Of a stretch of DNA of 64,000 nucleotides, positions 1 to 64,000 are shown in pieces (within the stretch, counting starts at the first letter, position 1; every line of letters begins with the position of its first letter). A model generated the notes under the pieces. That model made no database searches, had not been told where the DNA came from, and saw nothing but the letters and a program-made list of their open reading frames with translations. The stretch covers positions 2,099,501 through 2,163,500 of the forward strand of contig NZ_CP073586.1 in the NCBI RefSeq assembly GCF_022267555.1. Reading direction: 5' to 3'. The translations under genes were made by a program, and so were the position numbers. The stretch is from Proteiniphilum propionicum. GTDB lineage: Bacteria > Bacteroidota > Bacteroidia > Bacteroidales > Dysgonomonadaceae.

Positions 1-737
1 GACCAGAGACAGGTATGGAAGTTGACTGTTTTGTAAAAATTCTCATCACACCCTTGCTGCCCATGATGAGCCATCTGCAGGTAGTCGCAGTTCAGATCGT
101 TTACAAATGAACTTTGGAGTGCTTTATTCCCACACTCAACGCCGGCATCACCAAGAAAAACGAACGATTTGTGGTTATCCCAAACACGAATGATGCAACT
201 TGAGTTGTTGTACGGATTTGTTGTGAATTCAGGATTGGCGACCCCTAATATCTTGAATCTGATTTCATCAATATCAAACTGCAAACCCGGTTCGGTAATA
301 TTCACCACATCTATACCGGAATTGTTAAGTGCTCTATCATATTTATACACATCTTCCTGACTGGCCTCTTCCAGTCTGATAATGGAATCAGGGAGTGCCG
401 AATGGATAATTCTTTTAATAATGATGTCGTTGGGCTTTTCCAGTATATTTGTAAGAGCACCCATATGGTCATCATGTGGATGGCTTACGATCCACAGTTC
501 CACTTCATTTCCAAGTGCTCCTATAAAGCCTCTCAGGTATGATTCTTCCGATGCTGTGCCTCCGTCTATTACAACAACTTTTCCTCCATTACTTTTTATG
601 ATATAGCTATTACCGATTGTATTGACCTGTGAGGGCAGTTGCCAGAGTGTAAACCTTTTCCCGGTAGTACAACAGGCAAGGAGCATTATAATAAAAAAAG
701 ATACCGGGAAAACGCGGATTGAGATTTTTAATTTCAT
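1..737 (-). CDS. MBL-fold lipoprotein, ComEC/Rec2-like hydrolase domain (partial, C-terminus off the window)
   Basis: I translated this by hand from ATG at 737. The first 24 residues form a lipoprotein signal (hydrophobic stretch ending LLACC). The body is a metallo-beta-lactamase fold: an early VVVIDGG strand-turn, the metal motif HPHDDH (about residues 79-84), then FLGDAG and MAHHGQQG, which match the later metal-binding Asp and His of ComEC/Rec2-type MBL proteins. It starts 21 bp after the GH106 stop, so it is probably the last gene of the rhamnoside operon. The fold and envelope location are well supported. The substrate is not: family relatives include phosphodiesterase-like hydrolases, and nothing in the visible part identifies one. 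Confidence 0.8.
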   Translation of the reverse strand, partial: MKLKISIRVFPVSFFIIMLLACCTTGKRFTLWQLPSQVNTIGNSYIIKSNGGKVVVIDGGTASEESYLRGFIGALGNEVELWIVSHPHDDHMGALTNILEKPNDIIIKRIIHSALPDSIIRLEEASQEDVYKYDRALNNSGIDVVNITEPGLQFDIDEIRFKILGVANPEFTTNPYNNSSCIIRVWDNHKSFVFLGDAGVECGNKALQSSFVNDLNCDYLQMAHHGQQGCDENFYKTVNFHTCLW

Positions 738-758
738 TATTCAATAAGTTTATTTTTT

Positions 759-3700
759 TTATTTTAATATTTTATGATAGGTTCTGATTCTGCTGATTGT
801 TACCGGCCCGAATAAACCCGAAGGCTGAAGAGTACTGTCTTTGTTGTACGGATTAACAAAACACCCGGTTGTACGTTGGTCTTCTGGCAGCTTGAGTTCT
901 CCTATAAGGCGATTCATCCAGTTGTTTACGATTTCAATCTTTATGGCGTTTGTCCCTTTCTTTAAGAACGGCGTTATCTTCAGCCGGTATGGGGGGGTCC
1001 AGACTCCTCCGGCATATATGTCGTTTATATAGACTTTACCCATGGCGGTAAGCTTTCCCAAATCGATAGTGATTTCGTGATGGCCGGATAACGAATCTAT
1101 TGTGAAATGGTTCTTATAGATAGCTGTTCCCGAATAATATTTGATATCATTGTCGGAGAATGTTGTCCAGTCCTTTAATGAGTCGAACCGCACCGGCTCG
1201 GATGGTCCTCCGCGAAGCGGATCAAACGTAACGGTCCAGTCCCGGGAGAGGTCGGCAACAAGTTGAGGTGCCGGATAATTCGTTTCAGGATTGTAGGAGG
1301 TTGCCTTTTTATCGCTTTTATGCCTGAAAACGATAAAAGTGCTTTCAAATGGTGCCATTTTTATCGGAACCGCTGTAACGCCGTTCTTATCATCGAAGGC
1401 AGGGAGTGAACGGGTATATCCGGTGGTAGGCTCCCATGTTTCAGGTTGCATCCCTTTTACCCGGAATTTGGGTGTAATGATTTGTTCTTTATCCGTCTGG
1501 TTGGAAAGAAAGTAAATCTCTATCCCTCCCATGGTCCGGTGTCCGTAGTGAATAGAATTGTCTTCCGGCAATTTACAGTCGGGGAGAAGTCCGATCCTGT
1601 CGAAAACTTCTTCAAGTGACAAACCATTCATGATCAGACCCTTTCCGTAGTCCCGCTGTTTGATTGTTTCGTCGACCAGGTCACCCCAAAGTTCGATCGC
1701 CAATTGCTCTACCCGGTTGTCTGCCTCCGGTTGGTTCTGCTGGCTGGGTGAGCGCTTTGGCGCCGGCCCCAGTATGTAGGCTCCTTCGTTGACCAGTTTT
1801 TTGATTTTAGCCAATAGTTCCGGACGCATCGTTTCCTGTTTGGGAAGCACGAGCACCCGGTACTGTGTGCCATGGGGGAGGGTCAGTAAACCATTTTTCA
1901 CCGTCATATCCTGTTCGATCACTTCTGCATTTATGTAATCGTACTGATAACCGATAGGCAAAGGTGGATCTGTAATACCGGTCATTTTCGGAGTATCTTC
2001 ACCAATGAAGTAAGCAACATCTGCTACGTTCAAACCTTGTTGTAACATAAAGTTCACCCGTTTCAAATACTCTGTATAGACATCCAGTTGTGAAAACCAT
2101 GTATTCTTGCGGTCGAACTCATTCCCAAACCATGCATTCACCCCGGGATTTTTTTCTTCGTAAGGCTGCATGATGTACAGATGCAGGAGCGTATTGTTTA
2201 TCCCTTCGGCAAAGAAGCGATCTGTACGCTGTTTCATCATCGCCGGATGCCTGGAATAGGCCGGCCCGCCGGAAGTGTTCGATTCGGCGGAGATTTTGGT
2301 TTTCCCGTAGATGTGTCCTGCGGATGTGGCCGCACGGTTCTCGATATCACCCAGTTCACCCTGACTCCAGAATTCACCGCCAATTTCGTCCGACTGACCG
2401 CCGTACATCAGGAACTCACCCGGGAATCCCCAGTGCCCGTAATTTTCGAGCCAGGTAGTTAAACCGTGTTGGTGGCTTACTTCCCTCAAACCACCTACAT
2501 AGTCGTAAGCGATCTTGTCTGCGATCATTCTTCTCAAGTCCCAAAGAAAACGGTCTGATTCCATCCGGCTGTTGACCACGTACCCTCTGAAGACCGGCAG
2601 ATAGGGAAAAGCATCATATCCGTAGCGCTGTTCGAATTCTTCCAGCATGCCATCGGTGAAATTCTGTCCTCCTGTCTCATAACTATCCTGTACGACCACT
2701 TTAAATGTCTTTCTGTCGGCCTCAGGAATTCTCTTCAGGATCTCGCCGATAAAACGGTTGAAATGGACAGCGGTCCATTTTTTACTCATTTTATCTACCT
2801 CCAAACCGGTAGCTTCAGGAGAAGCTGGCCCGTTGGTGACCCCGGTGGGAGCCATACCCATCCTTAAAACTATCCATTCCCCTTCCGGTACATCCCAGCT
2901 GAGGACTCCCTCAGGGGACAAGTGTTGCGTAATGTCGAGAATCTGCTTATCCTGAATGATCAGGCTCTTATCGTCTACTTCCGGTTGTTCCGGCCAGAGA
3001 TAATCTTTCCAGTAGGGAAGTGGGGTGGGATGCATCTTGGCCAGTGTCTTTTCACTATACCTTTCCATACGGGGAACACCGCTCAGGTTGACCTCTGCCA
3101 GGCCACTTCCTCCGGACCGATAAGTAAGAACCAGCCTGAATTCTCTGGATGTGGTGGCCGGTAAGGCAATTGTTACGGGTGCGTATGGATCAAACCCTAC
3201 GTTTAAAGCAGGATTGGATCGGTTAATAACGAATTGCGAAACGGTGTTATAATTGTTGTTACCCTCCTTGATCTGTAGAACCGCATCGGCCATGAACGGT
3301 GCCCGAGTTGTCTGGACAGTGAGGCTTCTGGCTGTAAACGGTTTTTCCGATTTGAAACTGATGGACACACTATTTCCCTCCGGCAGGTTTATCCCTGTCT
3401 GCGGATCATTGTCTGTCAGTCGTCCAAGGTTGGCAAGGAGAGGGGTACTCTCAATTACTGCATTTTTATGGGTCAACATCAACTCTTCACGCATCACGTT
3501 CGGGATAGCGATCACCTTCACGTCCTGAAACTGTTCGTTTGGTTTCTGGAGAAGTTGCGTGATGGTTTGTGGACCTTTCACCACGAGTTCCGATGAGGCC
3601 AGGTAGCGCATCGATTGTTCCGGTTCGATCCATGGGCCTCCCGATTGACTCCAACCCGGAGAGTTGAAGATACCGATTTCTATATCCAGTTCCGTAGCTG

Positions 3701-4031
3701 TTTTCAAAGCAGTATGCAGTATCTCCCACCACGCTTCACTGAACATTTTTATTTTGCCGTAGGGAAGGTCATCAATCCCGATGTTGCCAATGAAGGCGCG
3801 GTTGATTCCTGCTTTTTTCATAGCATGAAGGTCTCTTATTGCACCTTCTTTGGAGATATTATCCGAAATCCAGTACCAATATACACTGGTCTGGATGGAA
3901 TCGGGAGGTGTGATAAATCCTCTCTCCAATTCCTGAGACAATTGTGTAAGGTTAGTGTGTGGATTTTGCTTACACCCAATCAGGTGTATCATGCTGATCA
4001 CAGCCAGTAACATTGTCATTTTTAGTTTCAT
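759..4031 (-). CDS. GH106 family alpha-L-rhamnosidase, lipoprotein
   Basis: This 1090-residue protein begins with a lipoprotein signal ending LIGC. Residues from about 35 carry the GH106 opening (VYWYWISDN, then KEGAIRDLHAMKKAGI), followed by the long TIM-barrel region (DSYETGGQNFTDGM, SAESNTSGG), and a C-terminal beta-sandwich with the galactose-binding-like signature YINDIYAGGVWTPPY. GH106 enzymes release terminal alpha-L-rhamnose from complex glycans, and the rha genes upstream fit that role. A longer reading frame starts at a GTG at 4064, but it would overlap the GH20 stop. The ATG at 4031 sits directly before the signal peptide and leaves a 13-bp gap. The exact linkage specificity cannot be read from sequence. 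Confidence 0.88.
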   Translation of the reverse strand: MKLKMTMLLAVISMIHLIGCKQNPHTNLTQLSQELERGFITPPDSIQTSVYWYWISDNISKEGAIRDLHAMKKAGINRAFIGNIGIDDLPYGKIKMFSEAWWEILHTALKTATELDIEIGIFNSPGWSQSGGPWIEPEQSMRYLASSELVVKGPQTITQLLQKPNEQFQDVKVIAIPNVMREELMLTHKNAVIESTPLLANLGRLTDNDPQTGINLPEGNSVSISFKSEKPFTARSLTVQTTRAPFMADAVLQIKEGNNNYNTVSQFVINRSNPALNVGFDPYAPVTIALPATTSREFRLVLTYRSGGSGLAEVNLSGVPRMERYSEKTLAKMHPTPLPYWKDYLWPEQPEVDDKSLIIQDKQILDITQHLSPEGVLSWDVPEGEWIVLRMGMAPTGVTNGPASPEATGLEVDKMSKKWTAVHFNRFIGEILKRIPEADRKTFKVVVQDSYETGGQNFTDGMLEEFEQRYGYDAFPYLPVFRGYVVNSRMESDRFLWDLRRMIADKIAYDYVGGLREVSHQHGLTTWLENYGHWGFPGEFLMYGGQSDEIGGEFWSQGELGDIENRAATSAGHIYGKTKISAESNTSGGPAYSRHPAMMKQRTDRFFAEGINNTLLHLYIMQPYEEKNPGVNAWFGNEFDRKNTWFSQLDVYTEYLKRVNFMLQQGLNVADVAYFIGEDTPKMTGITDPPLPIGYQYDYINAEVIEQDMTVKNGLLTLPHGTQYRVLVLPKQETMRPELLAKIKKLVNEGAYILGPAPKRSPSQQNQPEADNRVEQLAIELWGDLVDETIKQRDYGKGLIMNGLSLEEVFDRIGLLPDCKLPEDNSIHYGHRTMGGIEIYFLSNQTDKEQIITPKFRVKGMQPETWEPTTGYTRSLPAFDDKNGVTAVPIKMAPFESTFIVFRHKSDKKATSYNPETNYPAPQLVADLSRDWTVTFDPLRGGPSEPVRFDSLKDWTTFSDNDIKYYSGTAIYKNHFTIDSLSGHHEITIDLGKLTAMGKVYINDIYAGGVWTPPYRLKITPFLKKGTNAIKIEIVNNWMNRLIGELKLPEDQRTTGCFVNPYNKDSTLQPSGLFGPVTISRIRTYHKILK

Positions 4032-4044
4032 ACTGTGTGAATAT

Positions 4045-5700
4045 TTAAAAGCTGCCCGTTCCACCGCTTTGTGAAGGGAGTTGCCTCAAAGTAAAGGTGT
4101 CATCCTGAACCGAATAAGCGGGTTGCTGGTTTAAGTAACCCATTTTCCGCCACCGATGTTCGGTATTTTTCACACGGTTGCGGAACTCATCGTAGTTTTT
4201 GTTTTCGGCTTTTGTCCATCCGCATTCTGCATAGGCTGCAATGCGCGGAAACGTTTGATAGTACAACCGCGTCAGGTCCGGGGTATATTCACCCCACATC
4301 TGGCAACCGAGTCCGGTAATCTTTGAGGCTTTCTCTTTTGCCAACTCCTCGGGTAGCGGATGAAACGAATAGGCTTTTTCAAGAGGGGTTACTTCGTAGG
4401 AGTAATCCAGGTAGGTGTAATGCCGGTTTGAATTTACCACATCATAGCCTTCGTCGATGGCTTTGTTGATCAGGATGATGTCCCCATCCCAAAAATGAAC
4501 CAATGTCCCTTCGGCCAGTTTTTCCGATTGGCTTGCTTTGAGATGGGCCTCACCGCGGATGTTGTCGCCAGTGATTTCGTTCCATCCCATCATGCGTACT
4601 CCTTTCGACTCCAGGTATTTAGAGAAACGGTTGATTGACCATACCTGCAGATCTGCAAAGGTCGGGATTCCCGTATCCTCCATAAACTGTATGATCTGCG
4701 GATTATTCTCCCAATGGGTGTAGTTGGCTTCATCGCCACCGATATGTATGATTTTTGATGGAAATAGTGTTATGACTTCATCTAAAACATCGCGAATAAA
4801 TGCCTCTACCTTCGGATCGGTGACATCATAAAGATCGCCCCAGATACCGCTTCCCTGCAGTTTGCTGCTTGCCCCGAGCCAGGGATATGCAGCGATTGAG
4901 GCAGACGCATGACCGGGTACCTCAATTTCAGGTACGACCTGAATACCCCTTTCGCCGGCGTATCGCACGATCTCGCGAATCTCATCCTGGGAGTAATGCA
5001 TCTTTCTCTCCGGAAATTGTTTGTTCCACTGTTCGAGCGTTAAATCGCGGTGTGAAAAATCGCGTTTGGATCCGATTGCTGTTAACTCCGGATATTTTTT
5101 TATCTCAATTCTCCACCCCGGATCATCCACCAGGTGCCAGTGAAAGATGTTCATTTTCAGGTAACTCATCTCGTCGAGAAGTTTTTTCACCGTTTCCATC
5201 CCTTGAAAGTGCCGACTTTCATCGAGCATAAATGCACGCCATGGAAAAGCGGGTTCGTCCATTATCCGGCAGACGGGGAGAGTAATCCCGTTTCCCGAAC
5301 GGGAGATGATTTGTCGCAGGGACTGAAGGGCATAGAGTAATCCGTTACGGGAGGCAGCCAATACCCGGATCTTCCTGTTTTTGTAAACAGATAGATGATA
5401 TGCTTCCCGATTTTTTGATATTTTCTGTTGGATATCGAGAATTAAATCGGCGCTATTTTTCCTCGCTGTAAAACGAGCCTGCACGCCACACTCTTTCAGT
5501 ACAGATGTTACATAATCGGAGGCCTCCTTTGCTTCAGGATCAATGTAAACTTCCCATTCATTATCGAAAGTGATATACGTTTCTGCAATGGTTCCCTGCT
5601 GGGGTTTGGGTACAATCGGCAAACCGTCCCGGTCGTTTGCAAACAAACCAGTTGCGGAAAAAAGAAATAGATAGACCAAAAAATTCAATCGCGTACTCAT
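4045..5700 (-). CDS. GH20 beta-N-acetylhexosaminidase, secreted
   Basis: The 551-residue protein has an N-terminal signal peptide (hydrophobic to about residue 21, ending FAND). An alpha/beta GH20b-type domain follows (about 25-140), then the GH20 barrel with FHWHLVDDPGWR (about 195) and the catalytic Asp-Glu pair in HIGGDEANY (about 323-331). Family members remove terminal beta-linked GlcNAc or GalNAc by substrate-assisted catalysis. It lies between a GH71/99-like enzyme and a GH106 rhamnosidase, which suggests that the target glycan has both rhamnose and N-acetylhexosamine. The spacing of 13 bp to the next gene supports one transcript. Confidence 0.93.
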   Translation of the reverse strand: MSTRLNFLVYLFLFSATGLFANDRDGLPIVPKPQQGTIAETYITFDNEWEVYIDPEAKEASDYVTSVLKECGVQARFTARKNSADLILDIQQKISKNREAYHLSVYKNRKIRVLAASRNGLLYALQSLRQIISRSGNGITLPVCRIMDEPAFPWRAFMLDESRHFQGMETVKKLLDEMSYLKMNIFHWHLVDDPGWRIEIKKYPELTAIGSKRDFSHRDLTLEQWNKQFPERKMHYSQDEIREIVRYAGERGIQVVPEIEVPGHASASIAAYPWLGASSKLQGSGIWGDLYDVTDPKVEAFIRDVLDEVITLFPSKIIHIGGDEANYTHWENNPQIIQFMEDTGIPTFADLQVWSINRFSKYLESKGVRMMGWNEITGDNIRGEAHLKASQSEKLAEGTLVHFWDGDIILINKAIDEGYDVVNSNRHYTYLDYSYEVTPLEKAYSFHPLPEELAKEKASKITGLGCQMWGEYTPDLTRLYYQTFPRIAAYAECGWTKAENKNYDEFRNRVKNTEHRWRKMGYLNQQPAYSVQDDTFTLRQLPSQSGGTGSF

Positions 5701-5766
5701 AAAGGTATTTTTATAATGTTAGTTGAAATCAGCAGAAATGTGAACGAAAAACTACGATAGCATACG

Positions 5767-7590
5767 CTATTCCACTTTATAGACAAAATTGAATCTTCCT
5801 CCCGGAGCAGTGTCCCCGTTCACGTAGAAATCCATGATGTTCCCATTTTCCTGCATATTGTCGTTCCACTTGAATTCAAAATCGAGTGCTTTTCCCTTCA
5901 TTCCGAGGGTCTCTCGGTCGATCTTGATCTCGAGTCGGTTACCGTTTACCACATAAGGCTTCCTGTTGACCTCTTTCCATTCCCATCGATTACCGATATT
6001 TTTTTCCACAATCACCTTTTTTGGCGTTGGACTCTGGCGGTTGATTATGTAATCGTAACCATTCCATCCGGTAGATTTATCCCTGTCGATATCGATAAAC
6101 AGCATCATCCAGTTGGGATCTTTTCGTGAAGAAAGTTTCCCGGCGGTTTCCACATAGAAATAAATAAACTGCCAGTCTCTGGCAACTTTGGCTTTAGTAA
6201 TGTCGTTTCTTCCTGTACGGTTGGTGTAGTAGGTGTTGTTCCTGCCCACGTGGTCACGATAAAAGGTATTTCCTTTGTAATGGTCGTAGACCGGTGTTAC
6301 ATCGTCCCACTGATTGGGTTTCCCAATCTTTATGGTTTTTGGGACGGAGGTTTTTTCCGGAGGTGTCATTCCCTTGAACTTTCTCACATTGTCAACCAGT
6401 TGCAGGTAACAGACATCTCCCTTATCACCCCATCCCTTGTTGGGCTCGATGTCCCTGCTTCTTTTCCAGTCAAACTGATCCACGAAAGAGAAGGGATCGC
6501 CGGTCCAGTTATGTTCGGGAAGCCACTGACTTGCGATAAACTCGTTCCATCCCGTGACAAATACCAGTTCGGGGTCTATTTCAAAAGCACGCTCCCACTG
6601 TTCCTGGAAGTTCCATCCATAAAGATAACCGTCAACCCGGGGATCGAATCCGTTCCGGAAGGAGAAGTCTCTTCCCTGTGAGCCGGGAAGGTTGAAGGCA
6701 CTGCAATGACCCTTGGTCTCGGGTGCGGCATTCTGTGCCACTCCCACAGCCACCTGCTCGAAGGTCCCGTCCTGTTGCGGAACATACCCTTTTTGGGGAT
6801 AATTTTCCAGCCACGCCCACTGATCTTTTCGTTTTGGTCCGTCTACATAGTCAGGCTGACCGGGCCTGAAGGTGAAGAAATCTGCAATCGCCCTGTCCTC
6901 TTCGGAGCTGGTGAGATTGTCGGGATAAGCCATGATTATCGGTTTCCCTTTCCAGTTAAACCAGAGGTTCTTGTACCTTCCGGGTTTGTATAGATCCCGA
7001 TACAATTGTCTGAGGGAGACCAGCGAGTGCGGAACGGGACCGAAGGGTAGCATAAATGCGATCTTAGGCACGTTGACTCCATCCTTTTGGGCCTGATCCC
7101 AGGTTTTCATCAGTGCTTCGTATGATTCCACCCAGGTAAGGCTTCCGTTTGTACAGTCAAAGAAGACCGCATCAACCTTGGCATCCGCCAACATTTCGGC
7201 ATGTTTTCTCAATACCCAGGGATCGGTAGTCCTGTAATAACCCAGCAATGGCTGTTCCCAGTAAAAGAATCCAGGTTTTGTTTTTCCCCATGCAGGATGG
7301 TTGTAATCCTTCATGGCTTCGGGGTGCATACGGATAATCTCGGTGATGTTTTTAACCGTAATGGTAGTATCATCCTTTCCCTGATGCCAGGTCCAATAAA
7401 ATATGGCCACAAACTTCTCCCTCTTATCGCCCGCATCAGGGTATTCCCTGACTTTTCTGTTCAGTGCATCGGTAACGGACCATTTGTCGCTGTCAACTTT
7501 TTGGGCTGCAATGAATTGATTTGTGATAAGCAGCATGAAGAGGATGAGTAAATTGCGTCGTAAGGTGCGTGCCCTAGTATAGGAATTCAT
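5767..7590 (-). CDS. GH71/GH99-like glycosidase with C-terminal CBM9-like domain, secreted
   Basis: This is a 607-residue secreted protein with a signal peptide ending QFIAAQ. The first about 420 residues read as a TIM barrel of the GH71/GH99-like group: FYWTWHQGK near residue 50, GYYRTTDP and VDAVFFDCTNG around 115-150, and a late VTGWNEFIA strand. After a short linker, residues about 465-607 form a beta-sandwich (IYFYVETAG, MLFIDIDRDKSTGWNGYDYI) resembling CBM9/DOMON modules. Characterised GH99 enzymes are endo-alpha-mannosidases, but this relationship is distant, so mannan specificity should not be assumed. It follows the transposase relic and precedes the GH20 gene. Confidence 0.7.
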   Translation of the reverse strand: MNSYTRARTLRRNLLILFMLLITNQFIAAQKVDSDKWSVTDALNRKVREYPDAGDKREKFVAIFYWTWHQGKDDTTITVKNITEIIRMHPEAMKDYNHPAWGKTKPGFFYWEQPLLGYYRTTDPWVLRKHAEMLADAKVDAVFFDCTNGSLTWVESYEALMKTWDQAQKDGVNVPKIAFMLPFGPVPHSLVSLRQLYRDLYKPGRYKNLWFNWKGKPIIMAYPDNLTSSEEDRAIADFFTFRPGQPDYVDGPKRKDQWAWLENYPQKGYVPQQDGTFEQVAVGVAQNAAPETKGHCSAFNLPGSQGRDFSFRNGFDPRVDGYLYGWNFQEQWERAFEIDPELVFVTGWNEFIASQWLPEHNWTGDPFSFVDQFDWKRSRDIEPNKGWGDKGDVCYLQLVDNVRKFKGMTPPEKTSVPKTIKIGKPNQWDDVTPVYDHYKGNTFYRDHVGRNNTYYTNRTGRNDITKAKVARDWQFIYFYVETAGKLSSRKDPNWMMLFIDIDRDKSTGWNGYDYIINRQSPTPKKVIVEKNIGNRWEWKEVNRKPYVVNGNRLEIKIDRETLGMKGKALDFEFKWNDNMQENGNIMDFYVNGDTAPGGRFNFVYKVE

Positions 7591-7814
7591 TTTTTGTTTT
7601 TGTAAATGATATTGTTGGAAAAATTTATTTTTAACATATTGTGATTCCTTTTAGAAGATATCAAGCCTTCGATACTTTTGTAAGTAATTTAGAATACTCT
7701 TTTAATTGTGTCTTTTTTGAAGATTATTATTGATTAACTAAGATGTGTCCAACGTCTTTAATTTTTAGTCATATTAGCATTAATCGGGTAAATCAGAGAT
7801 GACAAGTGAATACT

Positions 7815-8195
7815 TCATATGAGGATTTTAGAAAAATGTATAGAATGACCTTTGATTTTGTAAAGTTTATGCAAATGTAAAGCATCAAGGTTAACAATAA
7901 CTGATAGAATTGATAAATAAGTTAAGAAAAATGGCCGATAAAGTTTAAACAGTTGGTACTTATTCATCGTTCCCATGGTTTGAGAAATCATATAAAGTGA
8001 GGGTCCTTCGATGTGCATATTTTTCTTGGCCAATGCTAAAAGCAAGAACACACATACGGCTATCCATATCTGGGTATAGACGGCATTTTCAGAAGTGCCA
8101 TAAAATGATTTGATATGCAGATGTTGTTTTATTCATTTGAAGGAAAGCACAACTTCCCACCTCTCCCTATGAAGTTCAGCAATGGTGAGAACCTT
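7815..8195 (-). pseudogene. IS4-family transposase relic (C-terminal fragment)
   Basis: Reading downward from 8195, one frame gives LTIAELHRERWEVV, a stop (TGA at 8133-8135, where the family has Trp), IKQHLHIKSFYGTSENAV, then TQIWIAVCVFLLLALAKKN and PSLYMISQTMG. These are the recognisable YREK-like and C-terminal segments of IS4-group DDE transposases. No N-terminal catalytic portion and no clear inverted repeats remain. The fragment begins exactly where the discoidin gene upstream breaks off, so it probably marks an old insertion followed by deletion. The 220 bp between it and the GH71/99-like gene show nothing else I recognise. Confidence 0.75.
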
Positions 8196-8648
8196 TCAGG
8201 TAACGACCTGGTGCCGGATCAGTTGTCCTGTAATCCAGTTCATTTTTTTAATCGTTCGACATGTTCGTTACTTCAAGTACCGTTTCACATTATACATTGT
8301 CTTTACTGACCGAGAAGACCACAAGTTTGGGCTCTATTCCATGGTCATACTGCCGTTGACTGACCAAGAATCCCCTAATGATTGGTCTCATCTTCTTCAT
8401 GTCATCCACAAACACTGGGGCATGCCGTTGATCGCTGAGTTGAAGGGATCGCTGAGCCAACTGTTTCCTTTTTCAAACCGATCATCGGTCAGGTTATAAA
8501 CACCGTGTTGTGAGGAATATGTTGACGACGCAGTTACTGTCGTCCCCCATGAGGGATGGGCAATGTTGACAATCTTTTGGGAAGAACTGTTCGCTGAGAG
8601 CTGGATCCAGCAAAGCCACAAAAAGAGAAACGAGAGTTGCTTGTACAT
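8196..8648 (-). pseudogene. Discoidin (F5/8 type C) domain protein, disrupted
   Basis: The start is intact: a signal peptide, then NIAHPSWGTTVTASSTYSS, DDRFEKGNSWLSDPFNSA and NGMPQCLWM, the beginning of an F5/8 type C carbohydrate-binding domain. Frame 1 stops at 8397. The domain then continues in another frame (DMKKMRPIIRGF, SQRQYDHGIEPK, VVFSVSKDN), meets two further stops, and ends at APGRYLK near 8200, where transposase sequence takes over. So at least one frameshift, two stops and a truncation are present. Such a domain usually decorates a larger secreted glycosidase or binding protein, and whatever followed it is lost. Confidence 0.8.
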
Positions 8649-8679
8649 ATGATGATGGGGCTAAAAACTTTTAAGTTTG

Positions 8680-10446
8680 TTACCGGATGATTTTTATCTC
8701 ATCCGGAGCTTCAATCTCACTGGTCACTTTCCCGTTTGCCTGTTTCACATGTTTCACTTTTATAATGCCATACGGAGTTGGGTAAGTTCCTTCTGCATAT
8801 TGAAGATTACCGAGGTTGGGACGGATTTGTATCACTTTGGATCCCGACTCCATTACTTTGATTCCCAATACATGAGCCGTGAGCCAAGACGTGGGTCCGG
8901 AAGCCCATCCGTGACAAAGACTGCCCCGTAAACCGATGTAGCAATGGGCGCCTCCATCGGCGTGGATATCGAACTTGTCAGAGATGGATAACTGATCGAT
9001 TCTTGTTGCATTCACCCTTTCCGCATATACAAAGTTTTCCCAGAAGGTGGTGGCACCAAGGTCAAGCATTGCTCCCCAGTAGTCAGAAATGATGTCCATG
9101 GCCTCCTGATACTTCCCTGCTTTGGCCAGGGCTTCCAGCATGTAATACCCGTAGAAGGTGGCAAAATCGTTTGCTCCATCTTTAAGAATCACATCTGCCG
9201 CTTTTTTCGAAGGTATGAGATTCACCAGCGATAGTAGCGCTGCCGCCTGTTTGTTTCCCTGGTCGGATGGGGAGTGTTTCTTAAGTGCTTTGGCTGTAGT
9301 TGTGCATAGGTTTTTCAATTCCTGATCACCTAACCAGGTGGCAATATCGGCTCCAGCCTCCATGGTCAGCAAAGTAAGGGCCTGCAAGCCTGAATGGATT
9401 ACCGCTTCGTTTTCTGCTGTTGGCCAGTCCAGAAAACGGCCCCCATCCAGGTTTTCCTTTCCTCCTGAAACCCTGGATGTAATCTGGGGAATGAGTTTTT
9501 TGAGGTAGCTTTGTTGTGCTTTCAGATAAGCCATGTCACCCTGGTGTAAATAGTAGTCTCTGTGGAGAATGATCCACCAGAGCGAATAAGAGGAGATTCC
9601 GTTCATCCATCCTGGCAGAGGAGTGGTATCCCGGGCGAAGTCGAGACTCTTCCTCACTACTTCATTGTCTCCAAAAACGCTGTTGATGGTCATCACCTCA
9701 GGATGCATATCTCCTACCCAGACCAGCCGGTCACGTTTTATCCCGTCCCACAGGTAATCCTGCATGTTGAGGTGTACGGTATAGGCTCCCGTTTCCCAGA
9801 TTTTATTCAACCGTTCATCACTGGATTTGAATGATCCTAAGTAGGGGATATCCCGGTATCGCGCAATTGCCCTTACAGCTCGGAGAGGAAATTCTACCTC
9901 CTTATCCAGCAGGTCGATGCGTACAAAGCGAAAGCCCGAATTACCGATTTCAACGGTTCCCAACCAAGGTATTTCCAACGTGAAATCCCTCAGTGAGTGT
10001 TCGTTGGTGGCCGACTGCATCCCGGGGCGGCTGTTGTCGATGGCATCACTCATGGCTTCCGACACCGACTCCCCCAGGCGAACCCTGACCTTGATCGGTT
10101 TCTTTTCCCCCCTGATTGCTGCCGCGATCTCAATGCCTCCGTACAGTTCAGTACCGAAATCCAGCAAGACGGAAGCCTGTTTATCATCATCCGACCTGAG
10201 CATACACATTCCTGCACCGCTGGTTGAAAGTTGACCGTCAAAGCGGGTCAGGAGTGCTTCCGGTTTGATAACCTGCTTCCCTTCCGTATCTGATTGCCAG
10301 ATGATTTTTACGGGTGTTACATAACTTCTGATAATTTCATCCTGTCGCAGGTTCTGTTTAAATTGATTCTTCAGAATATTCAGCTGAGCAGTTGTATTGG
10401 TTGCAAGAGCAACGATTAGCGATAAAGTAATTAAGATTTTTTTCAT
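8680..10446 (-). CDS. Short GH78-like (alpha-L-rhamnosidase-related) six-hairpin enzyme, secreted
   Basis: The protein is 588 residues with a signal peptide (MKKILITLSLIVALATN...). After an N-terminal beta-sandwich (about 25-195) comes an (alpha/alpha)6 barrel containing DYLWDGIKRDRLVWVGD near residue 230, which corresponds to the conserved acidic Asp-rich segment of GH78. A C-terminal beta-sandwich follows (CHGWASGPTSWLTAHVLGI, then IRPNLGNLQYAEGTYPTPYG). It is much shorter than the 759-residue GH78 upstream because accessory N-terminal domains are absent. Probable role: trimming of a rhamnosylated oligosaccharide. An unsaturated-glycan or other six-hairpin activity cannot be excluded. Confidence 0.82.
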   Translation of the reverse strand: MKKILITLSLIVALATNTTAQLNILKNQFKQNLRQDEIIRSYVTPVKIIWQSDTEGKQVIKPEALLTRFDGQLSTSGAGMCMLRSDDDKQASVLLDFGTELYGGIEIAAAIRGEKKPIKVRVRLGESVSEAMSDAIDNSRPGMQSATNEHSLRDFTLEIPWLGTVEIGNSGFRFVRIDLLDKEVEFPLRAVRAIARYRDIPYLGSFKSSDERLNKIWETGAYTVHLNMQDYLWDGIKRDRLVWVGDMHPEVMTINSVFGDNEVVRKSLDFARDTTPLPGWMNGISSYSLWWIILHRDYYLHQGDMAYLKAQQSYLKKLIPQITSRVSGGKENLDGGRFLDWPTAENEAVIHSGLQALTLLTMEAGADIATWLGDQELKNLCTTTAKALKKHSPSDQGNKQAAALLSLVNLIPSKKAADVILKDGANDFATFYGYYMLEALAKAGKYQEAMDIISDYWGAMLDLGATTFWENFVYAERVNATRIDQLSISDKFDIHADGGAHCYIGLRGSLCHGWASGPTSWLTAHVLGIKVMESGSKVIQIRPNLGNLQYAEGTYPTPYGIIKVKHVKQANGKVTSEIEAPDEIKIIR

Positions 10447-10473
10447 AAAAAAGTTTCAAATGTACTGTTATAA

Positions 10474-11490
10474 TTAATGAATTGTTTGTTTATTGTATTT
10501 GAATGATGCTTCAAGCAAATCTTGCAAAGATCTAAAAAAGGATCCTCGATGGGAATGAATGTCCCATTTGTTGTTTTCAGCGGGTTTGTGAGATATTGAT
10601 CCGGCTGTGAACACTGCATCCAGGTGAATCATGCGATCGAATAAAAAACGAATTCGTACCGTTGTATTGCGGATAATGATATGGGAGGTATTGTGCGATA
10701 CGCCATAAGGCTGATCTTCCCGGTAATCGCGCCAATCGGACAACACGTGCGAAACGATGTGGTCTTTTGCTGTTGTGGTCAGGTAGTCGACCTACCTTTG
10801 CATTACATCGAAATATTCCACGATCAGCGAGTTGTCGCCGTAAAACTCGTAGTAGATAAACGGAAAAATAACGCTGGCGCTTCCCCATTCGGGGGAGTCC
10901 AGAAATCCGCCGTTAAAAACTACGTCTTCGGGAGCAATACTCGTCACCAGGCCGTTCGGCAACTGTGCATCGCGAATGTCCTGCATCAGAAAATCTGCTT
11001 CCTTTGCTGCCGCATTCAGGGCTTTTGTATCTTTTGTCAGGTTATAATAGGAGAGTAATCCCAGCATGCAGTATTTTCGGTCCCAAATATCCCAAGCGTT
11101 GAGATGACTATCAGGTGCATAGTTTCCTATATAACCGTCGGATGTTTGGGTGTCGATCAATCCGGCAGCAGCCCTTTTTAGGATTTCAGACAGTGTTTGA
11201 GCCGGTTTGTATTTATATGCGAGAACATCAGAGGTGAACCATTTTCCAAAAAATTCGCCTTGCCAACAACTGTGTCCGTCTCTTAAAGTAAATGGGTGAA
11301 TGAGTTTTTCGATATCCTGAGCAAGTATCCTGTTGTTATACGATAAGGTAAATTTATTCCCCATATACCCCATAATTTCTGTAGAATGGGAAGCATGTAA
11401 CTTGTCGGAGACAACCGGTCTGACAGGATTCTCTGCAACCATTACCTGGCTTAATAATGCTGTTATCAAAAAGAAGTATTTTATTTGCAT
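10474..11490 (-). pseudogene. Chimeric pseudogene: GH127-type N-terminus joined to a GH78 fragment
   Basis: Residues 1 to about 170 (signal peptide, MGYMGNKFTLSYNNRI, HSCWQGEFFGKWF, SDGYIGNYAPDS, WDIWDRKYCMLGLL) look like the start of a GH127-type beta-L-arabinofuranosidase. From about 10980 downward the same frame continues as a GH78 rhamnosidase core: QLPNGLVTSIAPEDVVF, FLDSPEWGSASVIFPF, YYEFYGDNSL. A TAG stop at 10792-10794 replaces the usual aromatic codon. The frame then resumes VDYL, HIVSHVLSDWRDY and SHNTSH before similarity fades. Two unrelated families joined in frame and then truncated point to recombination between neighbouring glycosidase genes followed by decay. Confidence 0.8.
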
Positions 11491-11563
11491 TTTTTAGTTA
11501 AAACCATGACTTAATAACTTGGTAAGATTATCGACGGTGATGGCGTCTGATAAGCGCTGTAGA

Positions 11564-13843
11564 TTATCTCTTTACCATAAAAATCCAATTCCCCGAACCA
11601 ATATTATCTATGACAGAGAAATCCCCCTGCTTTCGATAGGAAATGGGGTTGTTGTCTTTACTTATGACCTGTTTTACCGAATAGAAGGGGAGATAGATAT
11701 CCGCGGTGGTGTTGGCCGGAATGCTTACCTCGAGCCGGAATGATTGGTCCGGGTTGTTTGTAAAACTAACCTGGACATTGCCCCGGATTGTCGGGAGTTT
11801 GATTTCGGCATGTTCGAGCTTTGAGGGTTGGGGTTTGATTCTGATCTTTTTGAATCCCGGCTCAAGAGGTTCTATCCCCATCAGCTTGCGCGGAATCAGG
11901 TTTGCAGGAGCTGCTCCCCATGCATGGCTCCAGTCCTGGTTGGGTTTATATTTATTGTCCCATGCTTCCATTGTAATGGTGGAGCCGGCACGGATCATAT
12001 TGTACCAGCTTCGTTCACCTGTGGAAGTAAGTAGCTGCAGCCCATATCCGGCATCATGAGCGTTATATATGCCATCGAGAAGGAACTGGGATCCATATAC
12101 ACTGCAAGCCATCCCTCGTGAGCGGATAAATTCCAACACACTATTGATATGTTTTTCGGAAATCAATCCGAACGCAAGAGGAAACATGTTCGCGTGAAGT
12201 GACACGTGATCAGTGCCGATGCCGTCGATATACACACCTCTCTTTTTATCAAAAAGACGTTCATTGAATGATTGTTTAAGTTGTTTAGCCCGTTCGCTGT
12301 AAAACTTTTGATCACTTGCTTTTCCCAACACTTCGGCAATACGTGCCATTAGTGTTAATGCCTTGTAGTGGAATGAATTAACCACTGTGTTGATATCGGT
12401 AAAGACAAATCCGTCGGTTTCTCCTCCTTCTTCCTTTTCCAGACCTAAAATACCGGTATGCGGCCAGTCAACAATATCACGCAATTGTCCTTTGAAGTGT
12501 ATTGATTCCAATACTTCAGGTGTTACCTTTCCGGTACGAGTACTTATGAAGCCCTCTTCGTCTGCAAGCATGGTTAATGTTTTGGCTTTTAGATCTTCAT
12601 AATAATACTCTATGGATTGTCTGTTTCCGGTAAACATAAAATCTTCCCATGCCATAAGAACGGATTGAAGTATCCATTCCGTTGGCCAGGTTGGCTTTCT
12701 AATCAGATATTCGTGTGTATATCTTGCCATGCTGTATTCGCGGGCCACACAGTAATGCGACAATTGGTTTATCAGAGCATCAGCCTCATAGGGGATTCTT
12801 TCCCGATCCCCATCAATATATACACCCAGAAATGATGTGGCTTTTATGGAATATTTACTAATATCCCATATCTTATTCAATATACTATCTGAACTGTGAA
12901 AGTATGAGTCGTGCTCGTTAAAGGGATAGAAAGCTGTTTCCCTTATCACGTCTTTTTCCTCCATGGCGTGGTTATAGTTCTCAATCTCACAGTAACGAAA
13001 GGGAGTAACCTCACCAATATATTCGGGAATCAGCACTGCTTGAGATCCGGTATTTCGTTTGTCGGGACCAATAGCAATCACATAGGTATTCCACCCTTGT
13101 TGAGGCTTCACCTTATAATTTGAATAACGTAGAGAACCTCCTGGAGATCGGTCTATCCTGCCGTTTTTCATCGACTCTCCTAAATGAATATGTACACTGT
13201 CGGTGCCGGTTTTGGAGAATAGGTTGACTCGCAATCTCCCGAAAGATGCTTTCCCGAAGTCTGCAAAATAGCAGTTTTCATCCACCATTACAAGTCGGGT
13301 AGGATAATCATCCTTTTTTTGGATGGGATATCTGTCTGTGAAATAATTTGTGAGAGATTCGGCTGTCTTGAAACATGCAATGTAGGAAAAAGCAGACTCC
13401 CGATCGTGATTATCCCACGTCTTTGCCTTCCAGTAATAGATTGTGCCTGGACTAAGTTGTTTCCCCTTGTAAGGAATATTAATTGACTGTGCGCTGTTTA
13501 TTTTACCTGTATCCCACAGATCTGCGGAATCACGCGCCAATAACTCTTTGTCGGATGCAACAAGTATCCGGTAGGAATTTTGTTTCGTGTTGTTTGTCCC
13601 GGAGGAGACTATCCACCCGAAGACAGGGTGAGAGGTCCTTATTTCGGTAAATTGGTAATTTTCTTTTTGTGTTATGGCATCACCAAGTATTGTTGATACG
13701 GGGTATCCGTTTAAATATACTTGTTCCGGATGTGCCAGCAAATTAACTGTTAAGCCGTATGGAGATGATTCCTCTTGGCCGCTGACTTGCAAACAAACCG
13801 ATAAAAATACAATGAATAATAAAATATTTTTTCTGATGTACAT
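11564..13843 (-). CDS. GH78 alpha-L-rhamnosidase, secreted
   Basis: This 759-residue protein has a signal peptide, an N-terminal fibronectin-like segment (SYRILVAS, PGTIYYWKAKTWD), a beta-sandwich (about 165-290), and the catalytic (alpha/alpha)6 barrel with VYIDGDRERIPYEAD at about 348. That is the acidic motif of this GH78 subgroup. The C-terminal sandwich has AHAWGAAPANLIPR and IRIKPQPSKLEHAEIKLPTIRG, both typical of the family. The enzyme should release L-rhamnose, which RhaT, RhaA and RhaB would then take up and phosphorylate. It starts 7 bp after the AraC gene's stop, so the two are very likely co-transcribed. Confidence 0.9.
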   Translation of the reverse strand: MYIRKNILLFIVFLSVCLQVSGQEESSPYGLTVNLLAHPEQVYLNGYPVSTILGDAITQKENYQFTEIRTSHPVFGWIVSSGTNNTKQNSYRILVASDKELLARDSADLWDTGKINSAQSINIPYKGKQLSPGTIYYWKAKTWDNHDRESAFSYIACFKTAESLTNYFTDRYPIQKKDDYPTRLVMVDENCYFADFGKASFGRLRVNLFSKTGTDSVHIHLGESMKNGRIDRSPGGSLRYSNYKVKPQQGWNTYVIAIGPDKRNTGSQAVLIPEYIGEVTPFRYCEIENYNHAMEEKDVIRETAFYPFNEHDSYFHSSDSILNKIWDISKYSIKATSFLGVYIDGDRERIPYEADALINQLSHYCVAREYSMARYTHEYLIRKPTWPTEWILQSVLMAWEDFMFTGNRQSIEYYYEDLKAKTLTMLADEEGFISTRTGKVTPEVLESIHFKGQLRDIVDWPHTGILGLEKEEGGETDGFVFTDINTVVNSFHYKALTLMARIAEVLGKASDQKFYSERAKQLKQSFNERLFDKKRGVYIDGIGTDHVSLHANMFPLAFGLISEKHINSVLEFIRSRGMACSVYGSQFLLDGIYNAHDAGYGLQLLTSTGERSWYNMIRAGSTITMEAWDNKYKPNQDWSHAWGAAPANLIPRKLMGIEPLEPGFKKIRIKPQPSKLEHAEIKLPTIRGNVQVSFTNNPDQSFRLEVSIPANTTADIYLPFYSVKQVISKDNNPISYRKQGDFSVIDNIGSGNWIFMVKR

Positions 13844-13850
13844 GAAATTT

Positions 13851-14747
13851 CTATTTTACTCTTCCTGAATTTCTGTATTCCAGAGGAGTGGAGCCGACTC
13901 TTTTCTTGAAGAAAGATAAAAAATATTCATAAGAACTGAAGTTCAACTCATAAGAGATCTCTTTTATTGAAAAGTCGGTTTCTGTCAATAACTCCTTGGC
14001 CTTTTTTAATTTTAACTCCTGAAAGTATTGCGCCGGAGCATATCCGGTGTATTCTTTAAAAGCTTTTCTGAACAGAGAGTAGCTTATTCCCAGATTATTG
14101 GCGATGCCTTTGATATCTATATTTTTATGAATATTTTCGAGCATTATTACCTTTGCCCGTTCTATCTTTTGGGCTTTATCCTTTGTTTCGAAGTTTTTGT
14201 TTTGAGCTAACGACAGTATAGTCCCTAAAATATTGAAAGCAATACCAGCCAAATTTTGCTGAGCTGCCGTTTTATCTTCTTTTGCCACTTTTATGGCAGT
14301 CGAGAACAGGTTTACAAGATCTTCATTAACACCAACATCGAGAACTTGATTTGAGGGTGATATGAACCCATTCTCAACTATATTATCGATAATTCTGCCT
14401 TCAAAGCCGATATAATACTCATTCCATCCGGTATCTTTCAAAGGACAATAGGTATGCCATTGCCCAGGAAACAGAATAATAGCCTGTCCTTTGGTTATAT
14501 TGACTTTTTTTGTGGCCTCTGAATTAAATGTGCCTTTGCCTTTGCTGATGTAAACAATCTGATATTCAGATAAAATGCGCCCTTTGTCGGGACTGAAATA
14601 GTAGCTTTTGGGGTGATCTGTGGATGGATACTGTGTGTGTGGAGCTATCGGTTGAAAACCAACGGTATTGATCGTAAGCCCGAATTTTTTGTCCCTTTCG
14701 CTGACCAACAGGTATTTAAAGTCGATACCGAAATCATTATATCTCAT
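13851..14747 (-). CDS. AraC-family transcriptional regulator of the rhamnose locus
   Basis: The 298-residue protein has an N-terminal cupin-like sensor (ITKGQAIILFPGQWHTY near residue 80) and a C-terminal pair of helix-turn-helix motifs (IKGIANNLGISYSLFRKAF and FSIKEISYELNFSSYEYFLSFFKKR, ending TPLEYR), the standard AraC/XylS arrangement. It sits between rhaT and the GH78 gene on the same strand, so it is positioned to sense rhamnose or a rhamnoside and activate the locus. B. thetaiotaomicron also controls rhamnose use through an AraC-type RhaR, but orthology is not demonstrated here. Confidence 0.9.
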   Translation of the reverse strand: MRYNDFGIDFKYLLVSERDKKFGLTINTVGFQPIAPHTQYPSTDHPKSYYFSPDKGRILSEYQIVYISKGKGTFNSEATKKVNITKGQAIILFPGQWHTYCPLKDTGWNEYYIGFEGRIIDNIVENGFISPSNQVLDVGVNEDLVNLFSTAIKVAKEDKTAAQQNLAGIAFNILGTILSLAQNKNFETKDKAQKIERAKVIMLENIHKNIDIKGIANNLGISYSLFRKAFKEYTGYAPAQYFQELKLKKAKELLTETDFSIKEISYELNFSSYEYFLSFFKKRVGSTPLEYRNSGRVK

Positions 14748-14918
14748 GGACTTTCTGTTTAAGTTTGCATAAATTATTGTTTAAGTGAGTAAATATACTA
14801 AAATTATTAAAACAAACCATAATGCAGCAGACTTCACTTATGATATTTTCAGTCAAAGCCGCATTATGTACATTCTATAAACCCAAGGAGGATAAAAAAC
14901 ACTTCAAATGAATAACAT

Positions 14919-15947
14919 TTAAAATAAATTTGGTATCACCAGAGAAAGGATCAATATCGCCATGCCCAAAGCTAAAAAAGTGATGGCTTTTTTTCCTGCT
15001 CCTTTCCACTCCTTCAGGATAATGCCCCAGACATTGCTGAAAACCACGTTCAACGACATAAGGATACTCCATGAAAAGGCCATCATTACACCATTGGGTT
15101 CGAAGAAACTTTGTCCCATCCCCAAACCGAAAAATTGGGAGTACCAAAGTAACCCCGCCAATGCACAAAACAGAAAATTGTTTACCAAAACATTTGTTGA
15201 TGAACGTTTTATTTCTCCTCCGGTTTTGTTTTTCCGGTTCATATAGAGGCAATAGATGAGATTGGTTATAAATCCACCGAGAGTGACCAATAAAGTAACC
15301 GGGTTCTGTGCAAACAGCTGCCTTGCTCCCGCAGCAATGGATGCCTCTTTTACGGGTATTCCGGCGCTTAAACCCAAGCTGAAACAGGCACTCATTATAC
15401 CAGATAGCAATGCTATGAGAAGTCCTTTCTTCAGTGCAAAATCTTTGATCGCTTTCTTTCGTTCTTCTTCCGGCATATTTTTAGAACGTAAACTTCCTGC
15501 ATAGCCTACCAACGCAATACCTGCCAATGTAACGGCAACAGCCAGCAGCAAGATCAATCCCTTTGGAGAGAGTAGGTCGGTTCCTGTCAATAATGCCGGT
15601 ATTAGGGTTCCGAAAGCGGCACAAGTGCCCAGTGCAACCGATTGTCCGAGTGCGATTCCCAGATAGCGCATGCTCAACCCGAAAGTCAATCCTCCGATTC
15701 CCCATAGCATGCCATATCCGATTGTCTGCCACGATGCAGCCGGATTGGAGGTGTATATTTCAATCAATTCGGGCAGAGAGTTGGCAATGATTGCTCCCAA
15801 AAAAGGAAAAATCAACCATGCAAAAACTCCCTGTGTTAACCAGAAGTTTTCCCAGGACCACTCCTTGATCTTATTGATGGGGACGTATGAGCTTGATTGG
15901 CCCATACTTCCCACAGCAATAATCAGTAAACCCAAAATTATATTCAT
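14919..15947 (-). CDS. rhaT: L-rhamnose/H+ symporter RhaT
   Basis: This 342-residue, about ten-helix membrane protein matches RhaT from its start (GLLIIAVGSMGQSSSYVPI) through WSWENFWLTQGVFAWL and GIALGQSVALGTCAAFG, to the C-terminal GMGQSFFEPNGVMMAFSW. RhaT brings L-rhamnose across the inner membrane with a proton. It starts 3 bp after the rhaA stop and is followed by a 170-bp gap before the AraC gene, in which no promoter fitting the Bacteroidetes consensus was found. Length is normal for the family. Confidence 0.95.
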   Translation of the reverse strand: MNIILGLLIIAVGSMGQSSSYVPINKIKEWSWENFWLTQGVFAWLIFPFLGAIIANSLPELIEIYTSNPAASWQTIGYGMLWGIGGLTFGLSMRYLGIALGQSVALGTCAAFGTLIPALLTGTDLLSPKGLILLLAVAVTLAGIALVGYAGSLRSKNMPEEERKKAIKDFALKKGLLIALLSGIMSACFSLGLSAGIPVKEASIAAGARQLFAQNPVTLLVTLGGFITNLIYCLYMNRKNKTGGEIKRSSTNVLVNNFLFCALAGLLWYSQFFGLGMGQSFFEPNGVMMAFSWSILMSLNVVFSNVWGIILKEWKGAGKKAITFLALGMAILILSLVIPNLF

Positions 15948-15950
15948 TGT

Positions 15951-17216
15951 TTAATTTCTTTTAGATGTTACCTGATTTTCATACTCTTGAATCTCTTTGA
16001 TGTATGCATCACTTACCGGAACATCCTGTTGCAGGCAATAATAGTTATATACTGCACTCCATGGCATCGACTTCAGTTCTTCAAACCAGGCCAAACGTTC
16101 AAAATTCTTATTCCGGGTTTCCAGTTCGACTAATTTTGGGGTCGGTTCAAGAAGCGCTTGCAACATGGCTTTCTGTGTAGAGCGGATCCCTGCTACGTAT
16201 GCACCTATACGATTGATAGATGCATCGAAATAGTCGAGTCCAACGTGAACACGGTTGATATGCCCTGAACGAACAATCTCTTGAGATAAAGCCAGCAGCT
16301 CATCGCTTAGAATAACCACGTGATCGCTGTCCCACCGTTCAGGACGACTTACATGCAGATTTAGTTCGGGAACAAAGAGCAGCATGGAAGATATTTTATC
16401 TGAGATCACCTCGGTCGGGTGGAAGTGTCCGGCATCCAGAGTCAGCATCATGTTGTTTTTAACAGCATAGCCCATATAGAATTCGTGTGAACCCACTACA
16501 TAACTCTCGCTTCCAATGCCAAAGAGCTTGCACTCGATACAATCTTTCAGATAATCGGTGCTGATTTTTTCTGCTAAAACTTCATCAAGCGACTCCTGTA
16601 AAAGTCTTCTGTGTTCGTAGCGGGAAACAGTTTTATCTTTTTCTCCGTCCGGAATCCATATATTATGAATACAGGGATCACCCTGCTGACGTCCTATCTC
16701 CGCTGCAATTTTTCTACACCGGCGTAAATGTTCTTTCCAGAATCCCCTGATCTCAGGATCAAAATCTGAAAGAGTATAACCGCTATTTGATTTCTTGTGT
16801 GAAAAAAAAGTTGAGTTAAAGTCCAGCTTTACTCCTTTTTCTTTTGCCCAATCTATCCAGCTCTGAAAATGCTTTGGTTCAATCTTATCGCGATCAACAA
16901 ATTCGTTGCCAAAATCACCATATGTAGCGTGTAGGCTTATTCTGTGTTTTCCCGGGATAAGTGAAAGCACTTTTTCGAGGTCACTCCTTAACTCACTTAT
17001 AGTGCGCGCTTTTCCCGGATAGTTGCCGGTAGTCTGGATACCCCCGGTCAATTCCCCGTCTGGATTTTCAAACCCCGATACATCATCAGCCTGCCAGCAA
17101 TGTATCGAAATTGATTGATTGTTTAACTTTTCGATGGCATTATCAATATCCACTCCCAATGATGCATATTGTGCCTTGGCATCCTCATATGCTTTTCTGA
17201 TCTGTTCTCCTTGCAT
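15951..17216 (-). CDS. rhaA: L-rhamnose isomerase
   Basis: The 421-residue protein is a full-length RhaA. HCWQADDVSGFE lies near residue 40, GGIQTTGNYPGKAR follows, and the metal-binding barrel strands carry KLDFNSTFFSHKKS, CIHNIWIPDGEKD, LTLDAGHFHPTE and RPERWDSDHVV. It converts L-rhamnose to L-rhamnulose in the cytoplasm using divalent metal ions. Its product is the substrate of RhaB, encoded upstream. The rhaB-rhaA gap is 130 bp and the rhaA-rhaT gap only 3 bp. Confidence 0.97.
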   Translation of the reverse strand: MQGEQIRKAYEDAKAQYASLGVDIDNAIEKLNNQSISIHCWQADDVSGFENPDGELTGGIQTTGNYPGKARTISELRSDLEKVLSLIPGKHRISLHATYGDFGNEFVDRDKIEPKHFQSWIDWAKEKGVKLDFNSTFFSHKKSNSGYTLSDFDPEIRGFWKEHLRRCRKIAAEIGRQQGDPCIHNIWIPDGEKDKTVSRYEHRRLLQESLDEVLAEKISTDYLKDCIECKLFGIGSESYVVGSHEFYMGYAVKNNMMLTLDAGHFHPTEVISDKISSMLLFVPELNLHVSRPERWDSDHVVILSDELLALSQEIVRSGHINRVHVGLDYFDASINRIGAYVAGIRSTQKAMLQALLEPTPKLVELETRNKNFERLAWFEELKSMPWSAVYNYYCLQQDVPVSDAYIKEIQEYENQVTSKRN

Positions 17217-17346
17217 GATTATTTGACATTAAATAAAATCGTTCATATCTCCTTATGAACTTTCGTATGTGTAATTATGACAACTATAATGCACAAGCAA
17301 TGTGTTATACTTACTTGTATATATTGGTAACTAATACTGGTGAAAC

Positions 17347-18831
17347 TTAAATCTCTTTATATACATTCAGATAGCTTTGATAGCTTTCATTCCATAATTC
17401 TGCCTCTGAGGGTTCAAATACTTCAAGATCTGAAGAGTTGCTGACTATGCGCCGTATCTCAGTTTTATTTTTAACCAGTCCCGCTGCCTTAGCCTGCATA
17501 AGAATGTTCCCGATAGCTGTTGCCTCCGATGGGCCAGCAACTACCGGCTTATTTATGGCATTGGCAGTAAATGAATTAAGCATGTTGTTTTTTGAGCCAC
17601 CGCCAATAATATGTAGCTTCTCTATAGGGAAATTGGCCAACTCCTGAAGATTCTGTAACACCTGTTTATACCTGAATGCCAGGCTTTCGTATATGCAGCG
17701 TGCAATCTCCCCCATGGATGCCGGTACATATTGACCGGTTTGCCTGCAATACTCCTGAATAGATTCCACCATAGATGATGGGCTTGTGAAACAAGGTGAA
17801 TCTGGATTGATAAAGCATTTGAAAGGTGTAGACTGTTTTGCTGCATTAACAATTTCTGGATAGGTAACAGGATCTTCTTTTTCCCATTCCTTTTTACACT
17901 GTTCAATCAACCACATGCCACAAATATTCTTTAGTAGGCGGATTGAACCGTCGGCACCTCCTTCGTTCGTGAAATTAAGTGCATAGGTCTCTTTGTTGAT
18001 AACCGGTTTTTCAGATTCAATACCCATTAACGACCAGGTGCCTGAACTTAAATAGGCAAAGTGCTTATTATCTGCCGGGACAGCCAGTACTGCTGAAGCG
18101 GTATCGTGACCGGCAACAGCAATGACCGAGATATTCTGCAGCCCGGTTAAACGCTGTACAGATGATGATATCTTTCCAATCTCTGTTCCTGAGAAAACGA
18201 CAGGAGCAAACCGATCTTTGGATAGTTTTACTGCTTCAAGCAGTGAAGTGTCGAATTCTTTGGAGTAGGGGTTTACCATTTGCGAAGTGGAAGCAATTGT
18301 GTATTCCGTCACCATTTCTCCTGTTAACAGATAGGACAATGCATCAGGCATAAATAGTATCTTGTCAATAACAGGGTAAATTGAAGAATTTTGTCTCAGT
18401 TGGGTGTCTAATTGAAAGAGAGTATTAAAGTCCATAATTTGTATCCCCGTCTTTCTGTACACCTCTTCTTTTGGTATTTTTGAGAAAAAATGTTCCGGTG
18501 CTCCAAAAGTATGATTGTCGCGGTAGCTGTAAGGCATCCGTAACGGCTCTCCATCCTTTCCGAAACAAACGAAATCTACTCCCCAAGTGTCGATACCAAG
18601 AGACATAATTGGTAAATGCTCAGATTCAACCTCTTGCAGCGATGTTATAATTTGTTGATACTGATGGAGAAGATCCCAATGCAAACGGCCATTCATTTCG
18701 ATTATAGGATTGGGAAAACGCCTGATCTCCTTCAATTGCAGACTTTCATCCTGAATAGTTCCCAATATGGCTCTTCCGCTGCTGGCGCCAATGTCTATGG
18801 CTAAAAAAGATGTTAACTTTCCTCTGTTCAT
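17347..18831 (-). CDS. rhaB: Rhamnulokinase (FGGY family)
   Basis: This 494-residue FGGY kinase starts with the ATP-binding strand FLAIDIGASSGRAILG, has LGIDTWGVDFVCFG near residue 90, VIAVAGHDTASAV and YLSSGTWSLMG in the middle, and HIIGGGSKNNMLN near the C-terminus. It phosphorylates L-rhamnulose to L-rhamnulose-1-phosphate. The frame can be extended to a GTG at 18870, but the promoter -7 element occupies 18870-18877, so the ATG at 18831 is chosen. It is the first gene of the locus. No rhamnulose-1-phosphate aldolase gene follows it. Confidence 0.95.
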   Translation of the reverse strand: MNRGKLTSFLAIDIGASSGRAILGTIQDESLQLKEIRRFPNPIIEMNGRLHWDLLHQYQQIITSLQEVESEHLPIMSLGIDTWGVDFVCFGKDGEPLRMPYSYRDNHTFGAPEHFFSKIPKEEVYRKTGIQIMDFNTLFQLDTQLRQNSSIYPVIDKILFMPDALSYLLTGEMVTEYTIASTSQMVNPYSKEFDTSLLEAVKLSKDRFAPVVFSGTEIGKISSSVQRLTGLQNISVIAVAGHDTASAVLAVPADNKHFAYLSSGTWSLMGIESEKPVINKETYALNFTNEGGADGSIRLLKNICGMWLIEQCKKEWEKEDPVTYPEIVNAAKQSTPFKCFINPDSPCFTSPSSMVESIQEYCRQTGQYVPASMGEIARCIYESLAFRYKQVLQNLQELANFPIEKLHIIGGGSKNNMLNSFTANAINKPVVAGPSEATAIGNILMQAKAAGLVKNKTEIRRIVSNSSDLEVFEPSEAELWNESYQSYLNVYKEI

Positions 18832-18869
18832 TTCGAGGTTAAATATGAAATTATTTAAATTTATTTTCA

Positions 18870-18901
18870 CAAAAATACAGTTAACACATAATTTTCACAA
18901 T
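18870..18901 (-). promoter_or_regulatory. Probable promoter of the rhamnose operon
   Basis: On the plus strand CAAAAATA (18870-18877) is the reverse complement of an exact Bacteroidetes -7 element (TAnnTTTG). About 20 bp further a near-match to the -33 box is seen (CAAT instead of CAAA). Transcription would begin close to 18863, giving a leader of about 30 nt before the rhaB ATG at 18831. The rest of the 390-bp divergent intergenic region (18832-19221) is very AT-rich and holds only this and the opposing promoter as far as I can tell. Confidence 0.55.
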
Positions 18902-19139
18902 AAAAAAATGATTTATTAACTGCGTTTTTTGATATTGTTTTAAAAACAAATCTGGCCAACACTATCAATAACTGTTTTAATAAGTATTACAGAAATAATA
19001 TCAAAATTTATAGTATAAAAATCAATTATTAGAACGGTATCAAAGACAATTTAGATACATTTGTAAATCGTAATCAATAATAATTATTGAAAAACTGTTA
19101 TATAATATATTGTCGCGAAAAACAAGCAAATTGCTATTT

Positions 19140-19171
19140 TTTGTAATTTTTATAGATTATAACTATCTTTG
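19140..19171 (+). promoter_or_regulatory. Strong Bacteroidetes-type promoter for the 2-oxo-acid dehydrogenase/aldolase cluster
   Basis: TTTG at 19140-19143 and TATCTTTG at 19164-19171 match the -33 and -7 consensus exactly with a 20-bp spacer. The predicted start near 19178 gives a leader of about 44 nt before the E2 gene. It is the best promoter match in the window. Confidence 0.75.
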
Positions 19172-19221
19172 CGTCAGCATATCCCAGCATAGTATTTTTT
19201 GTAAAAGATAATCATTTATAA

Positions 19222-20640
19222 ATGGCAACATTGATAATCATGCCCAGGCAGGGTCAATCTGTAGAAAGCTGTATCATAACAGAAATAAAAAAGAAAAAGG
19301 GTGATTCCGTTGAAAAGGGAGACATTTTGTTTTCCTACGAAACTGATAAAGCCAGCTTTGAAGAGTCGTCACCTGTCGATGGATTTGTGTTGGCCTGTTT
19401 TTACGGCGAGGGCGACGAGGTGCCCGTATTGGATAATATGATGGTTATCGGCGATTCAGGAGAAGATATATCCTCATTGCTTGCCGAAAGCCCGGCAGCG
19501 AGTTTAGATAATGAAACAGCTTCTCCCTATGGAGATATCGTTTCATCCGGATCAGCATCAGCCGGCCTTGCCATAGAGGCAGGTGATACCTTTCATTCCG
19601 CTCCTGGTTTAACCATGGAATCACCGTTGCAAGAGCCCCTTGTAAGTCCGGCAGGTGCTCATCGGGTAGAGCGGCATTACGTCACACCGCGAGCAGGAAA
19701 GCTCGCAGAACGTCATTCACTTGATGCATCCGTTCTTCAGGGTAGCGGTCCCGGTGGCCGTGTGATGGAACGTGATGTGGAGTCAGCACTGGAGAAACGC
19801 CCGAAGATGACCGCCCTTGCCAGGGAGGTGTCCTGGGAGCAGCAGGTACTTACCCCACTTTCTCCGGGTAGCGGCCTTGGCGGCAGAGTGCGAGCCTCCG
19901 ATCTAAGTGCGCCGGTTGATACCCCCTACGGGGTAGATTACGAAGATAGGAAGATCTCTAATATGCGCAAGCTTATTGCCCGCTCGATGCATTCTTCGCT
20001 GCAGAACTCGGCACAGCTGACACACCATCTTGGAGCCGATGCAAGGCGTATCCTGTCTCTGCGCAAAAGAGCCAAGGCCGCCCATGAAGAAGGTCTTCTG
20101 GAAGAAAACATAACCCTGAACGACATGGTCTGCTTCGCGGTTATCAAAGCCCTGAAAAAATTCCCCAATGTGAACAGTCATTTTCTGGGAGAAAAGATTC
20201 GTTATTTCAATAAGGTTCACCTCGGCCTTGCCGTTGATACCGACCGTGGTTTGATGGTGCCTGTCGTGCGCAATGCTGATGACCTGTCCCTCCCCGGCCT
20301 CTCTTTACAGCTTAAAGAGGTTGCTTCGGCCTGTCGTGGAGGTAGTGTGAATCCCGATATTCTCGCTTCCGAGTCGGGCACCTTCACCGTGTCCAACCTG
20401 GGTAACTACGGGGTAGAGATGTTTACACCGGTTATCAACCTGCCTCAGTCCGCCATTCTTGGAGTCAATACCATCGTCCCCCGTCCTAAAGATATGGGTG
20501 ACGGCGTTTATGCCTTTGTCCCCTATATTGGCCTGAGCCTTACCTACGACCATCGCTCGCTTGATGGCGGTGAAGCCACCCGCTTCCTTAAGCAGATAGC
20601 TACGGAGATTGAGAATCTTGAAATTGATGTGCTGGCTTGA
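19222..20640 (+). CDS. 2-oxo-acid dehydrogenase complex E2 (dihydrolipoamide acyltransferase)
   Basis: The 472-residue protein starts with one lipoyl domain (lipoyl-lysine in YETDKASFEE, about residue 42). After a linker come two peripheral-subunit-binding-like segments: a good one (VTPRAGKLAERHSLD, GSGPGGRVMERDV, about 153-190) and a degraded second one (GSGLGGRVRASDL, about 217-230). The catalytic trimer domain (about 245-472) ends with the active-site YDHRSLDGGEATRFL. E2 transfers the acyl group from lipoamide to CoA. Which 2-oxo acid is used is not evident. Its E3 and E1 partners and a lipoate ligase lie in the same cluster. Confidence 0.93.
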   Translation: MATLIIMPRQGQSVESCIITEIKKKKGDSVEKGDILFSYETDKASFEESSPVDGFVLACFYGEGDEVPVLDNMMVIGDSGEDISSLLAESPAASLDNETASPYGDIVSSGSASAGLAIEAGDTFHSAPGLTMESPLQEPLVSPAGAHRVERHYVTPRAGKLAERHSLDASVLQGSGPGGRVMERDVESALEKRPKMTALAREVSWEQQVLTPLSPGSGLGGRVRASDLSAPVDTPYGVDYEDRKISNMRKLIARSMHSSLQNSAQLTHHLGADARRILSLRKRAKAAHEEGLLEENITLNDMVCFAVIKALKKFPNVNSHFLGEKIRYFNKVHLGLAVDTDRGLMVPVVRNADDLSLPGLSLQLKEVASACRGGSVNPDILASESGTFTVSNLGNYGVEMFTPVINLPQSAILGVNTIVPRPKDMGDGVYAFVPYIGLSLTYDHRSLDGGEATRFLKQIATEIENLEIDVLA

Positions 20641-20687
20641 GAATTCGGTGATTAGCTGATTCGCTGATTTGAAGATTTGAGAATTCG
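20637..20687. repeat. 11-bp direct repeat overlapping the E2 stop codon
   Basis: TTGAGAATTCG occurs at 20637-20647, where it contains the E2 TGA stop, and again at 20677-20687. Between them lies a simple, slipped sequence built from GATT/GCTGATT words. The remaining gap to the E3 gene (to 20834) holds nothing recognisable. Confidence 0.6.
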
Positions 20688-20834
20688 ATGTTAACATGTT
20701 TATATTTTAGTCGGTTTGATGCTCAATGTTTGAGGTTGATTTATTCTGAACTAGTGACCAGGGGCCAACGGCTCAATGAAATAGGCCGCTGAAAACTTGA
20801 AACCAAACAACTGAAGAGAAAAATATTTTCATCT

Positions 20835-22190
20835 ATGATAGATTTACTGATTATTGGGGGAGGCCCGGCCGGTTATGTAGCGGCCGAAAGAGCCGGTGAA
20901 AAGGGACTAAAGGTAGTACTTTTCGAGAAAAAAGCTATAGGCGGGGTGTGCTTAAACGAGGGATGTATCCCTACCAAGACATTACTCTACAGTGCAAAGC
21001 TATACGAGAATGCATTGCATGGGGACAAGTATGGAGTCTTCGGAGATAACATCCGTTTCGACTATCAGAAGATGGTCTCCCGTAAAAAGAAGGTGGTTCG
21101 CAAATTAGTTCTAGGCGTTGAGAACAAGATGAAATTGAACCATGTTGCCGTGGTAAAGGGTGAAGCCTTTATCAAAGGGCGTTCATCATCCGGTATTGAA
21201 GTAACCTGTAACGGAGAAAGTTACATGGGTAGAAACCTTCTTGTCTGCACCGGTTCAGAGTCAGCCGTTCCTCCCATCCCCGGGTTAAGGGAGGCGGGAG
21301 ATACCGTGTTGACCAACCGGGAGATACTGGAGTTGACCGAGCGCCCCGAATCGCTTGTGGTCATCGGTGGCGGGGTTATCGGTATGGAGTTCGCCAGTTT
21401 CTACAACAGCCTGGGTACAAAAGTTACCGTTATAGAGATGCTTCCTGAGATCCTGGGAGGCCTCGATTTCGAGATTTCTGCGATGCTGCGTAGCATCTAC
21501 GCGAAAAAAGGAATTGACTTCCATCTCAATGCCAAAGTGGTTCAGGTTGAAGGCAACAGTGTTGTTTTCGATAAAGATGGCGAAACCCATCATGTGGAAG
21601 GGGAAAGAATACTCCTAAGCGTTGGGCGACGCCCGGTAACTCAAGGTTTTGGTCTGGAAAACCTGGGATTAGAGTTATTGCGTGGTGGTATCAAGGTAGA
21701 TGAGAAGATGCGTACCAATGTACCCGGCGTGTATGCCGCGGGCGATGTTACGGGCTTTTCGTTACTTGCCCATACTGCAAGCCGCGAAGGAGAGGTTGTT
21801 GTCAACAACCTTACCGGCAGGAACGATATCATGCGCTACAATGCCATCCCCGGTGTGGTCTATACAAATCCTGAAGTAGCTGGAGTGGGGGAGACAGAGG
21901 AGTCCGCCCGGTCCAGAAATATTGCTTATAGGGTTGCAAAACTCCAGATGACATATTCCGGTCGTTTTGTAGCTGAGAACGAGGGTGGCAACGGAATTTG
22001 CAAAGTGCTTGTGGGAGAGAAGCATGGCGAGGTTATCGGGGTTCACATGTTGGGAAACCCCAGCAGTGAGATCATCTACGGCGCCTGCCTTGCAATAGAA
22101 CAGGAGATGACCCTTAAAGAGATGCAGGAGGTCGTTTTCCCACATCCCACGGTCAGCGAGATCTTCAAAGAGGTCGTTTTTTCGTTTTAA
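20835..22190 (+). CDS. lpdA: Dihydrolipoyl dehydrogenase (E3)
   Basis: This 451-residue flavoprotein has the N-terminal FAD motif (LLIIGGGPAGYVAAERAGE), the redox disulfide in GGVCLNEGCIPTK (Cys pair about residues 38 and 43), the NAD-binding VVIGGGVIGMEFASF (about 175), the second FAD motif (TNVPGVYAAGDV) and the C-terminal catalytic HPTVSEIF. It reoxidises the dihydrolipoyl group of E2, passing electrons to NAD+. It is slightly shorter than typical E3 (about 460-475). Placement between E2 and E1 indicates that it is dedicated to this complex. Confidence 0.96.
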   Translation: MIDLLIIGGGPAGYVAAERAGEKGLKVVLFEKKAIGGVCLNEGCIPTKTLLYSAKLYENALHGDKYGVFGDNIRFDYQKMVSRKKKVVRKLVLGVENKMKLNHVAVVKGEAFIKGRSSSGIEVTCNGESYMGRNLLVCTGSESAVPPIPGLREAGDTVLTNREILELTERPESLVVIGGGVIGMEFASFYNSLGTKVTVIEMLPEILGGLDFEISAMLRSIYAKKGIDFHLNAKVVQVEGNSVVFDKDGETHHVEGERILLSVGRRPVTQGFGLENLGLELLRGGIKVDEKMRTNVPGVYAAGDVTGFSLLAHTASREGEVVVNNLTGRNDIMRYNAIPGVVYTNPEVAGVGETEESARSRNIAYRVAKLQMTYSGRFVAENEGGNGICKVLVGEKHGEVIGVHMLGNPSSEIIYGACLAIEQEMTLKEMQEVVFPHPTVSEIFKEVVFSF

Positions 22191-22556
22191 ATTGATACTA
22201 TTTTCTGAAAAGTCTTTTTCATTACAGGCGAACCAAAATAGACTGTCCCTTCTTGCGGTCTTGACCCCTCTGGTGAAACAACAGTTATCTGATATGTTGT
22301 TTGAGTAAGTTGATCACTTATCATTTAGCTTCCGGATCGATAACGGGCCAGCCAGATGATTCGGTCCTGGGGAAACAATCAGAAATGAGCAAACAGGGTA
22401 ACTGCTGAAATCAATCAGTCAAACAAACAAATAACGAGTCCACTTTAATAAGCCGTTTTGTAAAAAATAGTATTTTATTTTCAAGTGATTATGATGTGAA
22501 ATCTTCTAATTTGAGACTTCTTCTAGCAGACTCAACAACTAAAAAATAAGAATATA
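22191..22556 (+). other. 366-bp intergenic region between E3 and E1
   Basis: No reading frame, exact promoter consensus or strong hairpin was found here. The last 130 bp become AT-rich and purine-rich before the E1 start. A promoter or processing site is possible because the gap is unusually long for genes that work together, but nothing specific supports one. Confidence 0.4.
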
Positions 22557-25016
22557 ATGCCAAAAGTACAACCCATTGATCCTTCTGAAGTCCGCAAGGC
22601 CGGCTTCGTGGAGTTTCAACCTATTGCGGTTAATCAGTATCAAAAAACCGTTAAGGATGAGTTAGCCAATTTCACACCAGGCGAGTTCATGTCAATTTAC
22701 CATGACATGGTTTTGATTCGTGAGTTCGAGACCATGTTGAACCTGATAAAAACCAAGGGAGAATACAACGGTACTCAGTACAACCATCCTGGTCCGGCTC
22801 ATCTGTCCGTGGGGCAGGAGTCCGCAGCCGTGGGTATGGCATGGACACTGGGAGTGGATGATTTTATTTTCGGCAGCCACCGCTCTCATGGCGAAATCCT
22901 TGCCAAGGGTATGTCAGCAATTCATAAGCTTACTGACTCGGAACTGATGAAAATCATGAAGGAGTTTTTCGGCGGTTCCGTTCTGAAAATCGTTGAGAAG
23001 GATTTCAACGGGACAACCAGGGAACTTGCGCGCCGCTTTCTGGTCTATGGTACCCTTGCCGAGATCTTTGCGCGGGAAACTGGTTTCAACAAGGGCCTTG
23101 GCGGCTCTATGCATGCCTTCTTCACACCATTCGGTGTCTATCCTAACAATGCTATCGTGGGTGGCTCCGGAGATATTGCCGTTGGTGCGGCACTCTACAA
23201 GAAGGTGAACCGCAAGCCGGGACTTGTTGTAGCCAATATCGGCGATGCATCTCTTGCGTGCGGCCCTGTCTGGGAAGGCATCACCTTTGCCGCAATGGAC
23301 CAGTTCCGTGAGCTTTGGGAAGGAGATATGAATGGTGGCCTGCCGGTGATCATCAACATCATGAACAACCAGTATGGTATGGGAGGGCAGACCGATGGTG
23401 AGACTATGGGTTACGGCATTGCTGCCCGCGTGGGCGCCGGGGTGAATCCCGATCAGATGCACGCCGAACGTGTTGATGGTTACAACCCGTTGGCGGTAAT
23501 CGACGCCTATAAGCGTAAACGTAAGGTAATAGAGGATAAGAGAGGGCCCGTACTGCTTGACGTGCTGACCTACCGCTTCAGTGGCCACTCCCCGTCCGAT
23601 GCTTCCTCATACCGTACCAAAGAAGAGGTTGAAGCGTGGGAGTCCCATGATTGCATCCTCAGCTACGGTCGCCAGCTTATTGATGCAGGTTTGGCCTCTC
23701 AATCTGATCTTGATTCAATCCGTGTTGATATAGAAGGGCTGATGAACGGCATGTTCCTTAAAGCGATTGATGATGAAATCTCTCCAAGGATGGAGAATGC
23801 TGAAATTATTGGCGATATGATGTTCTCGAACGGTTCTGTTGATTCTTTCTCGGATGCAAAGCCAGAAGTGTTGCTGCCGATGGAGGAGAACCCGAGGGTG
23901 AAGAAGATCTCTAATAAAGAGCGTTTTGCCTTCGACTCAGAGGGGAAGCCATTCAGCAAGATGAAGCAGTTCCAGCTTCGTGACGGGATCTTCGAAGCGA
24001 TAATCGACCGTTTCTATAAAGATGCATCGCTTATTGCTTACGGAGAGGAGAACCGCGACTGGGGAGGTGCTTTTGGTGTTTACGGTGGGCTCACCGAGTC
24101 TCTTCCCTATCACCGTCTTTTCAACTCGCCCATCTCCGAGGCATCTATCGCAGGTACCGCCATCGGCTATGCGATGTGCGGTGGTCGTGTAATCCCGGAG
24201 ATTATGTATTGCGATTTCATTGGGCGTGCGGGTGATGAGATCTTCAACCAGCTTCCCAAGTGGCAGGCAATGAGCGGCAACGTTTTAAAGATGCCTGTTG
24301 TGGTACGTGTCTCGGTCGGTTCTAAATACGGTGCTCAGCACTCACAGGACTGGACCTCGCTTGTAGCGCATATTCCGGGCATCAAGGTTTGTTTCCCCGT
24401 GACGCCTTACGATGCCAAGGGACTTATGAACGCTGCGCTTCAGGGAACCGACCCGGTGATCTTCTTCGAGAGCCAGCGTATTTATGATATCGGAGAACAG
24501 TTTCATGAAGGGGGTGTTCCTGAGGGATATTACGAACTGCCTATCGGTGAGCCGGATGTAAAGAAAGAAGGCAAAGACATTACTTTCCTTACTGTCGGCC
24601 ATACGCTTTACCCCGCTTTGAAGGCGGCAGAGATACTGGAAGAGAAGTACGGGATGAGTGCCGAAGTGATTGATGCCCGCTCGCTGGTTCCTTTCAATTA
24701 CGAGCACGTGATAGCATCGGTTAAGAAGACAGGTAAGATCATCGTAGCCGGTGATGCTACCACCCGAGGTTCGTTCCTGAACGATCTGGCAAGCAATATC
24801 GGGCAGCTGGCTTTCGACTGGCTGGATGCCCCTGTCTGTGTGCTGGGTTCGCGTAACTGGATAACCCCGGCACATGAACTTGAAAGTGCTTTTTTCCCCC
24901 AGCCGGGATGGTTTATCGATATTATTCATGAGCGGATACAGCCTTTCGCAGGTTATGTTGCAGGGCAAAACTTCACCAACGGGGAGATTATCAGAAGGGC
25001 GAAAAAAGGTGTTTAA
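22557..25016 (+). CDS. 2-oxo-acid dehydrogenase E1, fused alpha and beta subunits
   Basis: The 819-residue protein joins an E1-alpha domain (about 45-440) to an E1-beta domain (about 480-815). The alpha part has HLSVGQESAAVG, FGSHRSHGEILAKG and the thiamine-diphosphate signature running from IGDASLACGPVWEG to NNQYGMGGQ. The beta part has YGEENRDWGGAFGVYGGL, FNSPISEASIAGTAIGYA and ARSLVPFNYEHV. It decarboxylates a 2-oxo acid and loads the acyl group on E2. Pyruvate, acetoin-type and branched-chain relatives share these motifs, so the substrate stays open. Fused E1 proteins are common in Bacteroidetes, though this one has an N-terminal extension of about 40 residues. Confidence 0.92.
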   Translation: MPKVQPIDPSEVRKAGFVEFQPIAVNQYQKTVKDELANFTPGEFMSIYHDMVLIREFETMLNLIKTKGEYNGTQYNHPGPAHLSVGQESAAVGMAWTLGVDDFIFGSHRSHGEILAKGMSAIHKLTDSELMKIMKEFFGGSVLKIVEKDFNGTTRELARRFLVYGTLAEIFARETGFNKGLGGSMHAFFTPFGVYPNNAIVGGSGDIAVGAALYKKVNRKPGLVVANIGDASLACGPVWEGITFAAMDQFRELWEGDMNGGLPVIINIMNNQYGMGGQTDGETMGYGIAARVGAGVNPDQMHAERVDGYNPLAVIDAYKRKRKVIEDKRGPVLLDVLTYRFSGHSPSDASSYRTKEEVEAWESHDCILSYGRQLIDAGLASQSDLDSIRVDIEGLMNGMFLKAIDDEISPRMENAEIIGDMMFSNGSVDSFSDAKPEVLLPMEENPRVKKISNKERFAFDSEGKPFSKMKQFQLRDGIFEAIIDRFYKDASLIAYGEENRDWGGAFGVYGGLTESLPYHRLFNSPISEASIAGTAIGYAMCGGRVIPEIMYCDFIGRAGDEIFNQLPKWQAMSGNVLKMPVVVRVSVGSKYGAQHSQDWTSLVAHIPGIKVCFPVTPYDAKGLMNAALQGTDPVIFFESQRIYDIGEQFHEGGVPEGYYELPIGEPDVKKEGKDITFLTVGHTLYPALKAAEILEEKYGMSAEVIDARSLVPFNYEHVIASVKKTGKIIVAGDATTRGSFLNDLASNIGQLAFDWLDAPVCVLGSRNWITPAHELESAFFPQPGWFIDIIHERIQPFAGYVAGQNFTNGEIIRRAKKGV

Positions 25017-25050
25017 GCTGAGAAATTAAAATTAATGCAATAGACTATTT

Positions 25051-26247
25051 ATGGCCGCTTATAATGATTTATCCGCTATGAACTTTGTAAATGTAAACGT
25101 ACATCTGCACACTCCTTACTCGTTTAGTGCCTTCAGCGATATAGACGATGCGCTGGATAGAGCAGTCGCAGAGAATGTGAAGGTGGTAGGTATCAACGAT
25201 TTTTACACTACCGAAGGTTACGAAGAGTGGGCGGATGGTTGCCGCAAACGCGGACTTTATCCCCTATTCGGCATTGAGTTTATTAGCCTGAACGAAGAAG
25301 ATCAAAAAGCAGGTTTGCGGGTGAATGATCCCGGGAATCCTGGGCGGACGTATGTCAGCGGGAAAGGCTTGGCGTGTCCGTTTCGTTTGACTGAGCCATT
25401 TGCATCGCAGTTGGCTGATGTTCGCACTAAAGCCAACAAGCAGGTGGAAGCGATGTGTGAAAAATTGAACGGAATTCTTACCGGTAAAAATGCCGGATTT
25501 ATACTCGATATAGATTGGATTAAAGATAATCTTACTAAGGGTTCTGTTCGTGAACGTCATCTGGCGAAGGCCTTGCGTTTGAAAGTTTACGAAAACTGCA
25601 GTGGTAACCCAACGAGTATAAAGAACCTGCTAAAAGAGATTTTCGATGGGAAAGAGCTGAAATCGACAACCGAAAATCTTGCAGGTGTAGAGAATGAGAT
25701 CCGTGCTAATCTTTTGAAATCTGGCGGCTTGGCTTTTGTTCCCGAGACTGCTGAAGCTTTTCTTCCGATGCAGACGGTTTGCAAAATCATTCTTGAGGCA
25801 GGGGGAATACCTACATATCCTTTTTTAGCGGATGATGCTCAGGGAAATTATACAGATTTTGAGCGCGACTTGGAACATGTAGCAGAACAACTGACCGAGC
25901 GTGGGTTTCATTCCGTGGAATTTATTACCACCCGAAACGATATGAACTTGCTGGAGAACTATGCTTCGTACCTTCACGACCAGGGTTTTATCGTAACCCT
26001 GGGCAGTGAACACAATTCTCCGTCAATGGAACCCATTGAACTTTTTGCCCGCAACCAGACTCCATTATCGGATAAATTGATACGGATAAACTACGAAGGG
26101 GCGTGTGTTATTGCAGCTCATCAGCATTTGGTTACCCAGGGGCTGAGTGGTTATGTGGATGAACAGGGAAACGCTGACCGCTCGAAAAGAGGTGAATTCG
26201 TGAAATTGGGAGATGAGTTAATAAGAAACAGAGTCGGAAAACAATAA
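25051..26247 (+). CDS. PHP-domain metal-dependent hydrolase of unknown substrate
   Basis: This 398-residue protein starts with a PHP-type metal motif (VNVHLHTPYSFSAFSD, HxH near residue 14-16), followed by GINDFYTTEG, FGIEFISL and, late, VTLGSEHNSPSMEP, all placed as in PHP phosphoesterases. The middle third (about 90-230) is a helical insertion I do not recognise. PHP proteins include histidinol phosphatase and other sugar-phosphate or nucleotide phosphatases. The gene is 2 bp upstream of the aldolase fusion, so a role in dephosphorylating or sensing a sugar-phosphate intermediate is an inference from context only. An alternative ATG lies 27 bp downstream. Confidence 0.75.
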   Translation: MAAYNDLSAMNFVNVNVHLHTPYSFSAFSDIDDALDRAVAENVKVVGINDFYTTEGYEEWADGCRKRGLYPLFGIEFISLNEEDQKAGLRVNDPGNPGRTYVSGKGLACPFRLTEPFASQLADVRTKANKQVEAMCEKLNGILTGKNAGFILDIDWIKDNLTKGSVRERHLAKALRLKVYENCSGNPTSIKNLLKEIFDGKELKSTTENLAGVENEIRANLLKSGGLAFVPETAEAFLPMQTVCKIILEAGGIPTYPFLADDAQGNYTDFERDLEHVAEQLTERGFHSVEFITTRNDMNLLENYASYLHDQGFIVTLGSEHNSPSMEPIELFARNQTPLSDKLIRINYEGACVIAAHQHLVTQGLSGYVDEQGNADRSKRGEFVKLGDELIRNRVGKQ

Positions 26248-26249
26248 AG

Positions 26250-28211
26250 ATGAAAGAAATTCAGGATTTAATATCTATTTCGCAGTTCTATGGCAAAGAT
26301 AGCCGTTTTGTGATCGCCGGAGGTGGAAATACCTCGTTCAAGAACGAAGAGAAAATATGGGTGAAAGCCAGCGGTTCATCACTTGCAACCATCACAGAAG
26401 ACGGTTTTGCCGTATTGGAACGCTCGCTGCTTGATAAGATATCTGAAAAGCAATACAGCAACAATGCCGCTGAGCGTGAAGAGCAAGTAAAAAATGATCT
26501 TGCCGCTGCTACCATAACAAAAGGTAAACGCCCGTCGGTAGAGACCTCTATGCACAATGTGATCGACTATGCATTTGTCGTTCACTTGCATCCCACTGTC
26601 GTTAATGGATTAATGTGTGCTGTAAATGCGGGGGCAGGGCTGAAAAATCTTTTCGGAAAAAAAGTGCTTTATGTGGAGTATACCGATCCGGGATATGTCC
26701 TGTTCAAAAAAGTGGACGAGAAAATAAGGGAATATCGCCGGAAATTCAGCGAAGAACCGCAAGTGATATGGTTGCAAAACCATGGAATTTTTGTAGCTGC
26801 AGATAGTATTGAAGAGATAAAATCAATATATTGTTCAATTATTGCGACACTTGAAAGGGCGGTGAGCAACCCCTTGCCAGTAGGTGAAAGGGAGATATGC
26901 AACTACACTGTAGAAGTGCTGCCGGCCATCCGTATGTTGGTTTCTGTGGATGGCCTAAAGACCTTGAAAATACGCATGAACGGATTGGTAGAATACTTTT
27001 GTGACACTCCCGTTAACCAGGCAGCCGTTGCCAAGCCTTTTACTCCCGATGCTATTGTTTACTGCAAATCAAACTATCTGTTTTTAAACGATGATACACC
27101 CGAACAAGTTGTTGCAAACGCAAAGGAATCGATTCCAGGTTTTGTAAGCAAGTTCGGTTATCTGCCTAAAGTCTTGTTGATAAAAGGTATCGGGCTTGTA
27201 GCCGTGGGTGACAATGCCAGGCAATGCGATATCATACTTGATGTATTTGAGGATGCAATGAGGGTCGCCTTTCTCTCACAATCGTTTGGCGGACCTCACC
27301 CGCTAATACAGCCCCAGATCGATTTTATCGATAACTGGGAAGTGGAAAATTATCGCCGAAGTATTGCTGTTGGGGCCTCTAAAGGACGTGTTGATAATAA
27401 GACCATTGTGATCACAGGAGCAGCCCAGGGCTTTGGAAAAGGAATAGGACGTTATTTGCTGCAGGAGGGTGCAAATATTGTGATTGCCGATCTGAATGAA
27501 GAGGCAGGCAGAGTGACAGCAGAAAATTTCAATAGTCTCGCCAATAACAACAGAGCTGTTTTTATAAAGACAAATGTGGTTGAAATTGAGAGCCTGGAGA
27601 ATCTTATCCATGAAACCATTTGCCTGTTCGGGGGGATAGACTGTTTTATCAGTAATGCCGGTGTTTTGCGTGCAGGCGGCCTGGAGGATATGACGCCTGA
27701 AAATTTCGATTTCGTGACCAGCATTAATTATAATGCCTATTTTTATTGCACGAAGGTGGTTAGCAGAATTATGAAATTACAGACTCTGTATGCTTCAGGT
27801 GATTATTACGCCGACATAATCCAGATAAACTCTAAATCGGGTCTTCAGGGGAGTAAAGCCAATTTTGCATATGCTGGAGGAAAATTCGGTGGTATCGGAC
27901 TGACACAATCGTTCGCGCTTGAGCTGGCGCCTTATCGCATAAAAGTGAACTCCGTTTGTCCGGGGAACTTCTATGAAGGCCCTCTCTGGAGCGATCCCGA
28001 TAATGGGTTGTTTGTACAGTATCTGAGAGCGGGAAAAGTACCAAACGCAAAAACCATCGATGATGTGAAAACGTTTTATCTGTCGAAGGTGCCAATGAAA
28101 AAGGGATGTACGCCGGAAGATGTTACCAAAGCAGTGCTCTACCTGATGGATCAGTGTGGTGAGACAGGACAGGCATTGCCTGTTACCGGCGGACAGGTAA
28201 TGTTGAATTAA
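26250..28211 (+). CDS. Bifunctional class II aldolase / short-chain dehydrogenase
   Basis: In this 653-residue protein residues 1 to about 370 are a class II aldolase/adducin domain: AGGGNTSFKN, PSVETSMH with the likely catalytic Glu, zinc ligands in VVHLHPTVV, and WLQNHGIFV. Residues about 380-653 are a short-chain dehydrogenase with TGAAQGFGKGIG, SNAGVL, NSKSGLQGSKANFAYAGGK and a C-terminus (VPMKKGCTPEDV, ETGQALPVTGGQVMLN) like sorbitol-6-phosphate dehydrogenase SrlD. The same architecture occurs in RhaEW-type rhamnulose-1-phosphate aldolase/lactaldehyde dehydrogenases. It could therefore cleave and oxidise a ketose- or deoxyketose-1-phosphate. The neighbouring rha operon lacks its own aldolase, which makes rhamnulose-1-phosphate a reasonable candidate. 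Confidence 0.85.
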   Translation: MKEIQDLISISQFYGKDSRFVIAGGGNTSFKNEEKIWVKASGSSLATITEDGFAVLERSLLDKISEKQYSNNAAEREEQVKNDLAAATITKGKRPSVETSMHNVIDYAFVVHLHPTVVNGLMCAVNAGAGLKNLFGKKVLYVEYTDPGYVLFKKVDEKIREYRRKFSEEPQVIWLQNHGIFVAADSIEEIKSIYCSIIATLERAVSNPLPVGEREICNYTVEVLPAIRMLVSVDGLKTLKIRMNGLVEYFCDTPVNQAAVAKPFTPDAIVYCKSNYLFLNDDTPEQVVANAKESIPGFVSKFGYLPKVLLIKGIGLVAVGDNARQCDIILDVFEDAMRVAFLSQSFGGPHPLIQPQIDFIDNWEVENYRRSIAVGASKGRVDNKTIVITGAAQGFGKGIGRYLLQEGANIVIADLNEEAGRVTAENFNSLANNNRAVFIKTNVVEIESLENLIHETICLFGGIDCFISNAGVLRAGGLEDMTPENFDFVTSINYNAYFYCTKVVSRIMKLQTLYASGDYYADIIQINSKSGLQGSKANFAYAGGKFGGIGLTQSFALELAPYRIKVNSVCPGNFYEGPLWSDPDNGLFVQYLRAGKVPNAKTIDDVKTFYLSKVPMKKGCTPEDVTKAVLYLMDQCGETGQALPVTGGQVMLN

Positions 28212-28225
28212 TAAATAGTAGCAAA

Positions 28226-29503
28226 ATGAAAACAAGAGCAGTACGGCTATATGGAAAGAAAGACCTCCGGCTAGAAGAGTTTGAGTTGCCTCCTGTAAGA
28301 GAAGATGAAATTTTAGCCAAAGTGGTTTGCGATTCTCTGTGCATGTCGTCTTACAAGGCATCCTTGCAAGGTGCAGAACACAAACGTATCCCCGATAATG
28401 TATCAGAAAACCCAATCATTATCGGACACGAGTTTGCCGGCCAACTGGTGAAGGTGGGTGCTAAATGGACTCACAAGTTCAGGGCAGGAGATAAATTTTC
28501 TATTCAGCCGGCCTTGTATTACGAAAACGGGCCTGTTGGTATTCTGAGCGCTCCAGGTTACAGTTACCCATATATTGGAGGTGATGCCACCTACGTGATC
28601 ATTCCTAATGAGGTGATGGAGAAAAAATGCCTGTTGACGTATCATGGTGAAGGATATTATCCCGCATCGCTTGCTGAGCCGTTATCTTGTGTTATAGGGG
28701 CTATGCACGCCAACTATCATACCACACCGGGCAGTTACCAGCACAAGATGGAAATTGTGGATGGTGGAAAGATGGCTATACTGGCGGGTGTGGGGCCAAT
28801 GGGGCTTGCTGCTATCAATTTCGTGCTACGCCGCGAAGAATTAAAGCCGTCCCTGTTGGTGGTTACTGATATCGACCAGTCACGGCTCAATCGTGCAGCA
28901 TCTATTTATACCGTTGAGCTTGCTGCTTCACGCGGCATCGATTTGAAATACATCAACACAGGTAAAATCGAGAATCCCGTGGAGGAGTTGAAAGCAATCA
29001 GTGGCGGTACAGGTTTCGATGATGTTTTTGTATTTGCTCCTGTAAGGGCGGTTGTTGAGCAAGGCGATGCAATTCTCGGATTTGACGGATGCTTGAATTT
29101 TTTTGCCGGTCCCGACAATCCTAATTTCAGTGCAATGTTGAATTTCTACAATGTTCATTATGCCTATACACACATTGCCGGCACAAGCGGTGGAAACAAC
29201 GATGATATGATTGAAGCGTTGGACATTATGAGCAAAGGGCTTGATCCTGCCGGGCTGGTTACCCATATAGGAGGGTTGAACGCCGTAGCTAATGCCACAA
29301 ACAACTTGCCTAATGTTGCAGGAGGCAAAAAGCTGATTTATACCCATATAGATATGCCGCTTACTCCTATTTCGGATTTTGCAAAATTAGGCGAAACGGA
29401 TGATCTTTTTAAAGGATTAGCTGAAATTTGTGAACGGAACAATGGATTGTGGTGTGTGGAAGCAGAAAATTTTTTACTGGCAAAGGCTGGTATATTATTA
29501 TAA
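28226..29503 (+). CDS. L-sorbose-1-phosphate reductase-like zinc-type dehydrogenase
   Basis: This is a 425-residue medium-chain dehydrogenase. The opening (AVRLYGKKDLRLEEFELP), the CDSLCMSSYKASLQGAEH segment, the GHEFAGQLVKVG motif and EPLSCVIGAMHANYH resemble SorE-type L-sorbose-1-phosphate reductases. The NAD(P) site is LAGVGPMGLAAINF with ITD-type VVTDIDQSRL. SorE converts L-sorbose-1-phosphate to glucitol-6-phosphate, which the SrlD-like domain encoded just upstream (14 bp) could handle, so the two make a plausible pair. The true substrate is not determined by sequence. Confidence 0.85.
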   Translation: MKTRAVRLYGKKDLRLEEFELPPVREDEILAKVVCDSLCMSSYKASLQGAEHKRIPDNVSENPIIIGHEFAGQLVKVGAKWTHKFRAGDKFSIQPALYYENGPVGILSAPGYSYPYIGGDATYVIIPNEVMEKKCLLTYHGEGYYPASLAEPLSCVIGAMHANYHTTPGSYQHKMEIVDGGKMAILAGVGPMGLAAINFVLRREELKPSLLVVTDIDQSRLNRAASIYTVELAASRGIDLKYINTGKIENPVEELKAISGGTGFDDVFVFAPVRAVVEQGDAILGFDGCLNFFAGPDNPNFSAMLNFYNVHYAYTHIAGTSGGNNDDMIEALDIMSKGLDPAGLVTHIGGLNAVANATNNLPNVAGGKKLIYTHIDMPLTPISDFAKLGETDDLFKGLAEICERNNGLWCVEAENFLLAKAGILL

Positions 29504-29518
29504 AAAATTAATTATAGC

Positions 29519-29566
29519 TGAAAGTCCATTTTTGAGACATCATAAAATGTTTTGTCTCGGCTTTCA
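29519..29566 (+). terminator. Double-stem hairpin between the SorE-like and tandem-aldolase genes
   Basis: TGAAAG (29519-29524) pairs with CTTTCA (29561-29566), and inside it GAGACA (29534-29539) pairs with TGTCTC (29553-29558). No U-run follows directly, so partial termination, mRNA stabilisation or processing are all possible. Confidence 0.35.
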
Positions 29567-29584
29567 ACTAATAAAATTATGTAA

Positions 29585-30883
29585 ATGAGACAGTTGGATA
29601 TTAATTTAATGCATCCGGTGGAACAGATTAACGTGATCATCGGAAGAATCTACAGTAGCGGGATGACAACCACTTCGGGTGGCAATATCTCTATCAGGGA
29701 TAAAAACGGGGACATATGGATAACCCCTTCGGGTGTGGATAAAGGTTCACTTACTGTGAATGATATTATGCAAGTGAAAAAGGACGGGACCGTCATAGGC
29801 CTGCACAAACCATCATCGGAGCTCCCTTTTCATAAGGCCATCTATGAGGCAAGACCTGAGATAACGGCGATCATTCACGCTCATCCACCTGCACTTGTAG
29901 CCTTCAGTATTGCCGGTATTGTTCCGGACACCAAAATTGTACCGCAAGCACATAATATTTGCGGAGATATCGGTTTTGCTCCCTATGGTACTCCCGGCAG
30001 TGAAGATCTGGGTGAAAAGATTGCCTGCGAATTCAGGGATACCCGATATAAGGCGGTGATCATGGAGAATCATGGCGTGGTGTTGGGCGGGACCGATTTG
30101 ATGGATGCATATCAGCGGTTTGAAACACTTGAGTTCTGTTGTCGCACTATCATTAATGCCAAAAGGCTGGGGCATGCGAATTATCTTACAGATGAACAGG
30201 TATTGAAATACGTAAATCATTTACCTTCCAATGTTCCACATTTTATGGATATTGAATACCCTTCCGACGAAAGGGCGTTGAGAACCGAAATGGTGAATAT
30301 TATCAGGAGAGCTTGTAATCAGGGGCTGATGATATCGACTTATGGAACGGTTTCCGTACGCTGGAGAAATAATGATTTTCTTATCACCCCAAGGAATGTG
30401 GCACGGTGGGATATTGTACCAAGTGATATTGTGCAGATAAAAAGTGGTATGGCCGAAGCGGGGAAAACGCCAAGCAGATCGGTTGCATTGCACCAACGTA
30501 TTTACCAGTTGAATCCGCACATCAACTCCATTATCTGCACACAGCCGGTGAATCTGATGGCACATGCGGTAAGCGGAACAAAATTCGATGTGAGAACTAT
30601 CCCCGAAAGCTGGATCTTTCTACAGGATGTTCCTTCCATAGCTTTCGGGTTAATTTTTAATGATGTGGACAGCGTGGCAAGAATGTTCAATGAAAACCGT
30701 GTAATCCTGGTAGAAAACGACAGTGTATTTGTAACTGGAGACAAACTGCTTAATACCTTCGATTACCTTGAGGTAGCTGAATTCTCTGCTAACTCACTTG
30801 TGATGGCCTCTTCGATTGGTTCGTTACAACCGATTGGAGACAAAGAGATAGATGAGTTACGAATCGCGTTCAATGTGAAATAG
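29585..30883 (+). CDS. Tandem class II aldolase/adducin protein with inactive second domain
   Basis: The 432-residue protein holds two copies of the class II aldolase fold. Domain 1 (about 1-205) has SGGNISIRD, PSSELPFH with the catalytic Glu, zinc ligands in IIHAHPPAL and ENHGVVLGG. Domain 2 (about 225-430) keeps the fold (STYGTVSVRW) but has PSRSVALH, IICTQPVNL and ENDSVFVTG at the matching sites, so the Glu and all three zinc His are gone. Domain 1 should cleave an aldol substrate such as a sugar 1-phosphate; domain 2 is probably structural or regulatory. It follows the SorE-like gene after an 81-bp hairpin-containing gap. Confidence 0.88.
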   Translation: MRQLDINLMHPVEQINVIIGRIYSSGMTTTSGGNISIRDKNGDIWITPSGVDKGSLTVNDIMQVKKDGTVIGLHKPSSELPFHKAIYEARPEITAIIHAHPPALVAFSIAGIVPDTKIVPQAHNICGDIGFAPYGTPGSEDLGEKIACEFRDTRYKAVIMENHGVVLGGTDLMDAYQRFETLEFCCRTIINAKRLGHANYLTDEQVLKYVNHLPSNVPHFMDIEYPSDERALRTEMVNIIRRACNQGLMISTYGTVSVRWRNNDFLITPRNVARWDIVPSDIVQIKSGMAEAGKTPSRSVALHQRIYQLNPHINSIICTQPVNLMAHAVSGTKFDVRTIPESWIFLQDVPSIAFGLIFNDVDSVARMFNENRVILVENDSVFVTGDKLLNTFDYLEVAEFSANSLVMASSIGSLQPIGDKEIDELRIAFNVK

Positions 30884-30930
30884 ATTTAAAGTCACTATGT
30901 TGTCTTTTTAACAAGGCCTGTTTTTTATAT

Positions 30931-31659
30931 ATGCAAATAATCTTTTCCCACAGTAGGGTGCCGGCGTTTAATCTGTCGGCAGAAGAGTATCTTTTCCCGA
31001 AACTGGGAGAAGATTTTTTGCTACTGTATATAAACAATCCGAGCATTATTATCGGATCCAATCAGGCGGTGCTCAATGAGGTGGACCAGAATTTCTGTAT
31101 TGAGCATGGAATACGGGTTGTTCGGCGGTTGTCGGGAGGGGGGGCAGTATATCATGATACCGGGAATCTGAACTACAGTTTTATTATCGATAAAACAGAA
31201 GCTCCGCTAAGCCATCGTTTTCTCGATCCTGTGGTGGAGGTATTGCACAGAATGGGCATACCGGCTGAAATCAGAAAGAGAAAAGACCTCTGGCTGGATG
31301 GATATAAAGTATCGGGTACGGCGTCTCATGTTTCCAGGGGAAGGGAGCTTCATCATGGCACATTGCTTTATGATACGGATTTGCAGATGCTCAGGAGGTC
31401 TCTTGATGCACAAAACAGAAGTCTGATCAAAAAAGCTACAGCATCTGTACCCAGCCCCGTTAAAAATATCAGATCTTTTCTAAATGATAAAACCGGAGTA
31501 ACAGTGGAACCCGAACAGTTTTTTCAACAATTTGCCCGACAGATGGCTCAACAGTTAGGAGTAAAGGAAATAGGGGCTTTTCAGGAGGAGGAGATAGCAG
31601 AGATTGAGGAACTGCAAAAGAACAAGTATACACAGCGTGACTGGAACTACAGGATGTAG
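30931..31659 (+). CDS. lplA: Lipoate-protein ligase A family protein
   Basis: This 242-residue protein has the lipoate-binding signature VVRRLSGGGAVYHDTGNLNYSF (shown in part, about residues 65-85), preceded by IIIGSNQAV, and the catalytic-Lys region GYKVSGTASHVSR. It lacks the full C-terminal accessory domain of E. coli LplA (338 residues), like many single-domain ligases. It would attach salvaged lipoate to the lipoyl domain of the E2 encoded 11.7 kb upstream in the same strand and cluster. The 180 bp after it, up to the convergent radical SAM gene, show no clear terminator. Confidence 0.9.
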   Translation: MQIIFSHSRVPAFNLSAEEYLFPKLGEDFLLLYINNPSIIIGSNQAVLNEVDQNFCIEHGIRVVRRLSGGGAVYHDTGNLNYSFIIDKTEAPLSHRFLDPVVEVLHRMGIPAEIRKRKDLWLDGYKVSGTASHVSRGRELHHGTLLYDTDLQMLRRSLDAQNRSLIKKATASVPSPVKNIRSFLNDKTGVTVEPEQFFQQFARQMAQQLGVKEIGAFQEEEIAEIEELQKNKYTQRDWNYRM

Positions 31660-31837
31660 TCATTCCGATTTTGAAATTTCTGAAAAGTCAGTACGGCTAA
31701 TTACTTGACGGTAGCTGGATGTAGCCATTTCGTTTTGAGAGCTTCCTGAGAAAATAATGGTATAAAAAGATTAGAACAGGACCTTTTAGTAGCGTTTAGA
31801 ACCAATTGGCACACAATGTTACAGTTAAGTCAATATT

Positions 31838-32770
31838 TTAGAGCCAATTAAATAACCTTCCCTGCCAGGTTTCCCTTTCCAGGAACCGTTTAATAATCTT
31901 CTCCCGCACCTCGTAGTTCTTCAGGCCCCAGTCCGGTGCAATTAGCAGCTTCGCGGGCGACTGAGAGGTGAACCGCTCAATGTAGATTTCCGGATTTAAC
32001 CTTTCAGCGAAATCGACACACATATCTATATACTCCTCCAGCGAAAACAGGTTAAATGATTCAGGGAGTAATCTGAATTCTTTGGCCATAGCTGTCCCTT
32101 TTATTATCTGCAGCTGATGCAGTTTCAATGTTGTTAAAGGCAATTTGGAGAGTTCTTCGGCATGGTGCAGGATATCTTCTTCTGTTTCTCCGGGCAGGCC
32201 CAGGATCATGTGTGCGCCTGTCGGGATCATTCTTTCTGCCGTTTTACGGATCATTACGGCAGATTCTTCATAGGTATGTTGACGGTTTACCCGTTCCAGT
32301 GTTTTATTTAATGTTGACTCCACACCATACTCCAGCATTACAAATATTCTCTTGCGCAGATCCTCAAAATAATCCAACAGCCAGTCAGACATGCAGTCAG
32401 GACGTGTACCAACGATTAATCCCACCACATTGGGTGTGGCGAGTGCCTCTTCATATTTCCGAATGAGGCTATCTTTGCTTTCGTAAGTGTTTGTATAGGA
32501 TTGAAAATAGGCAAGATATTTCATCTCCGGATATTTGTGCGAGAAGAAATCAATGCCATCGGCCATCTGTTCGGTAACGGATTTGTCCGGTTTGCCGTAA
32601 CCGGGACTAAAACTCTGGTTGTTGCAGTAGGTACATCCGCCGCGTCCCTTGCTGCCATCGCGGTTGGGACATGTGAAGCCGGCATTGATGGATATCTTCT
32701 GCACTTTGAATGGGAATCTTGCCGAAAGGAATTCGCCAAAATCTCTATATGGTTTGTCGTTTGAAAACAT
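31838..32770 (-). CDS. Radical SAM protein, YhcC/TIGR01212 type
   Basis: The 310-residue protein carries the cluster motif in GFTCPNRDGS and GGCTYCNNQSFSPGY (three Cys in the family's wide CX(n)CxxC arrangement, about residues 29-42), then VGLIVGTRPDCMSDWLLDYF and LEYGVESTLNKTLERVNRQHT and MILGLPGETEED, all characteristic of the YhcC-like family. Members are cytoplasmic 4Fe-4S enzymes whose exact reaction is poorly known. Length matches the family. It lies downstream of rpsA but is separated from it by a terminator. Confidence 0.9.
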   Translation of the reverse strand: MFSNDKPYRDFGEFLSARFPFKVQKISINAGFTCPNRDGSKGRGGCTYCNNQSFSPGYGKPDKSVTEQMADGIDFFSHKYPEMKYLAYFQSYTNTYESKDSLIRKYEEALATPNVVGLIVGTRPDCMSDWLLDYFEDLRKRIFVMLEYGVESTLNKTLERVNRQHTYEESAVMIRKTAERMIPTGAHMILGLPGETEEDILHHAEELSKLPLTTLKLHQLQIIKGTAMAKEFRLLPESFNLFSLEEYIDMCVDFAERLNPEIYIERFTSQSPAKLLIAPDWGLKNYEVREKIIKRFLERETWQGRLFNWL

Positions 32771-32925
32771 TTCAGAAAGTTTATTAGCAAAGATACGGAA
32801 AAATATATTTGTAGATATAGTCCAGGGAAATGATTAAAAAATCTATTCAACACTCATATATGTTACAATAGCAGCTTAATAATTCAGCTTTTGCTTGTCT
32901 CAAAAGTATGAACTAATGAGATAAA

Positions 32926-32957
32926 AAAACTGTCCGGAATCAGTTCCGGACAGTTTT
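32926..32957 (-). terminator. Rho-independent terminator of rpsA
   Basis: A perfect 14-bp stem, AAAACTGTCCGGAA (32926-32939) and TTCCGGACAGTTTT (32944-32957), closes a TCAG loop. Read on the minus strand it lies 26 bp after the rpsA stop and is followed by a T-run, the standard intrinsic terminator layout. Confidence 0.9.
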
Positions 32958-32982
32958 AAAAAATATATTTATTGAAGATGTA

Positions 32983-35223
32983 TTATGCTCCTTTTTCTGC
33001 GTCAGCCTTTGGCTCTTCTTTCACCTCGGTATCAGGTGCTTCAGCTTTTGGTCCTTCTTTTTCAGCCTTTGCAGCATCGGCATTAGAGTCCTCATTTTCA
33101 GAAACGTTAGCTTCATTGGTTTTGGACTTTCCTTCCGCTTTTACATCATCAGTAGCTGTTTTGTCATCTTTCTTCTCTTCAGCTGCGGGCTTTTCAGTCT
33201 TTTCAGCTGCGGGCTTTTCAGTCTTTTCAGCTGCGGGCTTTTCAGTCTTTTCAGCTGCGGGCTTTTCAGTCTTTTCAGCTACGGGCTTTTCAGTCTTTTC
33301 AGCTACGGGCTTTTCAGTCTCTTCAGCGGAAGTTTCCGCTTCTGCTTCAGCTTTGGCTTTAGCTTCAGCTTTGGCTTTAGCTTCAGCTTTGGCTTTAGCT
33401 TCAGCCTCTTTTTTTGCTTTCTTGTTGAGAGCTTCAAGTTTCTGATTATCCAGCTTCTCTTTCAAGGCAGCCAGCTCTTCGATATCACCTAACGTGGTTT
33501 TTTCCATTACAGGTATAGAAGCTGTAACATCACTTCCTCCATCTTTTTTGCCACCACGTTTGCCTCTTTTCCTGGAGTCGTCTCCTGCGATATCTTCGTG
33601 AATACGGCTGTGAGAGACAATAATGCGTTTAGCATCCTTGTTGAATTCAATAACTTTGAATTCAAGCTTCTCTTCTACCTGTGCCTGAGAATTGTCCTCC
33701 TTTACCAGATGTTTGGGAGTTGCAAACCCTTCAACACCGTACGGTAGAGAGATAACCGCACCTTTATCCAGCAATTCAATAATTGTCCCTTCGTGTATAG
33801 AACCGACTGTGAAGATAGTTTCAAATACATCCCATGGATTTTCTTCAAGCTGCTTGTGCCCGAGGCTCAAACGGCGGTTTTCCTTGTCTATATCAAGCAC
33901 CTGAACCTCAATGGGAGCTCCTATCTCTGTAACTTCACTTGGATGCTTGATCTTCTTGGTCCATGAGAGGTCGGATATGTGAATTAATCCTTCCACACCC
34001 TCTTCTATTTCAACAAATGCACCGAAGTTGGTGAAGTTGCGTACAGTAGCAGTGTGAGTACTTCCAACGGGATATTTCACCTCGATGCTCTCCCATGGAT
34101 CGGGTTTGAGCTGTTTCACACCAAGCGACATTTTACGCTCGTCGCGGTCGAGTGTGAGAATAACGGCTTCCACCTCTTCTCCTACAGTCATAAAGTCTTG
34201 TGCACTGTGAAGGTGTTGTGTCCAGCTCATTTCCGATACGTGAATCAATCCTTCCACGCCGGGAGCTATTTCTACGAATGCACCGTAATCGGCCATAACA
34301 ACAACTTTACCTTTGACTATATCGCCTACTTTCAACGATTCGCTCAAGGCATCCCATGGATGTGGAGTCAACTGTTTTAGGCCAAGGGCTATACGTTTTT
34401 TCTCATTATCGAAATCGAGAATTACCACGTTTATCTTGTCGTCCAGTTTAACCACCTCCTCTGGGTGTTGAATACGTCCCCAAGAGAGGTCAGTGATGTG
34501 AACAAGGCCGTCAACACCGCCAAGGTCGACAAACACACCGTAGGAGGTGATGTTTTTAACCACACCTTCAAGTACCTGTCCTTTTTCGAGCTTGGAAATA
34601 ATCTCTTTCTTCTGCTGTTCCAGCTCTTCTTCGATGAGGGCTTTGTGTGAAACCACCACGTTCTTGTATTCAGGGTTGATTTTCACAACCTTGAATTCCA
34701 TGGTTTTATCTACAAACATATCGTAATCGCGGATAGGCTTCACGTCTATCTGTGATCCCGGGAGGAATGCTTCAATACCGAATACATCCACAATCATACC
34801 ACCTTTAGTGCGGCATTTGATGTATCCCTTGATGATCTCATTATTTTCGAGCGCAGCATTTACACGGTCCCAAGAGCGTGATGCACGTGCTTTTTTGTGA
34901 GAAAGGAGCAATTGTCCTTTTTTATCTTCCTGGCTTTCGATGTACACTTCTACTTCGTCGCCAATTTTCAGTTCGGGGTTGTAGCGGAATTCATTCATTG
35001 ATACAACGCCATCGGATTTATAGCCGATGTTTACAACCACTTCGCGTTTGTTCATGGAGGTTACAATACCTGTTACCACCTCTTTGTCACTGATTTTACT
35101 CAGTGTACTATCGTAGCTTTCGGTAAGTTTTTCCCTGTTCTCCTTACTATAAGGATCTCCTTCGGCATAGGCATCCCAGTCGAATTCTTCTATGGGGGCC
35201 ACATTTTTTAGGTTTTCAGTCAT
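32983..35223 (-). CDS. rpsA: 30S ribosomal protein S1 with long repetitive C-terminal tail
   Basis: The protein is 746 residues. Residues about 50-550 contain the S1 domains (recognisable pieces include GIVTSMNKREVVVNIG, VKNITSYGVFVDLGGVDGLVHITDLSWGR and NFTNFGAFVEIEEGVEGLIHISDLSW). From about 560 onward it becomes a charged tail: an Ala-Lys-Glu block, six copies of an 8-residue KTEKPAAE-like unit, then a Lys/Glu/Asp/Ala-rich end. S1 binds mRNA and is needed for initiation on many transcripts. Bacteroidetes S1 is usually nearer 600 residues, so the tail is about 150 residues longer than common. No consensus promoter was found just upstream. Confidence 0.95.
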   Translation of the reverse strand: MTENLKNVAPIEEFDWDAYAEGDPYSKENREKLTESYDSTLSKISDKEVVTGIVTSMNKREVVVNIGYKSDGVVSMNEFRYNPELKIGDEVEVYIESQEDKKGQLLLSHKKARASRSWDRVNAALENNEIIKGYIKCRTKGGMIVDVFGIEAFLPGSQIDVKPIRDYDMFVDKTMEFKVVKINPEYKNVVVSHKALIEEELEQQKKEIISKLEKGQVLEGVVKNITSYGVFVDLGGVDGLVHITDLSWGRIQHPEEVVKLDDKINVVILDFDNEKKRIALGLKQLTPHPWDALSESLKVGDIVKGKVVVMADYGAFVEIAPGVEGLIHVSEMSWTQHLHSAQDFMTVGEEVEAVILTLDRDERKMSLGVKQLKPDPWESIEVKYPVGSTHTATVRNFTNFGAFVEIEEGVEGLIHISDLSWTKKIKHPSEVTEIGAPIEVQVLDIDKENRRLSLGHKQLEENPWDVFETIFTVGSIHEGTIIELLDKGAVISLPYGVEGFATPKHLVKEDNSQAQVEEKLEFKVIEFNKDAKRIIVSHSRIHEDIAGDDSRKRGKRGGKKDGGSDVTASIPVMEKTTLGDIEELAALKEKLDNQKLEALNKKAKKEAEAKAKAEAKAKAEAKAKAEAEAETSAEETEKPVAEKTEKPVAEKTEKPAAEKTEKPAAEKTEKPAAEKTEKPAAEEKKDDKTATDDVKAEGKSKTNEANVSENEDSNADAAKAEKEGPKAEAPDTEVKEEPKADAEKGA
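33181..33324. repeat. 24-bp tandem repeat in the rpsA tail, six copies
   Basis: Units beginning AGCTGCGGGCTTTTCAGTCT start at 33181, 33205, 33229 and 33253, with AGCTACGGGC variants at 33277 and 33301. The last copy has diverged at its end. They encode the six 8-residue Lys-Thr-Glu-Lys-Pro-Ala/Val-Ala-Glu units of S1. Copy number could vary by slippage without changing frame. Confidence 0.9.
33350..33403. repeat. 18-bp tandem repeat in the rpsA tail, three copies
   Basis: AGCTTTGGCTTTAGCTTC is repeated three times in succession (starting at 33350, 33368 and 33386), encoding the Glu-Ala-Lys-Ala-Lys-Ala block of S1. The length is a multiple of three, as in the adjacent 24-bp array. Confidence 0.85.
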
Positions 35224-35407
35224 TTGTTGTGAATAATAATTTTAAATTAAAAAGTGAGACATTATATTGTTCAATAAATTTATACTATTTATTTCAGACT
35301 TTTATTTCAGCATTCGCACCCAATCAAAACCCGGACAAGTTCTTTTGGGTTTTGCTTGCCATATAGAGGCTTCAGATGATTCAGCTTAACGAGAAGTTCA
35401 AAAAAAG

Positions 35408-35455
35408 TGGTGCAAAGGTAATTGGTTTTTTATTAATAACCAACTCTTTGCACCA
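35408..35455 (-). terminator. Large hairpin, probable terminator of the pdxJ-exbBD-tonB-DJ-1 operon
   Basis: TGGTGCAAAG (35408-35417) pairs with CTTTGCACCA (35446-35455), with an inner stem TTGGTT/AACCAA. T-runs flank it on both strands (minus after 35407, plus after 35456), so it could act in either direction. It lies 109 bp after the DJ-1 stop and 185 bp upstream of rpsA. The rest of 35224-35563 is AT-rich with no exact promoter consensus. Confidence 0.65.
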
Positions 35456-35563
35456 TAATTTTTTTAGTGAATAAAGAGAAATATTCTCTTGGTCTTATTG
35501 AGGCAGGCTGTTTTTTATTGTCTCGGAATTTGAGTAGTGCCTGCGATGTTGTTTTTGAGGATA

Positions 35564-36109
35564 TTATAGAAGCAATCCTTTCTGAACATCCTGACGTGTG
35601 CCTTTTCCGGCAATCTGTTCCACCAGGCTCAAAGCGAAATCGAAAACGAGTCCCGGCCCCTTGGCTGTAGTTATGTTCCCGTCTGTCACTACCTTCTCAC
35701 CTGTAACATGCGCACCCTTTAACTCAGTTTCAAAACCCGGATAACAGGTAGCGCGTTTGCCATTAAGCAAACCCAGCCCACCCAAAACCATTGGAGCGGC
35801 GCATATGGCTGCAATAGGTTTTCCCTGCGAATTGAATTCAACCAGCAGTTTTTTTAAACCATCGTGTTCGTTTAGATGTTTTGCCCCGGGCATTCCACCG
35901 GGCAGCAACAACATCTGCACATCTGAAAAGTCCGATTTACTGAATGTTATGTCGGCGGTAACAGTAATGTTGTGTGCTCCGGTTACTTCTCTATCATCCG
36001 AAATGGAGACTGTCTCAACCGGTATCCATGCTCTTCGCAAAATATCAGCGGTAGCAAGCGCTTCAATTTCTTCAAATCCGTTAGCTAAAAACAGGGCTAC
36101 TTTCTTCAT
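35564..36109 (-). CDS. DJ-1/PfpI family protein
   Basis: This 181-residue protein is a full-length DJ-1/ThiJ relative: VALFLANGFEEIEALATADIL at the start with the conserved Glu, LLLPGGMPGA in the middle, and the nucleophile Cys in IAAICAAPMVLGGLG (about residue 104). DJ-1 family members act in stress protection and have been linked to deglycase or chaperone activities. It is separated by 13 bp from the tonB gene and is the last gene of that operon. Confidence 0.92.
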   Translation of the reverse strand: MKKVALFLANGFEEIEALATADILRRAWIPVETVSISDDREVTGAHNITVTADITFSKSDFSDVQMLLLPGGMPGAKHLNEHDGLKKLLVEFNSQGKPIAAICAAPMVLGGLGLLNGKRATCYPGFETELKGAHVTGEKVVTDGNITTAKGPGLVFDFALSLVEQIAGKGTRQDVQKGLLL

Positions 36110-36122
36110 ACTATCAGTTTTT

Positions 36123-36911
36123 TTACTTTAGTTTAAATTGATATGTTATAGTTCCCTTCTGGTTGTTGGCAGAATTAATCGCGTTGAATTTGGTACTTTT
36201 TGCCGCGCGTAAAGCTTCGTTTCGGAGTGTGGCGTTATCGGCTGTGGTACCGCGCCCAATCACAGCATCAATCACATTACCGGAAGGGTCCACAATTATA
36301 TTAACAACTACCGTGCCATAATCGTTCACATTATATCGAGGTTGTGCGAGTCCCCCGCTTCCCAGGCTGCGCCCACCCAGATTATAAGAACCTATTCCCC
36401 CGGTACCGGTGGGTGATCCCTGTGAAGCATTCCCGGTAGAGACACCTTGTGTGCCGCTGCCTTCAGTGTTTCCGCGACTTCCGGAGCCCTCTCCAAAAAG
36501 GCCTGAGATCTGTTGATTGATCTCTCTTTTCCTGGCCTCCTCTTCACGTTGCCTGCGCTCAGCTTCTTCACGGACTCTGCGTTCTTCTGCCAGTTGTGCC
36601 TGGCGACGTTCTTCTTCGCGTTTGGCCTCCACATCTATAGTGGGCTCAGTCGTTTGTGTTATAAGCTGCTCCCTGGGAGAATATTCAGGGACAACAGGAG
36701 TTTGTACTGGTGTTGGTACCACTTCGGACATTAGTGGTTCTACAGAACCAAAAGCATTCTCTGCAGTACCGAACATCACGGGTATCCCTTCCAGTTCATC
36801 TGGTGGTGATGCAAGTGTGAAGTATGAATACAAAAGGATTAACAGAAGCAATATGGCAAAGATTATTGCTCCTGCTATCCCTGCTGTTTTTTCTTTTGTA
36901 AACTGCATCAT
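36123..36911 (-). CDS. tonB: TonB-like energy transducer
   Basis: The 262-residue protein has one N-terminal membrane helix (about 12-33), a Pro-rich periplasmic stretch, a long charged coiled coil of Arg/Glu (about 98-135), a Gly/Ser-rich linker, and a TonB-type C-terminal domain (NDYGTVVVNIIVDPSGNVIDAVI, about 198-262). With ExbB and ExbD, encoded upstream on the same strand, it transmits proton-motive energy to outer-membrane TonB-dependent transporters. The coiled coil is also reminiscent of TolA, so a Tol-like role is an alternative. Confidence 0.85.
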   Translation of the reverse strand: MMQFTKEKTAGIAGAIIFAILLLLILLYSYFTLASPPDELEGIPVMFGTAENAFGSVEPLMSEVVPTPVQTPVVPEYSPREQLITQTTEPTIDVEAKREEERRQAQLAEERRVREEAERRQREEEARKREINQQISGLFGEGSGSRGNTEGSGTQGVSTGNASQGSPTGTGGIGSYNLGGRSLGSGGLAQPRYNVNDYGTVVVNIIVDPSGNVIDAVIGRGTTADNATLRNEALRAAKSTKFNAINSANNQKGTITYQFKLK

Positions 36912-36957
36912 TATTATTATGTTGTGATATGATTTGAGCCAATAGAGCCTGAAAGGT

Positions 36958-37365
36958 TTAATTTGGCCTGGTCATCAGCACCATTTTAAACTGGTTACGA
37001 TTGGCGATATCAAGAATTCTTACAATCTCACGATAGGGAACACTCTCATCGGCATAAAGAGCCACAAAAATATTTGGATCGGCCGTGTAAACCGATTGCA
37101 GAAAAGGCGTGATCGCTTCGAAAGGCACTTGTCGCTCCTTTTCATTTGCATTGGCTACATAGTAATTCATATCCTTGTCTATGGTAACCCTTGTTATGGG
37201 TTTTGCCTGAGCCTGTTGCTGCGATCTTGGCAATAATACCTGTATAGCGTTTGGCACTACAATGGTAGATGTGATCATGAAAAAAATAAGGAGCAGAAAT
37301 ATCACATCTGTCATAGATGCCAGACTGAAGTTAGATTCTATTTTAAAACGCTGTTTTAATGCCAT
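36958..37365 (-). CDS. exbD: ExbD/TolR family biopolymer transport protein
   Basis: This 135-residue protein has a single N-terminal membrane helix with the essential Asp at its start (SMTDVIFLLLIFFMITSTIV) and a periplasmic domain with YADESVPYREIVRILDIA. It partners ExbB as the proton-driven motor. The frame extends to a TTG at 37395, but the ATG at 37365 (MALKQRF) gives the normal length and is preferred. Confidence 0.93.
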   Translation of the reverse strand: MALKQRFKIESNFSLASMTDVIFLLLIFFMITSTIVVPNAIQVLLPRSQQQAQAKPITRVTIDKDMNYYVANANEKERQVPFEAITPFLQSVYTADPNIFVALYADESVPYREIVRILDIANRNQFKMVLMTRPN

Positions 37366-37529
37366 TTTTTTGTGTTTTTTGAAGTCTGTAATCAAAAAAA
37401 TCAGAGTTTTGTCATCAGAAGTCAGTTACCGTAATCCTGAAGCAAAAGATCAGAAATCAGTGGCCGTAAGTCAGTATTAATTAGCCAGTCTGTAATTCAT
37501 CAGATGGTAAATTCAGCCTCCTGATACTG

Positions 37530-38243
37530 CTAAATAACCGGTTCGTTTAAGATATCCATAAACTCCATAATTCTCATTTCAAGCCTGTTCACTATCCCTT
37601 TTATACGTGTTGCCAGGTAGTTGTAAGCAAACAGTGCAATAATGCCGACTATCAAACCACCCACCGTTGTCACCAGAGCTTCATAAATACCTGTTGAGAG
37701 GATAGTCACATCAACGTTGGCGCCTGCACTTGCCATACTCATAAAGGCTTTTACCATACCGGTAACTGTCCCAAGAAAACCTATCATAGGCGCACCCGAA
37801 GCGGAAGTAGCCAGTACGGGAAGCCCTTTTTCCAGTTTCGATATTTCTATGTTTCCCTGGTTTTCTATGGTGGTCATCACATCTGCAGTAGGCCTCCCCA
37901 ACCTTGTGATACCTTTCTCTACCATACGGGCCGAAGGTGTGTCTGTATTGCGGCAAAGAGTAATAGCAGCATCTATTTTCCCGTCGTGAATATAATCTTT
38001 AATGCGGTTCATAAAAGAGTTATCCTCTTTACTAGCCTTATTTATGACCAGTGTCCTTTCAATAAGCACGTAAATTGTCATCAATAGCAGTATAAACAAT
38101 ACAATCATCAACCATCCGCCCTTCATTGTTAAATCGAACGCGTTCATTGTTATCGCTTCTGTTTCAGCTGTTATTGCCGGTTGTAGGTTGTTGAACAATG
38201 TCTCTGCAGTATCTGCAGGAGAGGGTATTTGCAAAAGAATCAT
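37530..38243 (-). CDS. exbB: ExbB/TolQ family proton channel protein
   Basis: The 237-residue protein has three membrane helices (about 42-62, 150-170 and 190-212), the cytoplasmic loop between helices 1 and 2, and the diagnostic segments GLPVLATSASGAPMIGFLGTV and STGIYEALVTTVGGLIVGI. It forms the pentameric channel around ExbD. It precedes exbD by 164 bp and follows pdxJ by 67 bp, a familiar Bacteroidetes order. Confidence 0.94.
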   Translation of the reverse strand: MILLQIPSPADTAETLFNNLQPAITAETEAITMNAFDLTMKGGWLMIVLFILLLMTIYVLIERTLVINKASKEDNSFMNRIKDYIHDGKIDAAITLCRNTDTPSARMVEKGITRLGRPTADVMTTIENQGNIEISKLEKGLPVLATSASGAPMIGFLGTVTGMVKAFMSMASAGANVDVTILSTGIYEALVTTVGGLIVGIIALFAYNYLATRIKGIVNRLEMRIMEFMDILNEPVI

Positions 38244-38310
38244 GACAATAATATTCTAAATGATAGTTTTCCTGTTAGTTTATTTTGATAAAGGTAGTTA
38301 TTTTGGAAAT

Positions 38311-39042
38311 TCAAACATCACTCTGAGGTTCTTTTAAACAATTTTTATACGCTTTTATTGTTTCTTTTAATCCCAGGTAGAGAGCATCACTGATAAGTGA
38401 ATGTCCTATAGATACTTCTTTTAACCATGGAATGTTTATGTATAGATATTGGAGATTATTCAAATTAAGATCGTGCCCTGCGTTCACTCCAAGGCCCAGG
38501 TTCTTTGCCAGCGTGGCAGCTTCAACAAAGGGCGCTACGGCCTTTTCCCTGTCAGCATGATACTTTTCGGCGTAAGGGCCTGTGTACAGTTCTATACGGT
38601 CAGTTCCTATTTGCGATGCCATACGAACCATTTCTGGGTTTGCGTCTACGAATATTGAGGTACGTACACCTATTGATTGAAACTCAGCTACAATATCGGT
38701 CAGAAATGCCTTATGCGTAATAGTGTCCCATCCGGAGTCGGAAGTGATGGCATCATGGGCATCAGGAACAAGGGTTACCTGTGTGGGCCTGATTTTTCTG
38801 ATGAGGGAGATAAATTCAGGTGTGGGGTTTCCCTCAATATTGAACTCTGTGGTTACTTTAGCCTGCAGATCAAATACATCGGAGTAACGGATATGACGTT
38901 GATCGGGGCGGGGATGAACGGTAATTCCATCCGCACCAAAAAGCTGACAGTCTATAGCCACTTGTACCACGTCAGGAATATTTCCTCCGCGGGCATTCCT
39001 TAGAGTGGCTATTTTATTTACATTTACACTAAGTTTTGTCAT
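38311..39042 (-). CDS. pdxJ: Pyridoxine 5'-phosphate synthase
   Basis: This 243-residue TIM-barrel enzyme shows [17 protein letters not shown] at the start, [34 protein letters not shown] and [11 protein letters not shown], the phosphate-binding and catalytic segments of PdxJ. It condenses deoxyxylulose-5-phosphate with aminoacetone phosphate to give vitamin B6. It is the first gene of a minus-strand operon with exbB, exbD, tonB and the DJ-1 gene, and is divergent from the gene upstream of nadK. Confidence 0.96.
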
Positions 39043-39167
39043 AAAATTATATTACAAACAATTTGTTATAAAGTGGTGAGGTCTTGCCTAAATTAGATAA
39101 AGAAATAATAAAAACTAAACAATGGAGTTCATTTAGACAAAAAATCACCATCTTTGTAAATCAGATA

Positions 39168-39175
39168 CAAAAGTA
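39168..39175 (-). promoter_or_regulatory. Probable -7 element for the pdxJ operon
   Basis: CAAAAGTA on the plus strand is the reverse complement of TAnnTTTG. A CAAT sequence at 39197-39200 is a weak -33 match. The leader would be about 120 nt. A partial match in the other direction (CATCTTTG, 39149-39156) may serve the divergent gene at 39199. Confidence 0.4.
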
Positions 39176-39198
39176 ATACGAAATAACCGTTTTGCGCA

Positions 39199-39576
39199 AT
39201 GTCAGTCAAAGAATTTATCAAAAAACAGCTTGAACAGTTCATTTTTCCCCCTACTCCCGAGCAGTTCACCGAACTTTCTGAAACGGAAAATTCGCTTATC
39301 ATTCTAGAGATTCCGCTGAAAGATTATACTCTCACCGAGATAGCCAGGATTGTGGAGAGCAATAATGCGCATGTGATGGCACTATATGTAATGCCGGTCT
39401 CCGGCGGTGCAGTCCTGTTAGTATCGTTAAAGCTTGATGTGGACGATGTTACAATCCTGTTAAGAAGCTTCGAACGATTCAACTACAATGTGGTTTACTA
39501 TTTCATGCGTGAAGGCGAGGTGACCGATACCCAAAAACAGCGGCTGGCTGAGTTATTGTATTATCTTGAGATGTAA
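39199..39576 (+). CDS. ACT-like C-terminal domain protein, CBS domains missing
   Basis: The 125-residue protein matches, from about residue 45, the C-terminal part of the CBS-domain protein usually found directly upstream of nadK in Bacteroidales (LTEIARIVESNNAHVM, RSFERFNYNVVYYFM, ending ELLYYLEM). The usual protein is about 220 residues and starts with a CBS pair. Here only the opening MSVKEFI resembles its start, then the CBS pair is absent and a short Pro-rich linker follows. The reading frame is clean, so this looks like a stable internal deletion rather than a broken gene. Function is unknown; co-location suggests a link to NAD(P) or nucleotide sensing. Confidence 0.8.
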   Translation: MSVKEFIKKQLEQFIFPPTPEQFTELSETENSLIILEIPLKDYTLTEIARIVESNNAHVMALYVMPVSGGAVLLVSLKLDVDDVTILLRSFERFNYNVVYYFMREGEVTDTQKQRLAELLYYLEM

Positions 39577-39606
39577 ATACTGAGTAACGAAATTGGATTG
39601 AGACAG

Positions 39607-40500
39607 ATGAGGTTTGCTTTATTTGGAAGTATGTTCCCCGATAGAACCGCGAAGGCGGAAGAGCAGATATACGGGGTTTGTGATGCTATTAAAAGGCATG
39701 GAGGTGAGTTGTATCTGCCAGGAAATTTTTTTCAATCACTACCAGGAAATATTCGTCAGAAAATTGAGCCAATATGTGAACTGGCTGAAAAACTGCCTCA
39801 AGTAGATATTGTTGTAAGTGTTGGCGGCGATGGCACGTTTTTGCGAACTGCCGCTACTGTTGGCAATTCAGGAATTCCGGTATTGGGTATTAACACCGGC
39901 CGTCTCGGTTTTCTGGCAGCCATAAACTATGCAGATGTAGAGGAGACTTTACAGGAGGTGATGAATGGTACATACAGGGTGGAAGAACGCACACTTTTGA
40001 AGTTGACTACTGATGAAACATTTCCACCTGAATTTTTTAACACCCACGCGCTTAACGAGGTTGCTATTCTGAAACAAGACACCGCATCCATGCTCTCTAT
40101 TCATGCATATATCAATAACGATTACCTGACTTCGTACCAGGCCGATGGCCTTGTGATATCCACTCCTACTGGATCTACTGCCTATTCATTGAGTATTGGC
40201 GGCTCAATTTTATCGCCCACAACGCCAAGCATAATTCTATCTGCTATAGCCCCCCACAATCTTACATCTCGTTCACTGGTTGTGGACGACAGCAGCATTA
40301 TCTCTCTAAAAGTAGAAAGCCGCAGTCATATGTTTCTTGTGTCGGTGGACGGGCAGTCAAGGGTGCTGGACGAGAACATCGCGTTGCAGGTAAGAAAGGG
40401 TGACTACACTCTTCGCGTGGTAAAAAGAATAGGACATACCTTCTATGAAACCCTGCGCGACAAATTGATGTGGGGAGCGGATGTCAGAAAGCAGTATTAA
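39607..40500 (+). CDS. nadK: NAD kinase
   Basis: This 297-residue protein has the NAD kinase motifs VSVGGDGTFLRTA (about residue 74) and LGINTGRLGFLA, then YQADGLVISTPTGSTAYSLS and the Gly-rich region ILSPTTPSII. It makes NADP+ from NAD+ and ATP. The frame begins at a TTG at 39598, but the ATG at 39607 is the likelier start. It lies 30 bp after the CBS-less gene. Its stop codon overlaps the stop of the convergent small gene by four bases. Confidence 0.96.
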   Translation: MRFALFGSMFPDRTAKAEEQIYGVCDAIKRHGGELYLPGNFFQSLPGNIRQKIEPICELAEKLPQVDIVVSVGGDGTFLRTAATVGNSGIPVLGINTGRLGFLAAINYADVEETLQEVMNGTYRVEERTLLKLTTDETFPPEFFNTHALNEVAILKQDTASMLSIHAYINNDYLTSYQADGLVISTPTGSTAYSLSIGGSILSPTTPSIILSAIAPHNLTSRSLVVDDSSIISLKVESRSHMFLVSVDGQSRVLDENIALQVRKGDYTLRVVKRIGHTFYETLRDKLMWGADVRKQY

Positions 40501-40664
40501 TCATCATTTGAATCTTCAGTAACCTCTTCCTCAGGTTTTTCCTCCTGGTAAGGCAGATACTTATCGAGCGCCAGGATGAGCAGGTAAAAGAGAGACATAA
40601 AGATAAAAATCCCCACAATACCTATTAAGGCAATAAGCAGTGCTGTTTGTACTGTTGGCGTCAT
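40497..40664 (-). CDS. 55-residue single-helix membrane protein, OadG-like
   Basis: Found by hand: ATG at 40664, stop at 40497. The product has one hydrophobic helix (about residues 8-31, ALLIALIGIVGIFIFMSLFY) and a short acidic tail rich in Glu and Asp (PEEEVTEDSNDD). This layout resembles a minimal gamma subunit of sodium-pumping decarboxylases, which anchors the soluble subunits to the beta subunit. It lies 12 bp after the OadB stop on the same strand, so co-translation is likely. The family assignment is based on topology and position, not on strong sequence identity. Confidence 0.65.
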   Translation of the reverse strand: MTPTVQTALLIALIGIVGIFIFMSLFYLLILALDKYLPYQEEKPEEEVTEDSNDD

Positions 40665-40676
40665 AATATTTCTTTT

Positions 40677-41834
40677 TTAAGCAAGCAATGGAACAAGAGT
40701 CAATATAATACCTCCAGCCACAACCGAACCTATCTGCCCTCCCACATTAGCGCTGATTGCCGGCATTAGCAGATAATTGTAGGGGTCTTCTTTTTGCCCC
40801 ATCTGGTGAATTACACGGGCCGACATGGGAAATGCAGAAATACCGCATGCACCTATCATGGGATTTATCTTGTTGCCTTCCTTACGGAACAGGTTAAGAA
40901 ACTTAGCGAAGATTACACCCCCGAAGGTATCGAAGACAAACGCGAATAGTCCAAGTGCAATAATAATTAGAGTATCTGTCCTGACAAACCGTTCAGCCGT
41001 CATTGTACTGGCAATGGTTATACCAAGCAACAGGGTGACTAGACTCGACAATTCGTTCTGAGCAGAAAGTGATAGTTTGTTCAGTACGCCGCACTCGCGA
41101 ATCAGATTGCCAAACATCAGGAATCCTATTAGTGCCAGCGACGAAGGAGCAATAATGCCTGCCGTTATGGTTATTACAATAGGGAAAGCTATCAGCGCTT
41201 TTTTGGATATCTTCTTATTGCTATGGCTAGCGGTCGACATTCTGATTAGCCGTTCGTTACGTGAAGTAAGCATCCGTATAACAGGCGGCTGAATTATAGG
41301 CACAAGCGCCATATATGAGTAAGCAGCTACAGAGATTGGCCCCAGCAGGTTTGGGGCAAATCGTGATGCCACTACTATGGAAGTAGGGCCGTCGGCCGCC
41401 CCAATAATCCCGATGGATGCTGCCTCCTTGATGTCGTATCCCAGCAGGGAGGCAAGCAGCATCGTGAGGAAAATGCCAAACTGAGCTGCCGCACCGAACA
41501 GCAGCAGTGAAGGGTTCCGGAACAACGGTGAGAAATCGATCATAGCCCCGATAGCAATAAAAATGAGCAACGGAAAAATCTCCGTGGCAATACCTGCATC
41601 GAAGAAGACGTTTAGAACGCCCTCAACAGCTTGACCCGTGGCAGGGTCAATCTGAGAGATTGCCGATGACAGGGGGATATTCACCAGTATGGCGCCAAAT
41701 CCCATCGGAAGCAGTAGCGTCGGTTCATAGTTCTTAACAATGGCAAGCCAGATAAGGATAAGGCCAATAGCTATCATCACCAAATGCTGCCAGGTCATGC
41801 CCGCAATAGCAGGTAACAGTTGTTCTAAACCCAT
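40677..41834 (-). CDS. Sodium-pumping decarboxylase beta subunit, copy 1 (OadB family)
   Basis: This 385-residue polytopic membrane protein has the family hallmarks EPTLLLPMGFGAILVNIP near the start, SIGIIGAADGPTSIVVASRFAP (about residue 140, with Ala where the consensus has Gly), YSYMALVPIIQPP, and ACGISAFPMSARVIHQMG near the C-terminus. The beta subunit decarboxylates carboxybiotin and exports Na+. It lies 21 bp from a second beta-subunit gene of identical length. The GGADGPT-to-GAADGPT change lies in a region implicated in Na+ coordination, so its activity may differ. Confidence 0.92.
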   Translation of the reverse strand: MGLEQLLPAIAGMTWQHLVMIAIGLILIWLAIVKNYEPTLLLPMGFGAILVNIPLSSAISQIDPATGQAVEGVLNVFFDAGIATEIFPLLIFIAIGAMIDFSPLFRNPSLLLFGAAAQFGIFLTMLLASLLGYDIKEAASIGIIGAADGPTSIVVASRFAPNLLGPISVAAYSYMALVPIIQPPVIRMLTSRNERLIRMSTASHSNKKISKKALIAFPIVITITAGIIAPSSLALIGFLMFGNLIRECGVLNKLSLSAQNELSSLVTLLLGITIASTMTAERFVRTDTLIIIALGLFAFVFDTFGGVIFAKFLNLFRKEGNKINPMIGACGISAFPMSARVIHQMGQKEDPYNYLLMPAISANVGGQIGSVVAGGIILTLVPLLA

Positions 41835-41855
41835 AAATTTTTCAATTAAACTTTA

Positions 41856-43013
41856 TTAATACAAGAAACCAAGCAAGATACCTGCAGCTACCGCTGAACC
41901 AATCACACCTGCCACATTCGGCCCCATTGCATGCATCAGCAGATAGTTGCTTTGATCGTATTGCAATCCGATAACTTGAGAAATCCTTGCAGAATCGGGC
42001 ACGGCCGATACTCCGGAATTTCCGATAAGTGGATTGATCTTCTTCTCTTTCGACAAGAAGAGATTCAGGATTTTAACGAATATGATTCCTGCACAGGTGG
42101 CAATAATAAATGAAAGTGCACCGATAGCAAACACCTTCAATGACTCAAGGCGCAGGAACGTGGTAGCCTGTGTGGAAGCACCTACAGTCAGTCCCAGCAG
42201 AATGGTCACCGTGTCTATCACAGGCCCACGGGCTGTTTCGGCCAGACGGCGGGTTACCCCCGACTCTTTCAGCAGGTTACCGAAAAAAAGCATACCCAGC
42301 AAAGGTAAACCCGAGGGAACCAGGAAAGTTGTCAACAGCAGGCCCATGATAGGAAACATTATCTTTTCTGTTTGTGAGACCACTCGAGGAGTTTTCATCT
42401 TTATCAGCCGTTCTTTCTTTGTTGTCAGCATCTTCATGAAAGGAGGCTGGATAACCGGGACCAGAGCCATATATGAGTAGGCCGAAATAGCAACTGCTCC
42501 CAGGAGGTGCGGGGCAAGCTTTGATGTTGTAAAGATTGCCGTAGGCCCGTCAGCACCGCCTATGATGCCAATAGAAGCTGCTTCGTTGGGTGCAAATCCC
42601 CATTTTAAAGCGATTATATATGCACCGAAGATCCCGAACTGGCAGGCAGCTCCGATTAGAATTAGTTTCGGGTTTGATATTAATGACGAGAAGTCTGTCA
42701 TAGCTCCAATACCCAGGAAGATAAGGGGCGGATACCAGCCTTTTACCACACCCTGGTAGAGAATATTAAATACTGAACCCTCTTCATATATACCCACTTG
42801 CAGGTTTGCTGCTTCGTTGAAAGGAATATTTCCGATTAGGATGCCAAATCCTATTGGGATCAGCAGCAGTGGTTCATACTCCTTTTTTACTGCCAGGTAG
42901 ATAAAAAACAGACCTACAAGGAGCATTATTATATGTCCCCTCTCTGCATTTGCAAAACCCGTATAATTCCAGAATGCTTGTAAATTGTCTGTTAATGATA
43001 GTAATGTATTCAT
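41856..43013 (-). CDS. Sodium-pumping decarboxylase beta subunit, copy 2 (OadB family)
   Basis: This second 385-residue beta subunit has EPLLLIPIGFGILIGNIP, the consensus SIGIIGGADGPTAIFTTSKLAP, YSYMALVPVIQPPFMKMLTTKKERLI and NPLIGNSGVSAVPDSARIS. It starts right after the biotin-carrier gene (15 bp), so it is probably the main partner of that carrier and of the carboxyltransferase encoded upstream. Together these make the Na+-exporting methylmalonyl-CoA (or oxaloacetate) decarboxylase. The gene pair appears to be a tandem duplication that has diverged. Confidence 0.93.
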   Translation of the reverse strand: MNTLLSLTDNLQAFWNYTGFANAERGHIIMLLVGLFFIYLAVKKEYEPLLLIPIGFGILIGNIPFNEAANLQVGIYEEGSVFNILYQGVVKGWYPPLIFLGIGAMTDFSSLISNPKLILIGAACQFGIFGAYIIALKWGFAPNEAASIGIIGGADGPTAIFTTSKLAPHLLGAVAISAYSYMALVPVIQPPFMKMLTTKKERLIKMKTPRVVSQTEKIMFPIMGLLLTTFLVPSGLPLLGMLFFGNLLKESGVTRRLAETARGPVIDTVTILLGLTVGASTQATTFLRLESLKVFAIGALSFIIATCAGIIFVKILNLFLSKEKKINPLIGNSGVSAVPDSARISQVIGLQYDQSNYLLMHAMGPNVAGVIGSAVAAGILLGFLY

Positions 43014-43028
43014 CTTTTGCCGCCTCTT

Positions 43029-43475
43029 TTATTCTATTATTACAAGTTCAGCTCCCTCTAAAACCGAATCCCCTTTCTGGACAAGAATTTCAGTCACTTT
43101 TCCATTACTGTTTGCCAAGATGTTGTTCTCCATCTTCATCGCTTCAAGTATCATCAGAGTTTGTCCTTTTTTCACGCTATCTCCCACTTTGCAACGTATA
43201 TCCAAAATAATTCCCGGCAGAGGTGATTGGAGTGTATTTTTTCCAACGGGGGCAGAAGGCCTAGTTACCAGAGGAGTGGTTGTAGATTGTGGAGTGGGGG
43301 CAGGGGCCGCTGCAGTGCTGGGGCGCTTAATGCCAGAGAGCGATTTCATTTTGGAAGGGACCATTTCAACGGTGTATGGTGTGCCGTTTACTTCAAGTTC
43401 CACAGAGTCGCTATCTGATTTTGTTACCACAACTCTGTAAGGTGTGCCGTTAATTTTATATTTAAATTCTTTCAT
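43029..43475 (-). CDS. Biotin carboxyl carrier subunit of the decarboxylase
   Basis: The 148-residue protein has an N-terminal beta-rich part (about 1-55), a Pro/Ala/Thr-rich hinge (about 57-80), and a C-terminal biotinyl domain with the biotin site MILEAMKMENNILAN (Lys about residue 113). It shuttles the carboxyl group from the carboxyltransferase to the membrane beta subunit. It is encoded between the OadG-like and OadB genes. Confidence 0.95.
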   Translation of the reverse strand: MKEFKYKINGTPYRVVVTKSDSDSVELEVNGTPYTVEMVPSKMKSLSGIKRPSTAAAPAPTPQSTTTPLVTRPSAPVGKNTLQSPLPGIILDIRCKVGDSVKKGQTLMILEAMKMENNILANSNGKVTEILVQKGDSVLEGAELVIIE

Positions 43476-43593
43476 ACGACGTACAATGTTTTTAATTTCT
43501 TCTTGACTATCGACTTATCAATATCCTTTATTCTGCTTTTGCTGTTTTACATCTTAAGCCTGCAAGTCTTGATTTATTATTACTGGTTTTGTA

Positions 43594-44499
43594 TTATCTA
43601 GGTAATTCTCTCAGCGATTGCCTTTTAGCATTCCATGGTGAGTAGTTCCGTTTCACCCGGTCTATAGTTAGAATTGTAGACTCTATATCGTGCTGATTCT
43701 CTTTCAAATCGTAAATAGCAGCAGAAATTGCAGCCAGTACTTCGCCCGACATATGAGACTGACTTCTGGCAGCGGAGAGAGTGCCACTTTTTGCCACATT
43801 CTTTTCAGATACTCTTTTGGCTAGATTCCCTGAAAATTTAAAGAAAAAGTAAAGCGCAACCAGTCCGGAAAACACAACAAGCATTGAGGTTATTGTAATC
43901 ATAATTCCCCATGTGTCGTTTTCCTTAAGGTTAGCAACCTTTGGGTTTTCTTCCAGAATGGCATTGTTGCTGTTAGGCGTTACCCTATTTAAATGTGTAG
44001 CAGCAATGTTACCCTTTTCATCATATTTAACTCCGTCCTGTACGTATCCGTAAGTCTGATCGGCAAGCATTCCTGCGGGAATAACAATCTCGTCAAGCAA
44101 CGTTTTTCCATCGTTATCATACAGCGCGATGTAGTTCTCTTCCGTGGGGTCGAGTGTGAAATTCAAATGGAAGGTTCCGTTGAAAGGTTCATTGTCTGCC
44201 CAGAAAAGTCCATGTTGATGTGGAGAAATGCTTGTTCTTATATCTCCCCTTGGGATAGGATATTTTTTCGGATTATTGCGGTCGTTTGTGAGATATCGTC
44301 CACCCAGATTTTGCGTCTTTGCCGTATTGTTGTATATCTCGATCCATCCGTTCCTTTGTCCAAAATTATCCATGTAATTGGTCTCGTTCACCACCATCAC
44401 CTCGTTGATTACCCAGTCAGGATTTTTCTTTTGTTTGGCACATCCCGTGAATAATACAATTGCGATGAAAAGAGCCGAAAATCTTATTGTATTTCTCAT
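43594..44499 (-). CDS. OadG-family gamma subunit with N-terminal lamin-tail domain, lipoprotein
   Basis: This 301-residue protein begins with a lipoprotein signal (LFTGCAKQ). Residues about 25-175 look like a lamin-tail (LTD) beta-sandwich (DWVINEVMVVNE, NGWIEIYNNTAKTQNLGG, FHLNFTLDP). A membrane helix (about 198-218, MITITSMLVVFSGLVALYFF) and a cytoplasmic tail follow, with EVLAAISAAIYDL as in OadG proteins. It should anchor the decarboxylase complex. The added periplasmic/surface LTD is seen in other Bacteroidetes OadG proteins, but its purpose is unknown. It starts 12 bp after the mmdA stop. Confidence 0.85.
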   Translation of the reverse strand: MRNTIRFSALFIAIVLFTGCAKQKKNPDWVINEVMVVNETNYMDNFGQRNGWIEIYNNTAKTQNLGGRYLTNDRNNPKKYPIPRGDIRTSISPHQHGLFWADNEPFNGTFHLNFTLDPTEENYIALYDNDGKTLLDEIVIPAGMLADQTYGYVQDGVKYDEKGNIAATHLNRVTPNSNNAILEENPKVANLKENDTWGIMITITSMLVVFSGLVALYFFFKFSGNLAKRVSEKNVAKSGTLSAARSQSHMSGEVLAAISAAIYDLKENQHDIESTILTIDRVKRNYSPWNAKRQSLRELPR

Positions 44500-44511
44500 A
44501 TTAATCTTTAT

Positions 44512-46074
44512 TTAAAGTGGCAGGTTGTCGTGCTTCTTAGGCGGATTCTGCAATTTCTTTGTCTGCAGCTGCTGAAGAGCACGGATTACCCGGAAACGGG
44601 TGTTGCGCGGTTCTATCACATCGTCGATATATCCATATCGTGCTGCCACATATGGATTGGTAAAGAGGTCGTTATACTCTTTTTTCTTTTCTGCCAGTAT
44701 AGTTGCCAATTTTTCCGGATCTTTTTCGGCTGCAATCTCTTTACTGTAGAGCACTTCCACAGCACCATCGGCACCCATCACTGCAATTTCAGCGGTAGGC
44801 CATGCGTAATTGATGTCGCCACGGAGTTGTTTGCAGCTCATCACTATATGTGCGCCACCGTATGATTTACGTAGTGTTACGGTCACTTTGGGCACGGTAG
44901 CTTCTCCGTAGGCATACAACAGTTTGGCACCGTGTGTTATTACGCCGCCGTATTCCTGTCCTGTTCCTGGAAGGAAGCCGGGAACATCCACAAGGGTTAC
45001 AAGTGGTATATTGAAAGCATCGCAGAAACGAACAAAACGGGCTGCCTTGCGTGAAGCGTTAATATCGAGCACACCCGCAAGGTACTTGGGCTGATTGGCA
45101 ACAATGCCAACCGATATTCCGTTGAATCGAGCAAAACCTACAATAATGTTTTTGGCATAATCGGCGTGTACCTCAAGGAACTCACCATTGTCGATGATGG
45201 CGCCAATTACCTCATACATATCGTATGGTTTATTTGGGCTGTCAGGTATAATATCGTTCAGCCCGTCTTCAAGCCGGTCAATAGGGTCGTCGTTTTGGAG
45301 GAGGGGCGCCTCTTCCAGATTGTTTTGAGGAATAAAGCTTAAAAGCTTGCGAATAAGCTTCATTCCGTCTTCTTCCGTTTGTACCTGGAACTGCGATACG
45401 CCAGACTTTGCGGAATGCACTGATGCACCTCCAAGCTCCTCCTGTGTAACATCTTCTCCGGTTACAGTCTTTACCACTTTAGGGCCGGTAAGAAACATAT
45501 ATGATGTTCCCTGTGTCATGATAATAAAATCGGTCAACGCGGGAGAATAGACTGCTCCGCCTGCACAGGGACCGAAAATTCCGGATATCTGCGGTATCAC
45601 TCCCGATGCCAATATGTTGCGCTGGAATATTTCGGAATAGCCAGCCAGAGCATTAATACCTTCCTGAATACGAGCACCGCCCGAGTCGTTGATACCGATT
45701 AGAGGTGCCCCCATCTTCATTGCTTGGTCCATCACCTTGCAGATCTTTTGTGCATGCATCTCCGACAATGATCCGCCGGAAACTGTGAAATCCTGTGCAA
45801 ATACATAAACGAGTCGCCCGTCGATGGACCCGTAACCGGTTACCACTCCGTCACCCAGGAACTTGTTTTTTTCCATTCCGAAGTTGTGTGAACGATGTTC
45901 CACGAACATATCGAACTCTTCGAAGCTGCCCTCATCAAGGAGCATTGCGATTCTTTCACGTGCCGTGTATTTTCCTTTAAGGTGTTGCGATTCAATTCTC
46001 TTTTCGCCACCTCCTAATCGAGCTTTCTCACGCAGTTGGATAAGCTCCTTTACTTTTTCGAGTTGGTTGCTCAT
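44512..46074 (-). CDS. mmdA: Methylmalonyl-CoA decarboxylase alpha / acyl-CoA carboxyltransferase
   Basis: The 520-residue protein is a biotin-dependent carboxyltransferase: [20 protein letters not shown] near residue 95, [13 protein letters not shown] (about 130), [40 protein letters not shown] (split over about 345-370) and [12 protein letters not shown]. It transfers CO2 from methylmalonyl-CoA (or makes it from propionyl-CoA) via biotin. With epimerase, carrier, gamma and beta genes in order, it forms the propionate-pathway sodium pump. Oxaloacetate decarboxylase is less likely because that enzyme uses a different alpha subunit. Confidence 0.94.
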
Positions 46075-46511
46075 ATAAAATGTTCATTAAATTAATTGTT
46101 CTGTTCAGTCGCTATGTAATATTCAAGTAAACTTATTTTTTTTGAATCCTGATCTGTATTTGATTTGCCCGCCACGGTAAAGGAGAGGCTTGCTGATACT
46201 TTGCCGGCACGGTTTATTGTAAGTTCACGAAACATTATAATCCTGGAGAACTTGACTTCTGCTCATTGCATGCCGTAAATATTTCTGACAAGCTTGCCTC
46301 TTGCTATTCAGCTTTATATCCTTGCCCCCCCGGGAAATCTTTTCCATTGCAAGTGAACCGAAACAAATGTTGATATCCAATGTATTATAAATAATAATTT
46401 TTGATATTCAGGGTTTTCGGTTCAGGCTTTTATTTGAATTTGAAAGGTTTCGATAGTAAAGTTGGCAGTGTAATCCCGTTTGTGAATTGTTTAACTTCAC
46501 CTTACGGTTAA
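46075..46511 (-). other. 437-bp intergenic region between mce and mmdA
   Basis: No gene is visible. A perfect 10-bp inverted repeat (TGAACCGAAA at 46354-46363 and TTTCGGTTCA at 46415-46424) brackets a 51-base AT-rich loop. No exact promoter consensus was found, although mmdA may need its own start given the gap. Confidence 0.45.
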
Positions 46512-46919
46512 TTATTCAGGATGCTCACAAAGTTCGGTCAGAACGCTGCCTGTTGACTTGGGATGTAGGAAAGCAATGCTTAGTCCTTCAGCACCTCCGC
46601 GTGCCTGCCGGTCTATGAGCCGTACCCCTTTATTCTCCAACTCTTTCAGTGCTTCATTTACATTTTTTGTTGCATAGGCGATATGATGAACCCCTTCACC
46701 CCTCTTCTCTATGAATTTAGCAATGGTGCTCTCTTCATCGGTTGGCTCCAGCAGCTCAATCTTGGTCTGTCCCACTTTGAAAAATGCTGTTCTAACTTTT
46801 TGATCTTCAACTGTTTCGATATTGTAGCATTTTAATCCCAAAACGTCTTCGTAATAAGGGAGATGCTCTTCAATATTCTTTACTGCTATTCCAATGTGTT
46901 CAATGTGTGTAATTTCCAT
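46512..46919 (-). CDS. mce: Methylmalonyl-CoA epimerase
   Basis: This 135-residue protein is a VOC-fold enzyme with two beta-alpha-beta-beta-beta modules: HIEHIGIAVKNIEEHLPYYEDVLGLK at the start (split view), KIELLEPTDEESTIAKF and KRGEGVHHIAYAT with the metal-binding His and Gln/Glu positions. It interconverts the R and S forms of methylmalonyl-CoA in the succinate-propionate pathway. It stands first in the decarboxylase gene group, behind its own likely promoter. Confidence 0.95.
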   Translation of the reverse strand: MEITHIEHIGIAVKNIEEHLPYYEDVLGLKCYNIETVEDQKVRTAFFKVGQTKIELLEPTDEESTIAKFIEKRGEGVHHIAYATKNVNEALKELENKGVRLIDRQARGGAEGLSIAFLHPKSTGSVLTELCEHPE

Positions 46920-46950
46920 ATAATACGAGTATAATTTTTTAGTTTAACTG

Positions 46951-46958
46951 CAAAAGTA
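46951..46958 (-). promoter_or_regulatory. Probable -7 element of the mce/decarboxylase operon
   Basis: CAAAAGTA on the plus strand is the complement of TAnnTTTG. The leader to the mce ATG at 46919 would be about 25 nt. No -33 match is visible upstream, where a poly-A run lies. Confidence 0.5.
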
Positions 46959-47026
46959 CCTCTTTCAATCCTAAAAATAAAAAAAAAGAATATTTCTTTT
47001 TTTGATATCAATATGATGAATTATCA

Positions 47027-48010
47027 TCACATGGAGGAGATACGTAACACCTCCAGCATCTCTTCATTTATCTCCCTCTCTTTTTTTATGGCTCGTTTAA
47101 ACGGAACATATACAATTTCGTTTTCACGTATTCCCATCATCACGTTCCTTTGATTCTCTATTAAAGCCTGTATAGCTGCAATACCCATGCGACTGGCCAG
47201 GATTCGATCCTGTGCGGAGGGTGATCCGCCTCGCTGCAGATGCCCGAGAATGGAAACACGTACATCGTATTGTGGATATTCTTTTTTTACTCTTTCTGCC
47301 AGCCTGATGGCTCCACCAGTAACTTCGCTCTCGGTAACAAGTACCATACTACTGCTCTTCGATTTACGGAAGCCTTGCTCAATAAGCTCTCCAAGCTGGT
47401 CTTTCTCAATACTAATTTCGGGAATGATAGCCGCTTCGGCACCCGATGCTATAGCACTGTTAAGTGCCAGAAAACCGCAGTTTCTTCCCATAACCTCCAC
47501 AAAAAACAGTCGTTCATGAGAAGTGGCTGTATCCCTGATCTTGTCCATCGACTGCATAATGGTGTTAAGTGCTGTATCGTATCCTATTGTCGTATCCGTA
47601 CCGTTGAGGTCGTTATCAATTGTCCCGGGAAGTCCTACAATAGGGATATTGTATTCATTGGCAAAAACCCCGGCGCCAGTAAGCGAACCATCGCCACCAA
47701 TCACTACCAACGCATCAATCCCATGTTTCTGCATGTTTTCATAAGCAACCTTACGTCCTTCAACTGTCAAAAACTCCTGAGACCGGGCTGTTTTCAGCAT
47801 TGTTCCGCCTTGCTGAATAATGTTACTTACGCTATTGGTCTTGAATTCAACTATTTCATCGGAGATCAGTCCTTTGTATCCCCTGTAGATTCCGTAAACC
47901 TTCATGTCGTTGAAAATACCTGCACGCGTCACCGCGCGAATTGCTGCATTCATACCCGGCGCATCTCCACCAGAAGTGAGGACGCCCACGCTTTTTATAT
48001 TTGAGTCCAT
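47027..48010 (-). CDS. pfkA: ATP-dependent 6-phosphofructokinase
   Basis: The 327-residue protein has [19 protein letters not shown] at the start, the ATP-site [12 protein letters not shown] (about 101), the catalytic [15 protein letters not shown] (about 126) and [10 protein letters not shown]. It commits fructose-6-phosphate to glycolysis. Gly at the residue after GGD (GGDGS) is the pattern of ATP-using enzymes. Length is typical of bacterial PfkA. It has its own good promoter just downstream of the ispH terminator. Confidence 0.96.
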
Positions 48011-48077
48011 AATTGAAATGTTAGTCTTTGAATCTTTGTTGGTTATTTACTAAGATTCCCTTTAAAACAATGAATCG

Positions 48078-48108
48078 CAAAGATAGATTTTTTTAACGAT
48101 GCAACAAA
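48078..48108 (-). promoter_or_regulatory. Promoter of pfkA
   Basis: On the plus strand CAAAGATA (48078-48085) and CAAA (48105-48108) are exact complements of the -7 and -33 boxes, separated by 19 bp. Transcription would start near 48071, 60 nt upstream of the pfkA ATG. The -33 box abuts the ispH terminator stem. Confidence 0.7.
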
Positions 48109-48135
48109 AAAAAGCTGCTTAAAAAGCAGCTTTTT
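48109..48135 (-). terminator. Terminator overlapping the 3' end of ispH
   Basis: AAAAAGCTGCTT (48109-48120) and AAGCAGCTTTTT (48124-48135) form a 12-bp stem with a 3-base loop. On the minus strand the U-run follows the stem. The ispH stop codon (48119-48121) sits in the hairpin, so the last codons of ispH double as terminator. Confidence 0.85.
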
Positions 48136-49012
48136 CAATGTACATCCGGGGTTTTAGTTTCTTAATGTTTTCAGCGACGGTTTTCATTTGCCACATTGGC
48201 GTTGAGGTGGCACCGCAAATGCCTATGCTCATATTGTCTTTTAGTAACGCCGGGTCTATTTCATCTGGTGAATGGATAAGGTAGGAGTTTGGGTTTTTCT
48301 TTTTGCACTCAGCGAATAAAACTTTGCCGTTTGAACTTTTCTCTCCGGCAATGAAAAAAATCAGATCGTGGGTTTGTGCAAATTCCTGTATGTTGGGGAC
48401 ACGGTTCGATACCTGTCGGCATATTGTATCATAGAACTCAAAGGTGGCTCCATTCAGCATACGTGATTTGATAATTTCCCCCACCTCCCGATATCCGTCG
48501 AGCGGTTTTGTCGTTTGGGAAAACAGGCTGATATCGCGCGAAAAATCTAGTTTGTCAATCTCATCCTTGCTCTCTATAACTATGGCGGAATCGTCTGTCT
48601 GCCCCAGTAGGCCATTAACCTCGGCATGCCCTCTCTTGCCATAGATCACTATCTGCGCATTGTTGTTACTGCGCCTGGTGAATTTCTTATTTATTCTTTT
48701 CTGTAACCCAAGTACAACCGGGCACGATGCATCAATGATCTCTATATTGTTCTGCTTTGCAATCTCATAGGTGCTGGGTGGCTCTCCATGAGCACGAAGT
48801 AGCACACGAACATTTTTCAGCTGTTTAAACTGCTCGTGGTTGATTGTAATCAATCCCATTTTTTCCAGGCGTTCCACCTCAATATTGTTATGAACAATAT
48901 CTCCCAGGCAATAGAGGGTACCTCCTTTTTGCAATTCCTCTTCTGCTCTGCTGATAGCCTTGGCCACACCAAAGCAACATCCTGAATGGCTGTCAATTTC
49001 TATTCTGTTCAT
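48119..49012 (-). CDS. ispH: 4-hydroxy-3-methylbut-2-enyl diphosphate reductase
   Basis: This 297-residue protein has the three iron-sulfur ligand cysteines of IspH: HSGCCFGVAKAI near residue 12, IDASCPVVLGLQ (about 97) and GICGATSTPMWQM (about 255). It makes IPP and DMAPP in the last step of the MEP isoprenoid pathway. A longer frame exists upstream but lies within cmk; the ATG at 49012 gives the conserved start and overlaps the cmk end by 20 bp, implying translational coupling. Confidence 0.95.
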   Translation of the reverse strand: MNRIEIDSHSGCCFGVAKAISRAEEELQKGGTLYCLGDIVHNNIEVERLEKMGLITINHEQFKQLKNVRVLLRAHGEPPSTYEIAKQNNIEIIDASCPVVLGLQKRINKKFTRRSNNNAQIVIYGKRGHAEVNGLLGQTDDSAIVIESKDEIDKLDFSRDISLFSQTTKPLDGYREVGEIIKSRMLNGATFEFYDTICRQVSNRVPNIQEFAQTHDLIFFIAGEKSSNGKVLFAECKKKNPNSYLIHSPDEIDPALLKDNMSIGICGATSTPMWQMKTVAENIKKLKPRMYIEKAAF

Positions 49013-49703
49013 TTTCTGTTGTGATTTTGTTAAACATATCCAGAGCCCATTGCAACTGCTCCTCAATGCCGATGTGGGAGTTATCCAGTTCCAGGGCATC
49101 ACTGGCTTTGCGTAACGGGCTCTCGGCACGTGTGGTGTCACGCTGGTCGCGCTCTTTCACATTTGCCAGCACATCTTCAAACAGAGGCTGGTCACCCCTG
49201 GCTTTCATCTCATCATAGCGTCGCTTAGCACGTACTTCCGGCGATGCGGTGAGAAATATTTTGAGTTCTGCATCGGGGAAAACGACCGTTCCTATATCAC
49301 GTCCATCCATCACTACCCCTTTTTTGTATCCCAGCTCCTGTTGCTGCCGGACCAGCTCCTTCCTCACAAAACCGATTGTACTCACACGGCTTGCGCCGTT
49401 GGCCGCTTCCAGCGTTCGAATCTCCTGCTCCACGTTCTCTCCGTTCAGGAAAGTATCCTGTGTTCCCTGATCATTGGGTTTGAAAGATATTTTTATCCCT
49501 GATATATGTTCAAGCAAGGCTTCCTCGTTTATCCCCGTCTCTGTAATCCATCCGTTGCGGATAGCATACAGGGCAACAGCGCGATACATGGCGCCGCTGT
49601 CGATATATGTGTAACCCAGCTCTTTGGCCAACCCTTTAGCAATCGTACTCTTGCCGCATGACGAGTAACCGTCAACGGCAATATTTATCTTTTTTGCATG
49701 CAT
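48993..49703 (-). CDS. cmk: Cytidylate kinase
   Basis: The 236-residue protein has the P-loop VDGYSSCGKSTIA, then YIDSGAMYRAVALYA, MDGRDIGTVVFPDAELKIFLTAS and the lid RRYDEMK. It phosphorylates CMP and dCMP. The reading frame extends to a GTG at 49733, but the ATG at 49703 gives the usual length. It is followed by ispH with overlap, an arrangement common in Bacteroidetes. Confidence 0.95.
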   Translation of the reverse strand: MHAKKINIAVDGYSSCGKSTIAKGLAKELGYTYIDSGAMYRAVALYAIRNGWITETGINEEALLEHISGIKISFKPNDQGTQDTFLNGENVEQEIRTLEAANGASRVSTIGFVRKELVRQQQELGYKKGVVMDGRDIGTVVFPDAELKIFLTASPEVRAKRRYDEMKARGDQPLFEDVLANVKERDQRDTTRAESPLRKASDALELDNSHIGIEEQLQWALDMFNKITTENEQNRN

Positions 49704-49964
49704 ATTTAATCTGATAGTCCGGCAAATATTCACTTAATATCTAAATAATCAGGCAATTATGCCGTTCACTTTAAAATCCTGTTAAATTTTGATAATCAAT
49801 TAATTATGATTAGCCCCTTAAAAAACACCGGACCGTTGCAACCGGCAGTCTTCTTTTATTGTTCTTCGCTACAACCTGCAACTGCAATCTTTCCGGACAG
49901 ACTAAACAATCAGCAAAGGTAGAATGTTTTTTCGAGAAAAATATTTAACATCTACCTGCATAGC

Positions 49965-50160
49965 CACATAATTGGCATAAAAAGATGAATACCCCTGTTG
50001 TTCCCATTGTGATTATTTTGCATTTTTAAAACCACTTAATTGGCATTAAAGTCTGGATACCTGCCCAGGCCTGTACAGAAAGCTTGATCAACAATCCTTT
50101 TTTTGCAATATCACCTTATCCAATACGAGTACAAGCTTGTACAAAAAGCTTGATCAACAA
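49965..50160. repeat. Imperfect direct repeats in the 510-bp cmk / SMUG2-like intergenic region
   Basis: Two word pairs recur at similar spacing. CACATAATTGGCAT (from 49965) recurs as CACTTAATTGGCAT (from 50033), and TGTACAGAAAGCTTGATCAACAA (shown in part, from 50072) recurs with one change from 50138. Offsets are 68 and 66 bp. The rest of 49704-50214 is AT-rich with no gene or promoter I can support. Confidence 0.65.
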
Positions 50161-50214
50161 CCCTGTAAGTTGTATCAACGGGCTTACTGTACAGCTGATG
50201 CAGTTTTAATACGG

Positions 50215-50901
50215 TTATCTCAATACCTGCAGATATTTATCAATGTATAATTGTTTCTCTTTCGACTTGTATTGCTGGATATAGCGCGGATGATCAAGGA
50301 CGGTTATCCTGTCAAAAAGTTTCTCCTCTCTGTTTAACCTTTCAATGAAGTTGCCGTTTTTCTTCCCCAGAATATATACTTCGGAGGTGTCCAGCCCCAT
50401 GTTGATATGCTTTCTCATAGATGTGACCATAAAATTTTTTACCATCTTGAAAAGATTTTCATCATCATAGTAGTTGGCGTTTATCCACCTGCCATCTTTG
50501 GTTTTGCGGATAATTGCCAACGGAAATGGCGAGTTGATATAGTAATGACTGTAGAAATCAACTGCACCGCCGTATGCATCAATCATATCGTAAAAAAACA
50601 CTGAAGAGACCTCATGAGTGTGGGCTGAATGCATCGTTATCCCGCAAACACTCTCCAGTCGCTTCGTATCAGTGAACGGAACTCCTGTCACACCTGCACC
50701 GTGGCGGCTTGGATTGATACCGACAATAAATTTTCTGGAGTTCATGTCGTTATAATATTTGCGATAAAATCTCTCCATGACCGGTAATGTTTCGGTATTT
50801 TCTAGAAAAGGGTTCAATACCTGAAACTCCTCGGGCAAACCATCGGAATAGTGTAACTCCCTGTTGAAAGTAATAATTTTATCGGCTAGGTTTTCTGTCA
50901 T
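50215..50901 (-). CDS. SMUG2-type uracil-DNA glycosylase family protein (DUF4918-like)
   Basis: This 228-residue protein shows KFIVGINPSRHGAGVTGVPF (about residue 60), a uracil-DNA-glycosylase-like active-site segment, and a C-terminal VLDHPRYIQQYK, which corresponds to the HP-containing motif of the superfamily. Family members are thought to remove damaged bases. The frame extends upstream to a TTG at 51027, but conserved sequence starts at the ATG at 50901. Substrate specificity is unknown. Confidence 0.82.
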   Translation of the reverse strand: MTENLADKIITFNRELHYSDGLPEEFQVLNPFLENTETLPVMERFYRKYYNDMNSRKFIVGINPSRHGAGVTGVPFTDTKRLESVCGITMHSAHTHEVSSVFFYDMIDAYGGAVDFYSHYYINSPFPLAIIRKTKDGRWINANYYDDENLFKMVKNFMVTSMRKHINMGLDTSEVYILGKKNGNFIERLNREEKLFDRITVLDHPRYIQQYKSKEKQLYIDKYLQVLR

Positions 50902-51062
50902 GTTGTAACAATACTTTTCTAAACAGCATGTTGTAATAGATAAGTGGCTATTAGTATCCTCAAATTTTTTATTTTCGTGATATTCTTCGGCATCCCGTCC
51001 TGATATTGGAATATCTGTCTTTGCCAACAGTAAGGATATGCTGCTTAATAAGTTTTCGTCAA

Positions 51063-52694
51063 TTACTCTTCAAGAAAGTTGGGATACATATATTCCTTTG
51101 CCGGTACAAATGTCTCTTTGATGCATTGTGGGGAAACCCATCGCAGGAGGTTGAAAACCGACCCGGCTTTGTCGTTGGTGCCCGATCCACGGCCGCCACC
51201 GAACGGTTGCTGATCAACCACGGCACCGGTTGGCTTATCGTTGATATAGAAATTTCCGGCTGTGTGAGTCAGGCGGGTAGTCATCTTTTCAATATTGGCC
51301 CTGTCTGCAGAGAATATTGCACCCGTAAGAGCATAGTCTGTAGTTGTATCAAGAATATCTAAAGTCTTATCAAGGTCTGCCGGATCATACAGATATACTG
51401 AAAGTATGGGGCCGAAAAGCTCCTCTCTCATCGTGATATAGTCGGGGTTTTTAGCCAGAATCACAGTCGGACAGATGAAATAACCTTTCGATTTGTCATA
51501 GCTGCCACCGCATATTATCTCGGCATCTGGAGAAGATTTGGCATCATCGATAACTTTCGCAAGCTTATCGAACGACTCTTCATCAATTACCGCATTCACA
51601 AAATTACTGAAATCTTCCACCACTCCGGTTTTCATTCCGGCAAGATTGCTGCAGATGTATTTCTTAACATCTTCCCATAATGTAGTGGGAATATATGCGC
51701 GAGATGCGGCAGAACATTTCTGTCCCTGGTACTCGAATGCACCACGGGTAAGGGCCGTAGCGACCTGTATGGCATCGGCGGTCTCGTCGGCAAAAACATA
51801 GTCCTTTCCGCCTGTTTCACCCACTATGCGCGGGTAGGATCTGTATTTATCCATATTCCCTGCAATGGTTTTCCACATACTGTTGAATATAGCAGTAGAT
51901 CCTGTAAAGTGCAATCCGGCAAAGTCGCGATGGTTAAATATCACATCTGCTGCATCTCTTCCGTCTGCATATACCAGGTTTATTACACCACCGGGTAATC
52001 CTGCTTCCTGCAAGACCTTCATAATTAGATGTGCAGAGAAGACAGCTGTCTTTGATGGTTTCCAGACTACAGTGTTGCCCATCAGTGCGGGAGCACCAGG
52101 CAGGTTGCCTGCAATGGAGGTGAAATTGAAAGGGGTAAGTGCGAAAATAAACCCTTCCAGTGGCCGCCATACCATCCGGTTCCATATACCCGGTGAAGAA
52201 CTGGGCTGCATGGAGTATATCTCATACATGTTTTTCACGTTAAAACGGTAGAAGTCTACCAGTTCACAAACAGCATCTATCTCAGATTGAAACGCGTTCT
52301 TAGATTGCCCGATCATGGTGACGGCATTGAACTCGGCACGATATGGACCTGCGATCAATTCGGCGGCCTTCAGGAAAATAGCTGCGCGGCTCTCCCACTG
52401 CATTGCTTCCCACGCCGGCTTGGCTTTCAATGCCTCATCGATAGCTATCTGTACATGTTTCTTGTCGCCCTGGTGGTAGTGCCCCAGCAGGTGCCGGTGG
52501 TTGTGCGGAGGGCGAATATCTTTCAGCTTGCCGGTGCGGACCTCTTTTCCGCCGATGATCATGGGAAGGTCGAGTCCCCCCTTGTTGAGTTCGACCAATT
52601 TCTGTTTAAGTATAATTCTTTCTGGCGTTCCCGGGGCATAGCTCCTCACAGGTTCATTTTTTACTTCCGGTAATTGATAGACTCCTTTAGGCAT
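51063..52694 (-). CDS. pruA: L-glutamate gamma-semialdehyde (1-pyrroline-5-carboxylate) dehydrogenase
   Basis: The 543-residue aldehyde dehydrogenase has ALTPFNFTSIAGNLPGAPALMGN (about 180-202, seen in parts), GETGGKDYVF with the general-base Glu, and the catalytic Cys in YQGQKCSAASRAY (about residue 325). It oxidises the semialdehyde formed from proline to glutamate using NAD+. Divergent to the proline dehydrogenase gene; a shared 171-bp promoter region points to joint control. Confidence 0.95.
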   Translation of the reverse strand: MPKGVYQLPEVKNEPVRSYAPGTPERIILKQKLVELNKGGLDLPMIIGGKEVRTGKLKDIRPPHNHRHLLGHYHQGDKKHVQIAIDEALKAKPAWEAMQWESRAAIFLKAAELIAGPYRAEFNAVTMIGQSKNAFQSEIDAVCELVDFYRFNVKNMYEIYSMQPSSSPGIWNRMVWRPLEGFIFALTPFNFTSIAGNLPGAPALMGNTVVWKPSKTAVFSAHLIMKVLQEAGLPGGVINLVYADGRDAADVIFNHRDFAGLHFTGSTAIFNSMWKTIAGNMDKYRSYPRIVGETGGKDYVFADETADAIQVATALTRGAFEYQGQKCSAASRAYIPTTLWEDVKKYICSNLAGMKTGVVEDFSNFVNAVIDEESFDKLAKVIDDAKSSPDAEIICGGSYDKSKGYFICPTVILAKNPDYITMREELFGPILSVYLYDPADLDKTLDILDTTTDYALTGAIFSADRANIEKMTTRLTHTAGNFYINDKPTGAVVDQQPFGGGRGSGTNDKAGSVFNLLRWVSPQCIKETFVPAKEYMYPNFLEE

Positions 52695-52736
52695 AAATAA
52701 TTAGTTTAGTTAGGTTATTACTTTATTGGGATAGTA

Positions 52737-52744
52737 CAAACATA
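52737..52744 (-). promoter_or_regulatory. Probable -7 element of pruA
   Basis: CAAACATA on the plus strand is the exact complement of TAnnTTTG, 42 bp upstream of the pruA ATG. No -33 match is clear. Confidence 0.5.
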
Positions 52745-52829
52745 CCAAAAAAAGTTATATTATGGCACTTTGAGGAGTAGTTTTATGATGAAAATTTTCA
52801 ATCATACTACATCTGATTCATTTTTTTTA

Positions 52830-52837
52830 TATATTTG
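52830..52837 (+). promoter_or_regulatory. Probable -7 element of the proline dehydrogenase gene
   Basis: TATATTTG matches TAnnTTTG exactly and lies 28 bp before the ATG at 52866. The -33 region is not recognisable. Confidence 0.5.
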
Positions 52838-52865
52838 TAACACCTTAATACTTTTATAAAAACGC

Positions 52866-54053
52866 ATGTATTCAGAAAACATTACTTTTACCAATTTCGA
52901 AAATTCAGAGATCGCTTTTCGTGGCCAATCCAACAACAGCCTGAGGCAGTCATGCCTGCTGTTTAAAGTTATGAACAACCGCACACTGGTAAAAACCGGC
53001 AAATATCTTGTGAATTTTGCATTTGCTATTCATTTCCCTGTAGAAGGTATTCTTCGCAAAACTATTTACAAACATTTTGTTGGAGGAACATCAATCGATG
53101 ATTGCGTGAAGACCATTGAGAAACTCGCATCCCGGAATGTGGGTACTATTCTGGATTTCGCTGTTGAAGGAGAGGAGCGTGAAGATCTGTTTGATGCCAC
53201 CTGTGATGAAATCATCCGTACAGTTGAGATTGCGCACAAGAACAGTAATGTGCCGTTTAGTGCTTTCAAGATTACCGGGATAGCTCGCTTCGATTTACTA
53301 GCGAAGGTCAGTGAGAATCATTCCATAACAGATGAAGAGAGAGATGAATTCAGACGTGTAGAAGAGAGGGTGGATTCAATTTTCAGACGTGGTTGCGAAC
53401 TGGGAGTCCCCATTCTTATCGATGCCGAAGAGACGTGGATACAACCCGTGCTTGATGATATTGTAATGAAGATGATGGTGAAATATAACAAAGATAAAGC
53501 CATTGTTCAGAATACCTATCAGATGTACCGCCACGATAGTATGGAGCGAATTAAACAGCACCACCGTCAAGCTCTGGAAAAGGGTTTTAAGTTCGGACTT
53601 AAAATTGTACGTGGGGCATATATGGAAAAAGAGAGGGAGAGAGCTTTGGTGAAGGGTTACCCATCGCCTATTCAGCCCGATAAGCCGGCAACAGATCACG
53701 ACTTTGATGCCATCATCCGTTACTTTATGGATCATCTTGATACAATCGATTTTATGGTTGCAACCCACAATGAAGAGAGCTCGCTTCTGCTGGCGCGGTT
53801 GATTGATGAATACAAGTTGCCAAGAAATCATCAGGGAATCTATTTTTCACAATTGTATGGTATGAGTGACCATATAACATTTAATCTTGCCGAACAGGGG
53901 TACAATGTTGTGAAATATGTACCTTACGGAGAGGTTAAAACCATGATGCCCTATCTGTTTCGCCGTGCTGAGGAGAATTCTTCGGTTAAAGGACAGTCGA
54001 GCCGCGAACTGAAGCTCATTCAGAGAGAAGTAAGAAGAAGAAAGAAGAAGTAA
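52866..54053 (+). CDS. putA: Proline dehydrogenase
   Basis: This 395-residue protein is a stand-alone proline dehydrogenase barrel: KITGIARFDLLAKVSE, VPILIDAEETWIQPVLDD, FGLKIVRGAYMEKERERA (about 250) and the C-terminal VKYVPYGEVKTMMPYLFRRAEEN, which hold FAD- and proline-binding residues. It oxidises proline to pyrroline-5-carboxylate; PruA, encoded divergently, finishes the route to glutamate. The C-terminus is a very basic run of Arg/Lys. Confidence 0.94.
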   Translation: MYSENITFTNFENSEIAFRGQSNNSLRQSCLLFKVMNNRTLVKTGKYLVNFAFAIHFPVEGILRKTIYKHFVGGTSIDDCVKTIEKLASRNVGTILDFAVEGEEREDLFDATCDEIIRTVEIAHKNSNVPFSAFKITGIARFDLLAKVSENHSITDEERDEFRRVEERVDSIFRRGCELGVPILIDAEETWIQPVLDDIVMKMMVKYNKDKAIVQNTYQMYRHDSMERIKQHHRQALEKGFKFGLKIVRGAYMEKERERALVKGYPSPIQPDKPATDHDFDAIIRYFMDHLDTIDFMVATHNEESSLLLARLIDEYKLPRNHQGIYFSQLYGMSDHITFNLAEQGYNVVKYVPYGEVKTMMPYLFRRAEENSSVKGQSSRELKLIQREVRRRKKK

Positions 54054-54214
54054 GTGGGGTTTTCGCCAAGGCCGATCCTGGGTTTCAGCGAGGCTCGGCA
54101 ACATGTTTGGCATCAGGCTTGCCGAAAGAGATGCAATTAAGTCAAACCTTTGGCAAAATGATTATCCCCTGCTGATTCATTCGTTTATCCCGATTAGATA
54201 CTGCTGCAGTTAAA

Positions 54215-54249
54215 TTGAGGGTGATATCATATTTCGATACCACCCTCAA
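54215..54249 (-). terminator. Hairpin after korB, probable terminator
   Basis: TTGAGGGTGATATC (54215-54228) pairs with GATACCACCCTCAA (54236-54249). As minus-strand RNA this is a 14-bp stem with one G-U wobble and a 7-base loop; on the plus strand the same position is an A-C mismatch. It lies 36 bp after the korB stop and a short U-run follows. This favours korAB over putA as the gene it serves. Confidence 0.6.
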
Positions 54250-54284
54250 AAAATTCATTGAAACAAGTTTTTATTCAACCTTGT

Positions 54285-55319
54285 CTATTTTACCTCCCAC
54301 ACATTGGGAGTATTGAGAAGAAACTCTGTGAAAGTTTTTTTCGGCATTTTCTTCTGCACCTCTGCTATCTGTTTTTCGTAATCATTTTCGTATGAAGGCT
54401 CGTCCACATTGCGTATTACTCCCAGCGCAACAGGCAGCCCGTTTGCAGTGTCCATAAGTGCCAACTTCATATGCAAGGAATTATCCACAGTTGTTGAATC
54501 GTGCACCAGCACATCATCAATTGTGTATCCATCTTCGCCAATAGTCACTGCCTTAAGGTCCCAGCCATCCAATACTATTCCCCTGTTCTCATCCTTGCCG
54601 AAGATCATCTTTTCACCATGTTTCAGTAAAACCGTATTATCGGCTTTCCAGCTACGGTCGCTAATTTTATTGTGTATGCCGTTGTTAAAGATAACACAGT
54701 TCTGTAGTATTTCAATTACCGATGTACCTTTGTGGCGGGCGGCATCTACCATAGCATCTACCTGGTTCTTCATATCCACGTCTAACGCTCTGGCAAAGAA
54801 TGTTCCTCTTGCACCAAAAGTTAGTTCTGCCGGGCGGAAAGGATCCTCCACTGTTCCGTAAGGTGACGATTTTGAGACGAATCCCCTGTCCGATGTGGGT
54901 GAGTACTGCCCCTTGGTAAGTCCGTAAATTTTATTGTTGAACAGTAGGATATTGATGTCCACATTGCGGCGAACAGCATGTATGAAATGGTTACCTCCGA
55001 TAGCAAGTGAGTCTCCATCGCCTGTGGCAACCCACACACTCAGTTTTGGGTTTGCCACCTTTACTCCCGTGGCTATGGCAGTTGCCCGGCCGTGGATACT
55101 GTGGAATCCGTATGTGTTCATATAATAGGGCAGGCGCGAAGAGCATCCTATACCTGAGATGACAGCTGTCTCGTGCGGTTCAATATTCAACTCTGCCATT
55201 GCTTTGTGAAGGCAATTCAGGATGGCATAGTCACCACAACCTGGACACCATCGTACGGCGTTTTCACTTTTATAGTCTTTTGGAAGATGTTTCTGATATT
55301 TTATTTCCGTAGCTTCCAT
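54285..55319 (-). CDS. korB: 2-oxoacid:ferredoxin oxidoreductase beta subunit
   Basis: The 344-residue protein has the WCPGCGDYAIL metal/thiamine start, SGIGCSSRLPYYM, HGRATAIATGVK and the thiamine-diphosphate motif VATGDGDSLAIGGNHF with NNKIYGLTKGQ. With KorA it decarboxylates a 2-oxo acid (2-oxoglutarate most likely by similarity) to acyl-CoA, reducing ferredoxin. It is 2 bp from korA. Confidence 0.94.
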   Translation of the reverse strand: MEATEIKYQKHLPKDYKSENAVRWCPGCGDYAILNCLHKAMAELNIEPHETAVISGIGCSSRLPYYMNTYGFHSIHGRATAIATGVKVANPKLSVWVATGDGDSLAIGGNHFIHAVRRNVDINILLFNNKIYGLTKGQYSPTSDRGFVSKSSPYGTVEDPFRPAELTFGARGTFFARALDVDMKNQVDAMVDAARHKGTSVIEILQNCVIFNNGIHNKISDRSWKADNTVLLKHGEKMIFGKDENRGIVLDGWDLKAVTIGEDGYTIDDVLVHDSTTVDNSLHMKLALMDTANGLPVALGVIRNVDEPSYENDYEKQIAEVQKKMPKKTFTEFLLNTPNVWEVK

Positions 55320-55321
55320 AC

Positions 55322-57187
55322 TTATTTTTCCTCCATTATTTTTGTAAATTCTTTCACCAGTTCACTCACTTTAAAAGGCTGGCCTTCCACACGGTTGAAC
55401 CTGTGAATGTTTTTAAGATCCTGAAACTTACCACTCAGGTAAGCGGCAAACTGTCCGTTGTTTTGTTCTGCCACAATCACCTTCTTGTATTTTTTCAATA
55501 AATCGTATGTGTTTCGTGGAAGCGGAGAGATATGTTTGAATTGGGTGAATGCAATTTTTTTCCCATTATCTCTGATGCGTAAAGAGGCTTCCAGCAGATG
55601 ACCATATGTCCCTCCCCATCCCACTATCAAAGTGTCGGCATTTTCATCCCCCATAACCTTCTGGTCGGGTATAAAATCAGCTATCTTTTCTATTTTGTTC
55701 CTGCGTATATTTACCATAATCTGGTGATTGTCAGGATTAGTTGAAATGACGCCTGTAAACTGATCTTTTTCCAAGCCACCTATGCGATGCATATACTTTG
55801 GGGTACCTGGTACGCCCCAGTATCTTACGAGCGTCTTTTCGTTTCTTAGAAATGGCCTCCATTCCCCCGGATCTCCATTGAAATGGTTTTGCACATAGGG
55901 TGGCTTTATATCAGGATATTCATTTAAATCGGGGATTTTCCATGCCGAAGCACCGTTTGCAATATAACCGTCAGTAAGCAAGATGACCGGTGTCATGTGC
56001 TCAAGTGCTATTTTTGAAGCCTCAAAGGCAGAGTCGAAGCAGTCCGTCGGTGATTTAGCCGCCATAACAACAAGCGGGCTCTCGCCATTGCGCCCATACA
56101 AAGCCTGATTGAGGTCGGTCTGTTCACTTTTGGTAGGCAATCCAGTAGAAGGGCCGCCTCGCTGTACATCTATTAACACCAGTGGAAGTTCAGCCATCAC
56201 CGCCAGCCCCAGTCCCTCACTCTTCAGCGATAATCCCGGTCCCGAGGTAGATGTAGCTGCCAGGCACCCCGCAAAACTGGCACCAATAGCTGATGTTATT
56301 CCGGCGATCTCATCTTCCATCTGCAGTGCTTTTACTCCGAAGTCTTTTCTTTTTGAGAGCTCATGCAAAATATCGGTAGCAGGTGTAATAGGGTAGGAAC
56401 CGAGAAAGAGCTGGACACCCGCTTTTTCGGCAGCAGCTATCAATCCGTATGCGGTAGCTGTATTCCCGTTTATATCGGTATATAAACCCTTGTTCCCTTC
56501 AACAGGTTCTATTCTGTAAGTCGATGCTGTCAGATGTATGTTGTGCCCATAGTTGTACCCGTCGGTAAGCGCTTTAATGTTTGCCTCCACCAGTTTCGGT
56601 TTCTTTGAAAATTTCTGCTCCAGCAGCCTGTCTGCAATCTCCAGAGGCCGGTTAAAGAGCCAGCATACCACTCCCAGGGCAAACATGTTTTTGCTGCGAA
56701 GCATATCTTTGTTGTCCAGCCCTGAATCTTCCAGCGATGCTTTTGTAAGAGATGTGATTCCTACTCCAATAGGTTGCACATGGCTCAGATTAAGTTCTGC
56801 AAAAGGATCTGAAGTTTTGAACAGAGCTTTGTCGAGATCTTTTTTCTGAAATGAATCTGTGTCATAAAGTACAATAGATCCTTTTTTCAGAAACTGTGAG
56901 TTTACTTTCAGCGCCGCTGGGTTCATTGCAACTAAAACATCTGTTTTGTCCCCTGAATTATACACGTCTTTGGCCCCGATACGCACCTGAAATCCGGATA
57001 CACCGTGCAGTGATCCTTGCGGCGCACGGATTTCAGCCGGATAATCTGGGAATGTTGCTATTTCATTTCCAAAGATAGCTGATAGCGTAGAGAATAACGT
57101 CCCCGAAAGCTGCATTCCGTCACCGGAATCGCCTGAGAAACGTATGGTTACCTGTTTAATGTCGGTTACGACCGAATTTTTTGGCAT
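55322..57187 (-). CDS. korA: 2-oxoacid:ferredoxin oxidoreductase alpha subunit (gamma-alpha fusion)
   Basis: This 621-residue protein fuses the gamma domain (about 1-190, IRFSGDSGDGMQLSG, YPAEIRAPQGSLHGVSG) to the alpha domain (about 220-600, LFLGSYPITPATDILHEL, QMEDEIAGITSAIGASFAG, TSTSGPGLSLKSEGLGLA). Such fusions are standard for Bacteroidetes KorA. In this presumed anaerobe the enzyme would link the oxidative or reductive TCA branch to ferredoxin. Pyruvate or 2-oxoisovalerate specificity cannot be excluded. Confidence 0.94.
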   Translation of the reverse strand: MPKNSVVTDIKQVTIRFSGDSGDGMQLSGTLFSTLSAIFGNEIATFPDYPAEIRAPQGSLHGVSGFQVRIGAKDVYNSGDKTDVLVAMNPAALKVNSQFLKKGSIVLYDTDSFQKKDLDKALFKTSDPFAELNLSHVQPIGVGITSLTKASLEDSGLDNKDMLRSKNMFALGVVCWLFNRPLEIADRLLEQKFSKKPKLVEANIKALTDGYNYGHNIHLTASTYRIEPVEGNKGLYTDINGNTATAYGLIAAAEKAGVQLFLGSYPITPATDILHELSKRKDFGVKALQMEDEIAGITSAIGASFAGCLAATSTSGPGLSLKSEGLGLAVMAELPLVLIDVQRGGPSTGLPTKSEQTDLNQALYGRNGESPLVVMAAKSPTDCFDSAFEASKIALEHMTPVILLTDGYIANGASAWKIPDLNEYPDIKPPYVQNHFNGDPGEWRPFLRNEKTLVRYWGVPGTPKYMHRIGGLEKDQFTGVISTNPDNHQIMVNIRRNKIEKIADFIPDQKVMGDENADTLIVGWGGTYGHLLEASLRIRDNGKKIAFTQFKHISPLPRNTYDLLKKYKKVIVAEQNNGQFAAYLSGKFQDLKNIHRFNRVEGQPFKVSELVKEFTKIMEEK

Positions 57188-57387
57188 AATTCTTATTATG
57201 TGGTTATTTGAAAAGTTTATAATATTGCAATCAACTCTTGGTTCAGCAAAGCAGCCTATGACTGTTGTAGTTATTTTATTGAGTGATTATCAAGAGTATG
57301 TGCTAAAAAACGCTATTGTCCACCTCAAATGAGGCGGTTGAAAAATTTAAATTTAATAATCTGAGAATAATCATTTAAAAACAGATG

Positions 57388-57419
57388 CAAAGTAATAAAA
57401 GAGTTGTTTAAAAAGCAAA
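57388..57419 (-). promoter_or_regulatory. Possible promoter of korAB
   Basis: On the plus strand CAAAGTAA (57388-57395, seven of eight to the -7 complement) and CAAA (57416-57419) are separated by 20 bp. The leader to korA would be about 200 nt, which weakens the case. No other candidate appears in the 238-bp gap. Confidence 0.35.
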
Positions 57420-57425
57420 TTTAAT

Positions 57426-58730
57426 TTATTTTCTTTCAATACTTGCACCCAGCGCATTCAGTCGTGTATCGATATGCTGATAGCCGCGGTCGATCTGGTC
57501 AATATTGTGTATTGTGCTTGTTCCTTTGGCGCTCATGGCTGCGATAAGCAGTGAGATTCCCGCGCGTATGTCTGGCGATGTCATTGTCATGCCCCGTAGC
57601 CTGAAACGGCTGCCCAGCCCTATAACCGTTGCCCGGTGCGGGTCACACAGAATAATCTGTGCTCCCATATCTATCAGTTTATCTACAAAGAAGAGCCTGC
57701 TTTCAAACATTTTCTGATGAATAAGCACACACCCCTCAGCTTTGGTCGCAACCACAAGTATTATGCTTAGCAGGTCGGGTGTGAGTCCTGGCCATGGTGC
57801 ATCGGCAATGGTGAGAATGGATCCGTCGATAAACGACTCAATAGTGTATCCTTCTTGTTGTGGTATATAAAGATCGTTTCCCCTCTGTTCAACGGTAATG
57901 CCAAGACGGCGAAAGCTTTCTGGTATAATGCCCAGGTTTGCTTCTGATGTATCTTTGATTGTGATTTCGGAGGCGGTCATGGCAGCCATGCCGATGAAGC
58001 TTCCAATTTCTATCATGTCGGGAAGCAGACGGTGGCGGCAACCCGAAAGTCCCGTTACCCCCTTAACCGTTAACCTGTTTGAACCGATACCTTCAATTTT
58101 TGCACCCATACGTACAAGCATATGGCTCAGCTGCTCCACATATGGCTCGCAGGCGGCGTTGTAGATGATAGTTTCTCCCTCGGCAAAAACGGCAGCCATC
58201 AACAGATTTGCTGTTCCTGTGACTGATGCCTCGTCGAGCAGAATGTATTGTCCCGTAAGTTTTTCGGCGGTTAGGCTGAAAAGCTGTTCTTTTTCATCTA
58301 TAACAAGCTCCGCGCCCAGCTTCATGATGCCGTTGAGATGGGTATCAAGCCTTCGCCTGCCTATCTTGTCGCCCCCGGGCTTTGGTATGACAGCGCGTCC
58401 AAACCTCGCCAACAGCGGGCCAATTAACATGATGGAGCCGCGGAGGGCAGCCGATTTAAGCATAAAGTCCTTTGTTCGTGTATATGCCAGATTAATATTG
58501 CAGGCTTGGAAGGAAAAAGTATCCAGGCTAATTTTTTTAACCTCCACTCCCATATCTTCAAGCAGTGAGATAAGGTTCTTTACATCCAGTATATCCGGAA
58601 TATTTTCAATAATTACCTCTTCCCGTGTCAGCAATGTGGCACATATTACCTGCAGGGCCTCATTCTTGGCTCCTTGTGGTATAATCTCTCCTTTCAGGCT
58701 TCGTCCGCCTTCAATAACAAATGATGACAT
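57426..58730 (-). CDS. murA: UDP-N-acetylglucosamine 1-carboxyvinyltransferase with Asp at the fosfomycin-target site
   Basis: The 434-residue EPSP-synthase-fold protein opens with FVIEGGRSLKGEIIPQGAKNEAL (seen in parts) and has RGSIMLIGPLLARFG and the loop PKPGGDKIGRRRLDTH at about residues 110-130. In most bacteria this loop reads PGGC, and its Cys is alkylated by fosfomycin. Here it is Asp, as in other naturally resistant MurA proteins. The enzyme catalyses the first committed step of peptidoglycan synthesis. It is encoded next to murB, the following enzyme. Confidence 0.95.
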   Translation of the reverse strand: MSSFVIEGGRSLKGEIIPQGAKNEALQVICATLLTREEVIIENIPDILDVKNLISLLEDMGVEVKKISLDTFSFQACNINLAYTRTKDFMLKSAALRGSIMLIGPLLARFGRAVIPKPGGDKIGRRRLDTHLNGIMKLGAELVIDEKEQLFSLTAEKLTGQYILLDEASVTGTANLLMAAVFAEGETIIYNAACEPYVEQLSHMLVRMGAKIEGIGSNRLTVKGVTGLSGCRHRLLPDMIEIGSFIGMAAMTASEITIKDTSEANLGIIPESFRRLGITVEQRGNDLYIPQQEGYTIESFIDGSILTIADAPWPGLTPDLLSIILVVATKAEGCVLIHQKMFESRLFFVDKLIDMGAQIILCDPHRATVIGLGSRFRLRGMTMTSPDIRAGISLLIAAMSAKGTSTIHNIDQIDRGYQHIDTRLNALGASIERK

Positions 58731-58760
58731 ATATCTTTTTTACTGTTTTAAATCAGAATA

Positions 58761-59759
58761 TTAAAAAATCCACACTTCCGGCTCCAGATTCACGCCAAAC
58801 TGTTTCAAAACTTCCTCCCGGACTTCATTCATAAAATTCACAATATCCTGCCCATTATCGGTACCGTAATTAACTATTACAAGTGGATGATGTTCATATG
58901 TGCCCACCATCCCTTGTCGTTTGCCTTTGTAACCGGCCTTATCGATCAGAAAAGCCGCCGATGTCTTAAACTCTGTATCTCCTGCTTTATAAACAGGGGC
59001 ATCAGCCAGTTTGTGTTGCAGGTGCTCTTTTTCTTCCTTGGTAAGGATTGGGTTTTTGAAGAAGCTGCCTGCGTTGGGGAGAACATTGTGATCCGGTAGT
59101 TTTCGTGTTCTGATACGGATTATTGCTTCACGTACCTGCAAGAGTGTTGGAGTGGCCACATTTTCAAGTTCGCGCCCCAGGTCAATATATTTCTCTTTAT
59201 ATGAAAACGATTTACTCAGCCTGAAAATTACAGAAGTTATTGCGAAGCGATGCTCCCGCTTAAATATGCTGTCGCGGTAAGCAAATTCACACTCTTCGTT
59301 TGTGAAAACTCTATACTCACCGGAACATAGGTCAACAGCCTTCACCTGAATGATTGTTTCACCTATTTCAGTTCCGTAGGCTCCGATATTCTGCACAGGC
59401 CCTGCACCTACTGTGCCAGGGATCATCGAGAGGTTTTCCAGGCCCGCATATCCGGCTGTGACACAATATTCCACGAATTTGTCCCATTCTATGGCGGCGC
59501 CGGCCTCAATTTCAATATTATCATCCGATTCCGACAGCATACGAATATACTGCATGCCCGGCCTAATGATGAGGCCATCGAAATCCTTCGTGAAAAACAT
59601 ATTAAAGCCTGCTCCCATAACCAGCTTCTGTTGGTCTCGACAGCTTTTTATTATCTCAGACAGCTCCTCTGTTGTTTGAGGTTCGCAATACAATTTAGCA
59701 ACTGCTTTCGTACGGAATGAGTTGTATGGTTGAAGTTGTACGTTATGTTGAATAAGCAT
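58761..59759 (-). CDS. murB: UDP-N-acetylenolpyruvoylglucosamine reductase
   Basis: This 332-residue flavoprotein has the FAD-binding VMGAGFNMFFTKDF, SMIPGTVGAGPVQNIGAYG (about 125) and NAGSFFKNP with the catalytic Ser (about 230); the length and C-terminal domain resemble the type I (E. coli-like) form. It reduces the enolpyruvyl group made by MurA. A TTG at 59765 could extend it by two residues, but the ATG at 59759 is preferred. Gap to murA: 30 bp. Confidence 0.95.
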   Translation of the reverse strand: MLIQHNVQLQPYNSFRTKAVAKLYCEPQTTEELSEIIKSCRDQQKLVMGAGFNMFFTKDFDGLIIRPGMQYIRMLSESDDNIEIEAGAAIEWDKFVEYCVTAGYAGLENLSMIPGTVGAGPVQNIGAYGTEIGETIIQVKAVDLCSGEYRVFTNEECEFAYRDSIFKREHRFAITSVIFRLSKSFSYKEKYIDLGRELENVATPTLLQVREAIIRIRTRKLPDHNVLPNAGSFFKNPILTKEEKEHLQHKLADAPVYKAGDTEFKTSAAFLIDKAGYKGKRQGMVGTYEHHPLVIVNYGTDNGQDIVNFMNEVREEVLKQFGVNLEPEVWIF

Positions 59760-59890
59760 TTTCAAATATTAATTTTCTTCCCGGGGTTTATCGTTTGAAT
59801 TTACTTTCCGGGTATTATATAATTCATAGGTCTTTAACTGCAATTAATTTTTGCAAGCCGCAACTTAAATGCCATGTGCCTGATCATATT

Positions 59891-60601
59891 TTATCCTCTG
59901 TAAATAAGGAAAACAGCCGGCTTTTTATGCATATCAGGCAGCTTTCCCTTCCATGCTTTCACATTTCTTGTAACTATAAACTCATCTTCACACGAAATAT
60001 TTATTGCGATGCAGAGTCTGGTCTTTGGTTTGCAATGCTGCAGAATATCCTCAGCCATTTTTTGATTCCGGTATGGTGTCTCTATAAAAAGTTGTGTCTG
60101 ATCTTCCGAGTAAGCTCTTGCCTCTAATTGTTTCAGCTGTTTTATACGTTCTGATGCATCGATAGGCAAGTAGCCGTGAAATGCAAAACTCTGTCCGTTG
60201 AATCCTGACGCCATTATCGCCATAAGAATAGATGAGGGGCCTACTAAGGGAATCACCCGGTATCCTTCCTGCTGGGCAATAGCCACAACATCGGCACCCG
60301 GATCTGCCACGGCGGGACATCCTGCTTCGGAAATTACACCTATGCTCTCTCCCGATTTCATTGGCGACAGATATCCTGACAGCAGCCTTTTGTCGGTATG
60401 CTTGTTGAGTTCATAAAAGGCCAGAGAATCCACATCGATACCGGGATCGCATTTTTTCAAAAAACGCCTTGCAGAGCGAACATTCTCCACTATAAAGTAT
60501 TTCAGTTGCGATACCACATAAATGTTATACTCGGGTATCACCTTTTCAACAGCGGTGTCGCCAAGTAAAACAGGAATTAAATAAAGGGCTGGATTTCTCA
60601 T
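59891..60601 (-). CDS. RsmI-like SAM-dependent methyltransferase
   Basis: The 236-residue protein is of the tetrapyrrole-methylase fold: ALYLIPVLLGD at the start, GVISEAGCPAVADPGADVVAIA (about 87-108), VIPLVGPSSILMAIMASGFNGQSF and FIETPYRNQKM. These are shared with RsmI, the 16S rRNA C1402 2'-O-methyltransferase, though the short opening differs from canonical RsmI. A longer upstream frame exists, but the -7 element at 60625-60632 places the start at 60601. Confidence 0.85.
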   Translation of the reverse strand: MRNPALYLIPVLLGDTAVEKVIPEYNIYVVSQLKYFIVENVRSARRFLKKCDPGIDVDSLAFYELNKHTDKRLLSGYLSPMKSGESIGVISEAGCPAVADPGADVVAIAQQEGYRVIPLVGPSSILMAIMASGFNGQSFAFHGYLPIDASERIKQLKQLEARAYSEDQTQLFIETPYRNQKMAEDILQHCKPKTRLCIAINISCEDEFIVTRNVKAWKGKLPDMHKKPAVFLIYRG

Positions 60602-60624
60602 CTCAATTTCGAAGCTTTTGAATA

Positions 60625-60632
60625 CAAAAATA
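60625..60632 (-). promoter_or_regulatory. Probable -7 element of the RsmI-like gene
   Basis: CAAAAATA on the plus strand is the complement of TAnnTTTG; the leader to 60601 would be about 17 nt. This rules out starts further upstream. Confidence 0.5.
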
Positions 60633-60716
60633 GTCAAAATAGGGCAAAGCAAGCCTTTTTTTCAGAGATATCGGAAATGATCACCTGAATGTTAAGCTCA
60701 AGTGGGTTAAATTGGT

Positions 60717-60724
60717 TACTTTTG
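60717..60724 (+). promoter_or_regulatory. Probable -7 element of the POT transporter gene
   Basis: TACTTTTG matches TAnnTTTG exactly, 22 bp before the ATG at 60747. No -33 box is evident. Confidence 0.5.
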
Positions 60725-60746
60725 TTGTTTTATAACACTTACTTTT

Positions 60747-62276
60747 ATGACAGCAAATTCTGCAAAACACCCCAAAGGACTTTATTTTGTATTCTCCATC
60801 TCCATTGCCGAACGTTTCGGATACTACGGCATGCGCGCACTTTTTGTTCTCTACATGATTAAAGCCCTCATGATAGATAAGGAACTCTCTTCTCTTATAT
60901 ACGGGAATTATACCGGGCTAGTATATCTTACTCCGCTGATAGGTGGGTATGTTGCTGATAAGTACTGGGGGATGAGGCGATCGGTTTTACTGGGTACGGT
61001 GCTGATGGTTATCGGTCAGCTATTTATGTTTTTCAGTGCGCTTTATTTTCAACATCCGGAAGCTGCAAAATTGCTGATGTATACAGGCCTTGGTGCGTTG
61101 ATATTTGGCAACGGCTTTTTCAAACCAAATGTTTCAACATTTGTAGGGCAGCTATATGAGCCCGGTGACAGGCGCCTCGATTCAGCCTATACCATTTTTT
61201 ACATGGGAGTTAATCTGGGTGCGTTTGCAGCTCCTCTCATTTGTGGATTTTTGGGTGACACGGGTAATCCAGCCGATTTTAAATGGGGCTTTCTTGTTGC
61301 AGCCCTTGTCTCTGTCATATGTCTAATCCTGTTTGTTGCCCGAAAAGATAAATATTTGGTTGATCCCCATGGAAATTCCATAGGTGTTGAACCTGCTGCA
61401 ATGAAGAAATCGGAAAAAACAGGTGCAGCTACTATTGTAAAATACACCTTCAAAGAGATCGCATTATGGTTTTTGGGTACGATTGCTCTGTTTGCAGGTT
61501 TTATGTATCTGTTCAATAATGATTTTATAGGTGCTTTGATATACACTGCCACTATAATTGTGCCGGCTTTTGTTATCTCTGACAAGTCGCTGACCAAGAT
61601 TGAGCGTCACCGTATCTGGGTAATATATATCATCGCTTTTTTCGTGATTTTCTTCTGGTCTGCATTTGAGCAGGCAGGGATCTCATTAACCTATTTCGCT
61701 GCTGAACAGACTAATCGTGAAATTCTTGGATGGACAATGCCCACAAGTTGGTTTCAATCGTTTAATGCTGTCTTCGTTATTCTGCTGGCGCCTATCTTCG
61801 CACGCTTGTGGCTCTCACTTGGAGCAAAAAACATAGAGCCGTCCTCGCCGGTGAAACAGGCTGTGGGACTGTTGCTTCTCTCTCTGGGATATCTCCTTAT
61901 TGCCTTTGGCGTGCAGGGTGTGGAGCCGGGTGTGAAGGTGAGTATTCTTTGGCTTACCGGGTTATATTTCATTCACACAATGGGAGAGCTCTGCCTCTCT
62001 CCCATTGGTCTTTCCATGGTAAACAAGCTGTCCCCAGTACGTTTTGCATCACTTTTGATGGGGGTCTGGTATCTCTCAATGGCGACAGCCAATAAGCTGG
62101 CAGGCGCATTAAGTTCACTTTATCCCGAGGAGGGAAAGGTGAAATCGCTTCTCGGGATTGAGATTTCCACCCTCTTCGATTTTTTTATGGTGTTTGTAGT
62201 GATGGCCGCAGTTGCTTCTTTTATCCTGCTCCTTTTGTCCAGGCAATTAAATAAACTGATGCATGGCGTACGGTAG
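60747..62276 (+). CDS. POT/PTR family proton-coupled peptide transporter
   Basis: This 509-residue membrane protein has the POT signatures AERFGYYGMRALFVLYM (helix 1, ExxERFxYY type), LTPLIGGYVADKYWG (helix 2) and GNGFFKPNVSTFVGQLY, and a later FFWSAFEQAGISLTYFA. Twelve or more helices are predicted from hydrophobicity. POT proteins import di- and tripeptides with protons, which suits an organism that also degrades proline. Its stop is 11 bp from the convergent stop of the sugar isomerase-like gene. Confidence 0.93.
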   Translation: MTANSAKHPKGLYFVFSISIAERFGYYGMRALFVLYMIKALMIDKELSSLIYGNYTGLVYLTPLIGGYVADKYWGMRRSVLLGTVLMVIGQLFMFFSALYFQHPEAAKLLMYTGLGALIFGNGFFKPNVSTFVGQLYEPGDRRLDSAYTIFYMGVNLGAFAAPLICGFLGDTGNPADFKWGFLVAALVSVICLILFVARKDKYLVDPHGNSIGVEPAAMKKSEKTGAATIVKYTFKEIALWFLGTIALFAGFMYLFNNDFIGALIYTATIIVPAFVISDKSLTKIERHRIWVIYIIAFFVIFFWSAFEQAGISLTYFAAEQTNREILGWTMPTSWFQSFNAVFVILLAPIFARLWLSLGAKNIEPSSPVKQAVGLLLLSLGYLLIAFGVQGVEPGVKVSILWLTGLYFIHTMGELCLSPIGLSMVNKLSPVRFASLLMGVWYLSMATANKLAGALSSLYPEEGKVKSLLGIEISTLFDFFMVFVVMAAVASFILLLLSRQLNKLMHGVR

Positions 62277-62287
62277 TTTAAATATGC

Positions 62288-63118
62288 TCATTTGCCTGCG
62301 GTAGACGCAATAATGCCTCTGAAATAGCCGATTGATTCTGCAATACCCAGAAAAGGATCTTTCATATTACGTTCATGCTCAAGGCTGCATACTCCTGTGT
62401 ATCCCACTTTGCGTAGCATCTTCACAAAAGCCGGGAAGTCGATGATGCCTCGTCCTACCTCAACTGAATAACCGGCTTTGGAAGCTCCTGTAACATCTTT
62501 GATATGGATATCGAACACACGTGAGTGGTATTTCTTCAGGTCTTTTACAGGATCTTTTCCATTTCGTGTGTCATGCCCCACATCCAAGCACATGCCGATA
62601 CGCTGATCCAGATTCTTTACATTTTCCCAAACATCATCGGCATCAGGATACAAAGGCATGTCCGGGCCATGCAGATGAATAGCATAGCGCATATCATACT
62701 CTTTCACTTTCTTGTCGACATAAGGCAGCAGCTCATAGTTGGGAACACCAACAATCAATTTCACGCCTACACGTTTTGCATACTCGAATGCATCATCGAT
62801 CTCTTTTTCTGACCTCATGTAGATAGGGCCTACGGCATAACCTGTTATTCCTTTGGAGGCAAGCTTGTTGTGAAAAGCGGCAATCTCGGGGCCCGTACTT
62901 TTGAAAGGAAGGTGGAAGTCTTTTATACATAGATATTTAACATCGCACTTTTCCATTATCTCCAGTGTCTTGTCAAGATCAAAGTTTGCAAATGTATAGC
63001 CTGCCATGCCAATATTGAACTTTTCGAATGTTTCCGGTGCCGGTTGAGGGTCAGGCCGTTCTTGTGCTGAAATCACGAGTGATACCATTAATCCCGTTAT
63101 TAAAAAAGTTTTTCTCAT
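62288..63118 (-). CDS. Secreted sugar isomerase/epimerase-like TIM-barrel protein
   Basis: The 276-residue protein has a signal peptide (MRKTFLITGLMVSLVISAQ) and a xylose-isomerase-like barrel: FNIGMAGYTFANFDLDKTLEIM, YLCIKDFHLPF, GMCLDVGHDTRN and HIKDVTGASKAG, with acidic and His metal ligands, ending GVCSLEHERNMKDP. Such proteins act on sugars or sugar derivatives. A periplasmic location is unusual for the fold but common in Bacteroidetes. A longer frame starts at 63205 but the promoter at 63148-63155 excludes it. Confidence 0.82.
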   Translation of the reverse strand: MRKTFLITGLMVSLVISAQERPDPQPAPETFEKFNIGMAGYTFANFDLDKTLEIMEKCDVKYLCIKDFHLPFKSTGPEIAAFHNKLASKGITGYAVGPIYMRSEKEIDDAFEYAKRVGVKLIVGVPNYELLPYVDKKVKEYDMRYAIHLHGPDMPLYPDADDVWENVKNLDQRIGMCLDVGHDTRNGKDPVKDLKKYHSRVFDIHIKDVTGASKAGYSVEVGRGIIDFPAFVKMLRKVGYTGVCSLEHERNMKDPFLGIAESIGYFRGIIASTAGK

Positions 63119-63134
63119 GTTTTTTACATTTTTA

Positions 63135-63155
63135 TTGTGTACGTACACAAAGATA
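63135..63155 (-). promoter_or_regulatory. 16-bp perfect palindrome overlapping the promoter of the isomerase-like gene
   Basis: TTGTGTACGTACACAA (63135-63150) is a perfect palindrome. Its end overlaps CAAAGATA (63148-63155), the exact complement of the -7 box TAnnTTTG. The palindrome thus covers the predicted transcription start, 17 bp ahead of the ATG, the classic position for a repressor operator of LacI or GntR type. No regulator gene is adjacent in the window. Confidence 0.65.
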
Positions 63156-63290
63156 GTTGAAATTTTATAAATATTTGCAGCTGCACCTGTTTTTTTAATC
63201 TGCATTTATTTATTCTCTTTTTTCCCAGCAAATAACATCTCATATTTATCTTTATGAATATGAACGGGATTATTACTTCAAAAAACCTTT

Positions 63291-63298
63291 TATCTTTG
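63291..63298 (+). promoter_or_regulatory. Probable -7 element of the rRNA methyltransferase gene
   Basis: TATCTTTG matches TAnnTTTG and lies 19 bp before the ATG at 63318. No convincing -33 box is visible. Confidence 0.5.
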
Positions 63299-63317
63299 TA
63301 GCTTAAACGTGTTTGTG

Positions 63318-64000
63318 ATGAAATTACCCAACGATTTTACCAAATCTGTCAGGCCTTTATTGGAAGATGAAACGGAATCATTCCTTACAGCGCTAACTGG
63401 CGATGCGCCGATAAGCATCCGCCTGAACCCGGTTAAAACGGAACGCAATCCTATGGCATTTGCAGAGCCGGTGCAACGTGTTCCATGGTCCCGATGGGGA
63501 TTTTATCTGGAAGAACGTCCGGCTTTCACATTCGATCCTCTATTCCACAGCGGGTATTACTATGTGCAGGAAGCCTCTTCAATGTTTATAGAGCATATTG
63601 TGCGGCAATTATTTACACATCCGGTAACCTGCCTCGATTTGTGTGCTGCTCCCGGGGGGAAATCGCTCTCCATTCTTTCCTCACTTTCCGAAGGAAGCCT
63701 GCTGGTTAGCAATGAAGTGGTCCGTCAGCGTGCCAATGTATTATCCGAGACAATTGCAAAATCAGGATATTCCAACGTAATGGTCACAAATAACGCTCCA
63801 AACGAATTTAACAGTTTCCCTCAACTTTTCGATTTTATACTTGTTGATGCACCCTGCTCCGGTGAAGGGATGTTTCGTAAAGATAAGGAGGCGATAAGTG
63901 AGTGGTCCGTAAACAGTGTGCGACTATGTGCAGCACGGCAAAAAGATATTTTGAACGATGTGTGGCCGGCTCTCAAACCCGGAGGAGTGCTTGTTTACAG
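63318..64000 (+). CDS. NOL1/NOP2/Sun (RsmF-like) rRNA cytosine-C5 methyltransferase, partial at the window end
   Basis: The visible 227 residues include the N-terminal ISIRLNPVKT, YYVQEASSMF, the SAM-binding LDLCAAPGGKSLSILSS (about 114-130), LVDAPCSGEGMFRKD with the catalytic PCS motif, and ARQKDILNDVWPALKPGG. These mark an rRNA m5C methyltransferase of the RsmF/RsmB-related group. The C-terminus, which would hold any PUA-like RNA-binding domain, lies beyond the window. The frame is open to the last base. Confidence 0.92.
   Translation, partial: MKLPNDFTKSVRPLLEDETESFLTALTGDAPISIRLNPVKTERNPMAFAEPVQRVPWSRWGFYLEERPAFTFDPLFHSGYYYVQEASSMFIEHIVRQLFTHPVTCLDLCAAPGGKSLSILSSLSEGSLLVSNEVVRQRANVLSETIAKSGYSNVMVTNNAPNEFNSFPQLFDFILVDAPCSGEGMFRKDKEAISEWSVNSVRLCAARQKDILNDVWPALKPGGVLVY

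Follow-up and report, generated by a model that had tools for sequence, protein, structure and literature searches.

A conserved eight-gene set of Bacteroidales linked to L-rhamnose and L-fucose catabolism, with a tentative route from deoxyhexose phosphates to acetyl-CoA

A 64,000-nt stretch of contig NZ_CP073586.1 (the window) was analysed. All eight same-strand ORFs of the original prediction were present in the span 19222–31659, and the families assigned to them there held (Table 1). The gaps of 2 and 14 bp given for the middle of the cluster were correct; those between E2 and E3 (194 bp) and between E3 and E1 (366 bp) were wider. The eight-gene set stood as described, but the adjoining divergent rhamnose operon RhaK-RhaI-RhaT had been overlooked. 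The ORF at 13851–14747 was considered as RhaD and rejected, its profile matches (below cut-offs) being to AraC-type regulators.

Table 1. Features of the cluster and of its rhamnose-related neighbours in the window
Feature	Position	Strand	Remarks
alpha-L-rhamnosidase-family protein	8680..10446	-	PF17389
alpha-L-rhamnosidase-like protein	11564..13843	-	matches below cut-offs
AraC-type regulator, probable RhaR	13851..14747	-	matches below cut-offs
L-rhamnose symporter RhaT	14919..15947	-	profile match over cut-off
L-rhamnose isomerase RhaI	15951..17216	-	profile match over cut-off
Rhamnulokinase RhaK, divergent from E2	17347..18870	-	TIGR02627 530.8 bits, cut-off 527.95
Bacteroidota-type promoter-like match TTTG-N-TAnnTTTG	19140..19171	+	50 bp before E2 start; weak evidence
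E2 dihydrolipoyl acyltransferase	19222..20640	+	lipoyl, E3-binding and catalytic domains; DHRSLDG motif
E3 dihydrolipoyl dehydrogenase	20835..22190	+	TIGR01350 484.8 bits, cut-off 408.8
Fused E1 alpha/beta, 819 aa, thiamine diphosphate enzyme, separate clade	22557..25016	+	
PHP-fold metal phosphoesterase-like protein	25051..26247	+	
RhaE-like class II aldolase + SrlD/RhaW-like SDR fusion, 653 aa	26250..28211	+	
SorE/YggP-like zinc dehydrogenase (ADH), sugar phosphate reductase type	28226..29503	+	
Tandem class II aldolase, probable L-rhamnulose-1-phosphate aldolase	29585..30883	+	domain 1 intact, domain 2 degenerate
Short lipoate-protein ligase LplA	30931..31659	+	TIGR00545 251.7 bits, below cut-off 280

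The excellent promoter claimed ahead of E2 was not recovered, as a sigma-70 scan gave no more sites than shuffled sequence. Matches to TTTG-N-TAnnTTTG, which we take to be a Bacteroidota-type promoter motif, numbered 3 in the window, with 2.7 expected by chance.

Comparative genome analysis showed that the neighbourhood, whose absence elsewhere had been set beforehand as a refuting outcome, was conserved across Bacteroidales genomes. Among 393 sampled Bacteroidales genomes, the PHP protein and the 819-aa E1 were found together in 49, PHP only in 2, E1 only in 5, and neither in 337; this co-occurrence (49/51 and 49/54) also held where the genes were unlinked. Of the reference genes sought, the one next ahead of PHP was a same-strand E1 in 76 of 80 loci on genome contigs, and E1 was present in 30 of 40 distant loci. 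The eight genes form one conserved unit, and their linkage is well supported. The wide E3-E1 gap, and the separation of E1 from PHP onto another contig in a handful of genomes (e.g., G822, G757, G667, G566, and G791), would suit a dehydrogenase complex and sugar genes that were independent and merely adjacent, but the co-occurrence, unlinked cases included, already disfavours this explanation, which is highly improbable.

RhaI or FucI was detected in 38 of 40 PHP+ genomes and in 13 of 40 PHP- genomes, sets in which related genomes are non-independent and the PHP- members are unmatched for lineage or size of genome. The order FucI-kinase-E2 was collinear in five loci, and RhaK-RhaI-RhaT-E2 in three. 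In genome G726 (99% complete), FucI-FucK-FucU-FucP stood beside the core, all over cut-off. Two genomes (G626 and G658) had PHP but no solid RhaI or FucI match, which counts against the link. We are confident that, in Bacteroidales, L-rhamnose/L-fucose catabolism has this gene set as its lower half, and the sugars entering it are very likely these two 6-deoxyhexoses.

The isomerase, kinase, and permease are shared with the classical pathways (FucI-FucK-FucA and RhaA-RhaB-RhaD); however, the window genome had no separate FucA or RhaD, its PF00596 (class II aldolase) matches being confined to the fusion and the tandem aldolase (both domains). Genome G726 had no PF00596 match at E 0.001, and in G609 (90% complete; FucI and a RhaK-like kinase) the one PF00596 protein was AraD. 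The core was thus kept in both genomes without a fitting class II aldolase, which suggests that no aldolase is needed. A class II aldolase was located within 10 kb of FucI in 0 of 31 loci of PHP+ genomes and 5 of 11 of PHP- genomes, some contigs being short. A RhaE domain was found by frame length and score in all 36 RhaI+ PHP+ genomes examined, and most clusters' copies looked active. Since the RhaE domain accompanies RhaI, an aldolase route for rhamnose very likely exists, and this counts against the aldolase-free route proposed below.

The 653-aa fusion joined a class II aldolase and an SDR in the domain order of RhaEW, and scored 239.9 bits against the RhaEW model TIGR02632, far below the cut-off of 567.75. 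Residues E98, H112, H114, and H178 of the aldolase and S528, Y541, and K545 of the SDR, presumably those acting in each domain, were invariant in 15 aligned sequences. Of the 33 distant loci with the family, 10 gave a match to the SDR end only and so lacked the aldolase domain; in G726, the best model of the SDR was sorbitol-6-phosphate dehydrogenase (220 bits, RhaEW 136, both below cut-off). The original prediction had rightly named a class II aldolase/SrlD-like fusion and missed its membership in the described RhaEW family. RhaEW is a bifunctional L-rhamnulose-1-phosphate aldolase/L-lactaldehyde dehydrogenase whose activity has been demonstrated in vitro with enzymes from two bacteria (PMC3870299). 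The fusion shares its domain order, family, and rhamnose linkage. In contrast, the fusion was only 25–27% identical to its best plasmid matches, several of them annotated as RhaEW type, and it is accompanied by E1-E2-E3, PHP, and the SorE-like ADH.

With the pyruvate and branched-chain 2-oxo acid dehydrogenase complexes the cluster shares the architecture of E1, E2, E3, and LplA. The best NCBIfam models of the fused E1 were those of pyruvate dehydrogenase (PDH), which counts against a sugar phosphate as substrate, all of them below cut-off (TIGR03182: 183.9 bits, cut-off 393.85; NF006667: 228.5 bits, cut-off 321). The E1 and E2 of the cluster both scored below the PDH cut-offs, and in the E1 beta tree, with few PDH references, the Bacteroidales and rhizobial fused E1s formed their own clade (100/100) outside the PDH and BCKDH branches. 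The tree pointed to no particular substrate, nor did an alignment of the E1 active site, which showed clade-specific residues. PFOR was detected in all 40 PHP+ genomes (38 over cut-off), so that E1 is not needed for pyruvate.

In the main rival explanation, the fusion acts as RhaEW on rhamnulose- or fuculose-1-phosphate, giving DHAP and L-lactaldehyde, the latter being oxidised by the fusion to L-lactate, which passes to pyruvate, and E1-E2-E3 are a divergent ordinary PDH. The match of the fusion to RhaEW models over its length, its intact aldolase residues, the activity of RhaEW in vitro (two bacteria, PMC3870299), the PDH models of E1, and the pairing of RhaE with RhaI all favour it. It leaves the SorE-like ADH and PHP without a role, and sits poorly with the core of G726 and G609, with the PFOR already present, and with the rhizobial and G220 relatives of E1, which stand beside sugar genes with no RhaEW in the stretches seen. 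Overall, it is a rather unlikely explanation.

Acetoin dehydrogenase (AcoA, AcoB, and AcoC) shares a thiamine diphosphate E1 and lipoyl chemistry with the cluster, whereas the Bacteroidales cluster has sugar genes and not acetoin or butanediol genes. Two results count against acetoin-type cleavage: the fused E1s did not group with acetoin E1s/AcoB in the tree, and the Bacteroidales E2 was of the classical type, not AcoC (lipoyl + alpha/beta hydrolase). The nearest plasmid-borne relatives of E1 came from rhizobia (52–53% identity over 96–97%) and had as neighbours a split acetoin-dehydrogenase-type E2, made up of a lipoyl protein and a separate alpha/beta hydrolase; the acetoin dehydrogenase E2 model NF011457 was the best for four of five split-E2 halves tested, and likewise for the fifth, none reaching the whole-protein cut-off. 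Also nearby were a xylulokinase (over cut-off) or other sugar kinases, among them a fructokinase-like one, and a D-psicose 3-epimerase-like (ketose 3-epimerase-like) protein, the epimerase-like and kinase-like assignments being partly below-cut-off matches. These rhizobial proteins suggest ketol cleavage of the acetoin type. G220 belongs to another Bacteroidota class, and there E1 stood beside a SorE-like ADH (49%) and a dehydrogenase weakly resembling MtlD.

The same rhizobial kinases and epimerase-like protein would also fit an E1 that cleaves an ordinary ketose phosphate to glycoloyl-CoA and an aldose phosphate, as an oxidative counterpart of phosphoketolase, and a HAD family of five distant loci (F12) resembled phosphoglycolate phosphatase, below cut-off. 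The Bacteroidales linkage, however, is to 6-deoxyhexose genes, for which a methyl ketone and an acetyl unit fit better, and such a reaction is quite improbable.

The ADH shared 49–51% identity over 99–100% of its length with plasmid proteins annotated SorE or YggP, and residues C39, H68, E69, and E151, which we take to be concerned with zinc, were invariant in 13/13 sequences. In L. plantarum, a SorE-like gene and an SDR stood beside a mannose/fructose/sorbose-type PTS. The L-sorbose pathway (SorE and glucitol-6-phosphate dehydrogenase) likewise uses an MDR and SDR pair on ketose and hexitol phosphates; the Bacteroidales pair is instead coupled to E1 and deoxyhexose genes, and the annotated stretches lacked a sorbose PTS. 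An inositol pathway was considered and rejected, the ADH giving only 61 bits against IolM (cut-off 450) and the literature search being unhelpful.

In the tandem aldolase, domain 1 kept a Glu and three His in 12/12 sequences, while C318, Q320, and D379 stood at the His positions of domain 2. In Persicobacter, the gene lay in RhaT-RhaI-kinase-lactaldehyde-reductase-like-tAld and RhaI-like-kinase-tAld operons; it is probably a rhamnulose-1-phosphate aldolase. The PHP protein had a PHP fold (leading structure matches 2yb1, RNase AM 9etk, and 3o0f) with the HxH motif (H18 and H20) in 17/17 aligned sequences. Asp-His, which we take to be the second PHP phosphoesterase motif, was absent, D50 being followed by F51, invariant in the same 17/17. 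No relatives were found in viral contigs or plasmids at the sensitivity used. The mechanism below does not account for PHP, a point against it.

As originally predicted, oxidoreduction of a sugar or polyol phosphate is likely involved (SorE-like ADH and SrlD-like SDR), and acyl-CoA is the likely product. The complex need not act on an aldolase-derived 2-oxo acid as predicted: the aldolase domain of the fusion is missing from some distant loci, one carrier genome had no class II aldolase match, and the rhizobial relatives of E1 point to acetoin-type cleavage.

In the proposed mechanism, the isomerase and kinase, whose genes are present (those of the window lie in the divergent rha operon), would form a 6-deoxyketose-1-phosphate (step 1). 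The SorE-like ADH would reduce the C2 carbonyl to a 6-deoxyhexitol phosphate (step 2), and the SrlD-like SDR would oxidise the methyl-adjacent carbon to a 1-deoxyketose-6-phosphate, CH3-CO-CHOH-R (step 3); L-sorbose breakdown by SorE and glucitol-6-phosphate dehydrogenase is a precedent. E1-E2-E3 would then break the C2-C3 bond in the manner of acetoin dehydrogenase, yielding acetyl-CoA, NADH, and a tetrose-4-phosphate (step 4), with E2 presumably lipoylated by LplA. We regard steps 2–4 as close to an even call. The tetrose phosphate may be taken up by a transaldolase (TalC/FSA-like) or by PHP or HAD phosphatases (step 5); from the configurations as we assume them, it would be D-threose- or L-erythrose-4-phosphate and not D-erythrose-4-phosphate, so that a further step is needed, which counts against the proposal. 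For rhamnose, the classical DHAP and lactaldehyde branch would fall to the tandem aldolase and perhaps also to the RhaE domain.

TalC/FSA-like genes were present in 5 of 40 distant loci, the two scanned scoring 214 and 201 bits (cut-off 246), and TalC, SDR, and MtlD-like assignments are partly below-cut-off matches. FSA accepts hydroxyacetone, and both facts speak for a variant in which the ADH and SDR form the 1-deoxyketose-6-phosphate, a TalC/FSA-type aldolase splits it into triose phosphate and hydroxyacetone, and the action of E1 is limited to a C3 product. Against E1 in 30 of the 40 loci, the TalC family is too rarely present, and this variant is very doubtful.

We tentatively favour, at somewhat less than even confidence, an aldolase-free route for L-fucose and part of L-rhamnose in Bacteroidales, in which two polyol-phosphate dehydrogenases would shift the carbonyl of the 6-deoxyketose phosphate towards its methyl end, after which a thiamine/lipoyl complex would split the 1-deoxyketose phosphate oxidatively into acetyl-CoA and a tetrose phosphate, with no lactaldehyde or propanediol; in rhizobia, the same E1 clade would act likewise on other deoxyketoses.

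L-Fucose and L-rhamnose are common sugars of host and plant glycans. To our knowledge, the routes for both pass via DHAP and lactaldehyde, with lactate or propanediol as end products. Lactaldehyde is named as the common product in PMC3870299. A literature search by title and abstract, covering few subscription papers, found no description of this cluster, which is weak evidence of absence. A complex usually known for the oxidation of pyruvate-like acids may here cleave a sugar phosphate to give acetyl-CoA directly. If this is true, sugar phosphates would join the substrates of 2-oxo acid dehydrogenase-type complexes, E1s currently annotated as alpha-ketoacid dehydrogenases would gain a function, and the predicted fermentation products would change for Bacteroidales such as Proteiniphilum, Petrimonas, Paludibacter, and some rumen lineages.

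All eight same-strand genes of the cluster were present in the window, and the families assigned to them in the original prediction were correct: E2, E3, the fused 819-aa thiamine diphosphate enzyme (E1), a PHP-fold protein (PHP), a fusion of a RhaE-like class II aldolase with an SrlD/RhaW-like SDR (RhaEW family), a SorE-like zinc dehydrogenase (ADH), a tandem class II aldolase and a lipoate ligase. The genome was a single 3.9-Mb contig. The divergent neighbours, which had escaped mention earlier, encoded rhamnulokinase, L-rhamnose isomerase (RhaI), RhaT, an AraC-type regulator, a rhamnosidase-like protein and a second rhamnosidase-family protein. Among the matches listed, the closest named relatives of PHP belonged to Proteiniphilum and Petrimonas. 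The MnmL/YtqA gene of the window was also close to the cluster in some other loci.

Coordinates of the cluster and of other features in the window and in the compared loci
Locus	Coordinates	Feature
Window	19222-31659	Eight-gene cluster
Window	31838-32770	MnmL/YtqA tRNA-modifying radical SAM protein, over the curated cut-off; convergent after the cluster
Window	54654-55046	Weak match to the PFOR model (25 bits); probably a 2-oxoacid:ferredoxin oxidoreductase subunit
L184	2350-3597	URO-D family protein (PF01208) near the cluster
L193	16045-17286	URO-D family protein (PF01208) near the cluster
L193	18756-19901	URO-D family protein (PF01208) near the cluster
L282/L289 (Arthrobacter plasmid)	758-4642	Fused E1, stand-alone lipoyl protein, FGGY kinase, class II FBP aldolase, sugar ABC transporter
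L283 (Clostridioides plasmid)	2989-8909	Two-gene E1, E2 and E3 behind a sugar-binding transcriptional regulator
L290 (Sinorhizobium)	11146-18765	Two-gene E1, E2 and E3 behind a sugar-binding transcriptional regulator
L288 (Persicobacter psychrovividus)	12229-16302	Rhizobial-type rhamnose isomerase relative, FGGY kinase and tandem aldolase, consecutive

Within the family, the PHP gene was found in 55 of 101 genomes (E 1e-20); E1 preceded it in 19 of 20 fetched stretches, 13 of which also contained RhaK. A search of 84,980 species genomes gave 302 PHP loci, and the best 80 held E1 (77), the fusion (74), ADH (62), the tandem aldolase (54), RhaK (32) and FucI (6), many contigs being too short to reveal further genes. 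Of 40 loci from more distant Bacteroidales (PHP 37–48% identical in 32), 30 contained E1, 33 the whole fusion or its SDR portion, and 27 ADH; 24 had a GntR-UTRA regulator of one family, typically divergent from E2 (one member scanned). HAD phosphatase, AKR and MtlD-like genes were variably present around the core. The order-wide sample of 393 genomes contained PHP in 51, the 819-type E1 (identity at least 67%, fragments counted) in 54, and both in 49. The original prediction had named absence of the gene set from other genomes as evidence against it; the family, order-wide and distant-locus counts therefore speak for a conserved neighbourhood. Across the phylum, a sample of 395 genomes yielded PHP only in that of the window itself, and 2 of 390 genomes had E1 (E 1e-150). 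Three genomes of one Bacteroidales genus (loci L185, L186 and L191) carried a second PHP copy with AKR and sulfatase genes and without E1.

Comparison of 40 genomes with PHP and 40 without showed RhaI in 36 and 8, FucI in 30 (strong matches) and 10, and either in 38 and 13, respectively (Fisher p 3.7e-9 for either, uncorrected for kinship, with sets unmatched by lineage or size). FucI and a RhaK-like kinase lay immediately 5' of E2 on the same strand in five loci, and RhaK-RhaI-RhaT did so in three; in genome G616 the cluster lay between RhaI at one end and FucI plus a kinase at the other. Locus L193 additionally carried a fucosidase-family gene, which its URO-D family proteins adjoin.

The most telling locus is that of genome G726 (99% complete), with the order FucI-FucK-FucU-FucP, two divergent regulators, E2-E3-E1-PHP-SDR-HAD-ADH and a TalC/FSA-like gene; the four Fuc proteins each scored over the cut-off and the TalC/FSA-like gene below it. 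A genome-wide search of G726 for PF00596, the class II aldolase family, gave no match, and G726 therefore lacks a FucA, RhaD or RhaE of this family. Genome G745 had the order FucI-FucK-FucP-TalC-GntR-E2-E3-E1-PHP-SDR-ADH, and in G609 (90% complete), which had FucI with a RhaK-like kinase, the sole class II aldolase match was AraD. A class II aldolase lay within 10 kb of FucI in 0 of 31 loci from genomes with PHP vs 5 of 11 from genomes without it (p 0.0005), some contigs being short enough that neighbouring genes were possibly cut off. The cluster is a conserved unit linked to deoxyhexoses, with fucose loci that lack a class II aldolase.

The tandem aldolase was the sole aldolase recognised in two rhamnose-type operons of Persicobacter, one ordered RhaT-RhaI-kinase-lactaldehyde-reductase-like-tandem aldolase, the other a RhaI-like protein and kinase followed by the tandem aldolase. 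In genome G863 it lay near RhaI and a lactaldehyde-reductase-like gene. From these gene contexts, it is taken for a candidate rhamnulose-1-phosphate aldolase, which would serve a classical branch alongside the proposed route. The predicted PHP model (mean pLDDT 89) matched structures of nucleoside bisphosphate phosphatase and RNase AM.

The cross-phyla E1 search was limited to a plasmid collection, where the closest matches were fused E1s of Rhizobium, Agrobacterium and Pleomorphomonas (52–53% over 96–97%). In each of the four such loci viewed, genes for a free-standing lipoyl protein and an alpha/beta hydrolase came after E1, and the five lipoyl/hydrolase proteins scanned all matched the acetoin dehydrogenase E2 model best; a set of this kind lies on Rhizobium pRL8. 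These E1s were surrounded by sugar ABC transporters and, varying by locus, RbsD/FucU-like proteins, a D-psicose 3-epimerase-like protein, and a fructokinase-like kinase or xylulokinase. The Arthrobacter plasmid E1 is a second, distant sugar-linked type, and the Clostridioides and Sinorhizobium loci suggest that E1 complexes tied to sugar genes are no rarity. Genome G220, of another Bacteroidota class and unmatched for PHP in the phylum-wide search, had a SorE-like ADH after E1 and, upstream, a protein weakly like mannitol-1-phosphate dehydrogenase and a sugar permease; by sequence, this set is two putative polyol dehydrogenases with E1.

In the phylogenetic tree, the plasmid and Bacteroidales E1s were joined (100/100) and lay outside the PDH, BCKDH and AcoB sequences included; the substrate is therefore not named by sequence alone. 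The chief rival explanation, RhaEW acting with pyruvate dehydrogenase, is considered less likely than the mechanism proposed below. Pyruvate:ferredoxin oxidoreductase matches occurred in all 40 of the tested genomes with PHP (38 over the cut-off). The RhaE part of the fusion is associated with rhamnose, being found (by frame length and score) in 36 of 36 RhaI-positive and 2 of 4 RhaI-negative genomes examined among those with PHP; in G616 and G863, RhaE was a separate gene adjoining RhaI. Rhamnulose-1-phosphate could conceivably be converted to fuculose-1-phosphate by an aldol-type epimerisation at C4.

ADH was about half identical to SorE, which acts on L-sorbose-1-phosphate/glucitol-6-phosphate; beside a mannose/fructose/sorbose-type PTS of L. 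plantarum lie an SDR gene and a SorE-like gene. The G726 SDR, without an aldolase domain, matched sorbitol-6-phosphate dehydrogenase best (220 bits, cut-off 307), with 136 for RhaEW. The ADH and SDR pair could relocate the carbonyl group to the opposite end of a ketose phosphate; from rhamnulose- or fuculose-1-phosphate this would give a methyl ketone, a 1-deoxyketose-6-phosphate, which would resemble in shape the substrate of acetoin dehydrogenase. Searches of an open-access library turned up no account of the cluster, a weak indication that none exists. The most likely mechanism, at slightly below even confidence, is that the carbonyl is transposed and the ketol then cleaved to acetyl-CoA and a tetrose phosphate; we infer each of these chemical steps. 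The cluster very likely encodes the lower half of L-rhamnose/L-fucose catabolism.
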